From assembly GCF_002234675.1 (NCBI RefSeq), contig NC_019876.2:28595196-28659195 (forward strand): a stretch of 64,000 nucleotides of DNA, written 5' to 3'. Below are positions 1 to 64,000 of the stretch, in pieces. A program made the translations under genes and the position numbers. This DNA comes from Oryzias latipes. Taxonomy: Eukaryota > Chordata > Actinopteri > Beloniformes > Adrianichthyidae. The number at the start of each line of letters is the position of its first letter. The stretch's first letter is position 1. The notes under the pieces are model-generated. The model saw only the letters and a program-made list of their open reading frames with translations. It searched no databases and was not told the origin of the DNA.

Positions 1-1333
1 AGTCAACACTCTGGTCAGTACAGACAGTAAAGCATGGGTGCTTGTCAGGTAGGTGAACCTTTCTGGTTATTTGTTCCATTCCTTATGGTGTAAAACCAGA
101 ATAAATCAAGTTTTTCTCATAACTTTGAAAGTTTAAAACTTATTTTGCTCATTGAATGTCTGAGTCTGCACCGTGAGGCATTTACACGAGTGACAAAACA
201 CCTGGGGTCACAGTGAACAACAACCCCTCCAAAAAGATGACATCACCGCAGAAGGGGAAAAAATGAATGGCGCCAAAATCTCTTACGGGGCTTATAAATA
301 TATATTTAAAAATCCACCAACAAAAACAAAGCACACCTGTCGGGATGTTCAAAGGAAGTTTAAAAGTTATTATGGGATTGCCACGGGACCTACAGCTTTA
401 CTGCAATTTTGTGGCAAGGTGTGAAATTTGGCAATTTTCCCATTTTTACAAAATATAGGAGAAGAAAACTTTTGTTTGAGTGATCTTCGCAAACATTCTC
501 ACACACACAGCCTGGTTTAGTCTACCACAACAACCAAAGTTTCGTTGACCTTTAACCTTGGGAAGAGGTTTTGAAAATTCCAAATATATCCCCTAAGGAC
601 CTTCTACAAATTTTAAACTCCTCCTGGGGTTTTCCATCGATCGTGTTCTAACTCCTCCAGCATTACTGGGAAGCTACTTGGGGGGAAAAAACGTAGACGT
701 TGTAGATTTTTATCGGCTTCAATGTGGCAAGTTTGCAAAACTGCCATTTCCCTGTTGCTATATTTGACCGGAATATTGTGAAAATGTAGTCCTTGAACCC
801 CTGCCTCAAGCTGAACAAAACGATGTAACATACAATATGAAACAATTGAGAAAGTGCCCGTTTTTGAACAAAAAACCTCCGTTGCCAAGGAAATCCAACA
901 ATTTTATTTCAGCAGATTCTTCCACAAATTACATAGAGCTCTTCTTCACCCCCAGGCGACCAAAAAATAAAATGGTTGCTATGGAGATAAGATCAACAGA
1001 AAAGCTGCCATTATGAAGAAATAGTTTTTTCTAAAGAATCTCTTAGATGCAGTTATGACCAGGGTGGCAGGGGTAGATGGGGAGAGTTAGGGGCGTGTAA
1101 CAGTCGCACACCCAATGAGGGCGGGGCTTGCAGCTTTGATTTTATACATATTTAATATTATGTTTTGTCAAATATATGTGAAGTTCAGTGTTTTTGTGTT
1201 TTACAGTTTCTATAACAACATCATGGGGATCCCAGATCCTCAAGTGTTCACCCCTCCAACTTTCTGCAAAGGAGTCCAGCTGGAGGAAGACGAGGAAGAG
1301 GAGAAGCACTCATTCTTATACAGCTTGTTTTGA
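1..1333 (+). CDS. Ependymin-like gene, 3' part (last two exons)
   Basis: Two exons of an ependymin-family secreted glycoprotein, the gene being cut by the left edge. The penultimate exon is 1-48 and reads VNTLVSTDSKAWVLV before a GT donor at 49-50, in phase 2. The last exon is 1207-1333; it starts after an AG at 1205-1206 and reads SFYNNIMGIPDPQVF, then a PPTFC motif, then a Glu/Asp-rich run and the C-terminus SFLYSLF before TGA. Both exons match the complete paralogue at 6569-10725 in order, phase and sequence type (that one ends TFYSLF). The 1.16-kb intron holds a dispersed repeat (200-1040). Ependymins are calcium-binding proteins of fish extracellular and cerebrospinal fluid; the acidic tail fits. 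The N-terminal exons lie outside the window. Two genes in the same orientation imply tandem duplication. Confidence 0.85.
200..1040. repeat. Dispersed repeat E, copy 1
   Basis: The sequence recurs in inverted orientation at about 53030-53520. Shared stretches include one around 595-640 (matched near 53400-53430) and one around 870-1000 (matched near 53060-53190, including a 'CTCCATAGCAACCATTTTA' block). No coding potential was seen; the short open frames here are chance. It lies in the ependymin-like intron. Confidence 0.65.
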
Positions 1334-1375
1334 AACATCTCGTTCATGTTTTGACCCCAGTGTTTTATAATCCCT

Positions 1376-1381
1376 AATAAA
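1376..1381 (+). other. Polyadenylation signal of the upstream ependymin-like gene
   Basis: AATAAA lies 43 bases after the stop codon of the first ependymin-like gene, a normal position for a short 3' UTR. Confidence 0.6.
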
Positions 1382-1477
1382 CTGTGATTCCAATCTTGTC
1401 AGTGTGTGAGCATGGAATGTATCTTATCATTAGTTCACCTGTTTGGTTTTATTAGCCTGCATTAATGGCCCTCTCAT

Positions 1478-1652
<175 letters not shown>

Positions 1653-1689
1653 TACACGTGTTTGTGTGTGTGTGTGTGTTTGTGTATCC

Positions 1690-2230
1690 GCCAGCAGGGG
1701 GCAGACGTGAGGTGACAGCTGCTTTGTAGCTGCACTGCTGCCCTAGAAACAGACAGAGGACGTCTGTCAACATTGAGAGGAGTAACTCATATAAAATAAA
1801 GGAATAAGGAAGACTTTTCTACAGATTATAGAGCTTTTAGTGGAGAAGGATCGACACATTTTAAAAAGTAAGGCCAAACATGTTTTTCAATGTTTATTTA
1901 TTTTAAAATAACATAGGAGTAAGTGGATAAAAATGTAAGTATAATCATTTATTCTATTTTTATGATAATTTTCACAGACAATATTTGATAACTAATTAAA
2001 GCACCAGAATTTGAAGTTGGAAAAATACCAGAAATAGTTACTGACGGTCAAATGTGTGCTGACCGCATCTGTAACCTTTAACTTGTTTACAGTAAATATG
2101 AATCATTTATACACAAGAAGAGTGTTCTACGTATGTCTATAACTGAAATATTCTCTGGAGGACAAATATGTTCTTGTGTGTATTTTATAAGCTGTTAGCT
2201 GCTGTTGGATGACAGCTCAAATATTTAGTT
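1690..2230. other. Intergenic DNA, nothing recognised
   Basis: AT-rich sequence between the microsatellite and a LINE fragment. I see no exon, repeat copy or RNA gene. Confidence 0.4.
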
Positions 2231-2233
2231 CTT

Positions 2234-3695
2234 TCATTGTAAATCTGACCAGCCATTGACCTCACCGCATGTCACTGCTAGCACTGTTCTTTTCTGGACT
2301 GAGAGGTCTGAGGTCTTACCAGGTATCTGTTGTAGCCACTCCTCCAGCTTGGGGGTTACTGCCCCGAGTGCTCCAATTACCACAGGCACCACTGTCACCT
2401 TCACTTTCCAGGCTTTCTCCAGTTCTTCTCTGAGTCCCTGGTATTTCTCCAGTTTCTCATGTTCCTTCTTCCTGATGTTCCCATCGCTTGGCACTGCCAC
2501 ATCCACCACAACGGCTTTCCTCTGTTCTTTATCCACCACTACAATGTCTGGTTGGTTCTCCATTACCATCCTATCAGTCTGGATCTGGAAGTCCCACAGG
2601 ATCTTTGCCCTCTCATTCTCTACCACCTTCAGAGGTGTTTCCCATTTTGAGCTTAGGGTTTCCAGTTCATATTCTGCACATATGTTCCTGTATATTATTC
2701 CAGCCACTTGATTGTGGCGCTCCATGTATGCTTTCCCTGCCAGCATCTTACATCCTGCAGTTATGTGTTGGATTGTTTCAGGCGCCTCTTTGCACAGCCT
2801 ACACCTTGGGTCTTGTCTGGTGTGGTAGATCTCTACACCTTGGGTCTTGTCTGGTGTGGTAGATCTATACCTTGGGTCTTGTCTGGGGTGGTAGATCTAT
2901 ACCTTGGGTCTTGTCTGGTGTGGTAGATCTACACCTTGGGTCTTGTCTGGTGTGGTAGATCTACACCTTGGGTAGATCTATACCTTGGGTCTTGTCTGGT
3001 GTGGTAGATCTACACCTTGGGTCTTGTCTGGTGTGGTAGATCTACACCTTGGGTCTTGTCTGGTGTGGTAGATCTACACCTTGGGTCTTGTCTGGTGTGG
3101 TAGATCTATACCTAGGGTCTTGTCTGGTAGATCTACACCTTGGGTCTTGTCTGGTGTGGTAGATCTACACCTTGGGTCTTGTCTGGTGTGGTAGATCTAC
3201 ACCTTGGGTCTTGTCTGGTGTGGTAGATCTACACCTTGGGTCTTGTCTGGTGTGGTAGATCTACACCTTGGGTCTTGTCTGGTGTGGTAGATCTACATCT
3301 TGGGTCTTGTCTGGTGTGGTAGATCTACACCTTGGGTCTTGTCTGGTGTGGTAGATCTACACCTTGGGTCTTGTCTGGTGTGGTAGATCTACACCTTGGG
3401 TCTTGTCTGGTGTGGTAGATCTGAGCCTCTATGGCTCTGGTGCTCAGGTCTTGTTCCTGAGCTGCCAGGATGAGTGCTTCAGTGCTGTCCTGTAGGCCAG
3501 CCCTCTCTAGCCATTGGTAGGACTTCTTGATATCAGCCACTTCCGTTATGGTCCGGTGGTACATCCCATGCAGGAGTTTGTCCTCCCATGAGGATCTGTC
3601 CTCCAGCACTGTATCCTCTGCTCTCCATTGCTTGAGACATTCACTGAACACACTGTCAGTTGGGGCCTTGAGCTTGATGTATTCATGCATCTTGG
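2234..3695 (-). mobile_element. LINE 3' fragment with restriction-like endonuclease domain (minus strand)
   Basis: Read on the minus strand from 3695 downward. The first part (3690-3425) encodes a piece containing [21 protein letters not shown] and a stretch ending [10 protein letters not shown], the start of the Cys-rich zinc-knuckle region of the polymerase C-terminus. A 32-bp minisatellite interrupts there. The last part (about 2760-2240) continues with GKAYMERHNQVAGIIYRN and a restriction-like endonuclease domain, with PDIVVVDKEQRKAVVVDVAV carrying the PD...D-x-(V) type core, then VPVVIGALGAVTPKLEEWL. This layout (RT, zinc knuckle, C-terminal endonuclease) is that of the R2/R4/Dong group of non-LTR elements. 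The RT domain is missing, so the copy is 5' truncated and dead. An inverted second copy lies at 3975-4480. Confidence 0.85.
2799..3421. repeat. 32-bp minisatellite grown inside the LINE
   Basis: About 19-20 tandem units of roughly 32 bp, each with CTTGGGTCTTGTCTGG followed by TGTGGTAGATCT; a few units are shortened (near 2965 and 3120). On the minus strand each unit is the codons for [10 protein letters not shown]. As 32 is not a multiple of three, the array passes through all three frames without a stop for several units. Confidence 0.95.
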
Positions 3696-3831
<136 letters not shown>

Positions 3832-3849
3832 CTTGTTGCCTGCTCCAAC

Positions 3850-3963
3850 AAAAAAAAAAAAAAAAAAAACACACACACACAACAACACACACACAACAAC
3901 ACAACAACACAACACACACAACAAACACAACACACACAACACACACACACAACAACACAACAA
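3850..3963. repeat. Poly-A then CA/ACA-rich simple repeat
   Basis: A 20-base A run followed by mixed ACAC/AACAACAC units up to the start of the plus-strand LINE copy. Confidence 0.9.
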
Positions 3964-4480
3964 TTAATTATTACAGGAACATGTGTGCAGAATATTAACT
4001 GGAAACCCCAAGGTCAAAATGGGAAACACCTCTGAAGGTGGTAGAGAATGAGAGGGCAAAGATCCTGTGGGACTTCCAGATCCAGACTGATAGGATGGTA
4101 ATGGAGAACCAACCAGACATTGTAGTGGTGGATAAAGAACAGAGGAAAGCCGTTGTGGTGGATGTGGCAGTGCCAAGCGATGGGAACATCAGGAAGAAGG
4201 AACATGAGAAACTGGAGAAATACCAGGGACTCAGAGAAGAACTGGAGAAAGCCTGGAAAGTGAAGGTGACAGTGGTGCCTGTGGTAATTGGAGCACTCGG
4301 GGCAGTAACCCCCAAGCTGGAGGAGTGGCTACAACAGATACCTGGAAAGACCTCAGACCTCTCAGTCCAGAAAAGAACAGGAACAGCTAAGATACTGCAG
4401 GACCCTCAAGCTCCCAGGCCTCTGGTAGAGGACCCCAGCTTGGAGGAGAAACCACCCGCGGAGGGTGAGAGGGGCGTGTG
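3964..4480 (+). mobile_element. LINE 3' fragment, second copy in inverted orientation
   Basis: The plus strand encodes the same C-terminal endonuclease region as 2234-2700 on the minus strand: KVVENERAKILWDFQIQTD, PDIVVVDKEQRKAVVVDVAV, VIGALGAVTPKLEEWLQQIP, and further downstream TAKILQDPQAPRPLVEDPS, which the minus copy lacks. An in-frame stop follows NICAEY-like codons (near 3992). The two copies look nearly identical over about 400 bp. It ends in a short TG/TA run (4470-4515). Confidence 0.85.
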
Positions 4481-4515
4481 TGTGTGTATATATATATATA
4501 TGTATATATATATAA

Positions 4516-5300
4516 AACAAATGAGAGTCCCAGGCACAGATGAGTGAACTTTCTATTTCATATTTTTTGCATTTGAAGTTAGGTGATCAATCAATCAATT
4601 TTGTTATGTTTGTTTAAAACAACCTTCTCAGAGAAAACAGAAAAATTTGACATTTCTATACTTGAAATTTGCTGAATATGTGGACCGATGCAATTGCAAA
4701 TTAAAAGATTCTAAGATACAGGGAACTATTTTTAAAAGTTTATGAAAAATACTTTTGACAATTAAAAAATTTTGATCTCATCTCCAAAACATGGGAGACG
4801 TGTCTTAATATTACTAAAACATTTAATAAAAACACAAAAAAGGTCAATTCCTTCCTCAGTCATCTCCAAAACATTACAGGTAAACTGCAAAAAAACAAAT
4901 GATAATAAAACATTTCTTCTGTTTTTCTTTTCTTTATTCCCTCCAAAATGCTGTGGCCGGACTTTTTTTGGTTGCAGAAAAATTCTCCCTTTTTTCTTTG
5001 AGCCAGGTGATTAATAAAACAGTAATGAAAATCAGAAAAATGTCGATTCATGGATTCATCCGTGTGCTCTTCAGTTCAGGTCACTCCTAAAATATTCATT
5101 TCAGCAGGAAGGGCTCGGCTGCTCACATGCTTGTCATAACAATGACATAAGTCAAAGTAACACAATCCGTCCCTCAGCGGTTTCTTCTAACCAGTCAAGT
5201 GACATTTAGGAATCCAAAGGTCAATAACAAAGTGCTGCATCTTTGGAAGAATCCATTTGAGCGAGTGGAGTGAAGGACACTGAAACAGGCCAACGCTTTT
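4516..5300. other. Intergenic DNA, nothing recognised
   Basis: AT-rich, only short chance open frames. No exon or repeat copy seen. Confidence 0.4.
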
Positions 5301-5307
5301 TGTGAAG

Positions 5308-6150
5308 GCCATGTCACACAGCCGCTACGTACATTTTACACATATTTCCACATATGAAATATCCGTCTACATGGGTGATCTACGTCATTCATACGTGTTT
5401 CTTGCGTTCGTCGATGTGCTCAGGTGTCTGTCGAGGGTTTCAGCCGGCGGGTCTTTCAGTTCAAAATCTTTAGACGCTTGAGAATTACGCAGTTTATGTG
5501 TATTTTATGTAGTTTATACACAATCATTACGTAAATCGTATGCTATTGTGTGTTGTACTTGTGAGACACATACACAAATGTGTGTCTTTCCCCGACTGTT
5601 CCACGTTTGTCTAACAGACTTCACGTATACGGCGCACAGATCACATTACAATGACGTAATTGACGCATGAATCACTAATGAATTACAGATAAACATCACA
5701 ATAATCACACGGTTCATGTTCTACGCTGGTTTACATGTTCTTCTCGTGGTTTATTCCTACTTCTTCTGTGGTTTTAACCCTTGTGCTATCCTATAACCCC
5801 ACCGTTACATTGACGTGTTCTCCCTACCATGACAAAGGTGGATAAAGGTAAAGAGGATTTCATGTAATCCATGGACACCAGTGAAGATCACAAATCATTG
5901 AAGAAAAAAGGTTCAGAGCTCTGGATAGTGGGTCTAGATGACCCCACTCCCAACGGTAAAGTGCCTAGGATAGCACAAGGGTTACCGTGGTTCATTCCTG
6001 ATACATCTGTCAAAATTTCAGGTAAAGACCATAACTCTTCTCACTTTTTCATACTCAATTTTTAACGTAGATTCACGTATGACAAATTTTCATCAGTGCT
6101 ATTTGCACAAAAATGTATGTAGCGGGTGTGGGACACGGCCTTGAGGGCGA
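5308..6150 (+). mobile_element. MITE-A, copy 1 (with nested MITE-B)
   Basis: Non-coding element with terminal inverted repeats: the left end reads GTCACACAGCCGCTACGTAC and the right end, on the opposite strand, is closely similar (GTCCCACACCCGCTACATAC). The same internal blocks (TGATCTACGTCATTCATACG, GTTTGTCTAACAGACTTCA, ACGGTTCATGTTCTACG) recur at 24416-24805, 29162-31995, 42554-42685, 56118-56735 and 61697-62372. A 210-bp MITE-B interrupts it at 5774-5984. TTAA flanks at the 29162 copy suggest a piggyBac- or Kolobok-type parent; that class is inference. Confidence 0.8.
5774..5984 (+). mobile_element. MITE-B, copy 1, nested in MITE-A
   Basis: A 210-bp element bounded by AACCCTTGTGCTATC and its inverse GATAGCACAAGGGTTA. 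It sits at a TTAA (5774-5777) of MITE-A. MITE-A copies at 56600-56625 and (inverted) near 42593 and 61833 carry the same flanks with no insert, so the target was TTAA and was duplicated (the right copy now reads TTAC). Confidence 0.9.
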
Positions 6151-6568
6151 AATTTCCCCATTACAGTCGCTCCTAAGAGCAGCTGAATGTACAATTGAAA
6201 AAAAAATGTATCACATGTTCACACAATTGCACAACAATAGATCAGAAATAGAAGTTACAGACAGTTTAAAGGACAGCAATAGCAAGGATCATCAGGGGGT
6301 TTACTGGTCAGGTTGTTCAGACATGAACCAGCTGCAAAAAAGGTGATAGAAATGTAGAACTTTACAACATTTCACCATAAGAAAACAAACAGGGGGCGTG
6401 GCTGAGTCCATCGTTCACAACAGATTGCAGTCAGCTGAGTCACAGCGCTCGTGTTTTACAGGCGACCTCTGCTCAGGAACGAAGGGAAACAGGAAGTGGA
6501 TGGGTTGTTTTTTACAGAAGTGAGACTCTGAGCAGGTGCAGAGGACAGTACGGCTGTGGAAAGGGAAC
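6151..6568. other. epd: Upstream region of the complete ependymin gene
   Basis: A 5' flank and probable 5' UTR. The stretch GGGGGCGTGGCTGAG (about 6392) and the AG-rich leader before 6569 are compatible with promoter and leader sequence, but I cannot mark a transcription start or TATA box. Confidence 0.3.
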
Positions 6569-9500
6569 ATGAGAGCTCTCGTCCTCTTGGTGTGCTTCTC
6601 AGCGTGCTGCCTGGCTCAGAGGCCACAACCATGCTGTAAGTTCACACATCTTTGGCTAAAGCCAGCTTTTGACCTCTAAATGGGCTAAAATGGAAATCTC
6701 TTCTTTTGTGACAGTATCTCCTCCTCTGATGACTGGTTTCCTCTCTGTGGTGAGACTAACACTGGATTGCTGTTGTTCATTGTCCTGAACTTTAAATCTT
6801 CCTGAAGCTTAGCTACAATAGTTTTTTTTTCAGAACACTCAAAATGAGAAGCTGACAGCCTATGCAAAGTACTTCTACGATGCCTTTGGGAAGCGAATCC
6901 GCCTGAAAGAAGTGGGAACTTACGCCAATCAAAGCTTCCACTTTGATGCTCTGCTGCTCTTCAGAAAGGTAACGGCTCACCTCAGGCGGCAGAGTTGGGA
7001 GCAGTTCTTTACACGATTACGTCTCCTAGGGTGTTCTGTACAAGATCAACCACAAGAACCAGACGTGCACCAAGAAGCAACTGGGTGCAGGTTTCCACCC
7101 GCTGGCGGTTCCAAGGAACGCCACCCTGTTGGGACAGGCCGTCCTGGGCGGCTCCTCCGGACCCGGACAGGGGGTCCTGGTCAACACATGGACCGGACAG
7201 GTGCACATGAAAAACAGAACAGGTGAGACAAAATAAGGAGCAAAACAAAAACAAAAAAGTGTCATGGGTTTGCATTGGCCTCACATGACTACTCCAGGGT
7301 TTCCTGTTCCTCCTGTCATGTCATGTGACCCCGCCCCCTCTGTCTCCACAGCTGAGTACATCAGCACGGTCACCGAGTTTGGCTGCATTCCCATCAGCAC
7401 GCTGTATCACACCAACAAGAATGGATGGATGGTGACCAGGTGAGTGTCTTACCTGGTGAGGTGTGGAAACAGATATTCACACACCTGTGCAGGTGCTGCA
7501 CAAAAGCACAAAGACTCAACGACCTTTAATCATCAAACTTTACCTCAATGTCAAATGTCAAATAATCATTTATTGGCTGTAATCTCTCCACAAAAATCCA
7601 ACTCAGATGGTTGACCACTTCCTCTTCAAATTATACAAAAGTGAAGTGGAAGTTCCCTCCAATTTAATTCTACATGTCAATCATACTGAGTTCTGACACT
7701 TGGCTCCACCACACTTTACCTCACCAGTTTTACATCTTTTCCTCTTCCCATCATTGCAGCTGTTTGCCAAAATCAGGAACGTTCATGTGATTTCTCAGTC
7801 ATGTGCACTGAGCGAAGCATCTCAACCGAAATAAAAACAGATGTAGGGGGAAAAAAATCCCATGATCATAAGAGTTTGACCTCTCTGGGTGGGTGGAGTG
7901 TTCCTGCCTCAGGTGGAGGAGTTTAATTAAATATCTTGGGGTCTCGTCTGTGAGTGAGGGAAGATCGGAGCGTGAGATTGACAGGTGCTCCCTTAGAGAC
8001 AGGGTGAGAAGCTCGGTCACCTGGAGAGAGCTCGGAGTAGAACCGCTGCTCCTCCACATCCAGAGGAGCCAGTTGAGGTGGCTCGGGCATCTAGTCCGGA
8101 TGCCTCCTGAACGCCTCCCTGGGGAGGTGTTCCCGGCACGTCCCACTTGGCGGAGACCCCGGGGAAGATAGAGACTACGTCTCTCAGCTGGTCTAGAAAC
8201 AGCTCAGTTTCCCCCCAGAGGAGCTGGAGGACGTGGTCAGGGAGAGGGAAGTCTGGGCATCTCTACTTAGACTACTGCCCCCGCGATGCCGGTCCCGGAT
8301 GAGCGGAAGAATGCATGGATGGACATGGTCAGACGTATTAAGAGCCTTTGCTGGGACTCATATTGAACTCACATGATAGAAGGTTCTCCATGTGAGTTGG
8401 CTAAAAGGCACATGAAAGACTTCCAGACCATGAGAAATAAGATTCTTTGGTTTGATGAGACCAAAATGGAACTTTTTGGTTTTAATTCTAAACGGTATGT
8501 GAGGAGAAACTCATCGCCTGCCCAAAACAATCCCAACATTTAAACATGGTGGTGGCAGCATCATGGTTTGGAGGTGTTTTTCCAGCAGCAGGGACCAAAC
8601 GGCTGGTTGCAAGTACAGAGATATCTTGAGGAAAACCTGTTCCAGAGTGAACGGGACCTCCGACTGACGGTTCGACCTCCAACAATGACCCAAAGCGCTA
8701 GAGTAACAAAAGAGTGGCTTCAGAACAACTCTGTGGGGGTTCTTGGCCGGCCCAGCCAGAACCCTAATCTAAACCCAATTGGGCATCTCTGGAGAGACCT
8801 CAAAATGGCTGTGCATCAGCGTTCCCCATGCAACCTGATGGAGCCGGAGAGGATCTGCCACGAAGAATAGCAGAGGATCCCCAAACTCTAGGTGTGACGG
8901 ACGTGTTCCATCAACCCCAAGGAGACTCGTGGTTTCTAATATCGGGAGCTCCCACTCAGCACTGAGCAAAGGCTCTATGGTCAAGCGGTTTTCCAGTTTG
9001 GCAATTTGCAGAAATTTCTACACCTCCAATATTTTTCTGTCCTGATGCATCAACTCGGGGTTCAATACAATAAACGACCTTGGGAGAATTTCAGACAGGC
9101 ATCTCAGCAGTGCGATTACCTGTTTACACCTCCCTGTGGGCGGTTTAGCCCAATTAACTCACCTGTTCCGCGACCCACTTAGGAACCAGGTGTGGCTCCC
9201 CACACCCTCTGTTTGTGGCCCCACCCTCCTCCCCAGCTTCCACCTGTAAACTCCATTAGGGGAAGTTTTATACCCAAGGTTTTCTATGGGAGATCTTTTT
9301 TTAGTGTATCTGAACGCAGCCTTATGCCAAACTAAAAGAAAATATGGAAAATGAATTGTTTTTTACTCCATGAGTTGTCTGACTGAAATGAACTTTCCTG
9401 AGTTTGGCTGCAATGATCCAGAGAGAAACATTTCAAGGGGTCTGAATAACCCACTGTGTGCACCCAACTCAGCCGGGGGAATAAAAAGATGTTGAAAAAA

Positions 9501-10725
9501 ATGCTAATCATTTACATTCTCAGGAAAAAACAAACACTGATCAATCAGGTCGGTATTATGCAGGGTTTTGACGTTTTCTCTTACTGACTGTTCAAAAATG
9601 TAAAAAAAAAAACAAAGATCAAGATTCAAACAAGCGATTTAGCTGCTTATGGTTTGTTCCTTTGCACACGATAATGTTCACATCAGCATAACGTCACTAA
9701 ATGTACATCCACTTCATACTTTAAGCTCCTGCTCTGAAGATGCTTCATTACATTTTAAAGACTGATGAATGTTTTGGAGAACTTTAGTTCTTCTAAAGTA
9801 AAAATACTTGCAATTTATCAAAACTAGTAGTAAAAAAAGTATCAATACTTTTACTCAGCCAGACGATTCAGGTCATTAGTTGAGACGATTCTTGTCTTGT
9901 GAAAACATATAAAAAAAAGAATTCAAATTTAATTTCTAAGTATTTGTTTATTCAAATGAATCAGGAGCAGACGGAAAAAAATCCTGTTTGAAAAATGTTG
10001 TATTTGTGACGCTGGGTGGGGTCACATCTCCCACTCTGACCTCTGAGCAACACAAGAGGTGAAAGGGGGCGTGGCTCCATGCCAACGGTCCCGCCCACAA
10101 CTCATAGACTAAAGTGTGATGAACTCCTGCCGCTCTGCACAAACTAGGTCCAAGAAAACGATGCAGGGCTTTAGATTTTGGCTAAAAAAACTCCATCACT
10201 GCTTTGAGAATCGATCAGAAGGTGATGGGAGGGGCCTCTCCGTCCGTTCCAGATCCTCTGTGGCGGCTCCAGTTTGTGGCTCCACCCGGCCCGTCTCCTG
10301 TGGTCACACCCCTAAAACCTACAGAACAGTCCTCTCCAGGGACTTTGAGGGACTTTGTGTTTTTATCATTTTCTTGGTATATTCACTTTTATTTGGTTAA
10401 ATGGTTAAACAGTGACTTTCAGGGGGGGAGAAGTCATAGCAAGGTCAAAGTCTGATCAGTAAAAACTATTTCTTTACTTGTGTTTAACAATTTTGTACTT
10501 TAAAAAGTTATGAAGCTTCTTCTAAAAAGAGCCAAACGGTTTGAACAAACCTCGACGTTAGAAACAGGAAGCAGATTTCTGAACAAACTGCTTTCTTCTT
10601 TCAGCTTCTTCAACAATGTCATAGGGTTAACAGATCCTGAAGAACTAATCCCGCCCTCTTTCTGTGAAAACGCCATCCTGGACGAGGAGGAGGAGGAGCC
10701 AGCGACATTCTACAGCTTATTTTAA
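6569..10725 (+). CDS. epd: Ependymin-family secreted glycoprotein
   Basis: Six coding exons: 6569-6635, 6715-6749, 6834-6968, 7030-7222, 7352-7439 and 10605-10725; all introns are GT-AG and phases agree. The product is 212 aa, close to the usual ependymin length of about 215. Exon 1 gives a signal peptide ([17 protein letters not shown]). Then follow [16 protein letters not shown], a central body with N-glycosylation sequons (NQS, NQT, NAT, NRT) and conserved cysteines (including FGCIPIS and PPSFC), and an acidic tail [15 protein letters not shown]. Ependymins are secreted calcium-binding proteins of fish brain extracellular fluid, linked to matrix adhesion. Intron 5 is 3.2 kb and swollen by an RTE fragment, a Tc1 fragment and repeat D; the other introns are under 130 bp. 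It is the second of two tandem paralogues. The exact orthologue within the family is uncertain. Confidence 0.93.
7860..8325 (+). mobile_element. RTE-type LINE 3' fragment (Rex3-like)
   Basis: The plus strand encodes the C-terminal tail typical of RTE-clade reverse transcriptases: [20 protein letters not shown], a Pro/Arg-rich RPRGR, then after a stop and frame shift [20 protein letters not shown]. It ends near an ATGGATGGA tail. Truncated and broken; in ependymin intron 5. Confidence 0.85.
8335..9010 (+). mobile_element. Degenerate Tc1-like transposase fragment
   Basis: Frames joined by breaks encode [17 protein letters not shown] (first Asp region of a DD34E transposase), then [20 protein letters not shown] (the region of the catalytic Glu, here Gly in NPIG) and a tail ERICHEE. 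The 5' DNA-binding half is absent and stops interrupt it. A different Tc1 subfamily from the 57.8-kb element. Confidence 0.85.
9011..9939. other. Ependymin intron 5 remainder, nothing recognised
   Basis: No open frame or repeat copy recognised; a TTTATACCCAAGG-type stretch near 9270 is not convincing as a promoter. Confidence 0.35.
9940..10250 (+). repeat. Dispersed repeat D, copy 1
   Basis: Shares blocks with copies at 12640-12960, 51880-52290 and 61510-62640: CAGGAGCAGACGGAAAAA, a GGGCGTGGC/GGGCGGGGCC stretch, GAACTCCTGCCGCTCTGC, and GATCAGAAGGTGATGGGA. No coding potential. Confidence 0.75.
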
Positions 10726-10876
10726 AGCCTTCTTTACGGAAATATAATGCAAGCTGCTGCACAAATCATCTTTTGCTTGCTTGTTTTCTGAACCTGCACT
10801 TTGATCGAATTTAAAGACTTTAGTTCAGCTGCAAATATGTATTTATCTGGATGTAGTGTCACGAGATTATCGACGC

Positions 10877-10882
10877 ATTAAA
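10877..10882 (+). other. epd: Polyadenylation signal of the complete ependymin gene
   Basis: ATTAAA 152 bases after the stop codon at 10725. It faces the cskmt polyadenylation signal at 11105, so the two genes converge with about 220 bp between them. Confidence 0.55.
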
Positions 10883-11104
10883 GGCTTGAAGGTTCCAGCT
10901 GTGCGTGTTCTTCATTTTTGCAGGCCTTCATCCAAAATCTCCGGGTTGCAGGTGCGTCCTTTGGCCACTAGATGTCAGTGTAGACCAGAAGTGGCGTTAG
11001 CGCTGATGAGAACTTGATAGCATCTCTGCTCTAACATTATTTAGATTCATGGGTATCAGCAAACAATTAAGAAAATTTGGCCATAGAAAATACAAAGTTT
11101 GAGT

Positions 11105-11110
11105 TTTATT
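11105..11110 (-). other. cskmt: Polyadenylation signal of cskmt
   Basis: TTTATT on the plus strand is AATAAA on the minus strand, 16 bases past the cskmt stop codon. Confidence 0.6.
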
Positions 11111-11125
11111 TATCTGTACTACAAG

Positions 11126-14100
11126 TTAACACTTTGCAGGAGTGCGGGGCGTGACTTGGTAGCAGAAGTAGCACACTCCCCTGAGCTGCCCGACCTCCTG
11201 AACCCCAACATCGTGATGCAGGGCTGCTGACTCCAGCCACAACAGTCTGGCGTCTGGATCCTCGTCTGAGAACTGCAGCAGAGACCCCGAACCCTGCAGC
11301 GCCCTGAAGCACTGCTGGAGCACCAGGACCGCCTTCCCCTTCCCCTCTTTGGACCTCAACAGAGCATCGGTGGTGCCTTTGTCCACGATCAGGTCCAGAC
11401 TGTTGGGACTGTAACGCCTGTCCAGCTGCGTGCAGTCCAGCTCTACGAACTGGAGCCGGGAAGAGGGGTTGCTGGGCCGGACCGCTTCTAGTCGAGTCTT
11501 TTCCTGCATCAGCTGCACAGCCACAGGTGAGATGTCCGCACAGGTGACGTGGACGGAGACGGGAGAGTGTCTGTAGATGGAGGGCCCCAATGCAGACGTG
11601 CCACAACCCATATCCAAGACCTGGACCGGAGAGTCCGGATGGGAACTGGACCGCAACAGAGGCATGAGGAAGTCCCGAACAGAGTCAAAACCGAAGAACC
11701 ACTCAAAGTTTTTGAAGGAGGAAGTCGTGCTGCTGCTCTCCGTGTAGAAGCGGTCCCAAGCTGACCTCTTATCCATGTTTTCCATCAAGTCAGCTAAAAA
11801 AAACACACAAGAGATTTTAATCATTTCACAACTCGGCAAAGGGCAAACCCTCAATGTGAATTCACTTTCTCAAATAATCAAGTCCTATCTGCGTCTGTCA
11901 CGTACTTCCGAAACCCTTGTGCTATCCTAGGCACTTTAACATTGGGAGTTGGGTCATCTAGACCCACTAGACAGTGCTCTGAACCTTTTTTCTTCAATGA
12001 TTTGTGATCTTCACTGGTGTCCATGGATTACATGAAATCTTTCCACCTTTCTCCACCTTTGTCATGGTAAGAAGAACACGTCAATGTAAGGGGGGGGTCA
12101 TCTAAGATAGCACAAGGGTTAAGGTCTGTAATTATGAAAATGCTTCAATCAGGAAGGTCTAATAAGGATTCCTTGTTTCTGAATACCTGTGAAACATGGA
12201 AGATGTGTTTGGGACAAAAAAAAAAGTATTTACATGAGTTCAGTGTTGCATTTTCAAAATAAGAACAACTAGGGTGCATGAACATTATCTTTGTGAAAAA
12301 AGGTTTTGTGCAATAATTTAAATCCCATCCACATGTTGGGTCAGGCAACAAGTCTACAACATTCAAAGTGTGGGAAAAATAAATCTAAACATCACACGAG
12401 AAAGAGAGCACATAGCAACACGCTTTTACTTTGAAAAACTGATTTACGTGTCTGAAAAACTTTTTATAGCTTTTCCGGTGCCTCTCAAAATTCGTGCAGG
12501 CAATGCAGCAATGTGTCTCATCTTTTTTTGGCCTCTTCTGCAAACAACACCCCCGTTTGTTTTAATGTAATAATGAACACATCATCCCAAGATCACAGAT
12601 ATAGCAGAGATTTAAAGAAAATTAAGCTTGAAATTGCCTTTATTCGTTGAGAATCAGGTGCAGACGGAAAAAAAGGCCATTTGAAAACTATTATATTTGT
12701 GACGTTGGAAATACGCTGGGCGGGGCCACAAGCTCCCAGCTCCGCCCCCATTCTGATCATCCACCTGCAGACAAATGGATCCATGAACGTCTTTGTTTTC
12801 CCGGTTTGAGCTGGAATCTGGATCTAAACTACGGCTGGACACAGCTGATATTGTCTGATGCTTTTATGCTACGCTAATGTTAGCTTGGGAGTTTGAGGGG
12901 CTGTAAGCGGCTGTAGCGGGAGAGACTGTAAAGAGAAGGATGATGGGAATTTGTAAACTTTTAACCTTAAACAGAAACACATCTTTTATAGCTTTACTTC
13001 TTATCTCAGTCTTTTTTTCTTTTGTTACAAATTTTCTCTCTCCTTTTTCTTTACTTTAGAAACTTGCGTTTGGTTTCCCCCAATAAAAGAATTAGCCATT
13101 TCAATTTTTAGTAAATATCTTCCTTGCTATATTTTACAATCATAAATACAAATTTTCTAACAAAGTTCCAAAAACATTTTTGGAGGCCAAACTATACATT
13201 AAAACAATTATTTTTTTAAATAACCGAAAAGCTGTCAAATGTCTTGACATTTGTTACAAACTATAATTTTTTTAAATGTTATCACCCTACTTTTATATAC
13301 TCGCTACATGTTTTTGTTTGTTTGTTTCTAGCCGTGGGACCTTGTTTTGATTATTTTACTTTTTTTGTATGTTTGTATTGACACATAGTAATAGTTTTGC
13401 ACTGAAAGTGACGTTTACAATAAAGCTAAAAATAAAATAAGAAATACAAGGACAGGTGATGGGAAGAGGGGTTGGGTTGCTGCGTGCCATTTATTTTGGC
13501 TAAACACAGTATCATCACAATTAATGACTATCGCCCAGTGGCCCTCACTCCAGTCATAATGAAGAGCTTTGAAAGGCTGATCCTCCCGCACATCAGGGAC
13601 CACCGTTCCACAGACCCCCACCAGATCACATACCGCAAAAACAGATCCACAGAGGACGCCGTAGCCGTGGCTGTCCACTCCACGCTGAACCACCTGGAGC
13701 AGCAGCGGAGCTACGTCTGGAGGCTCTTTGTGGATTACAGTTCTGCCTTCAACACAAGGACAGACTTTGCGACAAACTGCTTACTCTTGCCCCCCCCCCC
13801 CATGCAATTGGATTAACAACTTCCTCACAAACACCAGCAAAACCAGGGAGATCATCGTCGACTTCAGGAAGCATGGCGCCGACCCAGCCCCCCTCCATTT
13901 CAACGGGGAGGACGTGGAGAGGGTCCACACCAACAGGTTCCCCGGCATCATCATCTCGGCCGACTTCTCCTGGACAGCCAACAGCAAAAAGGCTCAGCAG
14001 CGTCTGCACTTCCTCAGGAAGAACAACATCAGCACCGACCTGCTGCCGACCTTCTACCATCATCCATCCAGATCTGCTCACAGAACCAAACTGTTCTGCA

Positions 14101-14891
14101 GCTGCACCGTGGCGGATAAGGAGAGACTGCAGAGAGTCGTAGAGACGACTCAGGAGATCATTGGACGCCCTCTTCCCACCCTGACTGACATCTACTCCAC
14201 ATGCTGCATCACTAGGGCCCAGAACATCTTTAGGGCCCAGAACATCATCAAGGACAGTTCACACCCCGGCTCTGACCTGTTCCACCTGCTGCCCTCTGGG
14301 AGGCGCTACAGAGGCATCAGAAGCAAAACGAACAGACTCAAAAACAGCTTCTTTCCAAAGCCAATGACCATCCTCAATTCTAAACGCACAGATAAATCTG
14401 CCAAATCACAGTCCACTTAGGAGTCTACCCAACATCAACAATGTACCTCATTGCTGCCTGTACATCTGATATGTTTGCACACAATTTTGTACGTAATTTT
14501 GAACAGAAATCTTGGACATTATTATATTACAGTTTTTATTTTGCACACTGTATATGTGATTTATTTAATATTATATTTTGTTATTCTTGCAATGGAATGG
14601 CGATGCTTCAATTTCATTATACAATGGCCAATAACAATAAAAGCAAATCTAATCTAATAATGAAGAATAGTCCGTCCACTCCATGCAGAAACAAGCCCTG
14701 ATGGAAGCTCCTGGGAGCTAAAGCTAAGCTAGCAAACTCAGAACGACGTCATCGATACCGAACCGGATATACACGCGGGGAATTCTTCACGAGGTTCTGG
14801 ACCTGCACGTACTTATGAGTGATGAATGTCGCCGTGAAAAACAGACATGAACTCTCCAGCTTGACCTCAAACACTTTGAGAGCGGCGACAT
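11126..14891 (-). CDS. cskmt: Citrate synthase lysine methyltransferase, mitochondrial
   Basis: Two exons on the minus strand: 14813-14891 and 11126-11793, giving 248 aa (human CSKMT/METTL12 is about 240). Exon 1 encodes an Arg/Ser-rich, acid-free leader (MSPLSKCLRSSWRV, then CFSRRHSSLI), a good mitochondrial presequence; its GTACGT donor is phase 1 and fits the acceptor before 11793. Exon 2 starts TDLMENMDKRSAWDRFYTE and continues FEWFFGFDSV (human FDWFFGYDEV), the SAM-binding motif VLDMGCGTSALG, DKGTTDALL, and the family C-terminus FSDEDPDARL...VQEVGQLRGVCYFCYQV. The enzyme methylates a lysine of citrate synthase in the matrix. The intron is 3.0 kb and filled by MITE-B, repeat D and a LINE. 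Exon 2 would also be open from a start inside it, but that protein would lack the presequence. The exon 1 assignment rests on phase, leader type and alignment to the human N-terminus. Confidence 0.9.
11910..12122 (-). mobile_element. MITE-B, copy 2, in cskmt intron 1
   Basis: Begins AAACCCTTGTGCTATC and ends AGCACAAGGGTTAA (TTAA at 12119-12122). Opposite orientation to copy 1; only about 120 bp from the exon 2 acceptor. Confidence 0.9.
12123..12639. other. cskmt intron, nothing recognised
   Basis: AT-rich, no repeat copy recognised. Confidence 0.35.
12640..12960 (+). repeat. Dispersed repeat D, copy 2
   Basis: Contains GAATCAGGTGCAGACGGAAA, GGGCGGGGCCACAAGCTCC, ATCCATGAACGTCTTTGTTT and GGGCTGTAAGCGGCTGTAG, all shared with the copies at 51880 and 61510. 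Lies in cskmt intron 1. Confidence 0.8.
13460..14660 (+). mobile_element. LINE reverse transcriptase fragment with internal deletion
   Basis: The plus strand encodes RT motifs NDYRPVALTPVIMKSFERL, PHQITYRKNRSTEDAV and LFVDYSSAFNT (the FVDYSSAFNT catalytic block), then jumps (deletion of the YADD region) to TREIIVDFRKHGADPAP, KKAQQRLHFLRKNN, RVVETTQEIIG and IKDSSHPGSDLFHLLPSGRR. This is a Jockey-superfamily (L2/CR1/Rex1-like) element; the exact clade is uncertain. It ends near 14655 with AATAACAATAAAAGC, typical of L2-like 3' tails. Same strand as nothing nearby; it sits in cskmt intron 1. Confidence 0.85.
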
Positions 14892-15029
14892 CTTGGCTAG
14901 ATGTCTGTGGCCGCGTTCGCGAAGACCTCTCACTCTGATAGAAATTCCTAGGACCGTCTTTGTCCTTCCAGCCGCTCCCTTTAGGGGGCGCCATAGCGAA
15001 CCATCTGATGGTCAATTCACTTAAACGCC

Positions 15030-16068
15030 ATCAAAACATCTAATTATACTTCTACAATCTTTGTTTTGATCATTTTCCCCAAACAAGTCAATATTAAACT
15101 TTATTTAAGTAGCACTTGTCCATACAGACTGAGATAAAAATGGATTAAATGGATTAAAAGTAACATTTTTTTCTTTACAAATGCCTTTAGCTTAATTTGT
15201 TATAGTAATAGATTGTGCATAAATGATCGTTTCCATTAAGGACTGCAATTTAAGGTATGACTGTTACTCTCAGAAAATGACCTTGTAGGGTTTTTTTTTA
15301 AATAAATTGTTCAAAACAGACAAAAGTTTCAACTTTAATCAATTATTTCACATTTTAATGCATGTGTGTGGTGGGGGAGGGGTATTTATTTTAGGTTTTC
15401 CATCCAATCCTGGAGGTTGATTTATTCCTGCCCATTTTAACATGATCGAACAAATTGAAAATGCCCCCCCCCCCCCCTTCTCACTTTTTGTTGATTTAAT
15501 TTATAAAGTTTAACACAGATCCTTCCCGCCACTCGAGTTGTAAACTAACCTTCCGCTGACGTTCACCGCCATCTTGGAGTTGGCGCTGAAAAAGCTTCAA
15601 ACACGCTCAAACCTTTTGAAGTTAAAGATGCAAACACTACTGGCATTTTATTGATGCTGCCTTACAAAAACAATACACAAATTTCGTGAATTTTGAAATG
15701 AAGAACGCAACAGGAAGATGCAAATTGCTTTAATAAAACTCAATGAAAGGCAGTGTAACAAAGGAAGAGAATCAAACGAAGCAAGAAGAGAACATTTACA
15801 ACCACAACAGAAAAAAACTGTACAACTCTGGCTGGAGTCATTTCTATGTCCAGTTTTTTTTTTATTCCAGACAAATGAAGATGAAATTTTTGGAGCGACA
15901 GAGGGGTAAAAGAGGTATGAAATGAATTCTTGCCCCCACCCCAAGTACTTGACTCAGAAACTCATATACAGATGTATCAACAATGTGAACCTTTTTTTTT
16001 GTTTGTTTGTTTGAGCGCGCTGCAGCCGGCAGGTGCAGCGGGACGATGCAGGCCTGTGGTGGGGAGTG
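15030..16068. other. cskmt upstream region and otub1 3' UTR
   Basis: The intergenic space between the cskmt start (14891) and the otub1 stop (16069). The right part should be otub1 3' UTR: minus-strand AATAAA signals lie at 15861-15866 and 15647-15652. A possible small first exon of unknown purpose is at 15550-15572 (see findings). A C run is at about 15465-15478. Confidence 0.45.
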
Positions 16069-19000
16069 TTATTTGTACAGGATGTCGTAATGGCCGGGTC
16101 TGTACAGCAGGAAGATGCGAGGGTCGCCGCCCTCTGGGAAGACGTGGTGATTTACAGTTCCTCCTTCCCCTCTGTCCATGTACTCCACCAGGATGGACAC
16201 GTTCAGGGCCTGGGCCAAGGCGATGATGTGAATGTGGTCGCTTTCTTTGGACATCGGCTCCACCTCCTGAATCGAGCAGAGCCACGCCCACACCCGGTGA
16301 GAGGCGTCGTTCCTCATGGAAACACGAATACGGCATCCACAGCTGCCGTTCATTGAACGAGTGCAAAGATAACCGCGCGAGTGGATTCAGGAACCGCGCT
16401 AGCGCAATGCTAACCGAACGACCCTGCGTTTTGCAACTGCGCGGTTGCAATCCGAGCTCCTGCGCGCTCGCTGGGTTTGCAGTGATGTTCAGGGGCGGTG
16501 TTTGTCACTTGGGGGCGGTAACCTTCCTGGTTGGTCTGATTGACCGTCAAATCCGGCATGGCATTGGGGCGGGACTTCCAGTTTTTTTGAAGGCTTTAAT
16601 AGAAAAAAAGACGGCCAAGAACAAGATTAGAAAAGTGCAGTGGGTTTTTTTGTTCTGCAAGTTTTTCTCATGTTAAAATCACATTAATAGTTTATATATA
16701 CATCTACACTTTAGTTAGGCCCGAGACAGAGCTACTACGCTACAAGTTCAGGAAGCGTGTTAGCATGTGGCTAACAAATGCTAACAATGAAGCAGCATCT
16801 CACCCGTGTATTATGAAATGAATCTGCAAAATTGTTTATTTTTGGTTTTAAATGTTGCTTCATGTTATATTATTTTTTCATTTTTGTAAGGTTTATACAT
16901 AGTTTTATCTGTTAGTTACATAGGTTCATTCATTCATTCATTTTCTTAACCGTTTTATCCCTTTCGGGGTCACGGGGCTGCCGGAGCCTATCCCGGCCAC
17001 TTGTGGGCGAAGGCAGGGGGGACACCCTGAACAAGTCGCCAGTTTGTTGCAGGGTAGAATGTCCTCACTCACACACCCATTCACTCCCGCACTCACACCT
17101 AGGGTCAATTTAGAGTTGCCAATTAACCTATGAAGCATGTTTTTGGATGGTGGGAGGAAGCCGGAGACCCCGGAGAGAACCCACGCATGCACGGGGAGAA
17201 CATGCAAACTCCACACAGAAAAGTCCCCCATTGATGTTCTGTTTTTCATGTCCCCCAGCCGGGACTTGAACCGGGGGCCTTCTTGCTGTGAGGCAAGAGC
17301 GCTAACCACTGCGCCACCGTGCAGCCCTTAGTTACATAGGTGTCATACTTAATTTTAACCATATGCTAACACACGCTTCTAGTACTTTGAGTTGCATCGT
17401 AGCTCTGTCTGTAACTAAAGTGTACATTTACCTAATTAAGTGATTTTCACACGAGAAAAACTTAAAATACAAAAAAAAACAGCTGCACATTCTTACCTTG
17501 GTGTTGGTCGTTCATTAACGTTTTAATCGACGTTACATCCGCCACGCTGCCTCGCCAGATTTGACATGCAAAATTCAGCCAATCAGATCCACCAGAAAGG
17601 TTACCGCCCCCAAGTGACAAACACACCCCTTGAACACTGCTCGCAAACCCAGGAGCGCCGCCCAGTTAGTGTTGCAACCGTGCAGTTGTAAAATGCGGGG
17701 TCACTCGCTTAGCATTGCGCCTGCGCGGTTGTAAGGTTCACTCGCTCAGTTCCTTAATCCACTCGCTCGGTTGTCTTTGTGCTCGTTCAATGAAAAGCAG
17801 CCGTGGAGCGCCACACACAAACGTTCTCACCTGCTGACAGAATTCCTTGATGGAGCGTCCGCCCTCGATGAAATTCAAAAAGAAGCCGTTCTCGCGCTGC
17901 AGGTACCCTGAGGTGAGGAGCCGCAGGTACACGACCACGTAGTCCGACACGTTCTGATCGTTGAAGGAGCTCAGCAGCTCCTGCAGGCTCGGCTGCTTCT
18001 CGCACAGTTCAATCAAATCCATGAACTGCGAGAACAAACGGAGATAAGTGAGTCTTCAGGTAGAAGTCGCTTGCGTTGGAAAAATAACCAGAGGTGGGTG
18101 ATTCTGCAAAGTAGGGTTAGAAGTGTTTTAAGGCTGTAAAACTCCTACATACACGGTTTCTACACTTTTCTCAGACATTAACTTAAGGACGACAGGGATG
18201 GAGGTGAGTGACTGACAAAGTCTACAGCCAATCAGGATGCAGAAGAGTATGTGGTTAAAAAACAATAAGACAAAGAATGCAAAAGGAGATACTGTAGACA
18301 CTCCACGATCCACTGACTAGGACTTTAGTGGACTCATTGATCCACTGGTCAGTGGTCAGCGGATCATGGAGTGTCTAAAGCAGGGGTTCTCAGGATTTTT
18401 GTAATGGAGGGCCAAATTTAGAACTCGACATTAGACTGGGGGCCAATTGTGGTGAAGTAAAAAATGGATAAACAGAAAAAGTTGTTTTTAAAAACTTTAA
18501 TGTCATTTGTACAATTAACCAGAACCTCCAGATGTTTTCCCAGTTGCAGTAGGAGGTTGCTGTCCAGATCTTCTACTCCTCTAGTATTTGTATCATTTGA
18601 CAGACTTATTGTCTCAAAAACTTTCGGTTGCTCTGGACAATGTCAGCTACTTTCAGCATTCAAACTCTCCTTGCTACGCCGCGGCATTTCTAAAGCCACA
18701 CCGTAGCTAGCTTCTGATACAGCTTCACTGGATTCAGCCATTTTTGTGAACATTATCTGCTGTGCAGCATAGCCTCGTTGTAGTAAATGGTGCTTTACAT
18801 CAGGCACATGACGATTCTATCCAGCCCATGAGGTACGACTAAGTAAACATTTGTTCATTCAGCTTGAAAGCACCTTTTCTCCTTGCCAACACAACTGGCT
18901 TTCCTCAAAGAAACCCGCTCTGGCTCTCTGAATCCTGCTCATCCTCCGGTTCCACTGCCGTCCTCACGGTCCATCCTTTCTCCACACAGGCAGTGGCATA

Positions 19001-22000
19001 GAAAATGTTGTCTGCCCTCTTGTGGTAAAATTAATACACTGTACCATTGACACCCGGGTGTGATGATCTTTCTTTCCTGTAGATGTCGCCAGAAACCATG
19101 AAGCACTATTTATCCCAAGCAATGGCCCCATTAGCCCACCACGGGCCGCGCTTTGAGATCCCCTGGTTTACAGTGTTTCCTTTCAACATCAGACATGTCC
19201 GTCCGTCACACGCGTTAGTTAGACAGTAAAAAAAATCTTCTAAAAACAGCAGAGCTTGTTGGGAAGATATTTAGGACAGTCACCCCGACCCAGGGCTCAG
19301 TGGGACACTTACGGTGTTGTGGAAATCTTCAATGGTGAACTCGGTGAAGCCTTCATTAACCAAGTCCAGTTTACTTTTGGCGGCCACCGCTTTGAACCTG
19401 CAGACGTGCAACACGCAAAAACGGGAGTTCATTAGAAAAAATGAATGAAACATAAATGAGTTATAACACTGAATCGATGAAGAAAGAGGCTTCCAACTGT
19501 TGAGGTAAATGTGTAGCGCGATCCCTTTTACAGGCAGCAAAGGAAAGTGATGTGTATATATATATGCCGATGATCACGATGTGTTAAATAAAGCATCAGT
19601 TCAGAGAGAAAGTTCACCTCTTACCGCATGTTTTTGTCCAGAAGATGAAAATTAAGTTTGTTTTAAAGAAACCGGCGCAGTGATACAAACATTTAGGCTA
19701 TGTGACCGGAACTTTTATTTTAGTCATGGGGTTGTCACTTTTTCATGCACACCCAGCAGCCAATCATAATCGAGAATTCCCCCGAACCATGGTATAACAA
19801 GCAAGATTGCAGAGGTCTGCCACCTGCTGGCAAAAACATGTTTCTACACCCAAAAAAAGGTTTTGAAACAAATGTTCCAACCTTTTGAGGAGAGGATTCT
19901 ACAACAAATATTAGGGCGGGGCATAAAAACCCAGTTAACCAATCACAGAGACTTAGGAGAATGTCAGGAACTCAACTCAAAGAACTGCCCCTGCCAAACT
20001 CCCCTTTGGGGCCCTAATAAAGTTATTCCATCTTCTGATTGGTTAACAGAAAGCCCGCCCTAATAAATGTGCAAGGATTATCTCATTGGGAAAGCTTACC
20101 ACATAATGTGGTGCAGACCCTTTTCTGGTTTGCCACAAAAGCAAATATTTTAACTTTGTGGAGGCAGACTGGTGCACCTGCGGCCGGAAATCTGGGGTTT
20201 TTTTTGGTTTTATGCCTCAGTGTTTTCAGATTTAAAAAATCTGAACTTTGGTGAAAAATTTGCGTCAACCAATCAGGAACTCAGTTTTGACCAGTCAAGT
20301 GTTGATGTAATCAGTGGGTGGAGTTCAGGTTCTCCTTCTTCTTCTTCCACTTTCGGCTTCTCCCATCAGGGGTCGCCACATGTTTGATTTTATTTACATG
20401 GAATCAATAATAAAAAGATCCTTTATTTTTATTCTTCTCTCCTCGGACGAATGCGGGACGGCGAGTTGTCAAACTGGGTGACAGAGACGGAAGTACCGCT
20501 GAAATCGCCCGTCGTTCAGACGCCGCTCTTGCAGCAGACAGTGAAGCTCGCCGAACCGGGAGAATCTCTGAATGATGCCATGAATCCAGTCATGGAGACA
20601 GAATTACCGATCTTTAAGTAAAGCTCTTCAAAATAAAGCAGCCTGATCGCTAAAACATCAATAGCCGCGGTTACATGGGCAGAATATCTTGATCGGATCA
20701 ATGGTCGGGTTAAAATTCAACCGTTCACATGGGATCAGAAAACCTTTTTCCGATTAGAACAACTAGAACATGGCTCACACTTTCGGTTGGAATGAATCAT
20801 TTGGGCATGCGCAGTAGTGTTGAAAAGGACTGAGCGACATTTATTTCTGCTTCCCCAAACTGGCTGCGTGAGCTGGCGGCTCTCCTGAGTCCTTCAGCCG
20901 CTAACCCAGAGCGGCGGAACGCCTCGCAGTCTGAATTCTCCCACACATAACAAAACAAAACAAAAAAAACGCACACCGAACAAGCATCCTCCTCCCCTCA
21001 GACACGGAGTTATTAACCCAGCTCCTCTGCTCACTCGGGTGCCAGTGTACCGAGTGAGCGTCGGGGGGCACGAAGAGCTCCTTCCCCGTACCTCCCTCGT
21101 GAGGGGTGAAAGAGACGGGAGAGCCAGCGGGGCGAGAGCGGTCCCCTATGCGCTCCAATGCTTTTCTCTCAGCGAAACACCGTCTATGCGTGACTTAAAC
21201 CAGAGCAGTAGTGACACACGATCGGAATGACCGTTTACATGCTCCACGATAGGATAAACGATCGGTATAACCCACCTATCTCGATCGGAAAGAAATTCTG
21301 ATCCGAACGAGTCTGATCGGGGCAGAGTTTTCTGAATGGCGCGTTTACATGACGCATTTTCTTTCCGATCAGGCGTTCATTCCGATTACTTTTGCCCATG
21401 TAAACGCGGCTATTCATGTCTTCTATGCATTGTGAACGAGATAAACAGTCAATGCTTCTGTAACGTTGAGGATTAAAAATAATTGGACAGTAGCTCCTCC
21501 CACACATTTTGACAGTTTGTGGATGACTTTTCCTGAGGAAAAGTCAGGTCTCTCTCCTGACGTATTAAACTCTTATTGTTGCTGTTCTTTAGGATGTGCA
21601 TTGCTCAAAGGAAGCTAGAATGCAAGGCCACACAGTCTTGTTCCTCTGGGTACCTTTTGTTCTCCTGTTTGAGGATTAAATGATTTTTACCTGTCAAATG
21701 CTGTGCTTGTGTGTACTAATAAGATCAAGTATCTTGGGCATGTCGTTTCAGAAGACTTGTCAGATGACGCAGACATCTACAGGCAGTGTCGTGTGGTATA
21801 CAGCCAAGCAAACACTTTTTCTCGAAAGTTTGGTATGTGTACGGAAGGAGTCAAGGTGACATTATTTAAAGCTTTTTGCACTCCTCTGTATACAGCTCAT
21901 CTTTGGGCGAACTATAAAAGTGCCAGTACGAGAAAGCTGCAGGTGGCGTACAATGATGCTCTAAGAGTGCTTTTAAATAAGCCAAGGAGGACGAGTGCTA

Positions 22001-25000
22001 GTGAGCTTTTCATTTCTCTCAGAATTAAAACTCTCTGGGCTTGCATGCGCTCGCTTATGTTCAAATTTATCTGCAGATTAAACGCTTCAGAGAATACTCT
22101 CATCTTGGCTATAAGCAACATTAGATTTAGTCCCATATGTTTCCGGTCAAATTTATGGAAACACTGGAGGGACTGTCTTTTTATTTGTCATTGTAATTAA
22201 GGTTTTTATAGTGTGGTATGTATATGTAATCTTTTTATCTTTGTATTTATTCTTATCATTTTTAATCAATTTATTTTTATCAAGTATTTTTTATTAACGT
22301 TTTTATTAACTGTAACTATACACTGTACCTCAACTTGTGTATTCTTGACACTGTGTATTTGTTTTAAATGTAGTGGGTCTGTGTACTCCTTTTTACTGAT
22401 TGGAGCATGAGTCTGGAATAAATTCTATCTATCTATCTATCCATCCATCTATCTAAAATGTCGGTCCAGGTACTCCTTAGAAATCCGTCCCGGGTTTCTG
22501 GGGCCGTTGTTTCCTGTATCCAGTCCCTTTTACAGGGAGTCCGGTCCAACAGTCTTTCTTGTTTTAGAAGATAAGTTCAGTGTTTTCTTTGAAGAGTTTT
22601 TGTTTCTTGGTCCGGTTTGTTGTGCAGCAAATTGGATCCAGGTTTGGAGCAGATGTTTGGTGGATGCTGCATCCAATCGGGCTTCCACTGAAACGATGTC
22701 GGTCTTTCAGGTTGTGGAAGCGGGGTTGAGAGTTGGAGCCTCTTTCAGTTACCTCCTCTCTGACTCCCATATCCTCTGTCTTTGTCGTTTTAGGTCTCCT
22801 TTTTTCTACAACTGATGGCACTCTAATTAGAGGGCAGGCCTCTCCTCTCTGACCCGCACAGGTGAATTTTGTCAGGGCAATATGCAAACTGTCAGATCGG
22901 CAGGACATGGCGCGACCGTCACCTTTATTAACCCATTTCTGGAAAGACGTCCAGCAGCCAATTTGGAACTTGTCGTTTGGTGAGAACGCAGCACATCATG
23001 AACCCAATGAGACAGAACCGGTCCTTTAGAAAACACTAACCTCTGAAGCTCTTTGCTGTCTTCTAACAGGGATTCGAGGTGTGCAAAACCAAAGGCCCTG
23101 TAGAAACAGTTTCCGTCAGGCCGTGTCTTCCGAATATGAGAGTACTTTTTGTGGAGATCCTGCGACGACATCAAAGGGCGTAATTTTAAAATCTATGCGG
23201 CAGTTGGAACATTAGTAAACCGAATGTAAGGAGAGCGAAGACGGAGGCGGAGATGCGTGAGCCCACCGACCTTGATCTTGAGCTGATAAACCATGTCGTC
23301 CTCCGCATATTCTTTCTGCAGCACCGACAGCTCCTGTCTCTCCGACACCAGGGGGTTCGTGTTGGCGATCTGCACACTCACACAAACACACATCACAGTT
23401 TGTGTTTGCACTGAGAGACTCTCTGCAACTTTTACTACAGGTTTGGATTCACACAAATGCTTTTGTTCTACTGTATTTTTCCGCACCATCAAAGAATGGC
23501 CTATTTTAAAACTGTTAAAAACAGTCGCATAGAACAGAAATTGGTGTAGTGGCACCAATGGACCGGTACCGGGCCGCGGGACACTTGGCACCGGGACGCA
23601 CAGAAAGAAAAAATAATTTCCATTTTATTGCTTTTTTTCGAGAGAAAAAAACGTTTTATTTTGAAAAGTGACCGGATTCTCTCTGTTACATCCGTCACAC
23701 TTAACGCACGTCAAAGTCGCGACACCAAACATCACGTGATACACCCCGCTAAAATTAAACACAAAAAAACAAAATGAGCAAAAAAACAAACTTCTTTAGA
23801 AAGTTGCTTTGACAAGGGGAAACGGTCCAATGAAGGGACAGAAGAGGAACCTGCACCCCCTAAAAGAGGGAAATCTGCCTTTAATAGGCAGCGGTAAACG
23901 TGCCTCAAACCCCCCCCCCCGCGGTAAACGTGTCTTGCGTTGTACCGGTCCGCGGTAACAAAAAGGTTGGGGACCACTGCACTAGATGATGCTGCGCTAA
24001 AGGGAAGGTCAACGAAAAAGTCAGAAAAGTCAGTTTGTCAAACTTTACGAATAGAATACAAACCAACATTCTGACAGCTCGGTTCACTCCCAAAACAAGT
24101 TGGTGCAATCACGATACAGTAACTCTTGAAATAGTGGACAGCCAGAACAATAACTCAACGTTGTCCAGACGTTAATGTCCATATTCGTGTCTTGTCATAA
24201 AGGAAAGCACCAAGAAGGGCCGCCTCTAAATTCACTGATGTTCATGTCGCTAGCTAGTTGGGAAGTGTTTTCTCTGTTGTGGGAAGATTTCTCCGCTATC
24301 ACTTAAAAACTATCTAGAAGTTTTAAACAGCAATTCAGACTCCACGCTGACTATTATTATTATTATGACATCACCGATTTCCAGAAGCAAGAACCTCATA
24401 AATAAATATGAACAATTAAAGCCTGTGTCCCACAGCCACTATGTACATTGATATAGCCCGGATGAAAACTGGTCACTGGTGATATAAAAGTTATACAACG
24501 GTGGTTCATGCATAAAAAGTATGTTAGACATAAGATAAACAGTCGTTGAAAGACACAGATTTGTGTATGCATCTTGCGAAAATCAAGCACAATTATAGTT
24601 TATGTAATAATTGTGTGTACAACAGGCACAAACTGTATAATTCTCAAAATTTTAAACTCAAAACCAAATTCACGTAATGATCCATCAGCTGAAACCCTCG
24701 ACGGACACCTATGCATATCGACAAACGACGAAGGCGAGAAAGAACAACATTTCATACGAGGAAAATGCTCAAAAAGTACTCGGCTGTGTGACACGACCTT
24801 GAAAAAGATTTTAATCCACGGTGATGAAAACATGAACAGTTTATAAAAATAAAATTGAAACATTTTCTCTACAAACAAAGAAGCGTTGCACTGTAGTTTA
24901 CGTTGGCCAATCTTGTAACATCGATGCCTACTAATTTCTCGTAGAAAGAAATTCCAGGGCACTGAAATTTGGAACTGTACATTCGGAATCCCCCACCAAT

Positions 25001-28000
25001 AAAAAAAGTGGAACGCCCTATATAGTGCATCGAGTAGTGCTTCATGAAGGAATTTGGACACCATCTACATTTGCAAATATACACCACAATGCATTGTGGT
25101 TGAATGACTTTTCAAGTGAAAAAAAAAGGATCATTTTCACGATATCAAGCTGTGCAATACGCATATCGCGAAAGTCTGCAGAAATTGCGATTAATGGTTA
25201 CCTTAAACGTGCACAATGGCAGCTTGAAGTATTTAAAGAATCAAATAAATCCCTTCATGCGTTTGACAATCGATGGACGCATTCACGTTGTTGACCAATC
25301 GGATAGACACATTCACGTTGTTGACCAATCGGATAGACACATTCACGTTGTTGACCAATCGGATAGACACATTCACGTTGTTGACCAATTATTTGGACAA
25401 ATTCACGGTGTTGACCAATAGGATGGACGCATTCACGTTGTTGACCAATCATTCGGATGCATTCACGTTGTTGACCAATCATTTGGACGCATTCACGTTG
25501 TTGACCAAAAATTTGGACGCATCCACGTTGTTGACCAATCGGATGGACACATTCACGTTGTTGACCAAGCATTTGGACGCATTCACGTTGTTGACCAATC
25601 ATTGGCGCATTTACGTTGTTGACCAATCGGATGGACACATTCACGTTGTTGACCAAGCATTTGGACGCATTCACATTGTTGACCAATCGGATGGACACAT
25701 TCACGTTGTTGACCAAGCATTTGGACGCATTCACGTTGTTGACCAATCATTTGACGCATTCACGTTGTTGACCAATCATTGGACGCATTCACGTTGTTGA
25801 CCAATCGGATGGACGCATTCACGTTGTTGACCAATCGGATAGAAACATTCACGTTGTTGACCAATTATTTGGACAAATTCACGGTGTTGACCAATAGGAT
25901 GGACGCATTCACGTTGTTGACCAAGCATTTGGACGCATTCACGTTGTTGACCAATCATTGGACGCATTCACGTTGTTGACCAATCGGATGGACTCATTCA
26001 CGATGTTGACCAAGCATTTGGACGTATTCACGTTGTTGACCAATCGGATGGACACATTCACGGTGTTGACCAACTATTTGGACACATTCACGTTGTTGAC
26101 CAATCATTGGACGCATTCAGGTTGTTGACCAAGCATTTGGATGCATTCACGTTGTTAACCAATTATTTGGACAAATTCAGTGTTGACCAATCGGATGGAC
26201 ACATTCACGTTGTTGACCAATTATTTGGACAAATTCACAATGTTTACCAATCGGATGGACACATTCACGTTGTTGACCAATCATTGGACGCATTCACGTT
26301 GTTGACCAATCATTGGACGCATTCACGTTGTTGACCAATTATTTGGACAAATTCAGTGTTGACCAATCGGATGGACACATTCACGTTGTTGACCAATTAT
26401 TTGGACAAATTCACAGTGTTTACCAATCGGATGGACACATTCACGTTGTTGAACAATCATTGGACGCATTCACGTTGTTGACCAATCATTGGACGCATTC
26501 ACGTTGTTGACCAATTATTTGGACAAATTCACAGTGTTTACCAATCGGATGAACACATTCACGTTGTTGACCAATCATTGGACGCATTCACGTTGTTGAC
26601 CAATCATTGGATGCATTCACGTTGTTGACCAATTATTTGGACAAATTCAGTGTTGACCAATCGGATGGACACATTCACGTTGTTGACCAATTATTTGGAC
26701 AAATTCACAGTGTTTACCAATCGGATGGACACATTCACGTTGTTGACCAGTCATTGGACGCAGTCACGTTGTTGACCAATCATTGGACGCATTCACGTTG
26801 TTGACCAATTATTTGGACAAATTCACAGTGTTTACCAATCGGATGGACACATTCACGTTGTTGACCAAGCATTTGGATGCATTCACGTTGTTGACCAATC
26901 ATTTGGACAAATTCAGTGTTGACCAATCGGATGGACACATTCACGATGTTGACCAATTATTTGGACATATTCACAGTGTTGACAAATCGGATGGACACAT
27001 TCACGTTGTTGACCAATCATTGGACGCATTCAGGTTGTTGACCAATTATTTGGACGCATTCACGTTGTTGACCAATCGGATGGACACATTCACGTTGTTG
27101 ACCAAACATTTGGACGCATTCACGTTGTTGACCAATCATTGGACGCATTCACGTTTTTGACCAATCGGATGGACTCATTCACGATGTTGACCAAGCATTT
27201 GGACGCATTCACGTTGTTGACCAATCGGATGGACACATTCACGGTGTTGACCAACTATTTGGACACATTCACGTTGTTGACCAATCATTGGTGCATTCAG
27301 GTTGTTGACCAAGAATTTGGATGCATTCACGTTGTTGACCAATTATTTGGACAAATTCAGTGTTGACCAATCGGATGGACACATTCACGTTGTTGACCAA
27401 GCATTTGGACGCATTCACGTTGTTGACCAAGCATTTGGACGCATTCACGTTGTTGACCAATCATTGGATGCATTCACGTTGTTGACCAATCGGATGGACG
27501 CATTCACGTTGTTGACCAATCGGATGGACGCATTCACGTTGTTGACCAATCGGATGGACACATTCACGTTGTGGACCAAGCATTTGGACGCATTCACGTT
27601 GTTGACCAATCATTGGACGCATTCACGTTGTTGACCAATCGGATGGAGCCCTTTCATGTCAATTTCTGCCTCCTATGTAGATGAGTGTCATTTTAAGTAT
27701 AATGCATGTTGGCCCTTACTTAAATGAACTGTTGCAGTGGAATAGAAATAATGTTTTCGGTTGTTTTGCTATTTGTTCATGTATTGCAAGTTCCATCGTC
27801 AACGCAATATAGATCACTAAAATGGCAAATCTAGAGTTTTCCTCATTCCATTTAAAGATTTTCTTAAACTTCAACTCTCTGAAACGTGAAGATCCAGACG
27901 TGATCATCACAGACATCAGACCAGTACCGAGCTCAGCATCTGAGCCCGGTCCAGTGATGGGGTTTCCTCACCTCCTGCTGGATCCGGTCCTGCTGAGCGA

Positions 28001-28748
28001 TGATGGCCTCATCATGCGCGAGGCAGTTCACACCTGGAAGACACGAGCGCTTTTAGCTTTACCTGAGAGCAGCAGCAGCAGCCACAACAACAGCACCACA
28101 GAACTCTCTAGAACCTAGAGCCACTCCAAAGTACAAAGCAGATTCAAAGATCGTCTCTGCATCGTCCGCTGCACTGGTTGGGAAATAAAAACAAAGTCGG
28201 CGCGCGCGTTTTTGGGGGAAAAAAAACTCACGAAACGCGAGTCAAAGGGTAGCAGCACAGGATGCTGATGAGGGTTCAAAAACAAGTTGGATGTCGTCTG
28301 AACCCATCAGAACCGGTACCGCTGTCTGTCTGTCTCTGTGACAGACACAGACAGACAGACAGCTAAAGGGTTTAGCTCATGATGATGCTGCGTCAAAACA
28401 AAACTAATTATCAACGAAAAGACATCCGTCCTGCAGAGTCTGCATGGGTTCTGGCCTCCGACGGGTCCTCATCGAGCTCTGGCACTGGGGGAGGGGGGCT
28501 ATCGGTCGGCCGCTGCACTACAGCGTTTCCTTTGTGTGGCTCGGTTATCGTTAGCCGAGCAGCTGCGACCCGTTTACACTTCAGTCTACCGGAGCATCGG
28601 GCGGACATCATCCCGCTCGGAGCTCCGGTCACATCCGGTCCGGATGTTCGGCAGAACTGACAGGTCGGCACGCGGGGTTTTTCGTGCCACAGGGGCTCCT
28701 CTCACCCTCCATCTCTCCCTGTGATGATTCCTGCTGTTCCTCCGCCAT
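16069..28748 (-). CDS. otub1: Otubain 1, OTU-family deubiquitinase
   Basis: Seven coding exons on the minus strand: 28706-28748, 27972-28033, 23271-23369, 23041-23159, 19313-19397, 17831-18025 and 16069-16266; sizes 43, 62, 99, 119, 85, 195 and 198 nt sum to 266 codons plus stop (human OTUB1 is 271 aa). The protein starts MAEEQQESSQGEMEGVNCLA, continues NPLVSERQELSVL and RKTRPDGNCFYRAFGF with catalytic Asp83 and Cys86, then GFTEFTIEDFHNT, SDYVVVYLRLLTSGYLQRE, IEGGRSIKEFCQQ, and KESDHIHIIALAQAL, VEYMDRGEGG and YRPGHYDILYK with His260 at the C-terminus. OTUB1 cleaves Lys48-linked ubiquitin chains and, without catalysis, blocks Ubc13-type E2 enzymes; the N-terminal helix used for that is present. 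The start ATG has the context CTAAGATGGCG. Introns 2, 4, 5 and 6 are loaded with repeats, including a 2.4-kb minisatellite and a giant hairpin. The coding sequence is intact. Confidence 0.97.
16332..17812. mobile_element. Foldback-like element: long inverted repeat filling otub1 intron 6
   Basis: The left arm (about 16332-16790) and right arm (about 17345-17812) are inverted copies of each other. Matches include TTCATTGAACGAG (16349) with CTCGTTCAATGA (17782), GAGTGGATTCAGGAAC with its counterpart near 17750, GTCACTTGGGGGCGGTAACC (16506) with its inverse near 17605, and an ACTTTAGTTA...CAGAGCTAC block (16709) with its inverse near 17395-17425. The loop holds a SINE. The element leaves only about 65 bp to exon 7 and 20 bp to exon 6. 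Confidence 0.85.
16925..17327 (-). mobile_element. tRNA-headed SINE with perfect target duplication
   Basis: On the minus strand it begins GGGCTGCACGGTGGCGCAG, has a tRNA-like A box (TGGTTAGCGCTC) and B box (GGTTCAAGTCC), a body including ACATGCAAACTCC, and an (AATG)n tail (plus-strand CATT repeats at 16926-16941). Perfect 13-bp direct repeats TTAGTTACATAGG flank it at 16912-16924 and 17328-17340. Confidence 0.93.
18381..19165. mobile_element. hAT-like non-autonomous element in otub1 intron 5
   Basis: Ends CAGGGGTTCTCA and TGAGATCCCCTG are inverted repeats. Flanking octamers GTCTAAAG (18373-18380) and GTTTACAG (19166-19173) match at 6 of 8 bases, as expected of an aged 8-bp target duplication. 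'GGGCCAAATTTAG' and 'CGGGCCGCG' near the ends are typical of the family. No transposase. Confidence 0.7.
19510..19805. repeat. Dispersed repeat F, copy 1
   Basis: Matches 54045-54290: GATGATCACGATGTGTTAAA, GTTTTAAAGAA(A/G)CC(G/A)GC, and CACACCCAGCAGCCAATCA. In otub1 intron 4. Confidence 0.75.
20330..20640. repeat. Dispersed repeat H, copy 1
   Basis: Shares AATGCGGGAC(G/A)GC and TCTGAATGATG(C/T)CATGAATCC with 42930-43240. The stretch CTTCTCCCATCAGGGGTCGCCACA at its left is a common fish repeat motif. Confidence 0.5.
20662..21413. mobile_element. MITE with palindromic GCCGCG ends in otub1 intron 4
   Basis: Left end TAGCCGCGGTTACATGGGCA, right end TGCCCATGTAAACGCGGCTA; about 20-bp inverted repeats that read as TA-flanked. 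Internal sub-terminal repeats of CGATCGGA recur near both ends. No transposase frame. Confidence 0.8.
21690..22450 (+). mobile_element. LINE 3' fragment with TCTA tail
   Basis: A 165-aa open frame (21703-22200) carries the C-terminal RT tail of a Jockey-superfamily LINE: TNKIKYLGHVVSEDLSDDAD, KVTLFKAFCTPLYTAHLWAN, KLQVAYNDALRVLLNKPRR. A 3' UTR and GGAATAAATTCTATCTATC tail end the copy at about 22450. 5' truncated; in otub1 intron 4, opposite to the gene. Confidence 0.85.
23545..23985. mobile_element. hAT-like remnant in otub1 intron 2
   Basis: The left end TAGTGGCACCAATGGACCGG resembles, and the right end GGTTGGGGACCACTG equals, the ends of the hAT element at 29252-29862. Internal ATGAGCAAAAAAACAAACTT and GGACCGG/CCGGTCC parts also match. 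No clear target duplication. Confidence 0.65.
24260..25060. mobile_element. MITE-C, copy 1, in otub1 intron 2 (interrupted by MITE-A)
   Basis: Blocks such as AATTCAGACTCCACGCTGAC at the left, and TTCCAGGGCACTGAAATTTG plus GGAATTTGGACACC at the right, are shared with 31620-31890, 37375-37560 and 55367-55812. A MITE-A interrupts it at 24416-24805. Confidence 0.65.
24416..24805 (-). mobile_element. MITE-A, copy 2, nested in MITE-C
   Basis: Starts at TTAA (24416) then AGCCTGTGTCCCACAGCCAC and ends CGGCTGTGTGACACGACCTT; internal ACCCTCGACGGACACCT and CACGTAATGATCC match other copies on the opposite strand. Internally deleted relative to the 56-kb copy. Confidence 0.75.
25262..27650. repeat. 30-bp minisatellite, about 80 units, in otub1 intron 2
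   Basis: Tandem units of 28-31 bp with core CATTCACGTTGTTGACCAAT followed by variants CGGATGGA, CATTTGGA, CATTGGA or TATTTGGA. As most units are 30 bp, 10-residue repeats (TFTLLTNRMD on plus, GQQRECVHPI on minus) stay open for long runs in several frames; these are not genes. A higher-order period of about 176 bp is visible from 26158 to 26800. Confidence 0.97.
28321..28366. repeat. Short near-perfect hairpin in otub1 intron 1
   Basis: GCTGTCTGTCTGTCTCTGT is followed by ACAGACAGACAGACAGC as an inverted copy with a tiny loop. Made of simple (GTCT)/(AGAC) repeats. Confidence 0.7.
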
Positions 28749-28784
28749 CTTAGCTGTGGAAATCTGTTTCCTCCTTCTTCATGA

Positions 28785-28820
28785 CCTCAGCGATGACGCA
28801 CTTCCGGGCGGCCGCTTTGC
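28785..28820 (-). promoter_or_regulatory. otub1: Candidate otub1 core promoter elements
   Basis: Thirty to 70 bases upstream of the start codon the minus strand reads GGCCGCCCGGAAGTGCGTCAT: an ETS site (CCGGAAGTG) next to a CRE-like TGCGTCA, a common layout in TATA-less housekeeping promoters. CpG-rich surroundings fit. No start site can be fixed. Confidence 0.45.
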
Positions 28821-29251
28821 TCTTTTTAAAACACACAAACACGATAAAGTCAACACAAACTGTTGTTGTTTTTTTATACTACACACACAGGAGAAACAAC
28901 AATAGTGTCACCGGAACAATAACTTTGTCCTGGACTGAAAAGACCATTTTTGTCTCACAATTCTTCCTAAATTTGACCCGCCATTCACTCAAAAACTCTG
29001 ACAGGTACAGAAAAAATAAAACAAAAATACAAATTATTTTTTACTTGAGGATGTGACGTCCTCACAGACTTGGACTTCTCAAATTATGAAACCATCCGTT
29101 TATAAATTGGAAAAAAGGAGGAACCCCCCCCCCCCCCCACTTAATTTATAAAGCTGTAGTCTTAAGGTCGTGTCAAACAACCACCACGTACATTTTGTGC
29201 ATTTTCAGTGTATGAAATCTCAGTCCTCCGTGATCCATGCGTGATCTACGT

Positions 29252-29862
29252 CAGTGGTCCCCAACCGTATTCATGCCACGGACCGGTATGACATCACACA
29301 AACTTTCACGGACCGGTATTTCAAGTATAGGCGGATGATTATTGTAGCAATACTAGGATGAGGGAGGATCAAATACGTGACAAGACGAACTCTGTGCTTT
29401 TAGTTTGACTCGCTTAAAAGTTGACATCGCACAGGTCTCATCATCATCTCCCCTTCCCACACTCTCGTGGTGCAAAAAAAGGTACTGTCTATTAAATTTA
29501 GCTTTCTTATTTTGGAAGTTGAAGGCTCTTCTTCTTTCTCCTGGCTGGGCATTTTCCCCTCGGCAAAGAAACTTTCCAAAGACATTTTGTTTTTTACTCA
29601 TTTTGCTAGTTCCTGGATTTTATTTTAGCGGTAACTTAACACGTGACCGAGAAGAGCGCCTTGGAATGCGTCAAAAATGACATAGACTGATGTACCAAAG
29701 AATTGGGCAATTTTTCAAAATAAAACATCTTTCAGATTCCGAAATAAATAAAACAGAAGTAATGCAAGTTATATATTCTTTCTCTGCAGCCCGGTACCAA
29801 ATGACCCCAAATGACCCCCGGAGCGGGCAGATATCCGGGAGCCCGGGGGTTGGGGACCACTG
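29252..29862 (-). mobile_element. hAT non-autonomous element with perfect 8-bp target duplication
   Basis: Ends CAGTGGTCCCCAACC and GGTTGGGGACCACTG are perfect inverted repeats; ATCTACGT flanks both sides (29244-29251 and 29863-29870), and that octamer is the uninterrupted MITE-A sequence. Minus-strand frames beginning MSKKQ and MSLESFFAEGKMPSQ look like the N-terminus of a hAT transposase, frameshifted, with the rest deleted. Confidence 0.93.
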
Positions 29863-30356
29863 ATCTACGTCATTCATAAATGTTTCTTGCGTTTGTCGAT
29901 GTGTTCAGATGTCCCTCGAGGGTTTCAGACGACGGGTTTTAACGTGAATTCAGTTTTGTTCTGTTAAAAATTTTTGGTCGGTTGAGAATTACGCAATTTA
30001 CGTAGTTTATACGCAATTATTACATAAATCTTCTGCAATTACGTGTGATTTTTGTGAGATACACAAATGTGTGTCTTTCCAGGAGCGTTCCACGTTTGTC
30101 TAACAGACTTTTCATGCATGAACCACTGATGTGTAACTTTTAGATCACGTACACGGCGCACAGATCACGTTCAGATGACATCATTGATGCCTGAATCACT
30201 AATGAACTGCATGTAATTAGCGCAATAATCATTAACGGTTCATGTTCCACGTTGGGTTACGTCTTCTTTGTGTGGATTATACTTTTTTTTCGTGTTTTTT
30301 AACATGTTTATTCATGATAAATCTGTGAAAATTTCACGTAAAGACCACGGCTCTGT

Positions 30357-30965
30357 CCGATTTCCCACCCTAACCCCTAACCAGTGGCGGTTCTACCCTG
30401 AATTACTCCCCGGGCGAGACCCTCCTCTGCCCCCCCCCCCCCCCCCCCCCCCATTAGAGTCACTTTGTCCATTTATTGTAACTGAAACTAAGAAATTGAT
30501 ATAAAAAAAAAGATGTTTATCAGAATTCTGCACTGCATTATAACAGTTATAGGAACATAAAAATTAAAAGACTATCAGCATGGCAAAAATACCGTTAGGA
30601 AATATTTAATCAAACACAAATAAATAATCTAAAATAAATATTATAAACTACAAATCACACTAATAACACACTAGAATAAATGTAACTGCAGCACTAAGAA
30701 CAGAAAACACTAACTAAAACCTAACCTTTGTGGCCTTCCTTGATGCAAGTTTGTCAATAATAAATCATATAAAATCTGCTTCCCTACTGAATGATTGATA
30801 CTAACAACAGCAGGTTAGTGAGTTGCTCCTGAGACTTTGGTGATCTCAGGTATGACTTGATCAACTGGAGTTTTGAAAAGCTAACAGCTGCAGCAGCTGC
30901 AGCATCAGCAGCATCAGCAGCAGCAGCAGCAGCTGCAGCAGCATCAGCAGCAGCATCAGCAGCAT

Positions 30966-31025
<60 letters not shown>

Positions 31026-31893
31026 GCTACCATCACAGCTCATTTAACATTATGAACTAATATACAACAGTAAAACACAACAAAAACTTTGTGACACAGC
31101 AGACAGACACACGAATCATAACTAATGTTACAAGTTAAGGCAGAGCAAACATTTAAGAAGAAAATCTTAAAAATGACGTTATTTAAAATATTTGGGCCTA
31201 CTTCAGTTTTGGTCATGATAGACCAAACAAGAGATTTTTCCTCTGCAACGTTGTTGTTGTTGTAGGGCAGGTAGCATTCAAATTTAGAAAACGTGCATCT
31301 AGCTATGCTATATTACCCTTTTCTTTGTCTCTTTTCTCCTCTTTTTCTTTTCTTTTCTTTCTAAATTGGGCACCAGCTTTGACCTTTTTTCTCCATATTT
31401 CAGATGTTTTTGCATTTAGCATAAATGTCCTCACAAAAGCATCAAGTCTGTCGACTAAACCAACTGTCACCTTAGTGAAAACATTGTTTTATTTTCCCAT
31501 TTTTTATTTGGGCATTTCACACAAAAATAACCAAAAAAGCATGATTTTTTATACCTGTTTTATACCCGCACTACTTTTAAAATGGCAAATAGGATGTCAT
31601 CCATTTCAAGAAGTTAAAATCTAATAAATATGAGCGTTTTGCGACGATTATTTATGAGCCCAGAGTCTTCTAAAGATATAAACGTTGATGGTTTATTAAA
31701 AATTATAAAAATTGATCCGTTCAATGCATTGAGGGTTATATTCGTCAATCTAGTGAGCATCAATGCACGCTGGTTTTTCGTAGAGACTTCTGGGACATTT
31801 CTAGAGCACTGGATTTTGGAATTGTAGATTCGGACAGAACTACAAAATGGGGAACGCGCTAAATAGTGAGTAGAGAAGGAATTCGGACACAAC
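30357..31893. mobile_element. MITE-C, copy 2, nested in MITE-A and carrying extra insertions
   Basis: The left end GTCCGATTTCCCACCCTAAC and right end GGAATTCGGACACAACCCAC are inverted copies; the right part (31620-31890) matches 55560-55810. From 30383 a CAGTGGCGGTTCTACCCTG start and a C run (about 30431-30452) suggest another hAT-like element inside it, whose right end I could not locate. Confidence 0.65.
30887..31024. repeat. (CAG)n trinucleotide tract
   Basis: About 138 bp of CAG/GCA units with CAT and CTG interruptions. Open frames for poly-Ala/Ser (plus) and poly-Leu (minus) are produced by it. No gene context. Confidence 0.95.
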
Positions 31894-32485
31894 CCACAAC
31901 CCCTCTCACTGTTTCCACATCTATTCACGCATGACCAATTTTCATCCGTGTAAAATGTGCAAAATGTACATATTAGCTTTATGACACGGCCTTAAAGCTG
32001 AATTTCTCAAGACGCTACACAAAAGGTGGGAAACAGGAAACCAAGCTAAAGTAATTCTGATAAACAGTGAAAAGGTTTTGTTTGCTTAAACGCACTTATT
32101 TTCTTTAAACAAACAGTTATTCCCGTAGTAAACCCATCTACGAAACCATCGTTTAATAATGGTGACACTATTTATCTGTGCAGTCTGAGACATACCCGCT
32201 CACCTGAAATCAAGATTCTTCTTTTAACTTTTTCCTTCTGTTTTTTTTTTTATTAGGCTGCTTCAGGTAAAACTAAAACAATCTTTTTCTTTTAATCTGT
32301 TGTTTTCAAATGACTCTTTTCCTAAAAAAGGTAATTTTGGGTTTAAAAAGAGACAACTATCATCACTCAAACATGTTCTACCCAAATCTCTGGCGTCCAC
32401 CTGAACGCTAGCGTTTCTTTTTGCATTGAGCTCTGAGTTTATCCGGAGGGCATCTCAGCAGATGTCCCTCCCAACTGGATCCATA

Positions 32486-33100
32486 TGGAAGCATTTCTGT
32501 AGCATAATTAAAAATAAACGTCAGCAACAGAAATGCTTTTGAAATGCAGCTGCATTCAATGACTCAAAAATAAAATGAAAAATCAATCCACCAAATCAGT
32601 TTTCTTTTTCTTCTTCAATACCGCTCTTTTTGTAACTTATTAAAATGATAAAGAAAATGGTTTTTGACATTTCATTGTCAAAAAGTTCTCTAGTAAATGT
32701 GTAGCAAAGTTCAATTATAAATATCTATTTGACAATTAAAATGGATCAACAGAAATGCTTTTTCATTTTCACAATGTAACTGCATCAGATGAGTCAAAAT
32801 AAAAATGAAAAATCAATCCTCCTAAATGCTTTTTCATTTTCCACTTCAACACTGCTTACTCTCACATAATTAAAGCGAAAATGCAAAGAGGGGATTGCAT
32901 TTTCGTTTTCACATCTCCCCCTCAAAAAGTGTAGGATAATTCAATGCCAGTCAGCATTTGCAGGATGGAGGCAGAAAAACCAGTTTGGCGGATTGATTTT
33001 CATTTTAATTTTGAGTCAACAAACGCAGCTTCATTTTGAAAATGAAAAAGCATTTTTGGTATTGACTTTTATTTTTAATTGTGTTACAGAAATGCTTCCA
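32486..33100. mobile_element. MITE with 35-bp inverted ends and TA duplication
   Basis: Left TGGAAGCATTTCTGTAGCAT, right inverse ACAGAAATGCTTCCA, continuing as about 35-bp inverted repeats, flanked by TA at 32484-32485 and 33101-33102. Internal copies of CAGAAATGCTTTT and AATGAAAAATCAATCC recur in direct and inverted forms. Consistent with a Tc1/mariner-type MITE. Confidence 0.85.
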
Positions 33101-33102
33101 TA

Positions 33103-34116
33103 GTTTCAGGGTTTTTGTGTGACAAAGATGCTGTCGGAGAAACTCCTGCACAGTACTCAGAAATGGAGTAAAAAACTTTATTGGCTTTATTGACCCTTTT
33201 TGTTTTTTATGTTAAGGTCCGCCTCCTGGATGTTCTTTTTGATTGTCAGTGCTTCCCATGTTTTACTTTTAGAGCATTGCGAAGGTGGGCGGAGTAACCT
33301 CAGGTCAATGTGCCCCTCCCACTTCAGGCTGCACTTTCACCATGCAGATCCATGGATGACGTGTTTGGTCTAGCGTGAGTCTCCATGTCCGGGTGTTGAC
33401 TCACAGTTTGGGGTTTTGTGTGACATTTTTGCTAGAAAAACCAATTGTTGGCTGTTTTTGCTAACTCTACCTGTCAGAATGCTTATCGTCTACAGTGGGA
33501 GGTATTTTCCCTCCGGGCTTCAACTGACTGCTGCAGAGATAGTAAACAGAACAGAAGCCTCCCGTGCACTAAGGGCTCCAGAATCAACGCTTTTCCTCCT
33601 CCCACACCAAACACTCACACACCCAGGCAGTGAAAACAAACAGCCGGCCAGGGCAGCAACAATAAGACGCACTACCACTAATACTGTCCAAAGACAAAAA
33701 AAAAGACTCCCTCATTTATTATACTAACATAAATACACATTTACCCCCCCATCTAAGCACTCTTTGTGTTTAGAAGCTTCTGAGCTGCGTGCACTCGTGC
33801 AGCAACGTCTTTGGTTTAAATGTATAATGGTTTTGTTTTTTTTCCTCTTTGAGGTGATTGTGAGTTAACCTAACAGGAATCACTCAGATGGGGATTTTTG
33901 TCAAATGACAGACAGTTCCCTCCAACAGGCCATTTTTGTGAGAAGAAAAATATATAACATTTCAGGTTCATTCCAAAATCCCTCCCTACACACATCTGGG
34001 ACACATATGGAAACATTTAGATCCTTTTTAACATTTAATTGGACCAAATGGATCATAAATGCTAAAAGAAAAGTTGTCAGAGGAACTAAAAACTTAAAAG
34101 GAACAAAGCGCCCACG
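33103..34116. other. Intergenic DNA, nothing recognised
   Basis: Between otub1 and nectin4. Short open frames only (33416-33727 is the longest), without splice or codon support. Confidence 0.4.
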
Positions 34117-34340
34117 TTAACCATTGTGCTATCTTATGGGGTCAAAATGACCCCCCCCCTTACATTGATGTGTTTTCCCTACCATGACAAAGGTGGATAA
34201 AGGTGGAGAGGATTTCATGTAATCCATGGACACCAGTGAAGATCACAAATCATTCAAGAAAAAAGGTTCAGAGCACTGTCTAGTGGGTCTAGATGACCCC
34301 ACTCCCAATGTTTAAGTGCCTAGGATAGCACAAGGGTTAA
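34117..34340 (+). mobile_element. MITE-B, copy 3
   Basis: TTAA at 34117-34120 and 34337-34340 flank CCATTGTGCTATC and GATAGCACAAGGG. Intact target duplication. Confidence 0.92.
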
Positions 34341-35028
34341 AAGCGCCTGATAATCAGCTATGATCTCCACTCAGAGACAATGTGGACGTTCTTTTTCTTA
34401 TTGTATTTTACACTTTTTATGTGTCAACTTCTTTTCTTACATATCATTTAGAGATGGCAACAAAAGTTAAAAAAAGAACACTTTCAAAAACAGAAAATTT
34501 AAATATTTTTAAGTAGAAAATATTTTCCAACACCTAGATGTCCCTTGAAAAAGCTGAATAAAAAATACAAGTAGTTTAGGGCAGTATATTCCTGTTCACG
34601 TGATTTAAATGTAGAAGTTTACAGCAAGCGTTTAGTAATGACTAATATGTATTTTTTCATGTAAACCCAGATTTATTGTTGAAGAAAGGTTTCCTTTTTC
34701 TTTATTTTATTACTGGTCTTCAAAGAAAAAATTTACAGTAATTTTCTGCATAATATTAATATGAGGGTTCAAAGAATTGGTTGGCCCTCACACATTTTCA
34801 CCTCCTCTATTCTGGCCCCCTGCAAAAAGTTTGGACCCCCCTGGTTCAAGGCTTCTGACTGTTCTGGCTGTGCTCACTAGGGGGCACTGTTTCCAACAAA
34901 TGTGGTGCATCTGTTAGACTCTGAATCCAGATCTACCACCCTGCCAGTGTCTCAGCTCTCCCTGCACTGCCTGCTGCTGGTTACCTGGACCAGGTGTGTT
35001 TCTTCAATCAGAATTTGGAGGCACGTGA
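34341..35028. other. Intergenic DNA with a worn hAT-like end
   Basis: GGCCCTCACACATTTTC...GACCCCCCTGGTT (34785-34845) resembles the end of a hAT remnant like that at 39200; the rest is AT-rich with nothing recognised. Confidence 0.35.
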
Positions 35029-35242
35029 TTAACCCTTGTGCTATCTTAGATGACCCCCCCCCTTCCATTGACGTGTCCCCCCTACCATGACAAAGGTGGA
35101 TAAAGGTGGAAAGATTTCATGTAATCCATGGACACCAGTGAAGATCACAAATCATTGAAGAAAAAAGGTTCAGAGCTCTGTCTAGTGGGTCTAGATGACC
35201 CAACTCCCAATGTTAAAGTGCCTAGGATAGAACAAGGGTTAC
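35029..35242 (+). mobile_element. MITE-B, copy 4
   Basis: TTAA at 35029-35032, then CCCTTGTGCTATC; ends AACAAGGGTTAC. Complete length. Confidence 0.9.
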
Positions 35243-35261
35243 ATGTTTACATAAAACCTTA

Positions 35262-35440
35262 TTAGCCCTTGTGCTATCCTAGGCACTTTAACATTTTATA
35301 ATTTTTCTTCAATGATTTGTGATCTTCACTGGTGTCCATGGATTACATGAAATCTTTCCACCTTTATCCACCTTTGTCATGGTAGGGGGGACACGTCAAT
35401 GGAAGGGGGGGGGGGTCATCTAAGATAACACAAGGGTTAA
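35262..35440 (-). mobile_element. MITE-B, copy 5, internally deleted
   Basis: Starts TTAGCCCTTGTGCTATCC, ends CACAAGGGTTAA (TTAA 35437-35440), and lacks about 35 bp of the middle. Opposite orientation to copy 4, only 20 bp away. Confidence 0.9.
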
Positions 35441-36353
35441 GGCTTGGATTATGTTTTCTTGGTGTCCTTCAGGCAGATGAATTTGATGTAACTGAATACC
35501 GACTCCACACAACATTTCACAAAAAAATAATACTTCATATTTGGCAAAAATAAAAATCCTAAATTTATTACTGGTGTCACAGTGCTCCACATCTGAGAGC
35601 TCCAAACAACCTCACCATTATTTAACATAGGAACATAAAAAAACTCCCTAAATACATTAGATAACACCTTTTTTTCCTGGGCAAGTTTGACGTTTTGCAG
35701 ATAGTTTTGAGCGCAAAATTACGTATTTCCGCCTGTATGGTTGGGGTGTGGGTAAGTGGGTGACCCCACCTGGTGAAAACATATGACCTGACAAAATATG
35801 TAACACAAAAATATTATTAAAAAAGGAAAACAAAGCTTTCACAAAATAACAATACACAAAGCAGAAGTTTCTGACAGTTTCAGTGCTTCTGCTGAGAAAC
35901 AGGGGCCTGGATGGAGGGGAGGAATGTCTCTTCCAGGTGTGGCCAGAGGTTACAAACCAGAAAAGTTCAGGATCAGACGCCAAACCTACACGCAAGTGTT
36001 CCAATCAGCATTTCTGATGTACCCACTTTCCCACAGTCTGTGACTCCTCCCACCGCGGCTGATTTCCTGCTGGATGAATCCCCTGAGTGCTTTCAGTATC
36101 ACCTCCCGGCGTGTGCGACACGTTCACCCGTCAGCTGATCAGAGCTTCCAACAAAACATGGGAAACCCTTCCAATGAACACTGCTGTGGAAGTCTTTTTT
36201 TTACACTAGAACTGCACAATTTACAAGAAACGAAACATCGCAGTCAGAGTCCAGACTTATAAAGGTCAATGCTCCGGTCAACACTGAGGTGCTAACCCAT
36301 CTGGGGGGGTCTCAGGGGTGTGTGGACCATCCAAAGACGGGGCGTGTCCTCCT
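35441..36353. other. nectin4 3' flank / UTR
   Basis: Downstream of the nectin4 stop on the minus strand. A minus-strand AATAAA lies at 35564-35569 and may end the transcript; this is unproven. Nothing else seen. Confidence 0.4.
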
Positions 36354-39300
36354 CTATGAGCTGTGAGCGTCAGACACGTGGAAACTGTTGGTCACACTGT
36401 CCTGGTCGTCAGGATGCTCTTGGCTGGCCGGACCCCCCAGGCCCTCATCAACGTCCTCCTCATCCACAATACGCGTGTAGTCGTAGCTCATCGGAGGGTT
36501 CTGGAGGTTTTGCAGGACGCTGCCCTGTCGTGATCCTGCATCCGATGGGATAACGGCGCCGCCGTTCAGATGCCTGAAGCCATCAGGTGGAGGTCCCACA
36601 GTATAGGTGGGTGGGATGTGAGGATGGTAGTAATGGGCCTTTTGCTGCAATGAAACGAAGCAAACCCCGCTCACACATGGTCTAGTTTTCACAGGAAAGC
36701 TTGAGATCTAGCATTCCTCGGCCGCGTGAAGTCAAGCACGGGCATGCCCGAACAACAAGTCAAACGTGATGCACTTACCGCGTGAACCGAGCTTCTCACA
36801 TATTCTTCCACTCGGCACATGCTCTCATCTCTGTGCACATAGCGCTCCCCTCTGGGGATGGCCGGCCTGCCCAAGGAGTCAAACGCAGAGATGGTGGACA
36901 TGCTTTCACGGCAACGGGCCTGCCCCTGCACCCACAAGAACGCACACAGGCAACTGTTAGCCCAGTTATATGTTTCTTCTTTCCCTTTAAAGACCGCGTT
37001 TCTACAGCAAAGGTGACTCTGAGGAAGTTAACAGATGTTTGGTTGTTTATGTTCATCTGTCCTGTACTGGGATGATGGACGACACCCAGAACATTCAGGA
37101 ATCCTACTTTAAACCAGAGAAACAACTTTTCCTGTTTCACAAAAGCTTCAGATTCAGTAGAACAATACTGCCAGCTGATAAAAGAGCTCAGTGGCCTTGT
37201 GGTAGAGTGACCGCCCTGTGACAGGAAGGTCGTAAGTTCAAATCCAGGCCGAGTCATGGTCATGGTCATCAATCCAATCCCTTCAGCATGATGGGGTTGG
37301 ATTGGGGGGGTTAAACCCCTGCTCTCCCAGGGGAGGAGTCAGATGTCACACATCTAGAAAATGGGACATTTGACTCAAAAAAACGTTGCATTGTGGTCTA
37401 TCTTGGCCAATCTTGTGAGCATCAATGCATACTAGTTTCTCAAAGGGAGAAATTTCCAGGGCATTGAAATTTGGAACCGTACAGTTGGACCCCCCCCCTC
37501 CCCAAAATAAAAAACACAAACACCATAGAGAGTGCACTAAGTAGGGAGATAATGATTTTGGTTAAATGACTGATTTGGTTAAATATCACATGAAAAAAAA
37601 AATGCATTTTTAAACCATCCAACTTATGAGCACACAGTAGATTCACTAATAGTCTTTGTGAAATGATCGTGTTTATTGGGTTTTAAACTTCGTAAAATCA
37701 GTGACATCATATCTGCCATTGAAAAATGGGTCTGAATTTTTGTAACCCTTGTGCTATCCTAGGCACTTTACCATTGGGAGTTGGGTCATCTAGACCCACT
37801 AGACAGTGCTCTGAACCTTTTTTCTTCAATGATTTGTGATCTTCACTGGTGTCCATGGATTACATGAAATCTTTCCACCTTTATCCACCTTTGTCATGGT
37901 AGGGAGAACACCTCAATGGAAGGGGGGGGGTCATAGGATAGCACAAGGGTTAAACACTTGATAGTCCAGCACTAGATAGTTTTTTAGTAGATGGCGATTA
38001 GGGAGGGAATTCGGACGGAGCTATCGGCTTCCTTATATCTGTGCTCAGCGGTGGAAAAGAAAAAAAAACAATCTTATGGCAGATTGAAGTGTTTAATGAA
38101 TCAAATAAATCAATTTATACATTTGACCAATCGGATGGATGCCTTCATGTTGTTGAACAATGGGATGGAGCCTTGACTTTTTAAATTTAACTTATAAAAA
38201 CATTTAAGGAAGATCTGAGTGAGTTTACTCTCAGAATGGTGACCGTTTAGGCCAGGGGGGCTCAAACGTTTTTGGCGTGCAAGCTACTTTTGAGGTGACA
38301 AGCCTCCAAAGATGACAACTTCCAAAGTATTTCTAGAATACAAGGCTAGACTAAGCGTCTAGACTAGAATTATGCACCAAAGTCCCTTTATTCAATTTCA
38401 ACTTTTACTATGTCTTTAGTCAGAAATACTATGTTTATGTTCTAATAACTCAAAAACTACACGGTAAAAGTACACAAATCTTTGTGAGGAGATATCTTTG
38501 TCATGTGAATGAACAGATAATGGTATTATTTAGAGAACAGAAAGCAGCAACAATCACGTTTCATGCTCTGCTGCAAACCGTGTTATTGGGGGGGCGGGTT
38601 GACATTTCACTTCTGAGCCAACGGCAGCCCCTGCTCCGTGGGCGCATGCTTGAGGACACTGGACAGCCGGCCCGCGGGCCCATTTGACCCGGCCCCCTGA
38701 ACAATACCAGAGAGAGACTCATGGAAGCATGGAAAACAGAATCCCTGATACCGTTTCCTCACGTCAATAAAGCTTTCCCATAAAGATTTCCCCATTGTGG
38801 GAAAAATAAACGTATGTAATCTTTATTTGTATTGAAATGTGAGCGAGGCTGAACATTTTGCTACTCCAACCTCACTCACAGTCATAGGACGTGAAGCCGT
38901 GCGGGGCGGGGCATATTAGAGCATGACACTTAAATAAGATAAAATCAATCAATCAAAATCAGTCCTGACTTTTTATGTAAAGAACCCAGAGAGGGTTTTA
39001 TGTTTTTAACTGATTTCATAAAGAGTCTTATTATATATTTGCTGATTATTTTAATTTTTCTTTTTTTTTTTGGTGAAGAACCCAGAGAGGATTATTTGAA
39101 TTCAGATTGGGTTATTAATATTTGGGTATATGAGGCCTTTAGTTTACATTTAGGCCCCCCTCCGACTGACTACCATTTCTGTTTCAAACTGACCCTGGCC
39201 CCCGACCAGAGGATGGAAACGTCATGTGGCCCTCGCTGGAAAAATGTTGGGGACCCCTGGTGTAAATATTAGCATGTGTGCAGATTTGAAAAAAATCACA

Positions 39301-42300
39301 ACCATGCAGCAGGTTGTGTTTTTTATAGTGACATATTTGTTTGTAGGAAAGTTTTAAATGTCGTTTCATCTGCTGTACCTTTAACAAAAACACTCAAACC
39401 ACGACCTGGGGCTTATTTTGATGAGTTTTTTTCTTTTTTAAGTCGGACCAAAGTGAAAAACGCCACGGTCTTTGACTCTATCTGCTAAACCGTGTGTCAT
39501 TGTTTACCACCTTTCACAATATAGCGGCACTCTTCGCATACATCAATTAAAATTAATTTTATTTCTAAGGCACCTCTCATGAAAATAGAACAGCTCAAGG
39601 TGCTGTACATAAAAACAAACAAGAACGCAAAAACACTAATCCCCACTCATGCAATAGAATAATAAAATAAGCCCCTCATGATAAAATACACAAACACGAG
39701 TTAAAGAGAAATTAATATAAAAAGAAGAGAGAACCCAGAAGGCGCCGTCGGCCGAGGACTCAGCATCTAAGCAACACAACTCATCCCCAGCACCTCACGT
39801 CCCACAGCCCCCCTGGACCCGGGGCTTGGGGGACCCGGCACAAGAGATGCCAGAAGACAAGCAGGGCCAAAGCTCTGGGAGCCCGAACACAAACACCCCA
39901 GCCGAGGGTAAGAAAACACTCATGAAAAGTCTAAAATGTAGAAGTGATAAATAGAAAGTTAAAATATAAAACTAATTAAGTAATTAAAATAAGTTAATGC
40001 ATAAAAAAGACCAAAAGACCTGGAATATTAATTGGAAGAAGCTAAGACCGAAAAAGGGACAACTGGACTAAAAAGCATTAAACAAATAAATATGTGATAA
40101 AATATAAAAGTGAAATTTTAGATCCCACATATGAGATCTAATTAATTCAATTCAGTTCAATTTTAATTGTAAAGCCCAAATTCACCTCTACAGTCGTCTC
40201 GATCGGCTTCGTATCGGTAATTGAAAAAGTAAAACCTAAAATCATAAGGATGATGAATACATAGAGTTCAATTGGAAAATACTAAAATGAACTAACAAAC
40301 TGACTAAACTAAACTAGACATCCCTGCCCTTAGACCCCCCCCCCCCCCCCTTAATTAAAAGCTAAATTAAATAGAAGTGTCTTTAGTTTGTTTTTAAAAG
40401 CCTCCACAGTGGATGAGGCCCTCACATCCTCAGGCAGGCTGTTCCACAGACGTTTCTAGGCGAGGCCTCGCCGTGGTTTTTTGTCCTGACCTTCAGCAGG
40501 CCCACGCCTGAGGACCTGCGGGCTTCATAAAGCGGAAACAAGTCTGATATAAAAGATGGACCAAGACCGTGAACACTCTCATAAACTGCTATAAGAATCT
40601 TAAAATGAAGCTGATGGGACACCAGGCTAGCGTAGCGTCTCTAGAACTCATTGGGTCATGCTATGTACCCAACAGCACAAACCGTTGTCTAGTCACTAGT
40701 AAGGAAGAGGAACCCCCCCAAAGGAAGAAGCCAAGTAACATTCAGCAAATGAGGGAAGCACGACATTCTGAGTTAAATCATCGCCGCTCAGAACTTAGCC
40801 CTCTGGCATCTGGACAGTAAAGCCTCAGCCCCCCAGGACCCCAGGCCCGCATGCAAGATGGTTTCTAGACTGACCGCGAGGGAACCCTGGCTCTGCCTCA
40901 GGACTCCCGACACTTTCAGGGGGAATTCTTCAACCTGCAGCCCAAAAACACACTGTCTTGTTTTATCTGTCTATTTTAAACGCTCGTCTTTGTTTTTTCA
41001 TTTGTGTTTGAAATAAAGAAAATTGAACAAAAGAAGATACTAATACACACCCAAATAATTCCCCCCAAAATCTCAGGAGAGAACACAGAGTTTATTTTAC
41101 AAAACAGCTGACTACACATTTAGTTCTCATATATGAAGCATATACAAAGAATATTTGTGATTGATATTCGATAAGATGGGCTTTAGACATTACCGGTCCT
41201 CTGGAGTCCGGGGTGACACAACTTATTCTCCGAACAGACGCCTGTCTGGTCAGAGTTGTTACTTCTTCTCTGCAAAAATCAGAATTTAAAAGGAAAAAAA
41301 TGCATTATAACATGATTATCCTCTTCATTTTCCGTTTTATATCTTTATTTAACATGCTTCTTTACCAAACCCCCTCATTTATTTGTATTCCTATGTAATC
41401 TGTGCGGTTTAATCTGCCCTGTGAGGATTAGATCACCTTCCATTTGAGTTAATCTCATCTTAATTTTGCTCAGAACATTTCTTACGTCTTCACTTTCAGC
41501 TCCTTCTTGAGTTTCCTGTTCTTGCGCTTGTGGTAACATGAGACGGAGATGACGAGGATGACCATCAACAGCAGGATTCCAGACACCACCGCCACGATGA
41601 GAATCAACGAGCTTTCAGTCAGAAGAGGAGGTTCTGCAGCAACAGATGGATGGATGGAAGCATGAATTTAACATCTGTGTCCAACAGCGAGGGATCATGG
41701 GGATGCAACTCCCAGCTCCCATGATAGCTCACAAGGACGTGTGACCATCTTACAAATGAGAAAGGATTCAGAAAAAATGGCGGGCGGTGGCGGAACAGCA
41801 GCAGCGAGACAAGATGAGAGTTCAGGACCAACCGCTGATCTGGACTCACAACTACTGAGGACTTAATATTGACCTAAAAGAAGACAATAGTCAACTCAAA
41901 GCTGATCTGAAAATGAAGGATGCCTCTCTGTCCAAGCTCATGCTGTTAGCCTCACTTAGCGGGGGGCTCCAGAACACTGCACAATGGGACCCTTCAACAA
42001 CCGGCCCACAACCTTCCCCATGGATGAAGAAGTGGTTGTCCGGTTGTCCTGAAGGAGTTCTGGTGACTCAAAAGCTGCCACTCCGACTCCCTCTGCTACA
42101 ATCACAGCGGTACGGACTCAACCCGGACCTGGGATCATCTAGCAGTTTTCCTCGCTCTGCGGATGGAGGCTACGTATGCTGCAACCCGGCTCATGTCCAG
42201 AGAAGGACTGGACCCCCCCAACCTCCTCCTGGTCAGTAACACCAACATATTCCACACAGATGTCCGCTATCGCTCCAGGGGTCCTCCTGCCATGCCGCCA

Positions 42301-45300
42301 TCGCAGACAGGCCAGCAACTGCAAAAGGAGCCCACTGCCGCCACCGGCAGAGATGATGGAGACCAAACCTTTCAGTTCTTTACCTCCACCTGAGTCTCCC
42401 CCTTTCCCTGTTCTCCCCAACATTGACAATAATTGGGGACTCCATAATTAAGAACGTCCACTCCGTTAACACAGTAACTTATTGTTTCCCCAGAGCTACT
42501 GTTGTTCTGGAGAAAGTCTCCGAGTTCATTTGCTCTTTTCCTTTTTCCAGTTAAGGCCGTACGATTTGTGTATAGATGTATCACCAATGAACCACGTTAA
42601 AACCACAGAAGAAGCACGAATAAACCTCGCAAAGAACACGTAACCCAACGTAGAACATGAACCGTGTGATTATTGCGTACTATGCAGTGTCCTCATTTGG
42701 AAGTGGTCATGAGAATCAAAAAGGACATCATCCTTTCCCTTTTCTGGGATCTGCCTTCTGACGTACATACTGTTGATCGAAAGGCGGGAACACCCTGGAC
42801 ACTCTCTCAGGGCAGATGGATCCAGATCACCCCGCCGGGTCCCGAGAGGCGAGCCGGCGGCCGGACAGAGACCCGCCGCGGGAGTTCCAGCCTGCTCGGC
42901 CTTCTGAACTTTATGATAGTTTTCTTATTTTCTTCAGGCCATAATAAAAACGGATCCCCTGACTTTAGTCTGGCTTTTTATTTTTACCCTCTCTGGCTAA
43001 TGCGGGACAGCAAGCCTTCAAACTCGGTCAGAAAGAGAACACAAATGCGGAGAACACACTGAAATGATTTCTTATTCCATTTGTTCTCTTTTATGATGTA
43101 TAATGTAATGTAAAAAAAACTCCAAAAATGTGACAGAAAATAACCTCTGAATGATGTCATGAATCCAGACGTGATCTCCGATTCTTTTGCGGAGCATAAA
43201 ATAAACCAACCTGACCTCTAAACGTGACCCGTGTCCTCTAGGCAGTGACTGGAAACGAGGCATAAAGGCAGAGCCTCCATGAAGTCATGAGGCTAAAATC
43301 GTTCAACATTATCTTCTCTCACACGCGTCTGTAGCATGAAGTGTATGAAGAGTTTTTTGAACAAGGGTTGAGCATTTGCTGCGAGTCGAAAAGGAGGCGT
43401 GAATGTGACACGTGTGAGCGCAGCATCACGCCAGGCTTGGTGGATTTGTTCAGAAGCGTTGCTCATTTCTCCCATAAGTCCCACTTCCATAGGATTTTAT
43501 TCTTCTTTATTACGCATTTTTTGGCTGCTCCGACTTATACTCTGAAGCGACTCATAGTGCGAAGAGCACAGTATGTTAAGAAACAGGGAAAAAACTTTAC
43601 CTTTCAAAGTAACCTCCACCTGAGCCTTTGCCTCCCCCACTGTGTTTGCCGCCGTACACTGGTATGTGCCTTCATGCATGGAGGACATGGGCTCCACAAA
43701 CTCAAGTCTTCCATCAGGATGTGGCTTTGCACCCATTGGCAGCTGTCCACCCATTCTGCAGGTAGAGAAAACACATGCAGCGCTTGCTTAACAGCGGCAA
43801 CAGCAAAGATTCTGCTGGAATAAAACACCTGGATGTATAACCATTCTGTCCTTTTTTCACAGAACTTTTCCCATCTAAAGACAATTTTCTGCAACTTCTC
43901 ACTACCATTCTTTTATAGAGCAGAGATTGTTGCACTGCTCTGTGAGACACACAAAAACATGGTCTTTAAAGAAAAAAGGTACAAGACTAATAGATCCATG
44001 TATTTGTTGGTGCTGTACCATTGGCCACAGTGACAAACCACAAATTACAGTCAGTAATTGGTAAATAATTTGATCACTGACAAAAGTGGGAAGGTTTCCA
44101 TTCAGAAGAGAAGCACAAAGTGAGATGGAGCACGAACATGGAGAGGAAGCTGCTAGACCGCCAGAAGTAACAGAAATGCCCGCTGCAATGATTTTTTCTT
44201 CTGGAAAACAGTAAGAAAGAAGCAAAAGTTAGCTCTTGTTTAGCTTTTTTAATCAAATTGTAAACACAGCCATTCAAAAATATATGCTGTGCTTAATCAA
44301 GACCATATGTCATCAACATGTAGACGCCTTTCAGACCTCCCCACTCAAAACGCTCGCGTTCTGACGTCTCTACACAAGTTTTAAAGTCAATTTTCCGACT
44401 CTACATACCTAAACGGGCGGCCACTTAACTCGCATCAAAGGTTAAAATAGTTGAACTTTGACCAGTCAGGTACTCGGATTTGGTAGTGACGTATGGACGG
44501 AGTCCTTTTCAAAACACAAAGTGTCAACCGTTTGAAAATTGATCACGGAGGAGAAATCCATTTCAGCGGTTTGTGTCCAGCTGGAATTCTACAAAACCAA
44601 GTCTTTCATTTATCGAGCTGTGAAAGCAGAGGCCTGGAGGGAAATTCACCAGATTTGTTCCGCCTCCACATTTCCAGCTGTGAGTACGCGCGTTAGTATC
44701 GACAGCGACAGTCCGGTGTGAACACTGAATGCTTAAAGTGCATTAAAAAAAAAACACGTTTAGCATTTTCTTGAACACGCTTTAAATGTCCGCTGTGTCG
44801 GTGACGGGTGTGATTTTTGTTCAGTTTATTTCTGGGCTCCTTCTGTTGGACTGTACGCCGTGAGCAAGAATTCCAAGTCACTTGAACTCCTCAGTGATGA
44901 GCAGCAGGTGCGCACCTGGTGGTTCTCATAAGAGCACCATGTGCACAACCAGAGAGACTTCCAGAAGGGGGGAGCAGAGCCAGAATGGGAGAGGGAACCC
45001 GGACGGGGGTCACCCGCCTCCTGGAGCCATGCCCGATTGGGAGCAGCTTGATCATTCCTGGAGAACACTGGAGGATTTGGGAGCGATCCACCTTCCAGAT
45101 CTGTGCCAAACCAGGAGGCGTGAGGACCGGACGGCCTGTCCCCCGGCGTTGTGACAGCCAAAGTGAGGACGGGCCGCCAGCCGAGGACTGCAGGCTGGAG
45201 GGGATCCGCGTTGGTACGGAGAGTACTCCTTTGAGAGTACAGAACCGTGAAAGAGGGAGTGGCCTGAATTGGCAGAGGGGTGTGGTCATGAGACACCCCT

Positions 45301-48300
45301 CTTCAAACTAAGTACCCCTTTCTTGACCTTCCTGATATCGACTGCTATACAAAGCCTTGTTTAACAGCTTCTAGAAGGAGGTTATGTTCAGAATTCCAGG
45401 GCCTGTTTCATGGGGTTTTTTGTGTGCATGGTTCTATGGCTTTCATTCTATAGCTTTTCCCTTTTTTCCCCTTCTTTCATGATTTGTTTTTACTAAGAAC
45501 TCTGGTTCTTTTTAATGGACCTAAGACTCCTCATGTTGGACTCCAACTGTCAGGGGTCGTGGTTGCCCTCGCACACCTGCCTGAGGATCGGGTCACACGC
45601 ACCTGTTCTGTATCCAATCAGACAACCTTTATTAGTCCATCACGCCCTCCAGCCGTTGTCGGTTCATCTGCTCCTCTATGCAAGAATTCACCGATCGCTG
45701 CTGAAGCCAAGCTAAGTCAAGCTAAGCTAAGCCAAGCCAAGTCAAGTCAACTGCAGTCTCATTTAACCCGGCCAAGCCTAGCCATGTGAAGATCTTCTGG
45801 AGTCTTCTCCTCCACGCCATCAACGTCCCCCAGGAAGTTCACTCTGGATCTACAGCCCTCCTACCTGTTCACCTCCTCACCAGACCAACCACCTACGAAC
45901 ATTGCCATCCAGTCTTTCATCTCTACGTTTTATTAAACTGCACTGCATCAAACTGAATCCCCGTCTGCTTTTGGGTCCAGCTAGCTCAATTTTTTTTTTT
46001 TTTTTATTTACCAAGGCTGTGTCCCACCAAGGTGGGGTAGCCTAGACAAGGCACACAATTTTAGCTCCCTCTGTCTCTTCCCCAAACCCTCCTCCTTCAG
46101 TGCGTGAGTGCGTGTGTGCTAGCTCAATACCCGACTCCAATTGTGGAGTTGAAGCTGTTATTTGCCCTGCTGATCTGAACTGTAGTAGTGGGGGCCAGCA
46201 GACCAATTGCCCTCCTTGTGATATGTCCTTTGACCTGTCTGCACGTTGCTCTTTCAGTTTCCCAGTCACCAGAGCTGCACAAACACAACAGAGTCATTGA
46301 AACGAGCCCATCAGGAAAGACAAACTGCTGTTTTTGCATATCTATCACACTCAGCAGTTATCTTTCACGAGTTCGTCCGTGCTGCATTTGCTTTTGGCTT
46401 GCTCTGCTTTCACGCTTCCTGTTCTCTTCTGGTGAAACCGCCTCATTTGTCTGCTGTGGGCACAAGCCGCAACACGACACCGTGACGCGCGCCATTACTT
46501 CATCATCTGCTGACAACAGGTTGAGCCACTGCTGCTGCAGCGCACGCCACCGCCTGCTCACAGGCGTGAGTGAAAACGAAGGAACAGCAGATTCAGAGAG
46601 CCGCTTTAGCTCGTAGTCAAAGCGTAACCGGTAAACATTACACTCTAGGAGTGTTGCTGTCATGACTAAGTACAACTAATACCATCATCACCAGCTTGAC
46701 AAAAACAAAACAACATGCTGTATATTTATTCTTCCTTCCTGTATATTCTTGTCATTTCAGACAAATCTGCTGTTTTGCAGAGAAAGTGGGGAAAACTCAA
46801 ACAAAGATGGAGTTTCATCAAGGCTGTGGTTGGGCTGAACTACTGCATCTGACAGAAATCATCCCTTTGGTGTTTTGGAGACAGAAAATGACAAAGACAT
46901 CACGCCCATTGACCGGAGTAGGTACCATAACCGTTCGACCTGGAACTTCCGTTCGGGGTCCTTTGACTAATATTGACGTCACATTATGTGATTGGCTGTC
47001 CGTTGGTCCAATGAAGTGTCAGACAGTGATTGGTCTGGACAAATTACGATACTACCATAGAAGAAAATATTATGAAGTCTGTTGTAAACAAACGTCCCTT
47101 TATTATTGTTATGATTATTATTGAATGCATGTTTGCTTCTAGTCTTTTTAATCCGTGCGCCCAGTGCTTTACTATTGGCAGAATGGACCCGGAAGGACAA
47201 CATTTTGCCGTGTTAACAACATTTTCAGCCACGGCTGAACTCAAACTGGAATAACAAGCGGAATGTGGCAACATGTCTTTATTTACAAAGAATATTGTCA
47301 GACACAATTTATGAGGGAAAATATCTGTAGGTTACAAAAGGGAACGTGAAATGGAAATTTGTAGAGCCCGAGCAGATCTCCACGCTACGTAGTTTGTCCA
47401 AGTGGGGTTACCGTAGTGTGACGTTACCTTCAGTCTAAAGGACCCCGAACGCAAGTTCCAGGCCGAACGGTTTTGGTAGCTACACCGGATGTGAGAACTG
47501 GACCCCTCCCCCCTGGCGTTCCAAACAGGAAGTTCAAATGATCCGACTTTTTGTTCAAGTAGAATTTACTGAACAGAAGTTAACAACCAGATAATAATCG
47601 TTAATGTAAAAACAAAAAGTTGGGTAAAGCAAATACGAGGATGGGATTAAACAATTTATCTTATATTATTATATCATACATGATTATACTTAAGTGTTAT
47701 TTAAAATCATAAATGAAATATCCCCCGGAAAAACTCAAAATTTTTCTTTCAGAAGAAATCAGCTCTTTCAGAAAAAACTTAACATGGGTCAAATTTAGCC
47801 AAAGTTTATTTATTTTGACTTTTTAACTTTTTTTCCCAAATTCATTTATTTATTTATTTTATTTTCATTATTTTGTTTTGTTTTTTTGCATTTTATTTAT
47901 TTTTCATTATTTGAACTTTATTTTTTCTTCAATTTTTTTTTTTTTACCATTATTTTACTTTTTTGGGGGGGCTGTAGTTAATTGCTGCCAACCAAAATGA
48001 ACATATTTCAAAATATTAGAGAATTGTCGTACGTTTTGTTAAAATGCACTACAGAAATTTGCTTCCTATAATCACATATTTACTTGTTTTGCAGAGGAAT
48101 ATGGAACAAAAATGTTTCCCCAGCGACCAGAACAAGCACTGTTTCAAGCTAAAACATTGGCTGAGGAACAAGTACGTCGTACAAAGTTCAGCATGAATTC
48201 ATGTTTTTGTGTAATGACAGCCTTCTTTTGTCATTTTGTAAAAGAAAAAAAGATTTCCAGTAATAAAAAGGAAACCCGAGTCACTCCATGAAAAGACAAG

Positions 48301-51300
48301 CTCGGCTGGCCTGATGTGCAAAAACAACAAGATGAGCTCTAGAGATTGAGTGTCAAAATAAACAAATAGCTTCTTTTTGTTTCCGGGTTTGGTCTTTTGA
48401 TAAAACAGTGTTGACATTTGTGTTTACATATTGGCTTTTCTGCCTCTAAAGGTCATCCATTTGTGTCACGATCAGGGAAACGGACCAATCAGGGGGTCGA
48501 CTCCTTCGGTCTGTGAAAGCTCGCCTCACCTCTGGTGTGAACACGACAAGCAAAACAGCCTCTTGGGGGTATTGCAAACGAACCCTGGGGTGGTTTTGAC
48601 TGCTTTCAGGTTAGAATAGCCCCTCAGACTGGAACTACATTGATCCAACGGCACTCATTTGGTGGCAGCGCTGACCATCATGAAAAAAGCACGCAGAAGA
48701 AAAACCAGCAAATCCCACTGATACCTGTTCTATGATGTGATAACAGGCTCCTACACTTCCCCATTACTTCCTGTTTACCTAAAACCAGTTTAAAGCTGTT
48801 GGTCTGTCTTGGCAGGCCCACAGTTTTGTCAAAAACAGTCGTGACATTTAACAAACGAGGGCTAAATTCGCTTTTTGTTTTTAATTCAAGGAGTCAGCCA
48901 GAAGAGCTTAGGCATGAGTCCCAACTGCCCTAACAGGTGGGAATGGGGGGTCTGTAAGTTAAAAGGTCAAAACTGTAAAGGCTACAGAGGTCCAAACAAA
49001 ATCTCAAGGTCATAGACCATTCAATCCGTCCCCCCCAAGTGCTGTTGCATGACATGATAGACGTGCACTCCTGGCGTGCATTTTGACTTTGAAATGAAGA
49101 TATTAGTGTGGATATCCTACAGGGTCTTAAGTACAACGTGCTCCCCTTACCAACAACAAGTGTGGCGTAAGGTCACCACACGACCAGTACGTCATAAGTG
49201 CGTGTAACTTCAATTATCTCTACAAATACTTGGAGACATATAGGCACCCACGACAATGGTACGTTCCATTTTCATGACGTCACTTAAGGTGGCTGTGCGA
49301 GTCTAAAGGAAACTGCAAGACTCACTTGCTCTCCCCCCCTTAGGATGCAGCTGCCCCTCTATATGACCCTCCATGGACCCTTACAAGCCAAAAACGCACT
49401 GCACTCAAATGGGGCAACCGCCTTACGGGTCAACCGCCATACGGGTCGACCGCCATACGGGTCAACCGAGGTACGGGTCAACCGCCGTGGGGGTCAACCG
49501 CCATACGGGTCGACCGCCATACGGGTCAACCGAGGTACGGGTCAACCGCCGTGCGGGTCAACCGCCGTACAGTTCGACCGCCATACGGGTCAACCGAGGT
49601 ACGGGTCAACCGCCGTACGGGTTGACCGTCTTGCGGGTCAACCGCCGTGTGGGTCAACCGATCTGCAGGTCAACCACCTTACGGGTCGACCGCCGTACAT
49701 GTGGACCACCTTACGGGTCAACCGCCGTGTGGGTCAACTGATGTGCGGGTCAACCGATGTACGGGTCAACCTCCTTACGGGTCAACCGGCGTACAGGTCA
49801 ACCGCTGTACAGGTCAACCGCCGTACGGGTAAACCACTTTATGGGTCAACCGCCGTACGGGCCAACACCCTCACGGGTCAACCGACGTAGGGGTCCATGT
49901 GGTTTAAGCTGCTTTCACAGAGAACATGAATCACGCTTCAAGGGTGTCCAGCTTCAATGTTAAGTCAGTGTTCAGACCTGATTAGAGACACAAGGTCTGT
50001 CTCCCGATCATTGTAAATGAGATTTTCAGTCAATACTTCCATGTAGCGATCAGGCTAACAACCTTTGGCGGTAGCGTCTGGACTCTCGAGTTTATGACCA
50101 CATTTTTTGACAAGCAAATTTGACACGCATATGCCGTTTGGTTTGAACACACCTATCATCTTTAAACATAAACAGCAGGATGGTCTCTTTGTGAATCTGT
50201 AGCTTGATCTACTGTATGACTTACAATCCCTCCAAAACCTTCCAGTGTGTAAGCCTGTGGACTACCGTCAGTGTTTCCTTTCAGACACAAAGCAAAGCAA
50301 ACCATCAGCAGTTCTTGATATGAGATGAATCCATTGCAATTGATTTTCTAAAAAGGTCAACAGCAGTGTAACGGTAAAGCTAAACGCTCGACATCCAAAC
50401 AGACAGAAAGAGACGGACAAGCAGTCAGAAAATGCTCCGTTAGAGACAGCGCTGAGAGAGTTTGTACCTGGTCCAGGTGACATTTTGGGGTTTCGGGTTC
50501 CCCCCGCTCAAACAATTCAGAGCGACGTTTTTCATTCCAATAAGCCATGAATTGTTGTATCCCGTCACCTCTGCATGTGGAACGACTGGAAGAAGGAACA
50601 GAAACATGAGAGCTCTCTTTAGGGAGACGACAACAGACCAGGTGGTGTTTACTAAAAGAAAAGTCCAAGAAATCCGTTATTATGTTTGAATTTAAGGCCC
50701 TGGAGGTAAAGGAAAACCTTTCTGAGGAATACTCACAGTGCACCACCAGGTTGTTTTTAATCCTTTTTGGGGCCGAAAAGGCCGGATGCCACACCAGGCA
50801 GTCCAGTTTCTCCCCGTTCATGCTCTTCTTTGCGGAAAGGGAAAACTGAATGGAGACCACTCCACCACTGAAGCTGCGATTGTCCGAACTCCCCAGCAGC
50901 TCGGTGTCCCAGGAAAGTCGAGGAGCCGGATGTCCGGAAGAGCGGCATGAGGCGGCTTTCTGGGAAGGTTGTCCCTCCACCAGAATGAAGGGATCAAGGG
51001 AGGTGATGGGAATGGCTGGAGGAGAATTTCAGATGATTTGAGATTCAGACAGCTGACACTAAAACCATCTCAACTTCATTCTGTCTTATTGTTCGTTTGG
51101 TAAACGTGGATTGGAAACAGAGTTCTGCCTCAAGTCGCTGTCAAGATACTAGAGAATGGATTTGGTGACCAATGGGTTTGCCACCAAACCCTACCTTTCT
51201 GACAATGGGAAAATGGGCAGGGCTAAGACAGTTGGTGATTGGAGCACGCCCAATTGTTGGCATGTCAGCCTAAAGGCCACGTTCACATTCCAGTGAGCTT

Positions 51301-54300
51301 TTCATCCCAAACATAAAATAAAATAAAGCTTTTAGGCTCTTAGTGCAGCTGTCAGGGATCTAACCCCAAGGAACAACAGAGACGGAGACTTTCTTGTCAA
51401 ATGGCAGCTTGAGTCACAGGATGTGAAGACTTTCTGGCTGACAGCAATTTTCCTTTGCCTTAATGTGACTTTAAACTTCTGAATCAACATTTATGTTTGG
51501 GCATTCCCAATGGCATATATGAAATGTAATTGTCAGCACAAAGACAGATTTCGACGTCATCACATTCCGGATAATCCTGTCAGAGGAAACAAATTCTGTT
51601 TTTCAATGACTTCTGTCTGAAAATGGATGGAAACACAGTTTAAACAAAAATCAAGTCTCAAGGAAGGTTCTCATGGCGTTGTTGTTAAGTTGATTAATGG
51701 CATGTAGAATCTTCTTCCTGAAATGTTCCACTAAACAGTTCGAGGAAGAAGACTTTGAATCTACATGCCATAGCTCTACTTGATGACAGCATTCAAATGT
51801 AAGAAGGAAAATTACTTCATAAAGACTCACTCCAATGAAAATAGTGTTTTTAACATGTTTTTTTTTTCATTATGAAGAATTCATTTCAAAATTCCATTTC
51901 TGACTATTTCTGTATGCAAATTCATCATGAACAGATAAAAAAAAAGATTGTAGGGCGGGGCCAAAGCCTCCAAGCTCCGCCCCTTTCTGATCATTCACCT
52001 GCAGACCAACAGATCCATGAACGTCTTTGTTTTCCTGGTCTGAACTGGAATCTGGATCAGAATTGGACGGATGGATAGATCTGATATTTTTTGTTGCACC
52101 AATAATGTTATGTTGGGGGTGTAAGCTAGCAGGAGAGAGTGTAAACAAAGGCATGATGGGAAACGTGCGCAGGCTCCCTCTGCGCCAGCAGTCGCGTCCA
52201 GAGTTCTAATGAACTCCTGCCGCTCTGCAGAAATCGTTAAAAGAGCTCTTTTGAAGACAGATCAAACGATGATGGGACTGGGACTTTAATAAAATAACTT
52301 TCTTGAGTATTTTTTTTCTCTTATCTCTTCTAAAACGTTTAAAAAAGCTTCACCTCTACAATCACTCAGAAACACTTTGTTTCCACCTGTTTTTCTGCAC
52401 AACTCAACCATAAAACATAAAAAAATGGACTCACTCCAGACTTTCAGAGAAACCTCGGTGTCAAAGTTTCCGTCTGGGAAGGAGACGATGCGGCAGATGT
52501 AGATCCCTTCATCGGAGATGTCCGTGGTCATGATGATGAGGGACGAGTTCTGGAGGGGATCCTTGCTTTTGAAGCCAACCCGCTGGGCCCATTTGGGAAA
52601 AACTGATGCGAAAGGACAGAGAGATGTGTGAGGAACCTCAGCAGTAAGCAGCCCAGCTGAAAAATACAACCTGTGTTTCACACCCATGTGACTTGATGCA
52701 GAATACGCTGCGCTTCCAACAGGAAACAACAGAATTTTCAGTCTCCTGGTCATTTTTGACTTGATTAGAGCTTTAAAAGTTTGTCTTAAGCATAGAAATA
52801 TGAATGTGATAATAACTGATGTTAACCTTTTGCTGCCTCGTTTTGTTTTTGAGGCCAAAGTCTCTCTTTTCTGTCCCTTCTTTCTCGTTTTCAGAGAAGA
52901 AAACAACATTAAGGCCACGGTGTATGACCCGCCCCCTTATGACACGCCTTCCCTGGCTGGCCACCTGTCAACTGCCCCTCACTCCCCGCCTCTGCCACCC
53001 CGATCCAAGCTGCATGTAATAAATTAATGCATAAACACTTTTTTCCTAATTGCGGCTTTCGTTTGTTTTTTTTCTCCATAGCAACCATTTTAGTTTTTGG
53101 TCTCCTAGGGGTGTCGTACAGGTCTATGTCATTTTTAGATGAATTGGAAAAAATACATTTCAAGATTTCCTTGGCAACAGAGGTTTTTTGTCAACCACGC
53201 CCACATTCCTTCTCCATTAATTTCGTATGTCATATTGTTTCATTCAACTTGAGCCAAAAATTCATGAATCAATTAGAGAAACCCCCTCCCCCTTTTGCGA
53301 GCTCACCACACTAACGCCGTTAAAAAATGGACACATTTTTTCCACAGGTAGCTTTTCAAGGGTGCTGGCGGAGTCATAGGAAGCGAGAGACCAAAATCCC
53401 TAGGAGGAATTTAAACTTGTAGAAGGTACTAAAGGGACTTAAGCTGGCGGCCTGTGTGTGAAATTTAGTAAAAATCGCGCAAACAAAAGTTTTTCTTTTC
53501 CCGTGAAAATGGCCAAATTTTTACACTTTTAAAACGGTGGCCTAGACTGCAGCAAAAAAAATAAAAATCAGTAATCGTACAAACAAAAAAAAAGAAACAG
53601 CAAAAAAACAGAAACACTGCTGCAAATAAAAGAAACACTGCTGCGAATAAAAAAAAAAAAAGAAACGGATGCACCGCTGTGAGAGAAGGAGAAAAGAAGA
53701 ACATGACTACGAATTGGAAAACGAATGAGAAAGAAAGTGGGGGCCCGTCAGGGCCTTCAAGGCCTTCTTTGAAGGCCTAAAAAACATCTGAATCATGTGT
53801 TAATTATATTTTGTCCATACATACTCATTAAATCATTCCAAATGGTCTGTCCGTTCTCTTTTATTGTGTTTATGATGCTCATGCTGTTTCCAGACAGACG
53901 TATTTTCACATTGGAGCATTTAACCAATCACATTTCAGCTGTCCTTTGTTGCCGGGCAGGATAAGGGCAGTCAATATGAGTTCTGCTGACCTCCTAAAAG
54001 GTCAGCAAATCACGGTAAAGTGACACATGCCCTTTTGGCTCAGTTGGTGCGGACTTCGAGTGCAGCGGCAAAGGAAAGAGATATCTATGCTGATGATCAC
54101 GATGTGTTAAACCGCTTGTTTCTGTCCAGATGATGAAGATAAAGATTGTTTTAAAGAAGCCAGCACAGCGATACAGAACAGTTAAGCTATGGAACTTCTT
54201 TTTAGGCGTGCGGTTACCCTTTTAATGCACACCCAGCAGCCAATCAGAATCAAGAATTTACCCGGACCATGGTATAAAATGTGTTAATCTGTTGTTCCCT

Positions 54301-57300
54301 TGAAAGGAACCAGTAAGCAGAAGAAGAGCAATAAATCGTTTCAACAACAGAATTTCTGCACTGAACTGATTCAGGAGGATTTGTGAGAAAGTGCTGGTGT
54401 ACTCAACCTGTCTGCCCATCGGTTCTGTGTGCCGTGATGATGTTCTCCGGTTGAGCACTGGTGGTCTTCTTCAGCCAGGTGACTTGCACCACACTATTGC
54501 CCTGGCCCGGCTGGAACACACAGGGCAGGACGGTCTCCTTCTCCGTCAAAGACTGGATGGACCGGTTTCGAGGAAGATTCACGAAGGTTTGGTGTGAGTC
54601 TGCAACCAAAAAAACAGAGGGACTCAGAGCTTACAGGCTGTCAAACCACTGCACACCCCACGCCATAACTGGGTAAAAACGGCAGATCTTCTGTAAAGAC
54701 CGATCTGAAGGCAGATTTGCATAGTGTTCAACCTGCCAGAGATGCTCAATTTGGTGAGTCAAACCTTTGGCTTAAATGACAAACCAATTCTTAAGTCTGT
54801 AAGTCCTCCAACTTATATTTCTAATGAATGTTTTCCATAACAAATTGTCTCCATAGTAACTTGAGTTTCAAGGGTGCTGAGTTCCAGTCTGGACTCTGAA
54901 GTCACGTTCACTCCACCCTCACGCGCTCAATCAACCACTGCAAAGTTGAGGTAAACAAAGGTTTATGTGTGTTTCAGGCTTCTGTGTTCAAAACGCTCAC
55001 ATGTGGCTACACACATTTTCAAGACTGTTGTCGTGCTCAATGTACAAAACACACGACCATCAAACGTACGTTAAATATTAAACTATGTCGAACTTTGACC
55101 AATCAGGGACTCCGATTTGGTAGTAACGTATGGACAGCGTCCCTTTTAATTCCCTGAAGTGCCAACCGTTTGTAAATTGCTCAGGAAGGAGAAATGAATA
55201 ATTGTGGTTTGTGTCTGGATGGAAGTATTAACACAAAGGCCGAACCTGAATTCCCCCCCCGACCCGTCAGGATTCTCCTTATTTTTCGCATAAATGTGGA
55301 TGACCGGCAACTGTTGATGACATCATAGGGTGGTAGTAACGTCCGCATTTGAAGACACTGGTTGTGTACGAATTCCCGCCCTAACCCCTAACTACTAAAA
55401 TCTATATAGTGCGGCGATATGTAGTGCCCTGAATTTTAAAAGCAATCCGGACGCCACGCTCACTACTTTAAAAAACATTTCTTTAATAGCTAATATGACG
55501 TCATCGATTCCATGAAGTTCAAATCTAATTGATATGAGTGTTTTGCAATGCTTATTTATGAATCCACTGTCTTCCGAAGATAAAAAACGTTAATTATTTA
55601 TTAAAAACATAAATATAAATAGATTTTTTTTGGTAAAAAATTGTTCTGATGTAACGCATTGTTGCCATCTAGTAAGCACCAATGCACGCTGGTTTTTCGC
55701 AGAGACTTCTGGGAAATTTCAAGGGAACTGGTTTGTGGAATTGCAGATTCGGACAGCACTAGAAAATGGCAAAAGCCTGATATAGGAGTTAGGGTGGGAA
55801 TTCGGACATAGCTACTACTTTTTCTATAACTCTGCACTGGGAGGGATAAATGTTGGGGGGGGGGGGTAGGAAGCCGGGGGGGGGGGGGTAGAGAATGAAT
55901 TCAGATTCGGCTTAAGACTCTTCCAACTGCAGGTAGCAAACATGCGCTAGCAAACAGTAGAAAAACGAAATAAGAAGAGGAAGCCCCGCCCTGCTCATCC
56001 AGTGTGAACGCCACGAGCTAAACACGTTCAAGAAGGGGCGTTTAACGTGTTCAAGAACACGTGTCAGAATTTTAAGCTTTAAATATTTAGATTTTCCTAC
56101 AGAGTCAGAGGAAAATGCTACACCTCGTACTTTTTGCACATTTTCCACGTATGAATGTTGGTCTTTTGTGATCCACGCGTGATCTACGTCATCCATACGT
56201 GTTTCCTGCGTTTGTCGATGTGCTCAGACGTCCGTCGAGGGTTTTAGCCCACGGGTCTTTACAGGAATTCGGTTTTGAGCTGTTCAGAATATATGGTCGG
56301 TTGAGAATTATGCAGTTTACTTGTATTTTACGTAGTTTACACACAATTATTACGTGAATCTTATACGATGTGTGATTTTTGTGAGACAGACAAATGTGTG
56401 TCTTTCCAGGAGCGTTCCATGTTTGTCTAACAGACTTCATGCATAAACCACAGATGTGTAACTTTTAGATCACGTATACGGCGCACAGTTCACGTTCAGA
56501 TGACATCATTGATGCATGAATCACTGATGAATTACAGATAAACATCACAATAATCACACGGTTCATGTTCTACGTTCTTAGTGTGGTTTATTAGTACTTC
56601 TTCCGTGGTTTTAACGTGGTTCGTTGGTGATATTCACTTTCTCACTTTTTCAACATGTATTCCCGTGTGACCAGTTTTCACCCGTGCAATGTGCACAAAA
56701 CTGTTCAAAGTGGCTGTTTGACGCGACCTTTAGATGAATGATTTTGTGATGGACAGAAAAGAACCACAAAATAACCACCACAAAGACACTCAGAGCAGAA
56801 CAGGATGTTTACGACAGGAGCTGAGCCCAAAGACAAGATATGTGGCACAACGAGTTGCTCGAGATTGGCTCTTAAATCAAACGTCGAAGAGTTTGACACC
56901 ATGTCTGGACCAAACAGACAGTCAGAGGGGCCCCAGAAACCAAAAAAAACCCAACTAGTGTCTGCATTTCCAGCTCCACCGCATTGCAGCTTTGTGGCTG
57001 CAAACACTAACGGCAGAAACTGCGAGGCCCTTCTGTCTCTCTGCGTGGACGCATGCCGCCGCTCTCTGACAGCACAGATGCGTCTGAGCTGAAGGCCTGT
57101 CGACGACCTCACAGGCAGATAAGCTGCTCCTGACTGTTATTAGATTGCCGCTCTTGACATCAGGCTGCAGTTTCTTCTCCGTGACGCGCATTTGTCGCTG
57201 CTTTAGTTCACTGGAGAAGTGATCACAGCAAAACCACTTTTCTACGTCTCACTGGAGAAGCTGATCTAGTATGTTTTAGATCGCTGACATTCCTGCTTTC

Positions 57301-60300
57301 ATTTGAACATAACTGTTTCAAACGCATCAAACTATCATTTAGTTACACATATTTAATGATTTTTTTATTTTTTGATGCAGGAAGAGTGTTGAAGAATCCT
57401 GACTTTTACACATTTTCACACGAAGTGGCTGCCAATAATTTACCTAACATGACACACCCTGGAATGTTGACGCAACAACTGTCGGCTTTGAGCTTTACTT
57501 GAGAAAAGTCAACTTATTTCTGTGATTTAGTTGTTTTTCTTTATTGTTCCAGGTGGATTCTTTCTGTGGGGAGTTTGCATGTCCTCCACGTGCACGTGTG
57601 GGTTTTCTCCAGGCACGCCAGCTTCCTCCCACCCTCCAAAAACATGATTCTATATTGTCCCTCATGTGTGCATGTGGTCGTTTGTCTCTGCATGGTTCTT
57701 TGATGGACTGTCGAACTGCTCAGGGGAGCCCCGCCTTCACCCAACAGTGGGTGGAATAGAAACCCCACGACCCCATATGGATGGACGGACGGAGGATGGA
57801 CGGATAGATAGAGTCAGGACCATAAATATTTGGACAGAGAGAGATTCTTTCTAATTTAGTTTCTGTACATTCCCACAGTGAATTTTAAATCAAACAACTC
57901 AGATGCCATAGAAGTGCAGACATTCAGCTTTTATTCCATGGGTTGAACAAAAAGATTGCATAAAAATGTGAAAAACTAAAGCATTTTTTAAACACAATCC
58001 CTTCATTTCAAGTCAATTGTCATTGGACAATTGACGTCCATGCTATTGCATGGGCAGGTGTGGGCAATTCCCTTGTTATGTCATTATGAGTGAAGGAGTT
58101 GATTAGAGGACTTGTGCTGCATTTGGAAGATTTTGCTGTGAACAGACAACATGCCGTCAAAGCAGCTCTCCATGCACGTGAAAGGAGCCATCATTAAGCT
58201 GAGAAAACAGAAAAAAACATCCCAGAAATTGCTACAGTATTAGGAGTGGCAAAATCAACAGTGTGGTCCATCCTGAGAAAGAAAGAAAGCACTGGTGAAG
58301 TCAGCAACGCAGAAAGACCTGGACGTCCACGGAAGACAACAGTGGTGGATGATGGCAGAATCATTTCCATGGTGAAGAGGAACCCGTTCACAACAGCCAA
58401 CCAAGTGAACAACACTCTCCAGGAGGTAGGCGGATCAATATCCAAGTCTACCATCAAAAGAAGACTGCATGAAAGTAGATCCAGAGGGAACACTGCAAGA
58501 TGCAAGCCACTCATAAGCCTCACGAATAGGAAGGCTAGATTGGACTTTGCTAAAAAGCATCTAAGAAAGTTCTGGAAAAACATTCTTTGGACAGATGAAA
58601 CCAAAATCAACCTCTACCAGAATGATGGTAAGAGAAAAGTATGGAGAAGGCGTGGAGAAGCTCCTGATCCAAAGCACACTACATCATCAGTAAAACACGG
58701 TGGAGGCAGTGTGATGGTCTGGGCGTGCATGGCTGCTAGTGGCACTGGGACACTAGTGTTTATTGATGACGTGACACGGGACATAAGCAGCCCAATGAAT
58801 TCTGAGGTGTTCAGAGACAGACTGTCTGCACAGATGCAGGTGAATGCAGCCAAACTGATTGGACGGCGTTTCATAATACAGATGGACAACGACCCAAAAC
58901 ATACAGCCAAAGCAACTCAGGAGTTTATTAAAGCAAAGAAGTGGAATCTTCTTGAATGGCCAAGTCAGTCACCTGATCTTAACCCAATTGAGCAGCATTT
59001 CACTTGTTGAAGACTAAACTTCAGACAGAAAGGCCCACAAACAAACAGCAACTGAAAGCCGCTGCAGTAAAGGCCTGGCAGAGCATTCAGAAGGAGAAAA
59101 CCCAACATCTGGTGATGTCCATGAGTCCAAGACTTCAGGCTGTCATTGCCAACAAAGGCTTTTCAACCAAATATTAGTAAAGACCATTTAGTTTACAGTT
59201 ATTTTATTTGTCCAATTACTTACCAGCCCATGAAATAAAGGGATTGTGTTTAAAAATGCTTTAGTTTTTCACATTTTTATGCAATCTTTTTGTTCAACCC
59301 ATGGAACAAAAGCTGAAAGTCTGCACTTCAATGGCATCTGAGTTGTTTGATTTAAAATTCACTGTGGGAATGTACAGAAACTAAATTAGAAAGAATGTCT
59401 CTCTGTCCAAATATTTATGGTCCTTACTATAGACAGATGTAAAGAGCCTAGAGACTACAACACATAAGGATACAGTAAAGGGTCAAGTAGGTGCGTGGTT
59501 TGGAGTTTTCCTTTTCCAACCCCCCTTGAACCCCGCCCACCGTACAAGGGGGCTCTTAGTGCTGTCCATGAGATAAGTGTGCGTTCCTTGAGGAAGTGAG
59601 ACAATCAGGTTGTAGTTTGTGTGGTCGTCCTACAGGCACTGAGACATCAGCATTTGTGCCCGTCAGTAAGGAGCCAGAACTCGTACCTCACTAACGGCTA
59701 GAGCGTGGTGTTAGGACGCCGTACAACAGCCTCACCTGTACGTCTTAAGTGGGTGTAACATATATTTGCCCTTAAGAATACTTAACGATACACTTAAGAC
59801 ACGCACGACGATGGTACGTTCCACCTTCACGGCGCTCCTTAAGGTGGTCTTAGAAGCCTCCAGAGAACTGGACCTGCTCTGTCTTTTGAGATGCAGACGC
59901 TCCACTATGACCCTCTATGGGCCAGACTCCCCCTCACCCCCACCCCTCACCACACTGTATGGATGCATGTGACCAAGGCTTTACAAAGAGTTCACACCAC
60001 TTTTTTTAAAAGGTTTTTGATTGTAACAGAGGAGTTTTCGTAGCAGAACTGGGATGTCTGTTATCAGCATGAACAGTAACAACTGCTGACTTGTTTTGTG
60101 TTTTACACGGACCTTGGATCTTTCTGCAGCTTGAAGCCTTATGAGGCGTCTTAATGTGTGAGTGACTGGAATGTGATTCATGCATTTTCCATCAGACCTG
60201 ATGAGTGTGCTGTGCAGACAGATGATGTGTGTTTTTTTCCCATCAAGGTGTGTGAGTCTGTGGCCCGGAACCTAAAGGCTGCTGTGGAATCAGAAAAAGC

Positions 60301-60720
60301 ATTTTCTGGCATCTGCCGTCGTGTTGTTGAGACCTCAGCATGGTAGACGGCTCAAAGGGCTTTACAGTCACACTCACAAACTGATGGCGGCTCCACATGG
60401 GCGGGCGGGATCCAATCAGAGGTCGACTGCTTTAACCCAGTGCCATCTAGTGGGGTCCAGATGACCCTACTCCCAACGTTAACGTGCCAAGCCCTCTGCT
60501 GATCCCACACAGCCAGAACCACAAATGATCAACAGCAACTTGTTTTTCCAAAACCTCCACCGCCATGTTCCACCCCAGGAAGTGAAGACAACCCGCCTGT
60601 TTGAGTGGCGGGACATTTTCACTAAGAAAATGACACAATAATCAGTGTGACAGACCGAGCCTTACCAAAGATGTGTAGGGCCCAGAGACACAGCCAGAGG
60701 ATGGTCTGCAGAGAGGTCAT
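36354..60720 (-). CDS. nectin4: Nectin-4, Ig-superfamily cell adhesion receptor
   Basis: Ten coding exons, minus strand: 60666-60720, 54408-54599, 52435-52602, 50737-51015, 50468-50585, 43601-43755, 41486-41633, 41194-41269, 36779-36925 and 36354-36644. All junctions are GT-AG and in phase; the sum is 1629 nt, 542 aa (human about 510). Exon 1: signal peptide MTSLQTILWLCLWALHIFG. Exons 2-3: V-type Ig (Cys in VLPCVFQ and IYICRI, FKSKDPLQNSS, SDEGIY). Exon 4: second Ig (AASCRSSG, LDCLVWH). Exons 5-6: third Ig (GYNNSWLIGMKN, ALNCLSGGNPKP, GTYQCTAANTVGEA). Exon 7: membrane helix (SLILIVAVVSGILLL...) and basic stop-transfer. Exon 8, 76 nt, reads EEVTTLTRQASVRRISCVTP, matching the nectin-4 juxtamembrane EELTLTRENSIRRL. 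The tail ends DEEDVDEGLG...VSDAHSS, without the classical afadin-binding WYV. Nectins join cells at adherens junctions. The neighbouring fcer1g supports the orthology. Confidence 0.93.
37180..37330 (+). mobile_element. tRNA-derived SINE, second family
   Basis: GAGCTCAGTGGCCTTGTGG, A box TGGTAGAGTGACC and B box GTTCAAATCCAGGC, followed by a TCATGGTCATGGTCATC segment and GGGGTTGGATTGGGGGG. In nectin4 intron 8. Confidence 0.85.
37375..38020. mobile_element. MITE-C remnant with nested MITE-B
   Basis: GAGCATCAATGCATACTAG and TTTCCAGGGCATTGAAATTT match 24900-24965 and 31760-31820; the right end is GGGAGGGAATTCGGACGGAG near 38010. Confidence 0.6.
37742..37953 (-). mobile_element. MITE-B, copy 6, in nectin4 intron 8
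   Basis: GTAACCCTTGTGCTATCC to GATAGCACAAGGGTTAA (TTAA 37950-37953). Confidence 0.9.
38085..38185. repeat. Unexpanded relative of the otub1 30-bp minisatellite
   Basis: Reads GAATCAAATAAATC, then TTGACCAATCGGATGGATGC, CTTCATGTTG, TTGAACAATGGGATGGAGCC: about 1.7 units with the same left flank (25240-25260) and right flank (GGATGGAGCCCTT near 27645) as the big array. Confidence 0.85.
38252..39262. mobile_element. hAT-like remnants
   Basis: CCAGGGGGGCTCAAACGTTT at the left, CGGCCCGCGGGCCCATTTGA inside, and GTTGGGGACCCCTGG at the right resemble hAT ends; probably two overlapping remnants. No coding part. Confidence 0.5.
39550..40830 (-). mobile_element. L2-like LINE 3' region
   Basis: The minus strand (40622-40460) encodes LHFKILIAVYESVHGLGPSF followed by ISDLFPLYEARRSS, a LINE C-terminal motif; flanking parts (ACAGCTCAAGGTGCTGTACA near 39590; TCCTCAGGCAGGCTGTTCCA near 40430) are common fish LINE UTR sequence. 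Fragmented; in nectin4 intron 8. Confidence 0.6.
41750..42553 (+). mobile_element. LINE ORF1 fragment with SGNH-esterase-like motif
   Basis: Begins near ATGGCGGGCGGTGGCGG with a coiled-coil-like KEDNSQLKADLKMKD piece, a Pro-rich middle, and near 42425-42500 IIGDSIIKNV followed by VTYCFPRATV, the GDS block of ORF1 esterases in CR1/L2-type elements. Frames are broken. In nectin4 intron 6. Confidence 0.65.
42554..42685 (-). mobile_element. MITE-A, copy 4, truncated
   Basis: TTAAGGCCGTACGA at 42552, then ATGAACCACGTTAAAACCAC, AACGTAGAACATGAACCG and TGTGATTATTGCG, then the match stops. It shows the unoccupied MITE-B target. Confidence 0.75.
42930..43245. repeat. Dispersed repeat H, copy 2
   Basis: Shares TAATGCGGGACAGC and CCTCTGAATGATGTCATGAA with 20440-20590. 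Confidence 0.5.
43760..46918. other. nectin4 intron 5, left part, unclassified
   Basis: GC-richer DNA at 44880-45310 has overlapping open frames on both strands (e.g. 44919-45311 plus, 44826-45296 minus) with no recognised domain; probably transposon-derived. A run of AAGCT/AAGCC/AAGTC pentamers lies at 45715-45755. A TTATTAAACTGCACTGCATC stretch (45930) and poly-T (45992-46007) look like the end of a retroelement. Nothing firm. Confidence 0.4.
46921..47480. mobile_element. MITE with about 50-bp inverted ends
   Basis: Left GGTACCATAACCGTTCGACC and then TGGAACTTCCGTTCGGGGTC; the right end is the inverse (GACCCCGAACGCAAGTTCCA on one strand by complement, closing GGTTTTGGTAGC). TA at 46919-46920 and 47481-47482. 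560 bp, no transposase. Confidence 0.82.
47483..49139. other. nectin4 intron 5, middle, nothing recognised
   Basis: AT-rich with T-rich low complexity at 47815-47960. No exon or repeat copy identified. Confidence 0.4.
49140..49930. repeat. Dispersed repeat G, copy 1, hosting a minisatellite
   Basis: CACGACAATGGTACGTTCCA, CTTAAGGTGG and ATGACCCTCCATGG match the copy at 59640-59975; between its right-hand blocks the 16-bp array has expanded. Confidence 0.7.
49408..49895. repeat. 16-bp minisatellite, about 30 units
   Basis: Units of TACGGGTCAACCGCC plus one base, with variants GTGCGGGTCAACC and TACAGGTCAACCG. The 16-bp period gives stop-free reading in several frames at once (49345-49890 and 49373-49741 are two of them). 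CpG-rich. In nectin4 intron 5. Confidence 0.97.
49931..50467. other. nectin4 intron 5, right end, nothing recognised
   Basis: No repeat copy or exon seen before exon 5 at 50468. Confidence 0.35.
51016..51879. other. nectin4 intron 3, nothing recognised
   Basis: The pair GTAGAATCTTCTTCCTG (51704) and an inverse near 51745-51770 forms a small inverted repeat around a CTAAACAGTTC loop; otherwise unremarkable. Confidence 0.35.
51880..52290 (+). repeat. Dispersed repeat D, copy 3
   Basis: GGGCGGGGCCAAAGCCTCC, ATCCATGAACGTCTTTGTTT, GGGGGTGTAAGCTAGCAG, and GAACTCCTGCCGCTCTGC match copies 1, 2 and 4. In nectin4 intron 3. Confidence 0.85.
53030..53520. repeat. Dispersed repeat E, copy 2
   Basis: Inverse of blocks at 590-1010. 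In nectin4 intron 2. Confidence 0.65.
54045..54290. repeat. Dispersed repeat F, copy 2
   Basis: GATGATCACGATGTGTTAAA and CACACCCAGCAGCCAATCAG match 19560-19775. It ends about 120 bp from nectin4 exon 2. Confidence 0.75.
54600..55366. other. nectin4 intron 1, nothing recognised
   Basis: A stretch at 55085-55160 (AACTTTGACCAATCAGG, GATTTGGTAGTAACGTATGG) recurs at 44453-44530, so part of it is another dispersed repeat; no coding part. Confidence 0.4.
55367..55812. mobile_element. MITE-C, copy 4
   Basis: The left end TACGAATTCCCGCCCTAACC and right end GTTAGGGTGGGAATTCGGAC are inverted repeats; internal GAGACTTCTGGGAAATTTC and CACCAATGCACGCTGG match 31760-31800. The most complete copy, about 445 bp. 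Confidence 0.8.
56118..56735 (+). mobile_element. MITE-A, copy 5, with empty MITE-B site
   Basis: TGATCTACGTCATCCATACG, GTTTGTCTAACAGACTTCAT and GTGGTTTTAACGTGGTTCG (the unoccupied target) in order. Ends are diverged. Confidence 0.8.
56736..57540. other. nectin4 intron 1, nothing recognised
   Basis: Overlapping open frames at 56705-57191 on both strands show no domain I know and no splice support. Confidence 0.35.
57545..57800 (+). mobile_element. SINE body fragment, same family as 16925-17327
   Basis: TTTCTGTGGGGAGTTTGCAT, CCTCCCACCCTCCAAAAACA and an ATGGATGGACGG tail; the tRNA-like head is missing. Confidence 0.8.
57811..59429 (+). mobile_element. Tc1-like DNA transposon, near full length, transposase broken
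   Basis: About 1.62 kb with about 200-bp inverted ends (TTCTAATTTAGTTTCTGTAC and CTTTTTGTTCAACCCATGGA occur inverted at both sides) and TA at 57809-57810 and 59430-59431. The transposase begins at 58152 (MPSKQLSMHVKGAIIKLRKQ), shifts frame near 58220, and is then open 58246-59010 with the HTH region, an RPGRPRKT hinge, ILWTDETKIN (first Asp), MDNDPKHTAK (second Asp) and SPDLNPIEQ (Glu), the DD34E triad. A second shift near 59000 breaks the C-terminal part, which continues in another frame (LQTERPTNKQQLKAA...) to about 59176. In nectin4 intron 1, opposite strand. Confidence 0.95.
59640..59975. repeat. Dispersed repeat G, copy 2 (no minisatellite)
   Basis: ACGACGATGGTACGTTCCAC, CTTAAGGTGG and CTATGACCCTCTATGGGCC match 49250-49380; where copy 1 has the 16-bp array this copy has a short CCCCTCACCCCCACCCCTC stretch. 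Confidence 0.7.
59976..60665. other. nectin4 intron 1, proximal part
   Basis: CCAGTGCCATCTAGTGGGG and CCCTACTCCCAACGTTAACG (60435-60485) may be a worn piece of MITE-B; nothing else recognised. Confidence 0.35.
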
Positions 60721-61509
60721 CCTCCTCCTCGGGAGTAGCTCCAGGTTCACGCAAGCAGAGGGGATTTCAGCAAACATCATCCGTCCAACCCAGAAATGCA
60801 GGCGGCACAAGGCGCTCTCATGCCTGGTGCTGCCAGGTCACAAAATTCTTTCCAGAGAGAAGTCCTGCTCCTGCTTTCTCAGGATTTCTATAGTTGGAAG
60901 GACATGAGGCTCAGCTCAGCTTGGCTACCCGTTTGGTTTCCACCTGTTTGAGCTCTGTCTCTCCCTCTCTGCTTGACAACCACACACATGTGACAGAAGT
61001 CGCCTTTCCGGTTTGGCGAAGCCGACGTGACAGTTATTTTCTCGCCTTTACATGCTCAGTTTGCAGGAGAGGCAGGCCCCAGGAACCTGTTCAAACCACT
61101 TTTCCCTGAATCACGACACCGAAACTTAGCGGGCCTCCTCCCTCTGAAGGAAAAGCCTGGCAGCGGCCCTCCCTGAGCCGGACCGGGAGAGGTTCTGCTC
61201 CAAAACACCTGAAAAGACTTTGCCTGTCTTTCTTTTTTTTCATGTTTTCTCTGTTTTTCCACATCATTTGACTTTTTCTGAATGAAAATGAAACAGATCT
61301 GTGAGTTGGGGAACTTCCAAGCTGCTTCTGATCAGCAGCATTTGAGTGTTGTGGATTCCTCCAGGCCTTTAATCTGCCTCTGCTGCCCCCCTGTGGTGTA
61401 CGGGAGGCTCTGCTCTGCAAAGCCACCCACGGTTCTGACGCGTTTGAGACCCAAACAGTTAAAAAATGGGGTTTTAAAATGTTCTAGTACCGTTTTTGTA
61501 CAGAAAATA
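60721..61509. other. nectin4 5' flank
   Basis: Expected promoter and 5' UTR. An upstream in-frame ATG (60775-60780) exists, but the ATG at 60720 directly heads the signal peptide and is preferred. No clear TATA box on the minus strand. Confidence 0.4.
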
Positions 61510-62640
61510 AAGCTGAAAATCACGTTTCTGAGTATTTCTGTATTCAAATCATGGTAACCAGGAGCAGACGGAAAAAGGCGGTTGGATAAAGCTTTGAGTG
61601 ACGCAGACTGAAGGCCACAGGTTCCCTCCTCTGCTCCATTCTGATGAACCACTTGACCAGATCCATGGACATCTTCATATTTTTGTTGCAGCTGTAAATT
61701 CCGTGTCACATAGCCGCTACGTACATTTAGTGCACATAACACGGATGTAAGCTGGTCATAGCTGAATCTACGTGGAAAAAGTGAGAAAAGTTTTCATCTT
61801 TATGTGAAATGTTCACAGATGTATCAGGAATGAACCACGTTAAAACCACAGAAGAAGTAGGAATAAACACGCTAAGAACACGTAAACCAACGTAGAACAT
61901 GAACCGTGTGATTATTGTGATGTTTATCTGTAATTCATTAGTGATTCATGCATCAATGATGTCATCTGAACGTGATCTGTGCGCCGTATACGTGATCTAA
62001 AAGTTACACATCAGTGATTCATGCATGAAAAGTCTGTTAGACAAACGTGGAACGCTCCTGGAAAGACACACATTAGTGGAGGAACCTCACAAAATTCACA
62101 CACAATTGTGTAAGATTTATATAATAATTATACATAAACTACAGTAGGTAAAATACACATAAACTGTATAATTCTCAATCGACCAAAAATTCTGAACATT
62201 TCTAAACTGAATTCACGTAAAGACCCGTCGGCTGAAACCCTCAGCGGACATCTGAGCACATCGACGAACGCAAGAAACACGTATGAATGACGTAGATCAC
62301 GCATGGATCACGGAAGACCGACATTTCATACGTGGAAAATTTGCGTAGTGGCTGTGTGACTCGACTTTCAGGTTGGGGGTGAGAGGGGCTGTAAGCTAGT
62401 GGGAGTGAGTGTAAACAGATGGACCATTGGGAAATGGGGGCGGGCTTACTTACCGACAGTCCCGCCCACAACTCAGAGGTGGATTTCTCATGAACTCCTG
62501 CCGCTCCGCAGAAACGATGTTCAAGAAACCGACACAGCTTTATTCATTTAGGCTTAAATGTCGTAATTATGATCAAAGACCGCTGGGATGCTTTGAAAAT
62601 TGATTAAAAGACGATCAGAGCGGGACTTCAGGTAAAAGGA
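61510..62640 (+). repeat. Dispersed repeat D, copy 4, split by MITE-A
   Basis: The left part has AACCAGGAGCAGACGGAAAA; the right part resumes at GGGGCTGTAAGCTAGTGGGA, ACTCCTGCCGCTCCGCAG and AAAAGACGATCAGAGCGGGAC. A MITE-A (61697-62372) lies between. A long C run follows at about 62646-62668. Confidence 0.85.
61697..62372 (-). mobile_element. MITE-A, copy 6, nested in repeat D
   Basis: CCGTGTCACATAGCCGCTAC at the left, GTAGTGGCTGTGTGACTCGA at the right, about 675 bp, with the empty MITE-B site CCACGTTAAAACCACAGAAG. The most complete copy without inserts. Confidence 0.88.
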
Positions 62641-62669
62641 AGACGCCCCCCCCCCCCCCCCCCCCCCCT

Positions 62670-63444
62670 CCACAATGCGTTTCTCATTTGACAGTTATTG
62701 AAATATCAGAACACTGATTATCACACAAACACACGAGGCAAAATCTAGATTTTTGTGTTGATTCTTAAAAAATATGAGCAAATAGCATAATTTAAATCCA
62801 TTATACCAAAAATTAAAGACCTACGGATGCAGAAGTTATTTGTTAATATTCTGCAAATAGTTTTTATGGCAAATTTTTTAAAAAAGAAAAGAAAAAAATT
62901 AAAAGAAATTTGAAAAACAGACTTTGAAGGAGAAACCATTACAGAAGCAAATTTAGAACAAAACCTAAAGAATGTTGGAAATGTTTATTTAGAAACTGAA
63001 ATGATACATTTAAAAAAAAAACACAATAAAATCCGATTTGACAAACTTATGGAGCAAAATAACTGTTTCCCTGGAGGTTTGCATCTACTTTAACGGTTTC
63101 ATGAACACATGTATTTACAGAGGAATGTAAAGGGAATCCTGATCCCCTTTGCTTTGGCAGTTTCTCTGGACTCTTTCTTTCCATTTGCCGAATGAATTTT
63201 TCTTCCTTTGAGGGATAAATTACAGAAATCTTCCTGCGTGTTTGCTTTTATTTGTGGGTTTGTGCTTCAGAGCTCTAAATACGTTGTTTTTGCTTGTAAA
63301 TAAAGGCTTCTGGAGCATCAGATGTTTGTCAGAGGGAAGCTGCACGAGTGTGAAGTAAAATGGTCGCTAAAAGCAGAGTGGTTAATGAGGTTATTAAAGA
63401 CAGAACAAAACAAAAAAAAGTGGACTTCCTTCCTTCCTGCAGCG
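62670..63444. other. fcer1g 3' UTR and flank
   Basis: The minus-strand AATAAA at 63247-63252 is a reasonable polyadenylation signal about 195 bases after the fcer1g stop. Left of it is AT-rich DNA with nothing recognised. Confidence 0.45.
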
Positions 63445-63833
63445 TCACTTCTTCATGCCGATGGTCTCATACGTGTCTGTGGCGTGAGGAGTCAGGCCCT
63501 GAACACAGACGGAGAGTTTCAGCGTTCGTCCCCACGCCGCATTACCGCTGCTGCGTGGACTTACCGTGTAGATGCCCTCCTCCACGTTCTGACGGGACAA
63601 AGCGGGAAAAAAAAAACAACGTTAGACGGAACCCCAGAAGGACGAAAGAGCTCAAAATGACCGTGGAGTCAGAAACTGCTGAGACTGGCGTCTTTTTTCA
63701 TTTGCCCTCTGAGGTCACATCTAACCGCCAACATCGTTTCCCCCTGCAGACTCTGACTCCCACAGGTTTAACTGCACACTCTGGTAGATACCTGGCCGCC
63801 TTTAGCTCCTTTAGCCTCTCTGGCGCTCATAAT
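63445..63833 (-). CDS. fcer1g: Fc receptor gamma chain, last three exons (5' part outside window)
   Basis: Minus-strand exons 63792-63833 (42 nt, IMSAREAKGAKGGQ), 63565-63588 (24 nt, NVEEGIYT) and 63445-63498 (54 nt, GLTPHATDTYETIGMKK, stop). All are phase 0, with strong pyrimidine tracts and AG acceptors; the 24-nt exon has a GTAAGT donor. Together they give EEGIYTGLTPHATDTYETI, a full ITAM (Y-x-x-L, seven residues, Y-x-x-I). The human FCER1G tail has the same split: a short exon ending GVYT, then GLSTRNQETYETL. The protein is the signalling adaptor of Fc and other activating receptors: a disulphide-linked dimer whose ITAM recruits Syk. The signal peptide and membrane exons must lie beyond 64000. 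CD3-zeta-like paralogues are the alternative, but they have three ITAMs and larger tails. Confidence 0.9.
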
Positions 63834-63913
63834 CTGCACAAGGAAAACAAAACAGGAGAAGTTTATTACAGACGCAAGGTCACAAAAAACACTAAACAAA
63901 GACTTGAGGATAC

Positions 63914-64000
63914 AGTCAGCCCATGAAATGAAGGGGTTGGGTTTATAAAATGCTTTAGTTTTTCAAATTTTCATGCAATCTTTTTGTTCAACCCATGGAA
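63914..64000 (+). mobile_element. Tc1-like terminal repeat, second copy, cut by window end
   Basis: CAGCCCATGAAATGAAGGGG to TTTTTGTTCAACCCATGGAA matches the right inverted repeat of the Tc1 element (59226-59310) with few differences. In the fcer1g intron. Confidence 0.9.

Follow-up and report, generated by a model that had tools for sequence, protein, structure and literature searches.

Background

Minisatellites are tandem arrays of units of about 10–100 bp that extend over at most a few kilobases. Passages of PMC3389668, PMC6947457 and PMC9659126 describe the birth of such arrays in transposable elements, where short direct repeats serve as the substrate of slippage or unequal exchange; the direct repeats of that model are 5–10 bp long, and 5–20 bp were counted in the relevant part of PMC3389668. 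For the Helitron central tandem repeats (DINE-TR1), a section of PMC6947457 derives a satellite from repeats inside the element. Homotypic tandem arrays with dozens of sites, one of them a repressed IFNB1 enhancer, are described in parts of a 2026 paper on MORC3 (PMC13373173).

The array analysed here lies in intron 2 of otub1 in medaka, in a stretch of 64 kb (the window). It is alike to the Alu-derived minisatellites of human and the B1- and MaLR-derived minisatellites of mouse, as portrayed in excerpts of the above sources, in lying within repeated sequence, in its presumed birth from a short direct repeat, and in its presumed growth through slippage, conversion or unequal exchange. It differs in that the host segment has been assigned to no named element, and in that its direct repeat of 17 bp is longer than the 5–10 bp of the model, while within the 5–20 bp counted in PMC3389668. 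DINE-TR1 is similar in that a satellite arose there from tandem repeats within an element, but the right flank is unshared at the two loci considered here. By its sequence features, the array is a further putative case of the known route to minisatellites born in transposable elements. We read it as an ordinary minisatellite that has grown within a repeated composite DNA segment in otub1 intron 2 (probability about 0.72).

The array and its gene

otub1 is encoded on the minus strand. A translated exon fragment matched OTUB1 in the Protein Data Bank with an E value of 9.8e-28, and for three joined exon fragments the E value was 6.4e-37 with OTUB1 by itself and 6.7e-44 with a UBE2D2–OTUB1 fusion chain in the same database. 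Exon 2 (GVNCLAHDEAIIAQQDRIQQE) was placed on the minus strand at 27972–28033, with the donor GTGAGG from 27971 and the 5' edge set from TTCCAG; the exon after intron 2 starts at 23369, preceded by AG, and intron 2 spans 23370–27971 on the same strand, about 4.6 kb (about 4,602 bp). The start-codon exon (MAEEQQESSQ) is at 28748, and the numbering of the intron is valid provided that otub1 has no additional upstream exon. At 30885–31024, about 2.1 kb upstream of the start codon, CAG is repeated about 47 times in tandem (88% matches).

Tandem Repeats Finder reported the array at 25274–27640 with a period of 30, 79.9 copies, 82% matches and a score of 2942. Cutting into units at the TTGACCAA anchor placed the minisatellite at 25263–27650, assigned to the strand of otub1 (minus), with the first unit at 25263 and 80 units of about 30 bp followed by a partial last unit, the GGATGGAGCC of which has its final base at 27650. 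The two methods agree with the roughly 80 units of a 30-bp motif in the original prediction, which also had the array filling the intron; it does not, as it occupies 2,388 of the approximately 4,602 bp (52%). In this one assembled sequence, the dimensions (about 30 bp × 80, 2.4 kb) are those of a minisatellite. The plus-strand unit consensus is TTGACCAATCRKWTGGACRCATTCACGTTG. Among the 80 units, 56 are 30 bp, 16 are 29 bp and 8 are 28 bp long, and 40 distinct unit sequences occur. Within the unit, CCAA is conserved at 97–100%, the T of CCAAT at 80% and ATTCA at 99–100%. The observed/expected ratio of CpG is 1.16 in the array versus 0.60 outside.

A coding function was rejected, with 20–50 stops in every one of the six frames and a longest stop-free stretch of 177 codons; stops in all frames are expected because 24 of the 80 units are 28–29 bp long. 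Growth driven by hairpins received no support from folding of three array stretches as single-stranded DNA, one of them on both strands (z −1.0 to +2.0). A 20-base unit pattern gave no match in genome_contigs/viral_contigs, which hold prokaryotes and viruses and hence lend the result little weight, and one search of a collection of open-access papers for the letters of the unit gave no hit.

A short copy with a shared left flank

A related copy, referred to below as the seed, lies on the plus strand at 38076–38172 and carries two partial units, with GGATGGA at 38133 and 38163 (spacing 30 bp). The original prediction had placed a copy of about 1.7 units near 38085–38185, and its existence was borne out: 25216–25299, at the left edge of the array, aligned to 38076–38161 with 83.7% identity (E 5e-17), and a query of 25201–25275 found the short copy with an E value of 1.9e-12. 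By eye, the short copy contains an imperfect direct repeat of 17 bp (15/17 identical) with a 30-bp spacing, which is the type of substrate required by slippage or unequal exchange.

Both flanks had been predicted to be shared, with alignment between the two loci as the check, and this held for the left side and failed for the right. The left flank of the array (25216–25262, plus strand, about 47 bp) is common to 38076–38122; aligned without any unit it scored 62, which was reached by none of 300 shuffles (maximum 33). At the other end, 27602–27650 matched 38123–38172 at the level of the unit through GCC (E 1.6e-9). The GGATGGA part of GGATGGAGCC is unit sequence, and the right-side sequence shared beyond the unit is GCC only. 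Past GCC, the observed score was reached by 32/300 shuffles with flanks of 350 bp and by 218/300 with flanks of 100 bp. The array and the short copy nevertheless terminate at the identical unit phase (GGATGGAGCC). The unexpanded relative sought for a minisatellite derived from a transposable element is thus present as left flank and seed at 38076–38172, with the right flank unshared. Since the left surroundings are homologous and the terminal unit phase is identical, probably either one locus grew or the other shrank within a segment of common ancestry.

An upstream block common to both loci

The homology between the two loci is longer than had been predicted. Upstream of the array, a block termed F (24876–25069, plus strand) matches a block at the second locus (37376–37544, plus strand) over 24876–25037, with order and orientation kept (75.7% identity, E 4e-24). 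Two further copies of the F family lie on the plus strand at 31581–31889 and 55365–55808, giving four in the window; neither has an adjoining seed. The copy at 55365–55808 is MITE-like with 26-nt inverted ends (88% complementary). Inverted ends were found at this one of the four F loci, and aligning that pair gave a score of 52.5, just under the best shuffle (53.0); the ends of the 31 kb and otub1 copies gave alignment scores below the shuffle means. No element ends were found around the seed.

The second locus is interrupted between F and the seed by a MITE-like insertion at 37742–37954 with 19-nt perfect inverted ends. With the ends of F set by eye, the distance from F to the seed is approximately 156–158 bp at the otub1 locus versus 60 bp at the second locus, and the stretch between them gave a marginal score of 71.5 between the loci (300 shuffles: mean 46.2, s.d. 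6.4, maximum 71). The by-eye ends, near 25060 and 38016, fall ahead of the seed at both loci, which disfavours the seed as part of F. The second-locus end of F scored 45 against the 55 kb copy and 34 against the 31 kb copy (maxima of 200 shuffles 37.5 and 32.5, respectively), and 27.5 against the otub1 copy, below the maximum of 38 in 200 shuffles. The seed seems to lie outside F. Because a second matching block (F) stands upstream of both seed copies in unchanged order, the two loci probably have a longer composite segment in common. A tRNA-derived SINE head was looked for and not found, with no tRNA genes in the window (ARAGORN, bacterial code).

The label 'dispersed' in the original prediction is based on two seed copies within the 64-kb window, and it stands unproven next to the alternative of a duplicated composite segment. 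According to that alternative, the two loci, about 12.5–12.9 kb apart from start to start, would be one segment duplicated long ago and carrying a remnant of F with the seed. F and the seed occur in identical order and orientation at both loci, and the other two F copies are seedless; moreover, gap-free identity between the F copies of the otub1 and 37 kb loci is 82.3%, higher than the 74.7–77.1% of their cross pairs with the 31 and 55 kb copies, which are 85.3% identical to one another. Against this, homology outside these two parts is at best marginal, identity is only 76–84%, and F itself forms a four-copy family in the window. We regard the old duplication as possible yet somewhat improbable; it concerns the mode by which the segment was copied, as opposed to two insertions of a dispersed repeat, and is compatible with growth of the array.

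Other repeats in the window

The repeat adjoining the F block of the otub1 locus upstream is one copy of a second repeat family, the five longer copies of which (5305–5778, 24479–24727, 29861–30344, 56126–56733 and 61701–62360) are 67–83% alike over matches of at least 200 bp; extra pieces lie at 31904–32003 and 42574–42677. The MITE-like element of about 213 bp found between F and the seed at 37742–37954 occurs in six copies, five full and one partial, with the ends TAACCCTTGTGCTATCCTA and 85–96% likeness, the others being at 5773–5985, 11912–12122, 34117–34339, 35022–35243 and 35302–35440; a 45-bp piece is present at 60446–60491.

An inverted repeat at 2284–4380 has arms of 409 bp (2284–2692 and 3972–4380, 98.8% alike) that enclose a 32-bp minisatellite (2799–3422), a run of TA and an AC-rich stretch. 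In appearance it is a foldback element of recent origin that contains tandem repeats, and no target-site duplication was seen by eye in its short flanks. A second tandem array, with a 16-bp unit of consensus GGGTCAACCGCCGTAC in about 30 units, lies at 49411–49895, and an inverted pair (57809–58010 and 59231–59431, 96% alike) has an additional partial copy at the window end (63917–64000).

Internal history of the array

Block runs were defined as stretches of five or more units that differ by no more than two edits per unit, at lags of 1–59 units. Eleven such runs were found, at lags of 4 to 57 units; the longest comprises 11 units at lag 40, the block at 25887 recurring at 27068, followed by runs of 10 units at lag 16 and of 8 units at both lag 10 and lag 6. 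When the order of the units was permuted 500 times, 1.2 runs arose on average and never more than 7, with no run above 8 units, so that the run count and the two longest runs are above every permutation. At least one run of five or more units was contained in 335/500 permutations, and lone short runs may therefore be chance. The mean distance between units was low at lags 10 and 40 (z −2.9 and −3.1) and high at lags 20, 26, 36 and 41 (z 2.6–3.1), with 49 lags tested. The array has diversified by copying of blocks of 5–11 units.

The units nearest to the seed (edit distance 3) start at 25797, 27482 and 27512. Mean seed distance is 7.1–7.3 in the middle ten-unit groups (fourth to sixth) versus 5.9 and 5.7 in the groups at the two ends, and the trend with depth in the array is weak (Spearman 0.20, p 0.07). 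Full units of the type of the short copy (a0) account for 5/80, at 25411, 25797, 25887, 27482 and 27512, and sit close to both array edges, with some deeper inside. The linker of the short copy has the GGAT form only; other linker forms, with A at unit column 11, are carried by 50/80 array units and are absent from the short copy.

We favour growth from a two-unit seed as the simpler and the best reading: the short copy has solely the GGAT linker, and a0 units lie near both edges and also inside. The ancestral state would have been two units, to which slippage or unequal exchange over the 17-bp direct repeat may have added others; unequal exchange or conversion would afterwards have spread blocks of units, in an array presumably without a dedicated function. 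Contraction would reverse this order, in that a long array was ancestral and the copy at 38076 was cut to about 1.7 units by exchange between the first and last units. The GGATGGA/GATGGA form of the short copy is found at or near the array edges (25263, 27482, 27512 and the last partial unit), and because the edge units resemble the short copy, a deletion from edge to edge would give the identical product. Contraction, however, requires an additional long state at the 38076 locus, of which there is no trace, and the column-11 A forms are missing from the short copy; we consider it unlikely. For growth from a two-unit seed as originally predicted, the two states and the homologous left surroundings are established, while the direction, the timing after arrival in otub1 and the dispersed-repeat host are presumed.

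CCAAT sites

The unit contains GACCAATC, which is similar to RRCCAATSR, a sequence that we take to be the NF-Y consensus. The array (2,388 bp) has 41 RRCCAATSR sites on the plus strand and none on the other, that is, the dozens of sites for one factor that characterize a homotypic cluster, against at most 4 on the plus strand per equal window outside the array and a mean of 0.1 in the shuffled array (300 single-base shuffles). CCAAT is missing from 20/81 units, the partial last unit included. Palindromes of CCAATNATTGG number 15 in the array and 0 elsewhere in the window; these palindromic double CCAAT boxes are absent from the seed.

The array might accordingly be a regulatory element, a putative homotypic CCAAT cluster bound by NF-Y and influencing otub1 or its neighbours. 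The concentration of the sites on one strand, the palindromes confined to the array and the raised CpG ratio speak for this, and in human cells homotypic arrays of dozens of sites can act as repressed enhancers, as stated in sections of PMC13373173. The putative resemblance to the MORC3-repressed IFNB1-MRE, as presented there, is that a single factor-like site recurs tens of times in tandem; the site is CCAAT here and PU.1/SPI, AP-1 or SP/KLF there. However, besides the IFNB1 array only one is placed near activated genes in those sections, a single site in a founder unit yields many copies without selection, and conservation does not favour CCAAT, the T of which is less conserved than ATTCA. 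A single founder site that was copied accounts for the CCAAT cluster, and a regulatory role appears very unlikely. It would be a long shot to regard the locus, by analogy, as a counterpart of the PU.1 tandem-repeat enhancers, in which a seed with one CCAAT would have expanded into a strand-uniform NF-Y-like cluster of 41 sites inside otub1, its near-unexpanded state being preserved about 12.9 kb away. Growth, duplication and regulation are not mutually exclusive.

Implications

The long array and its near-unexpanded relative, both within one 64-kb stretch, offer a natural before-and-after pair for the beginnings of minisatellites. If further copies with 1–3 units exist in the genome, the earliest steps of growth would become directly countable. 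NF-Y binding to the CCAAT cluster, if it occurs, would show how an expansion without selection is able to assemble a large set of regulatory sites within a single gene.
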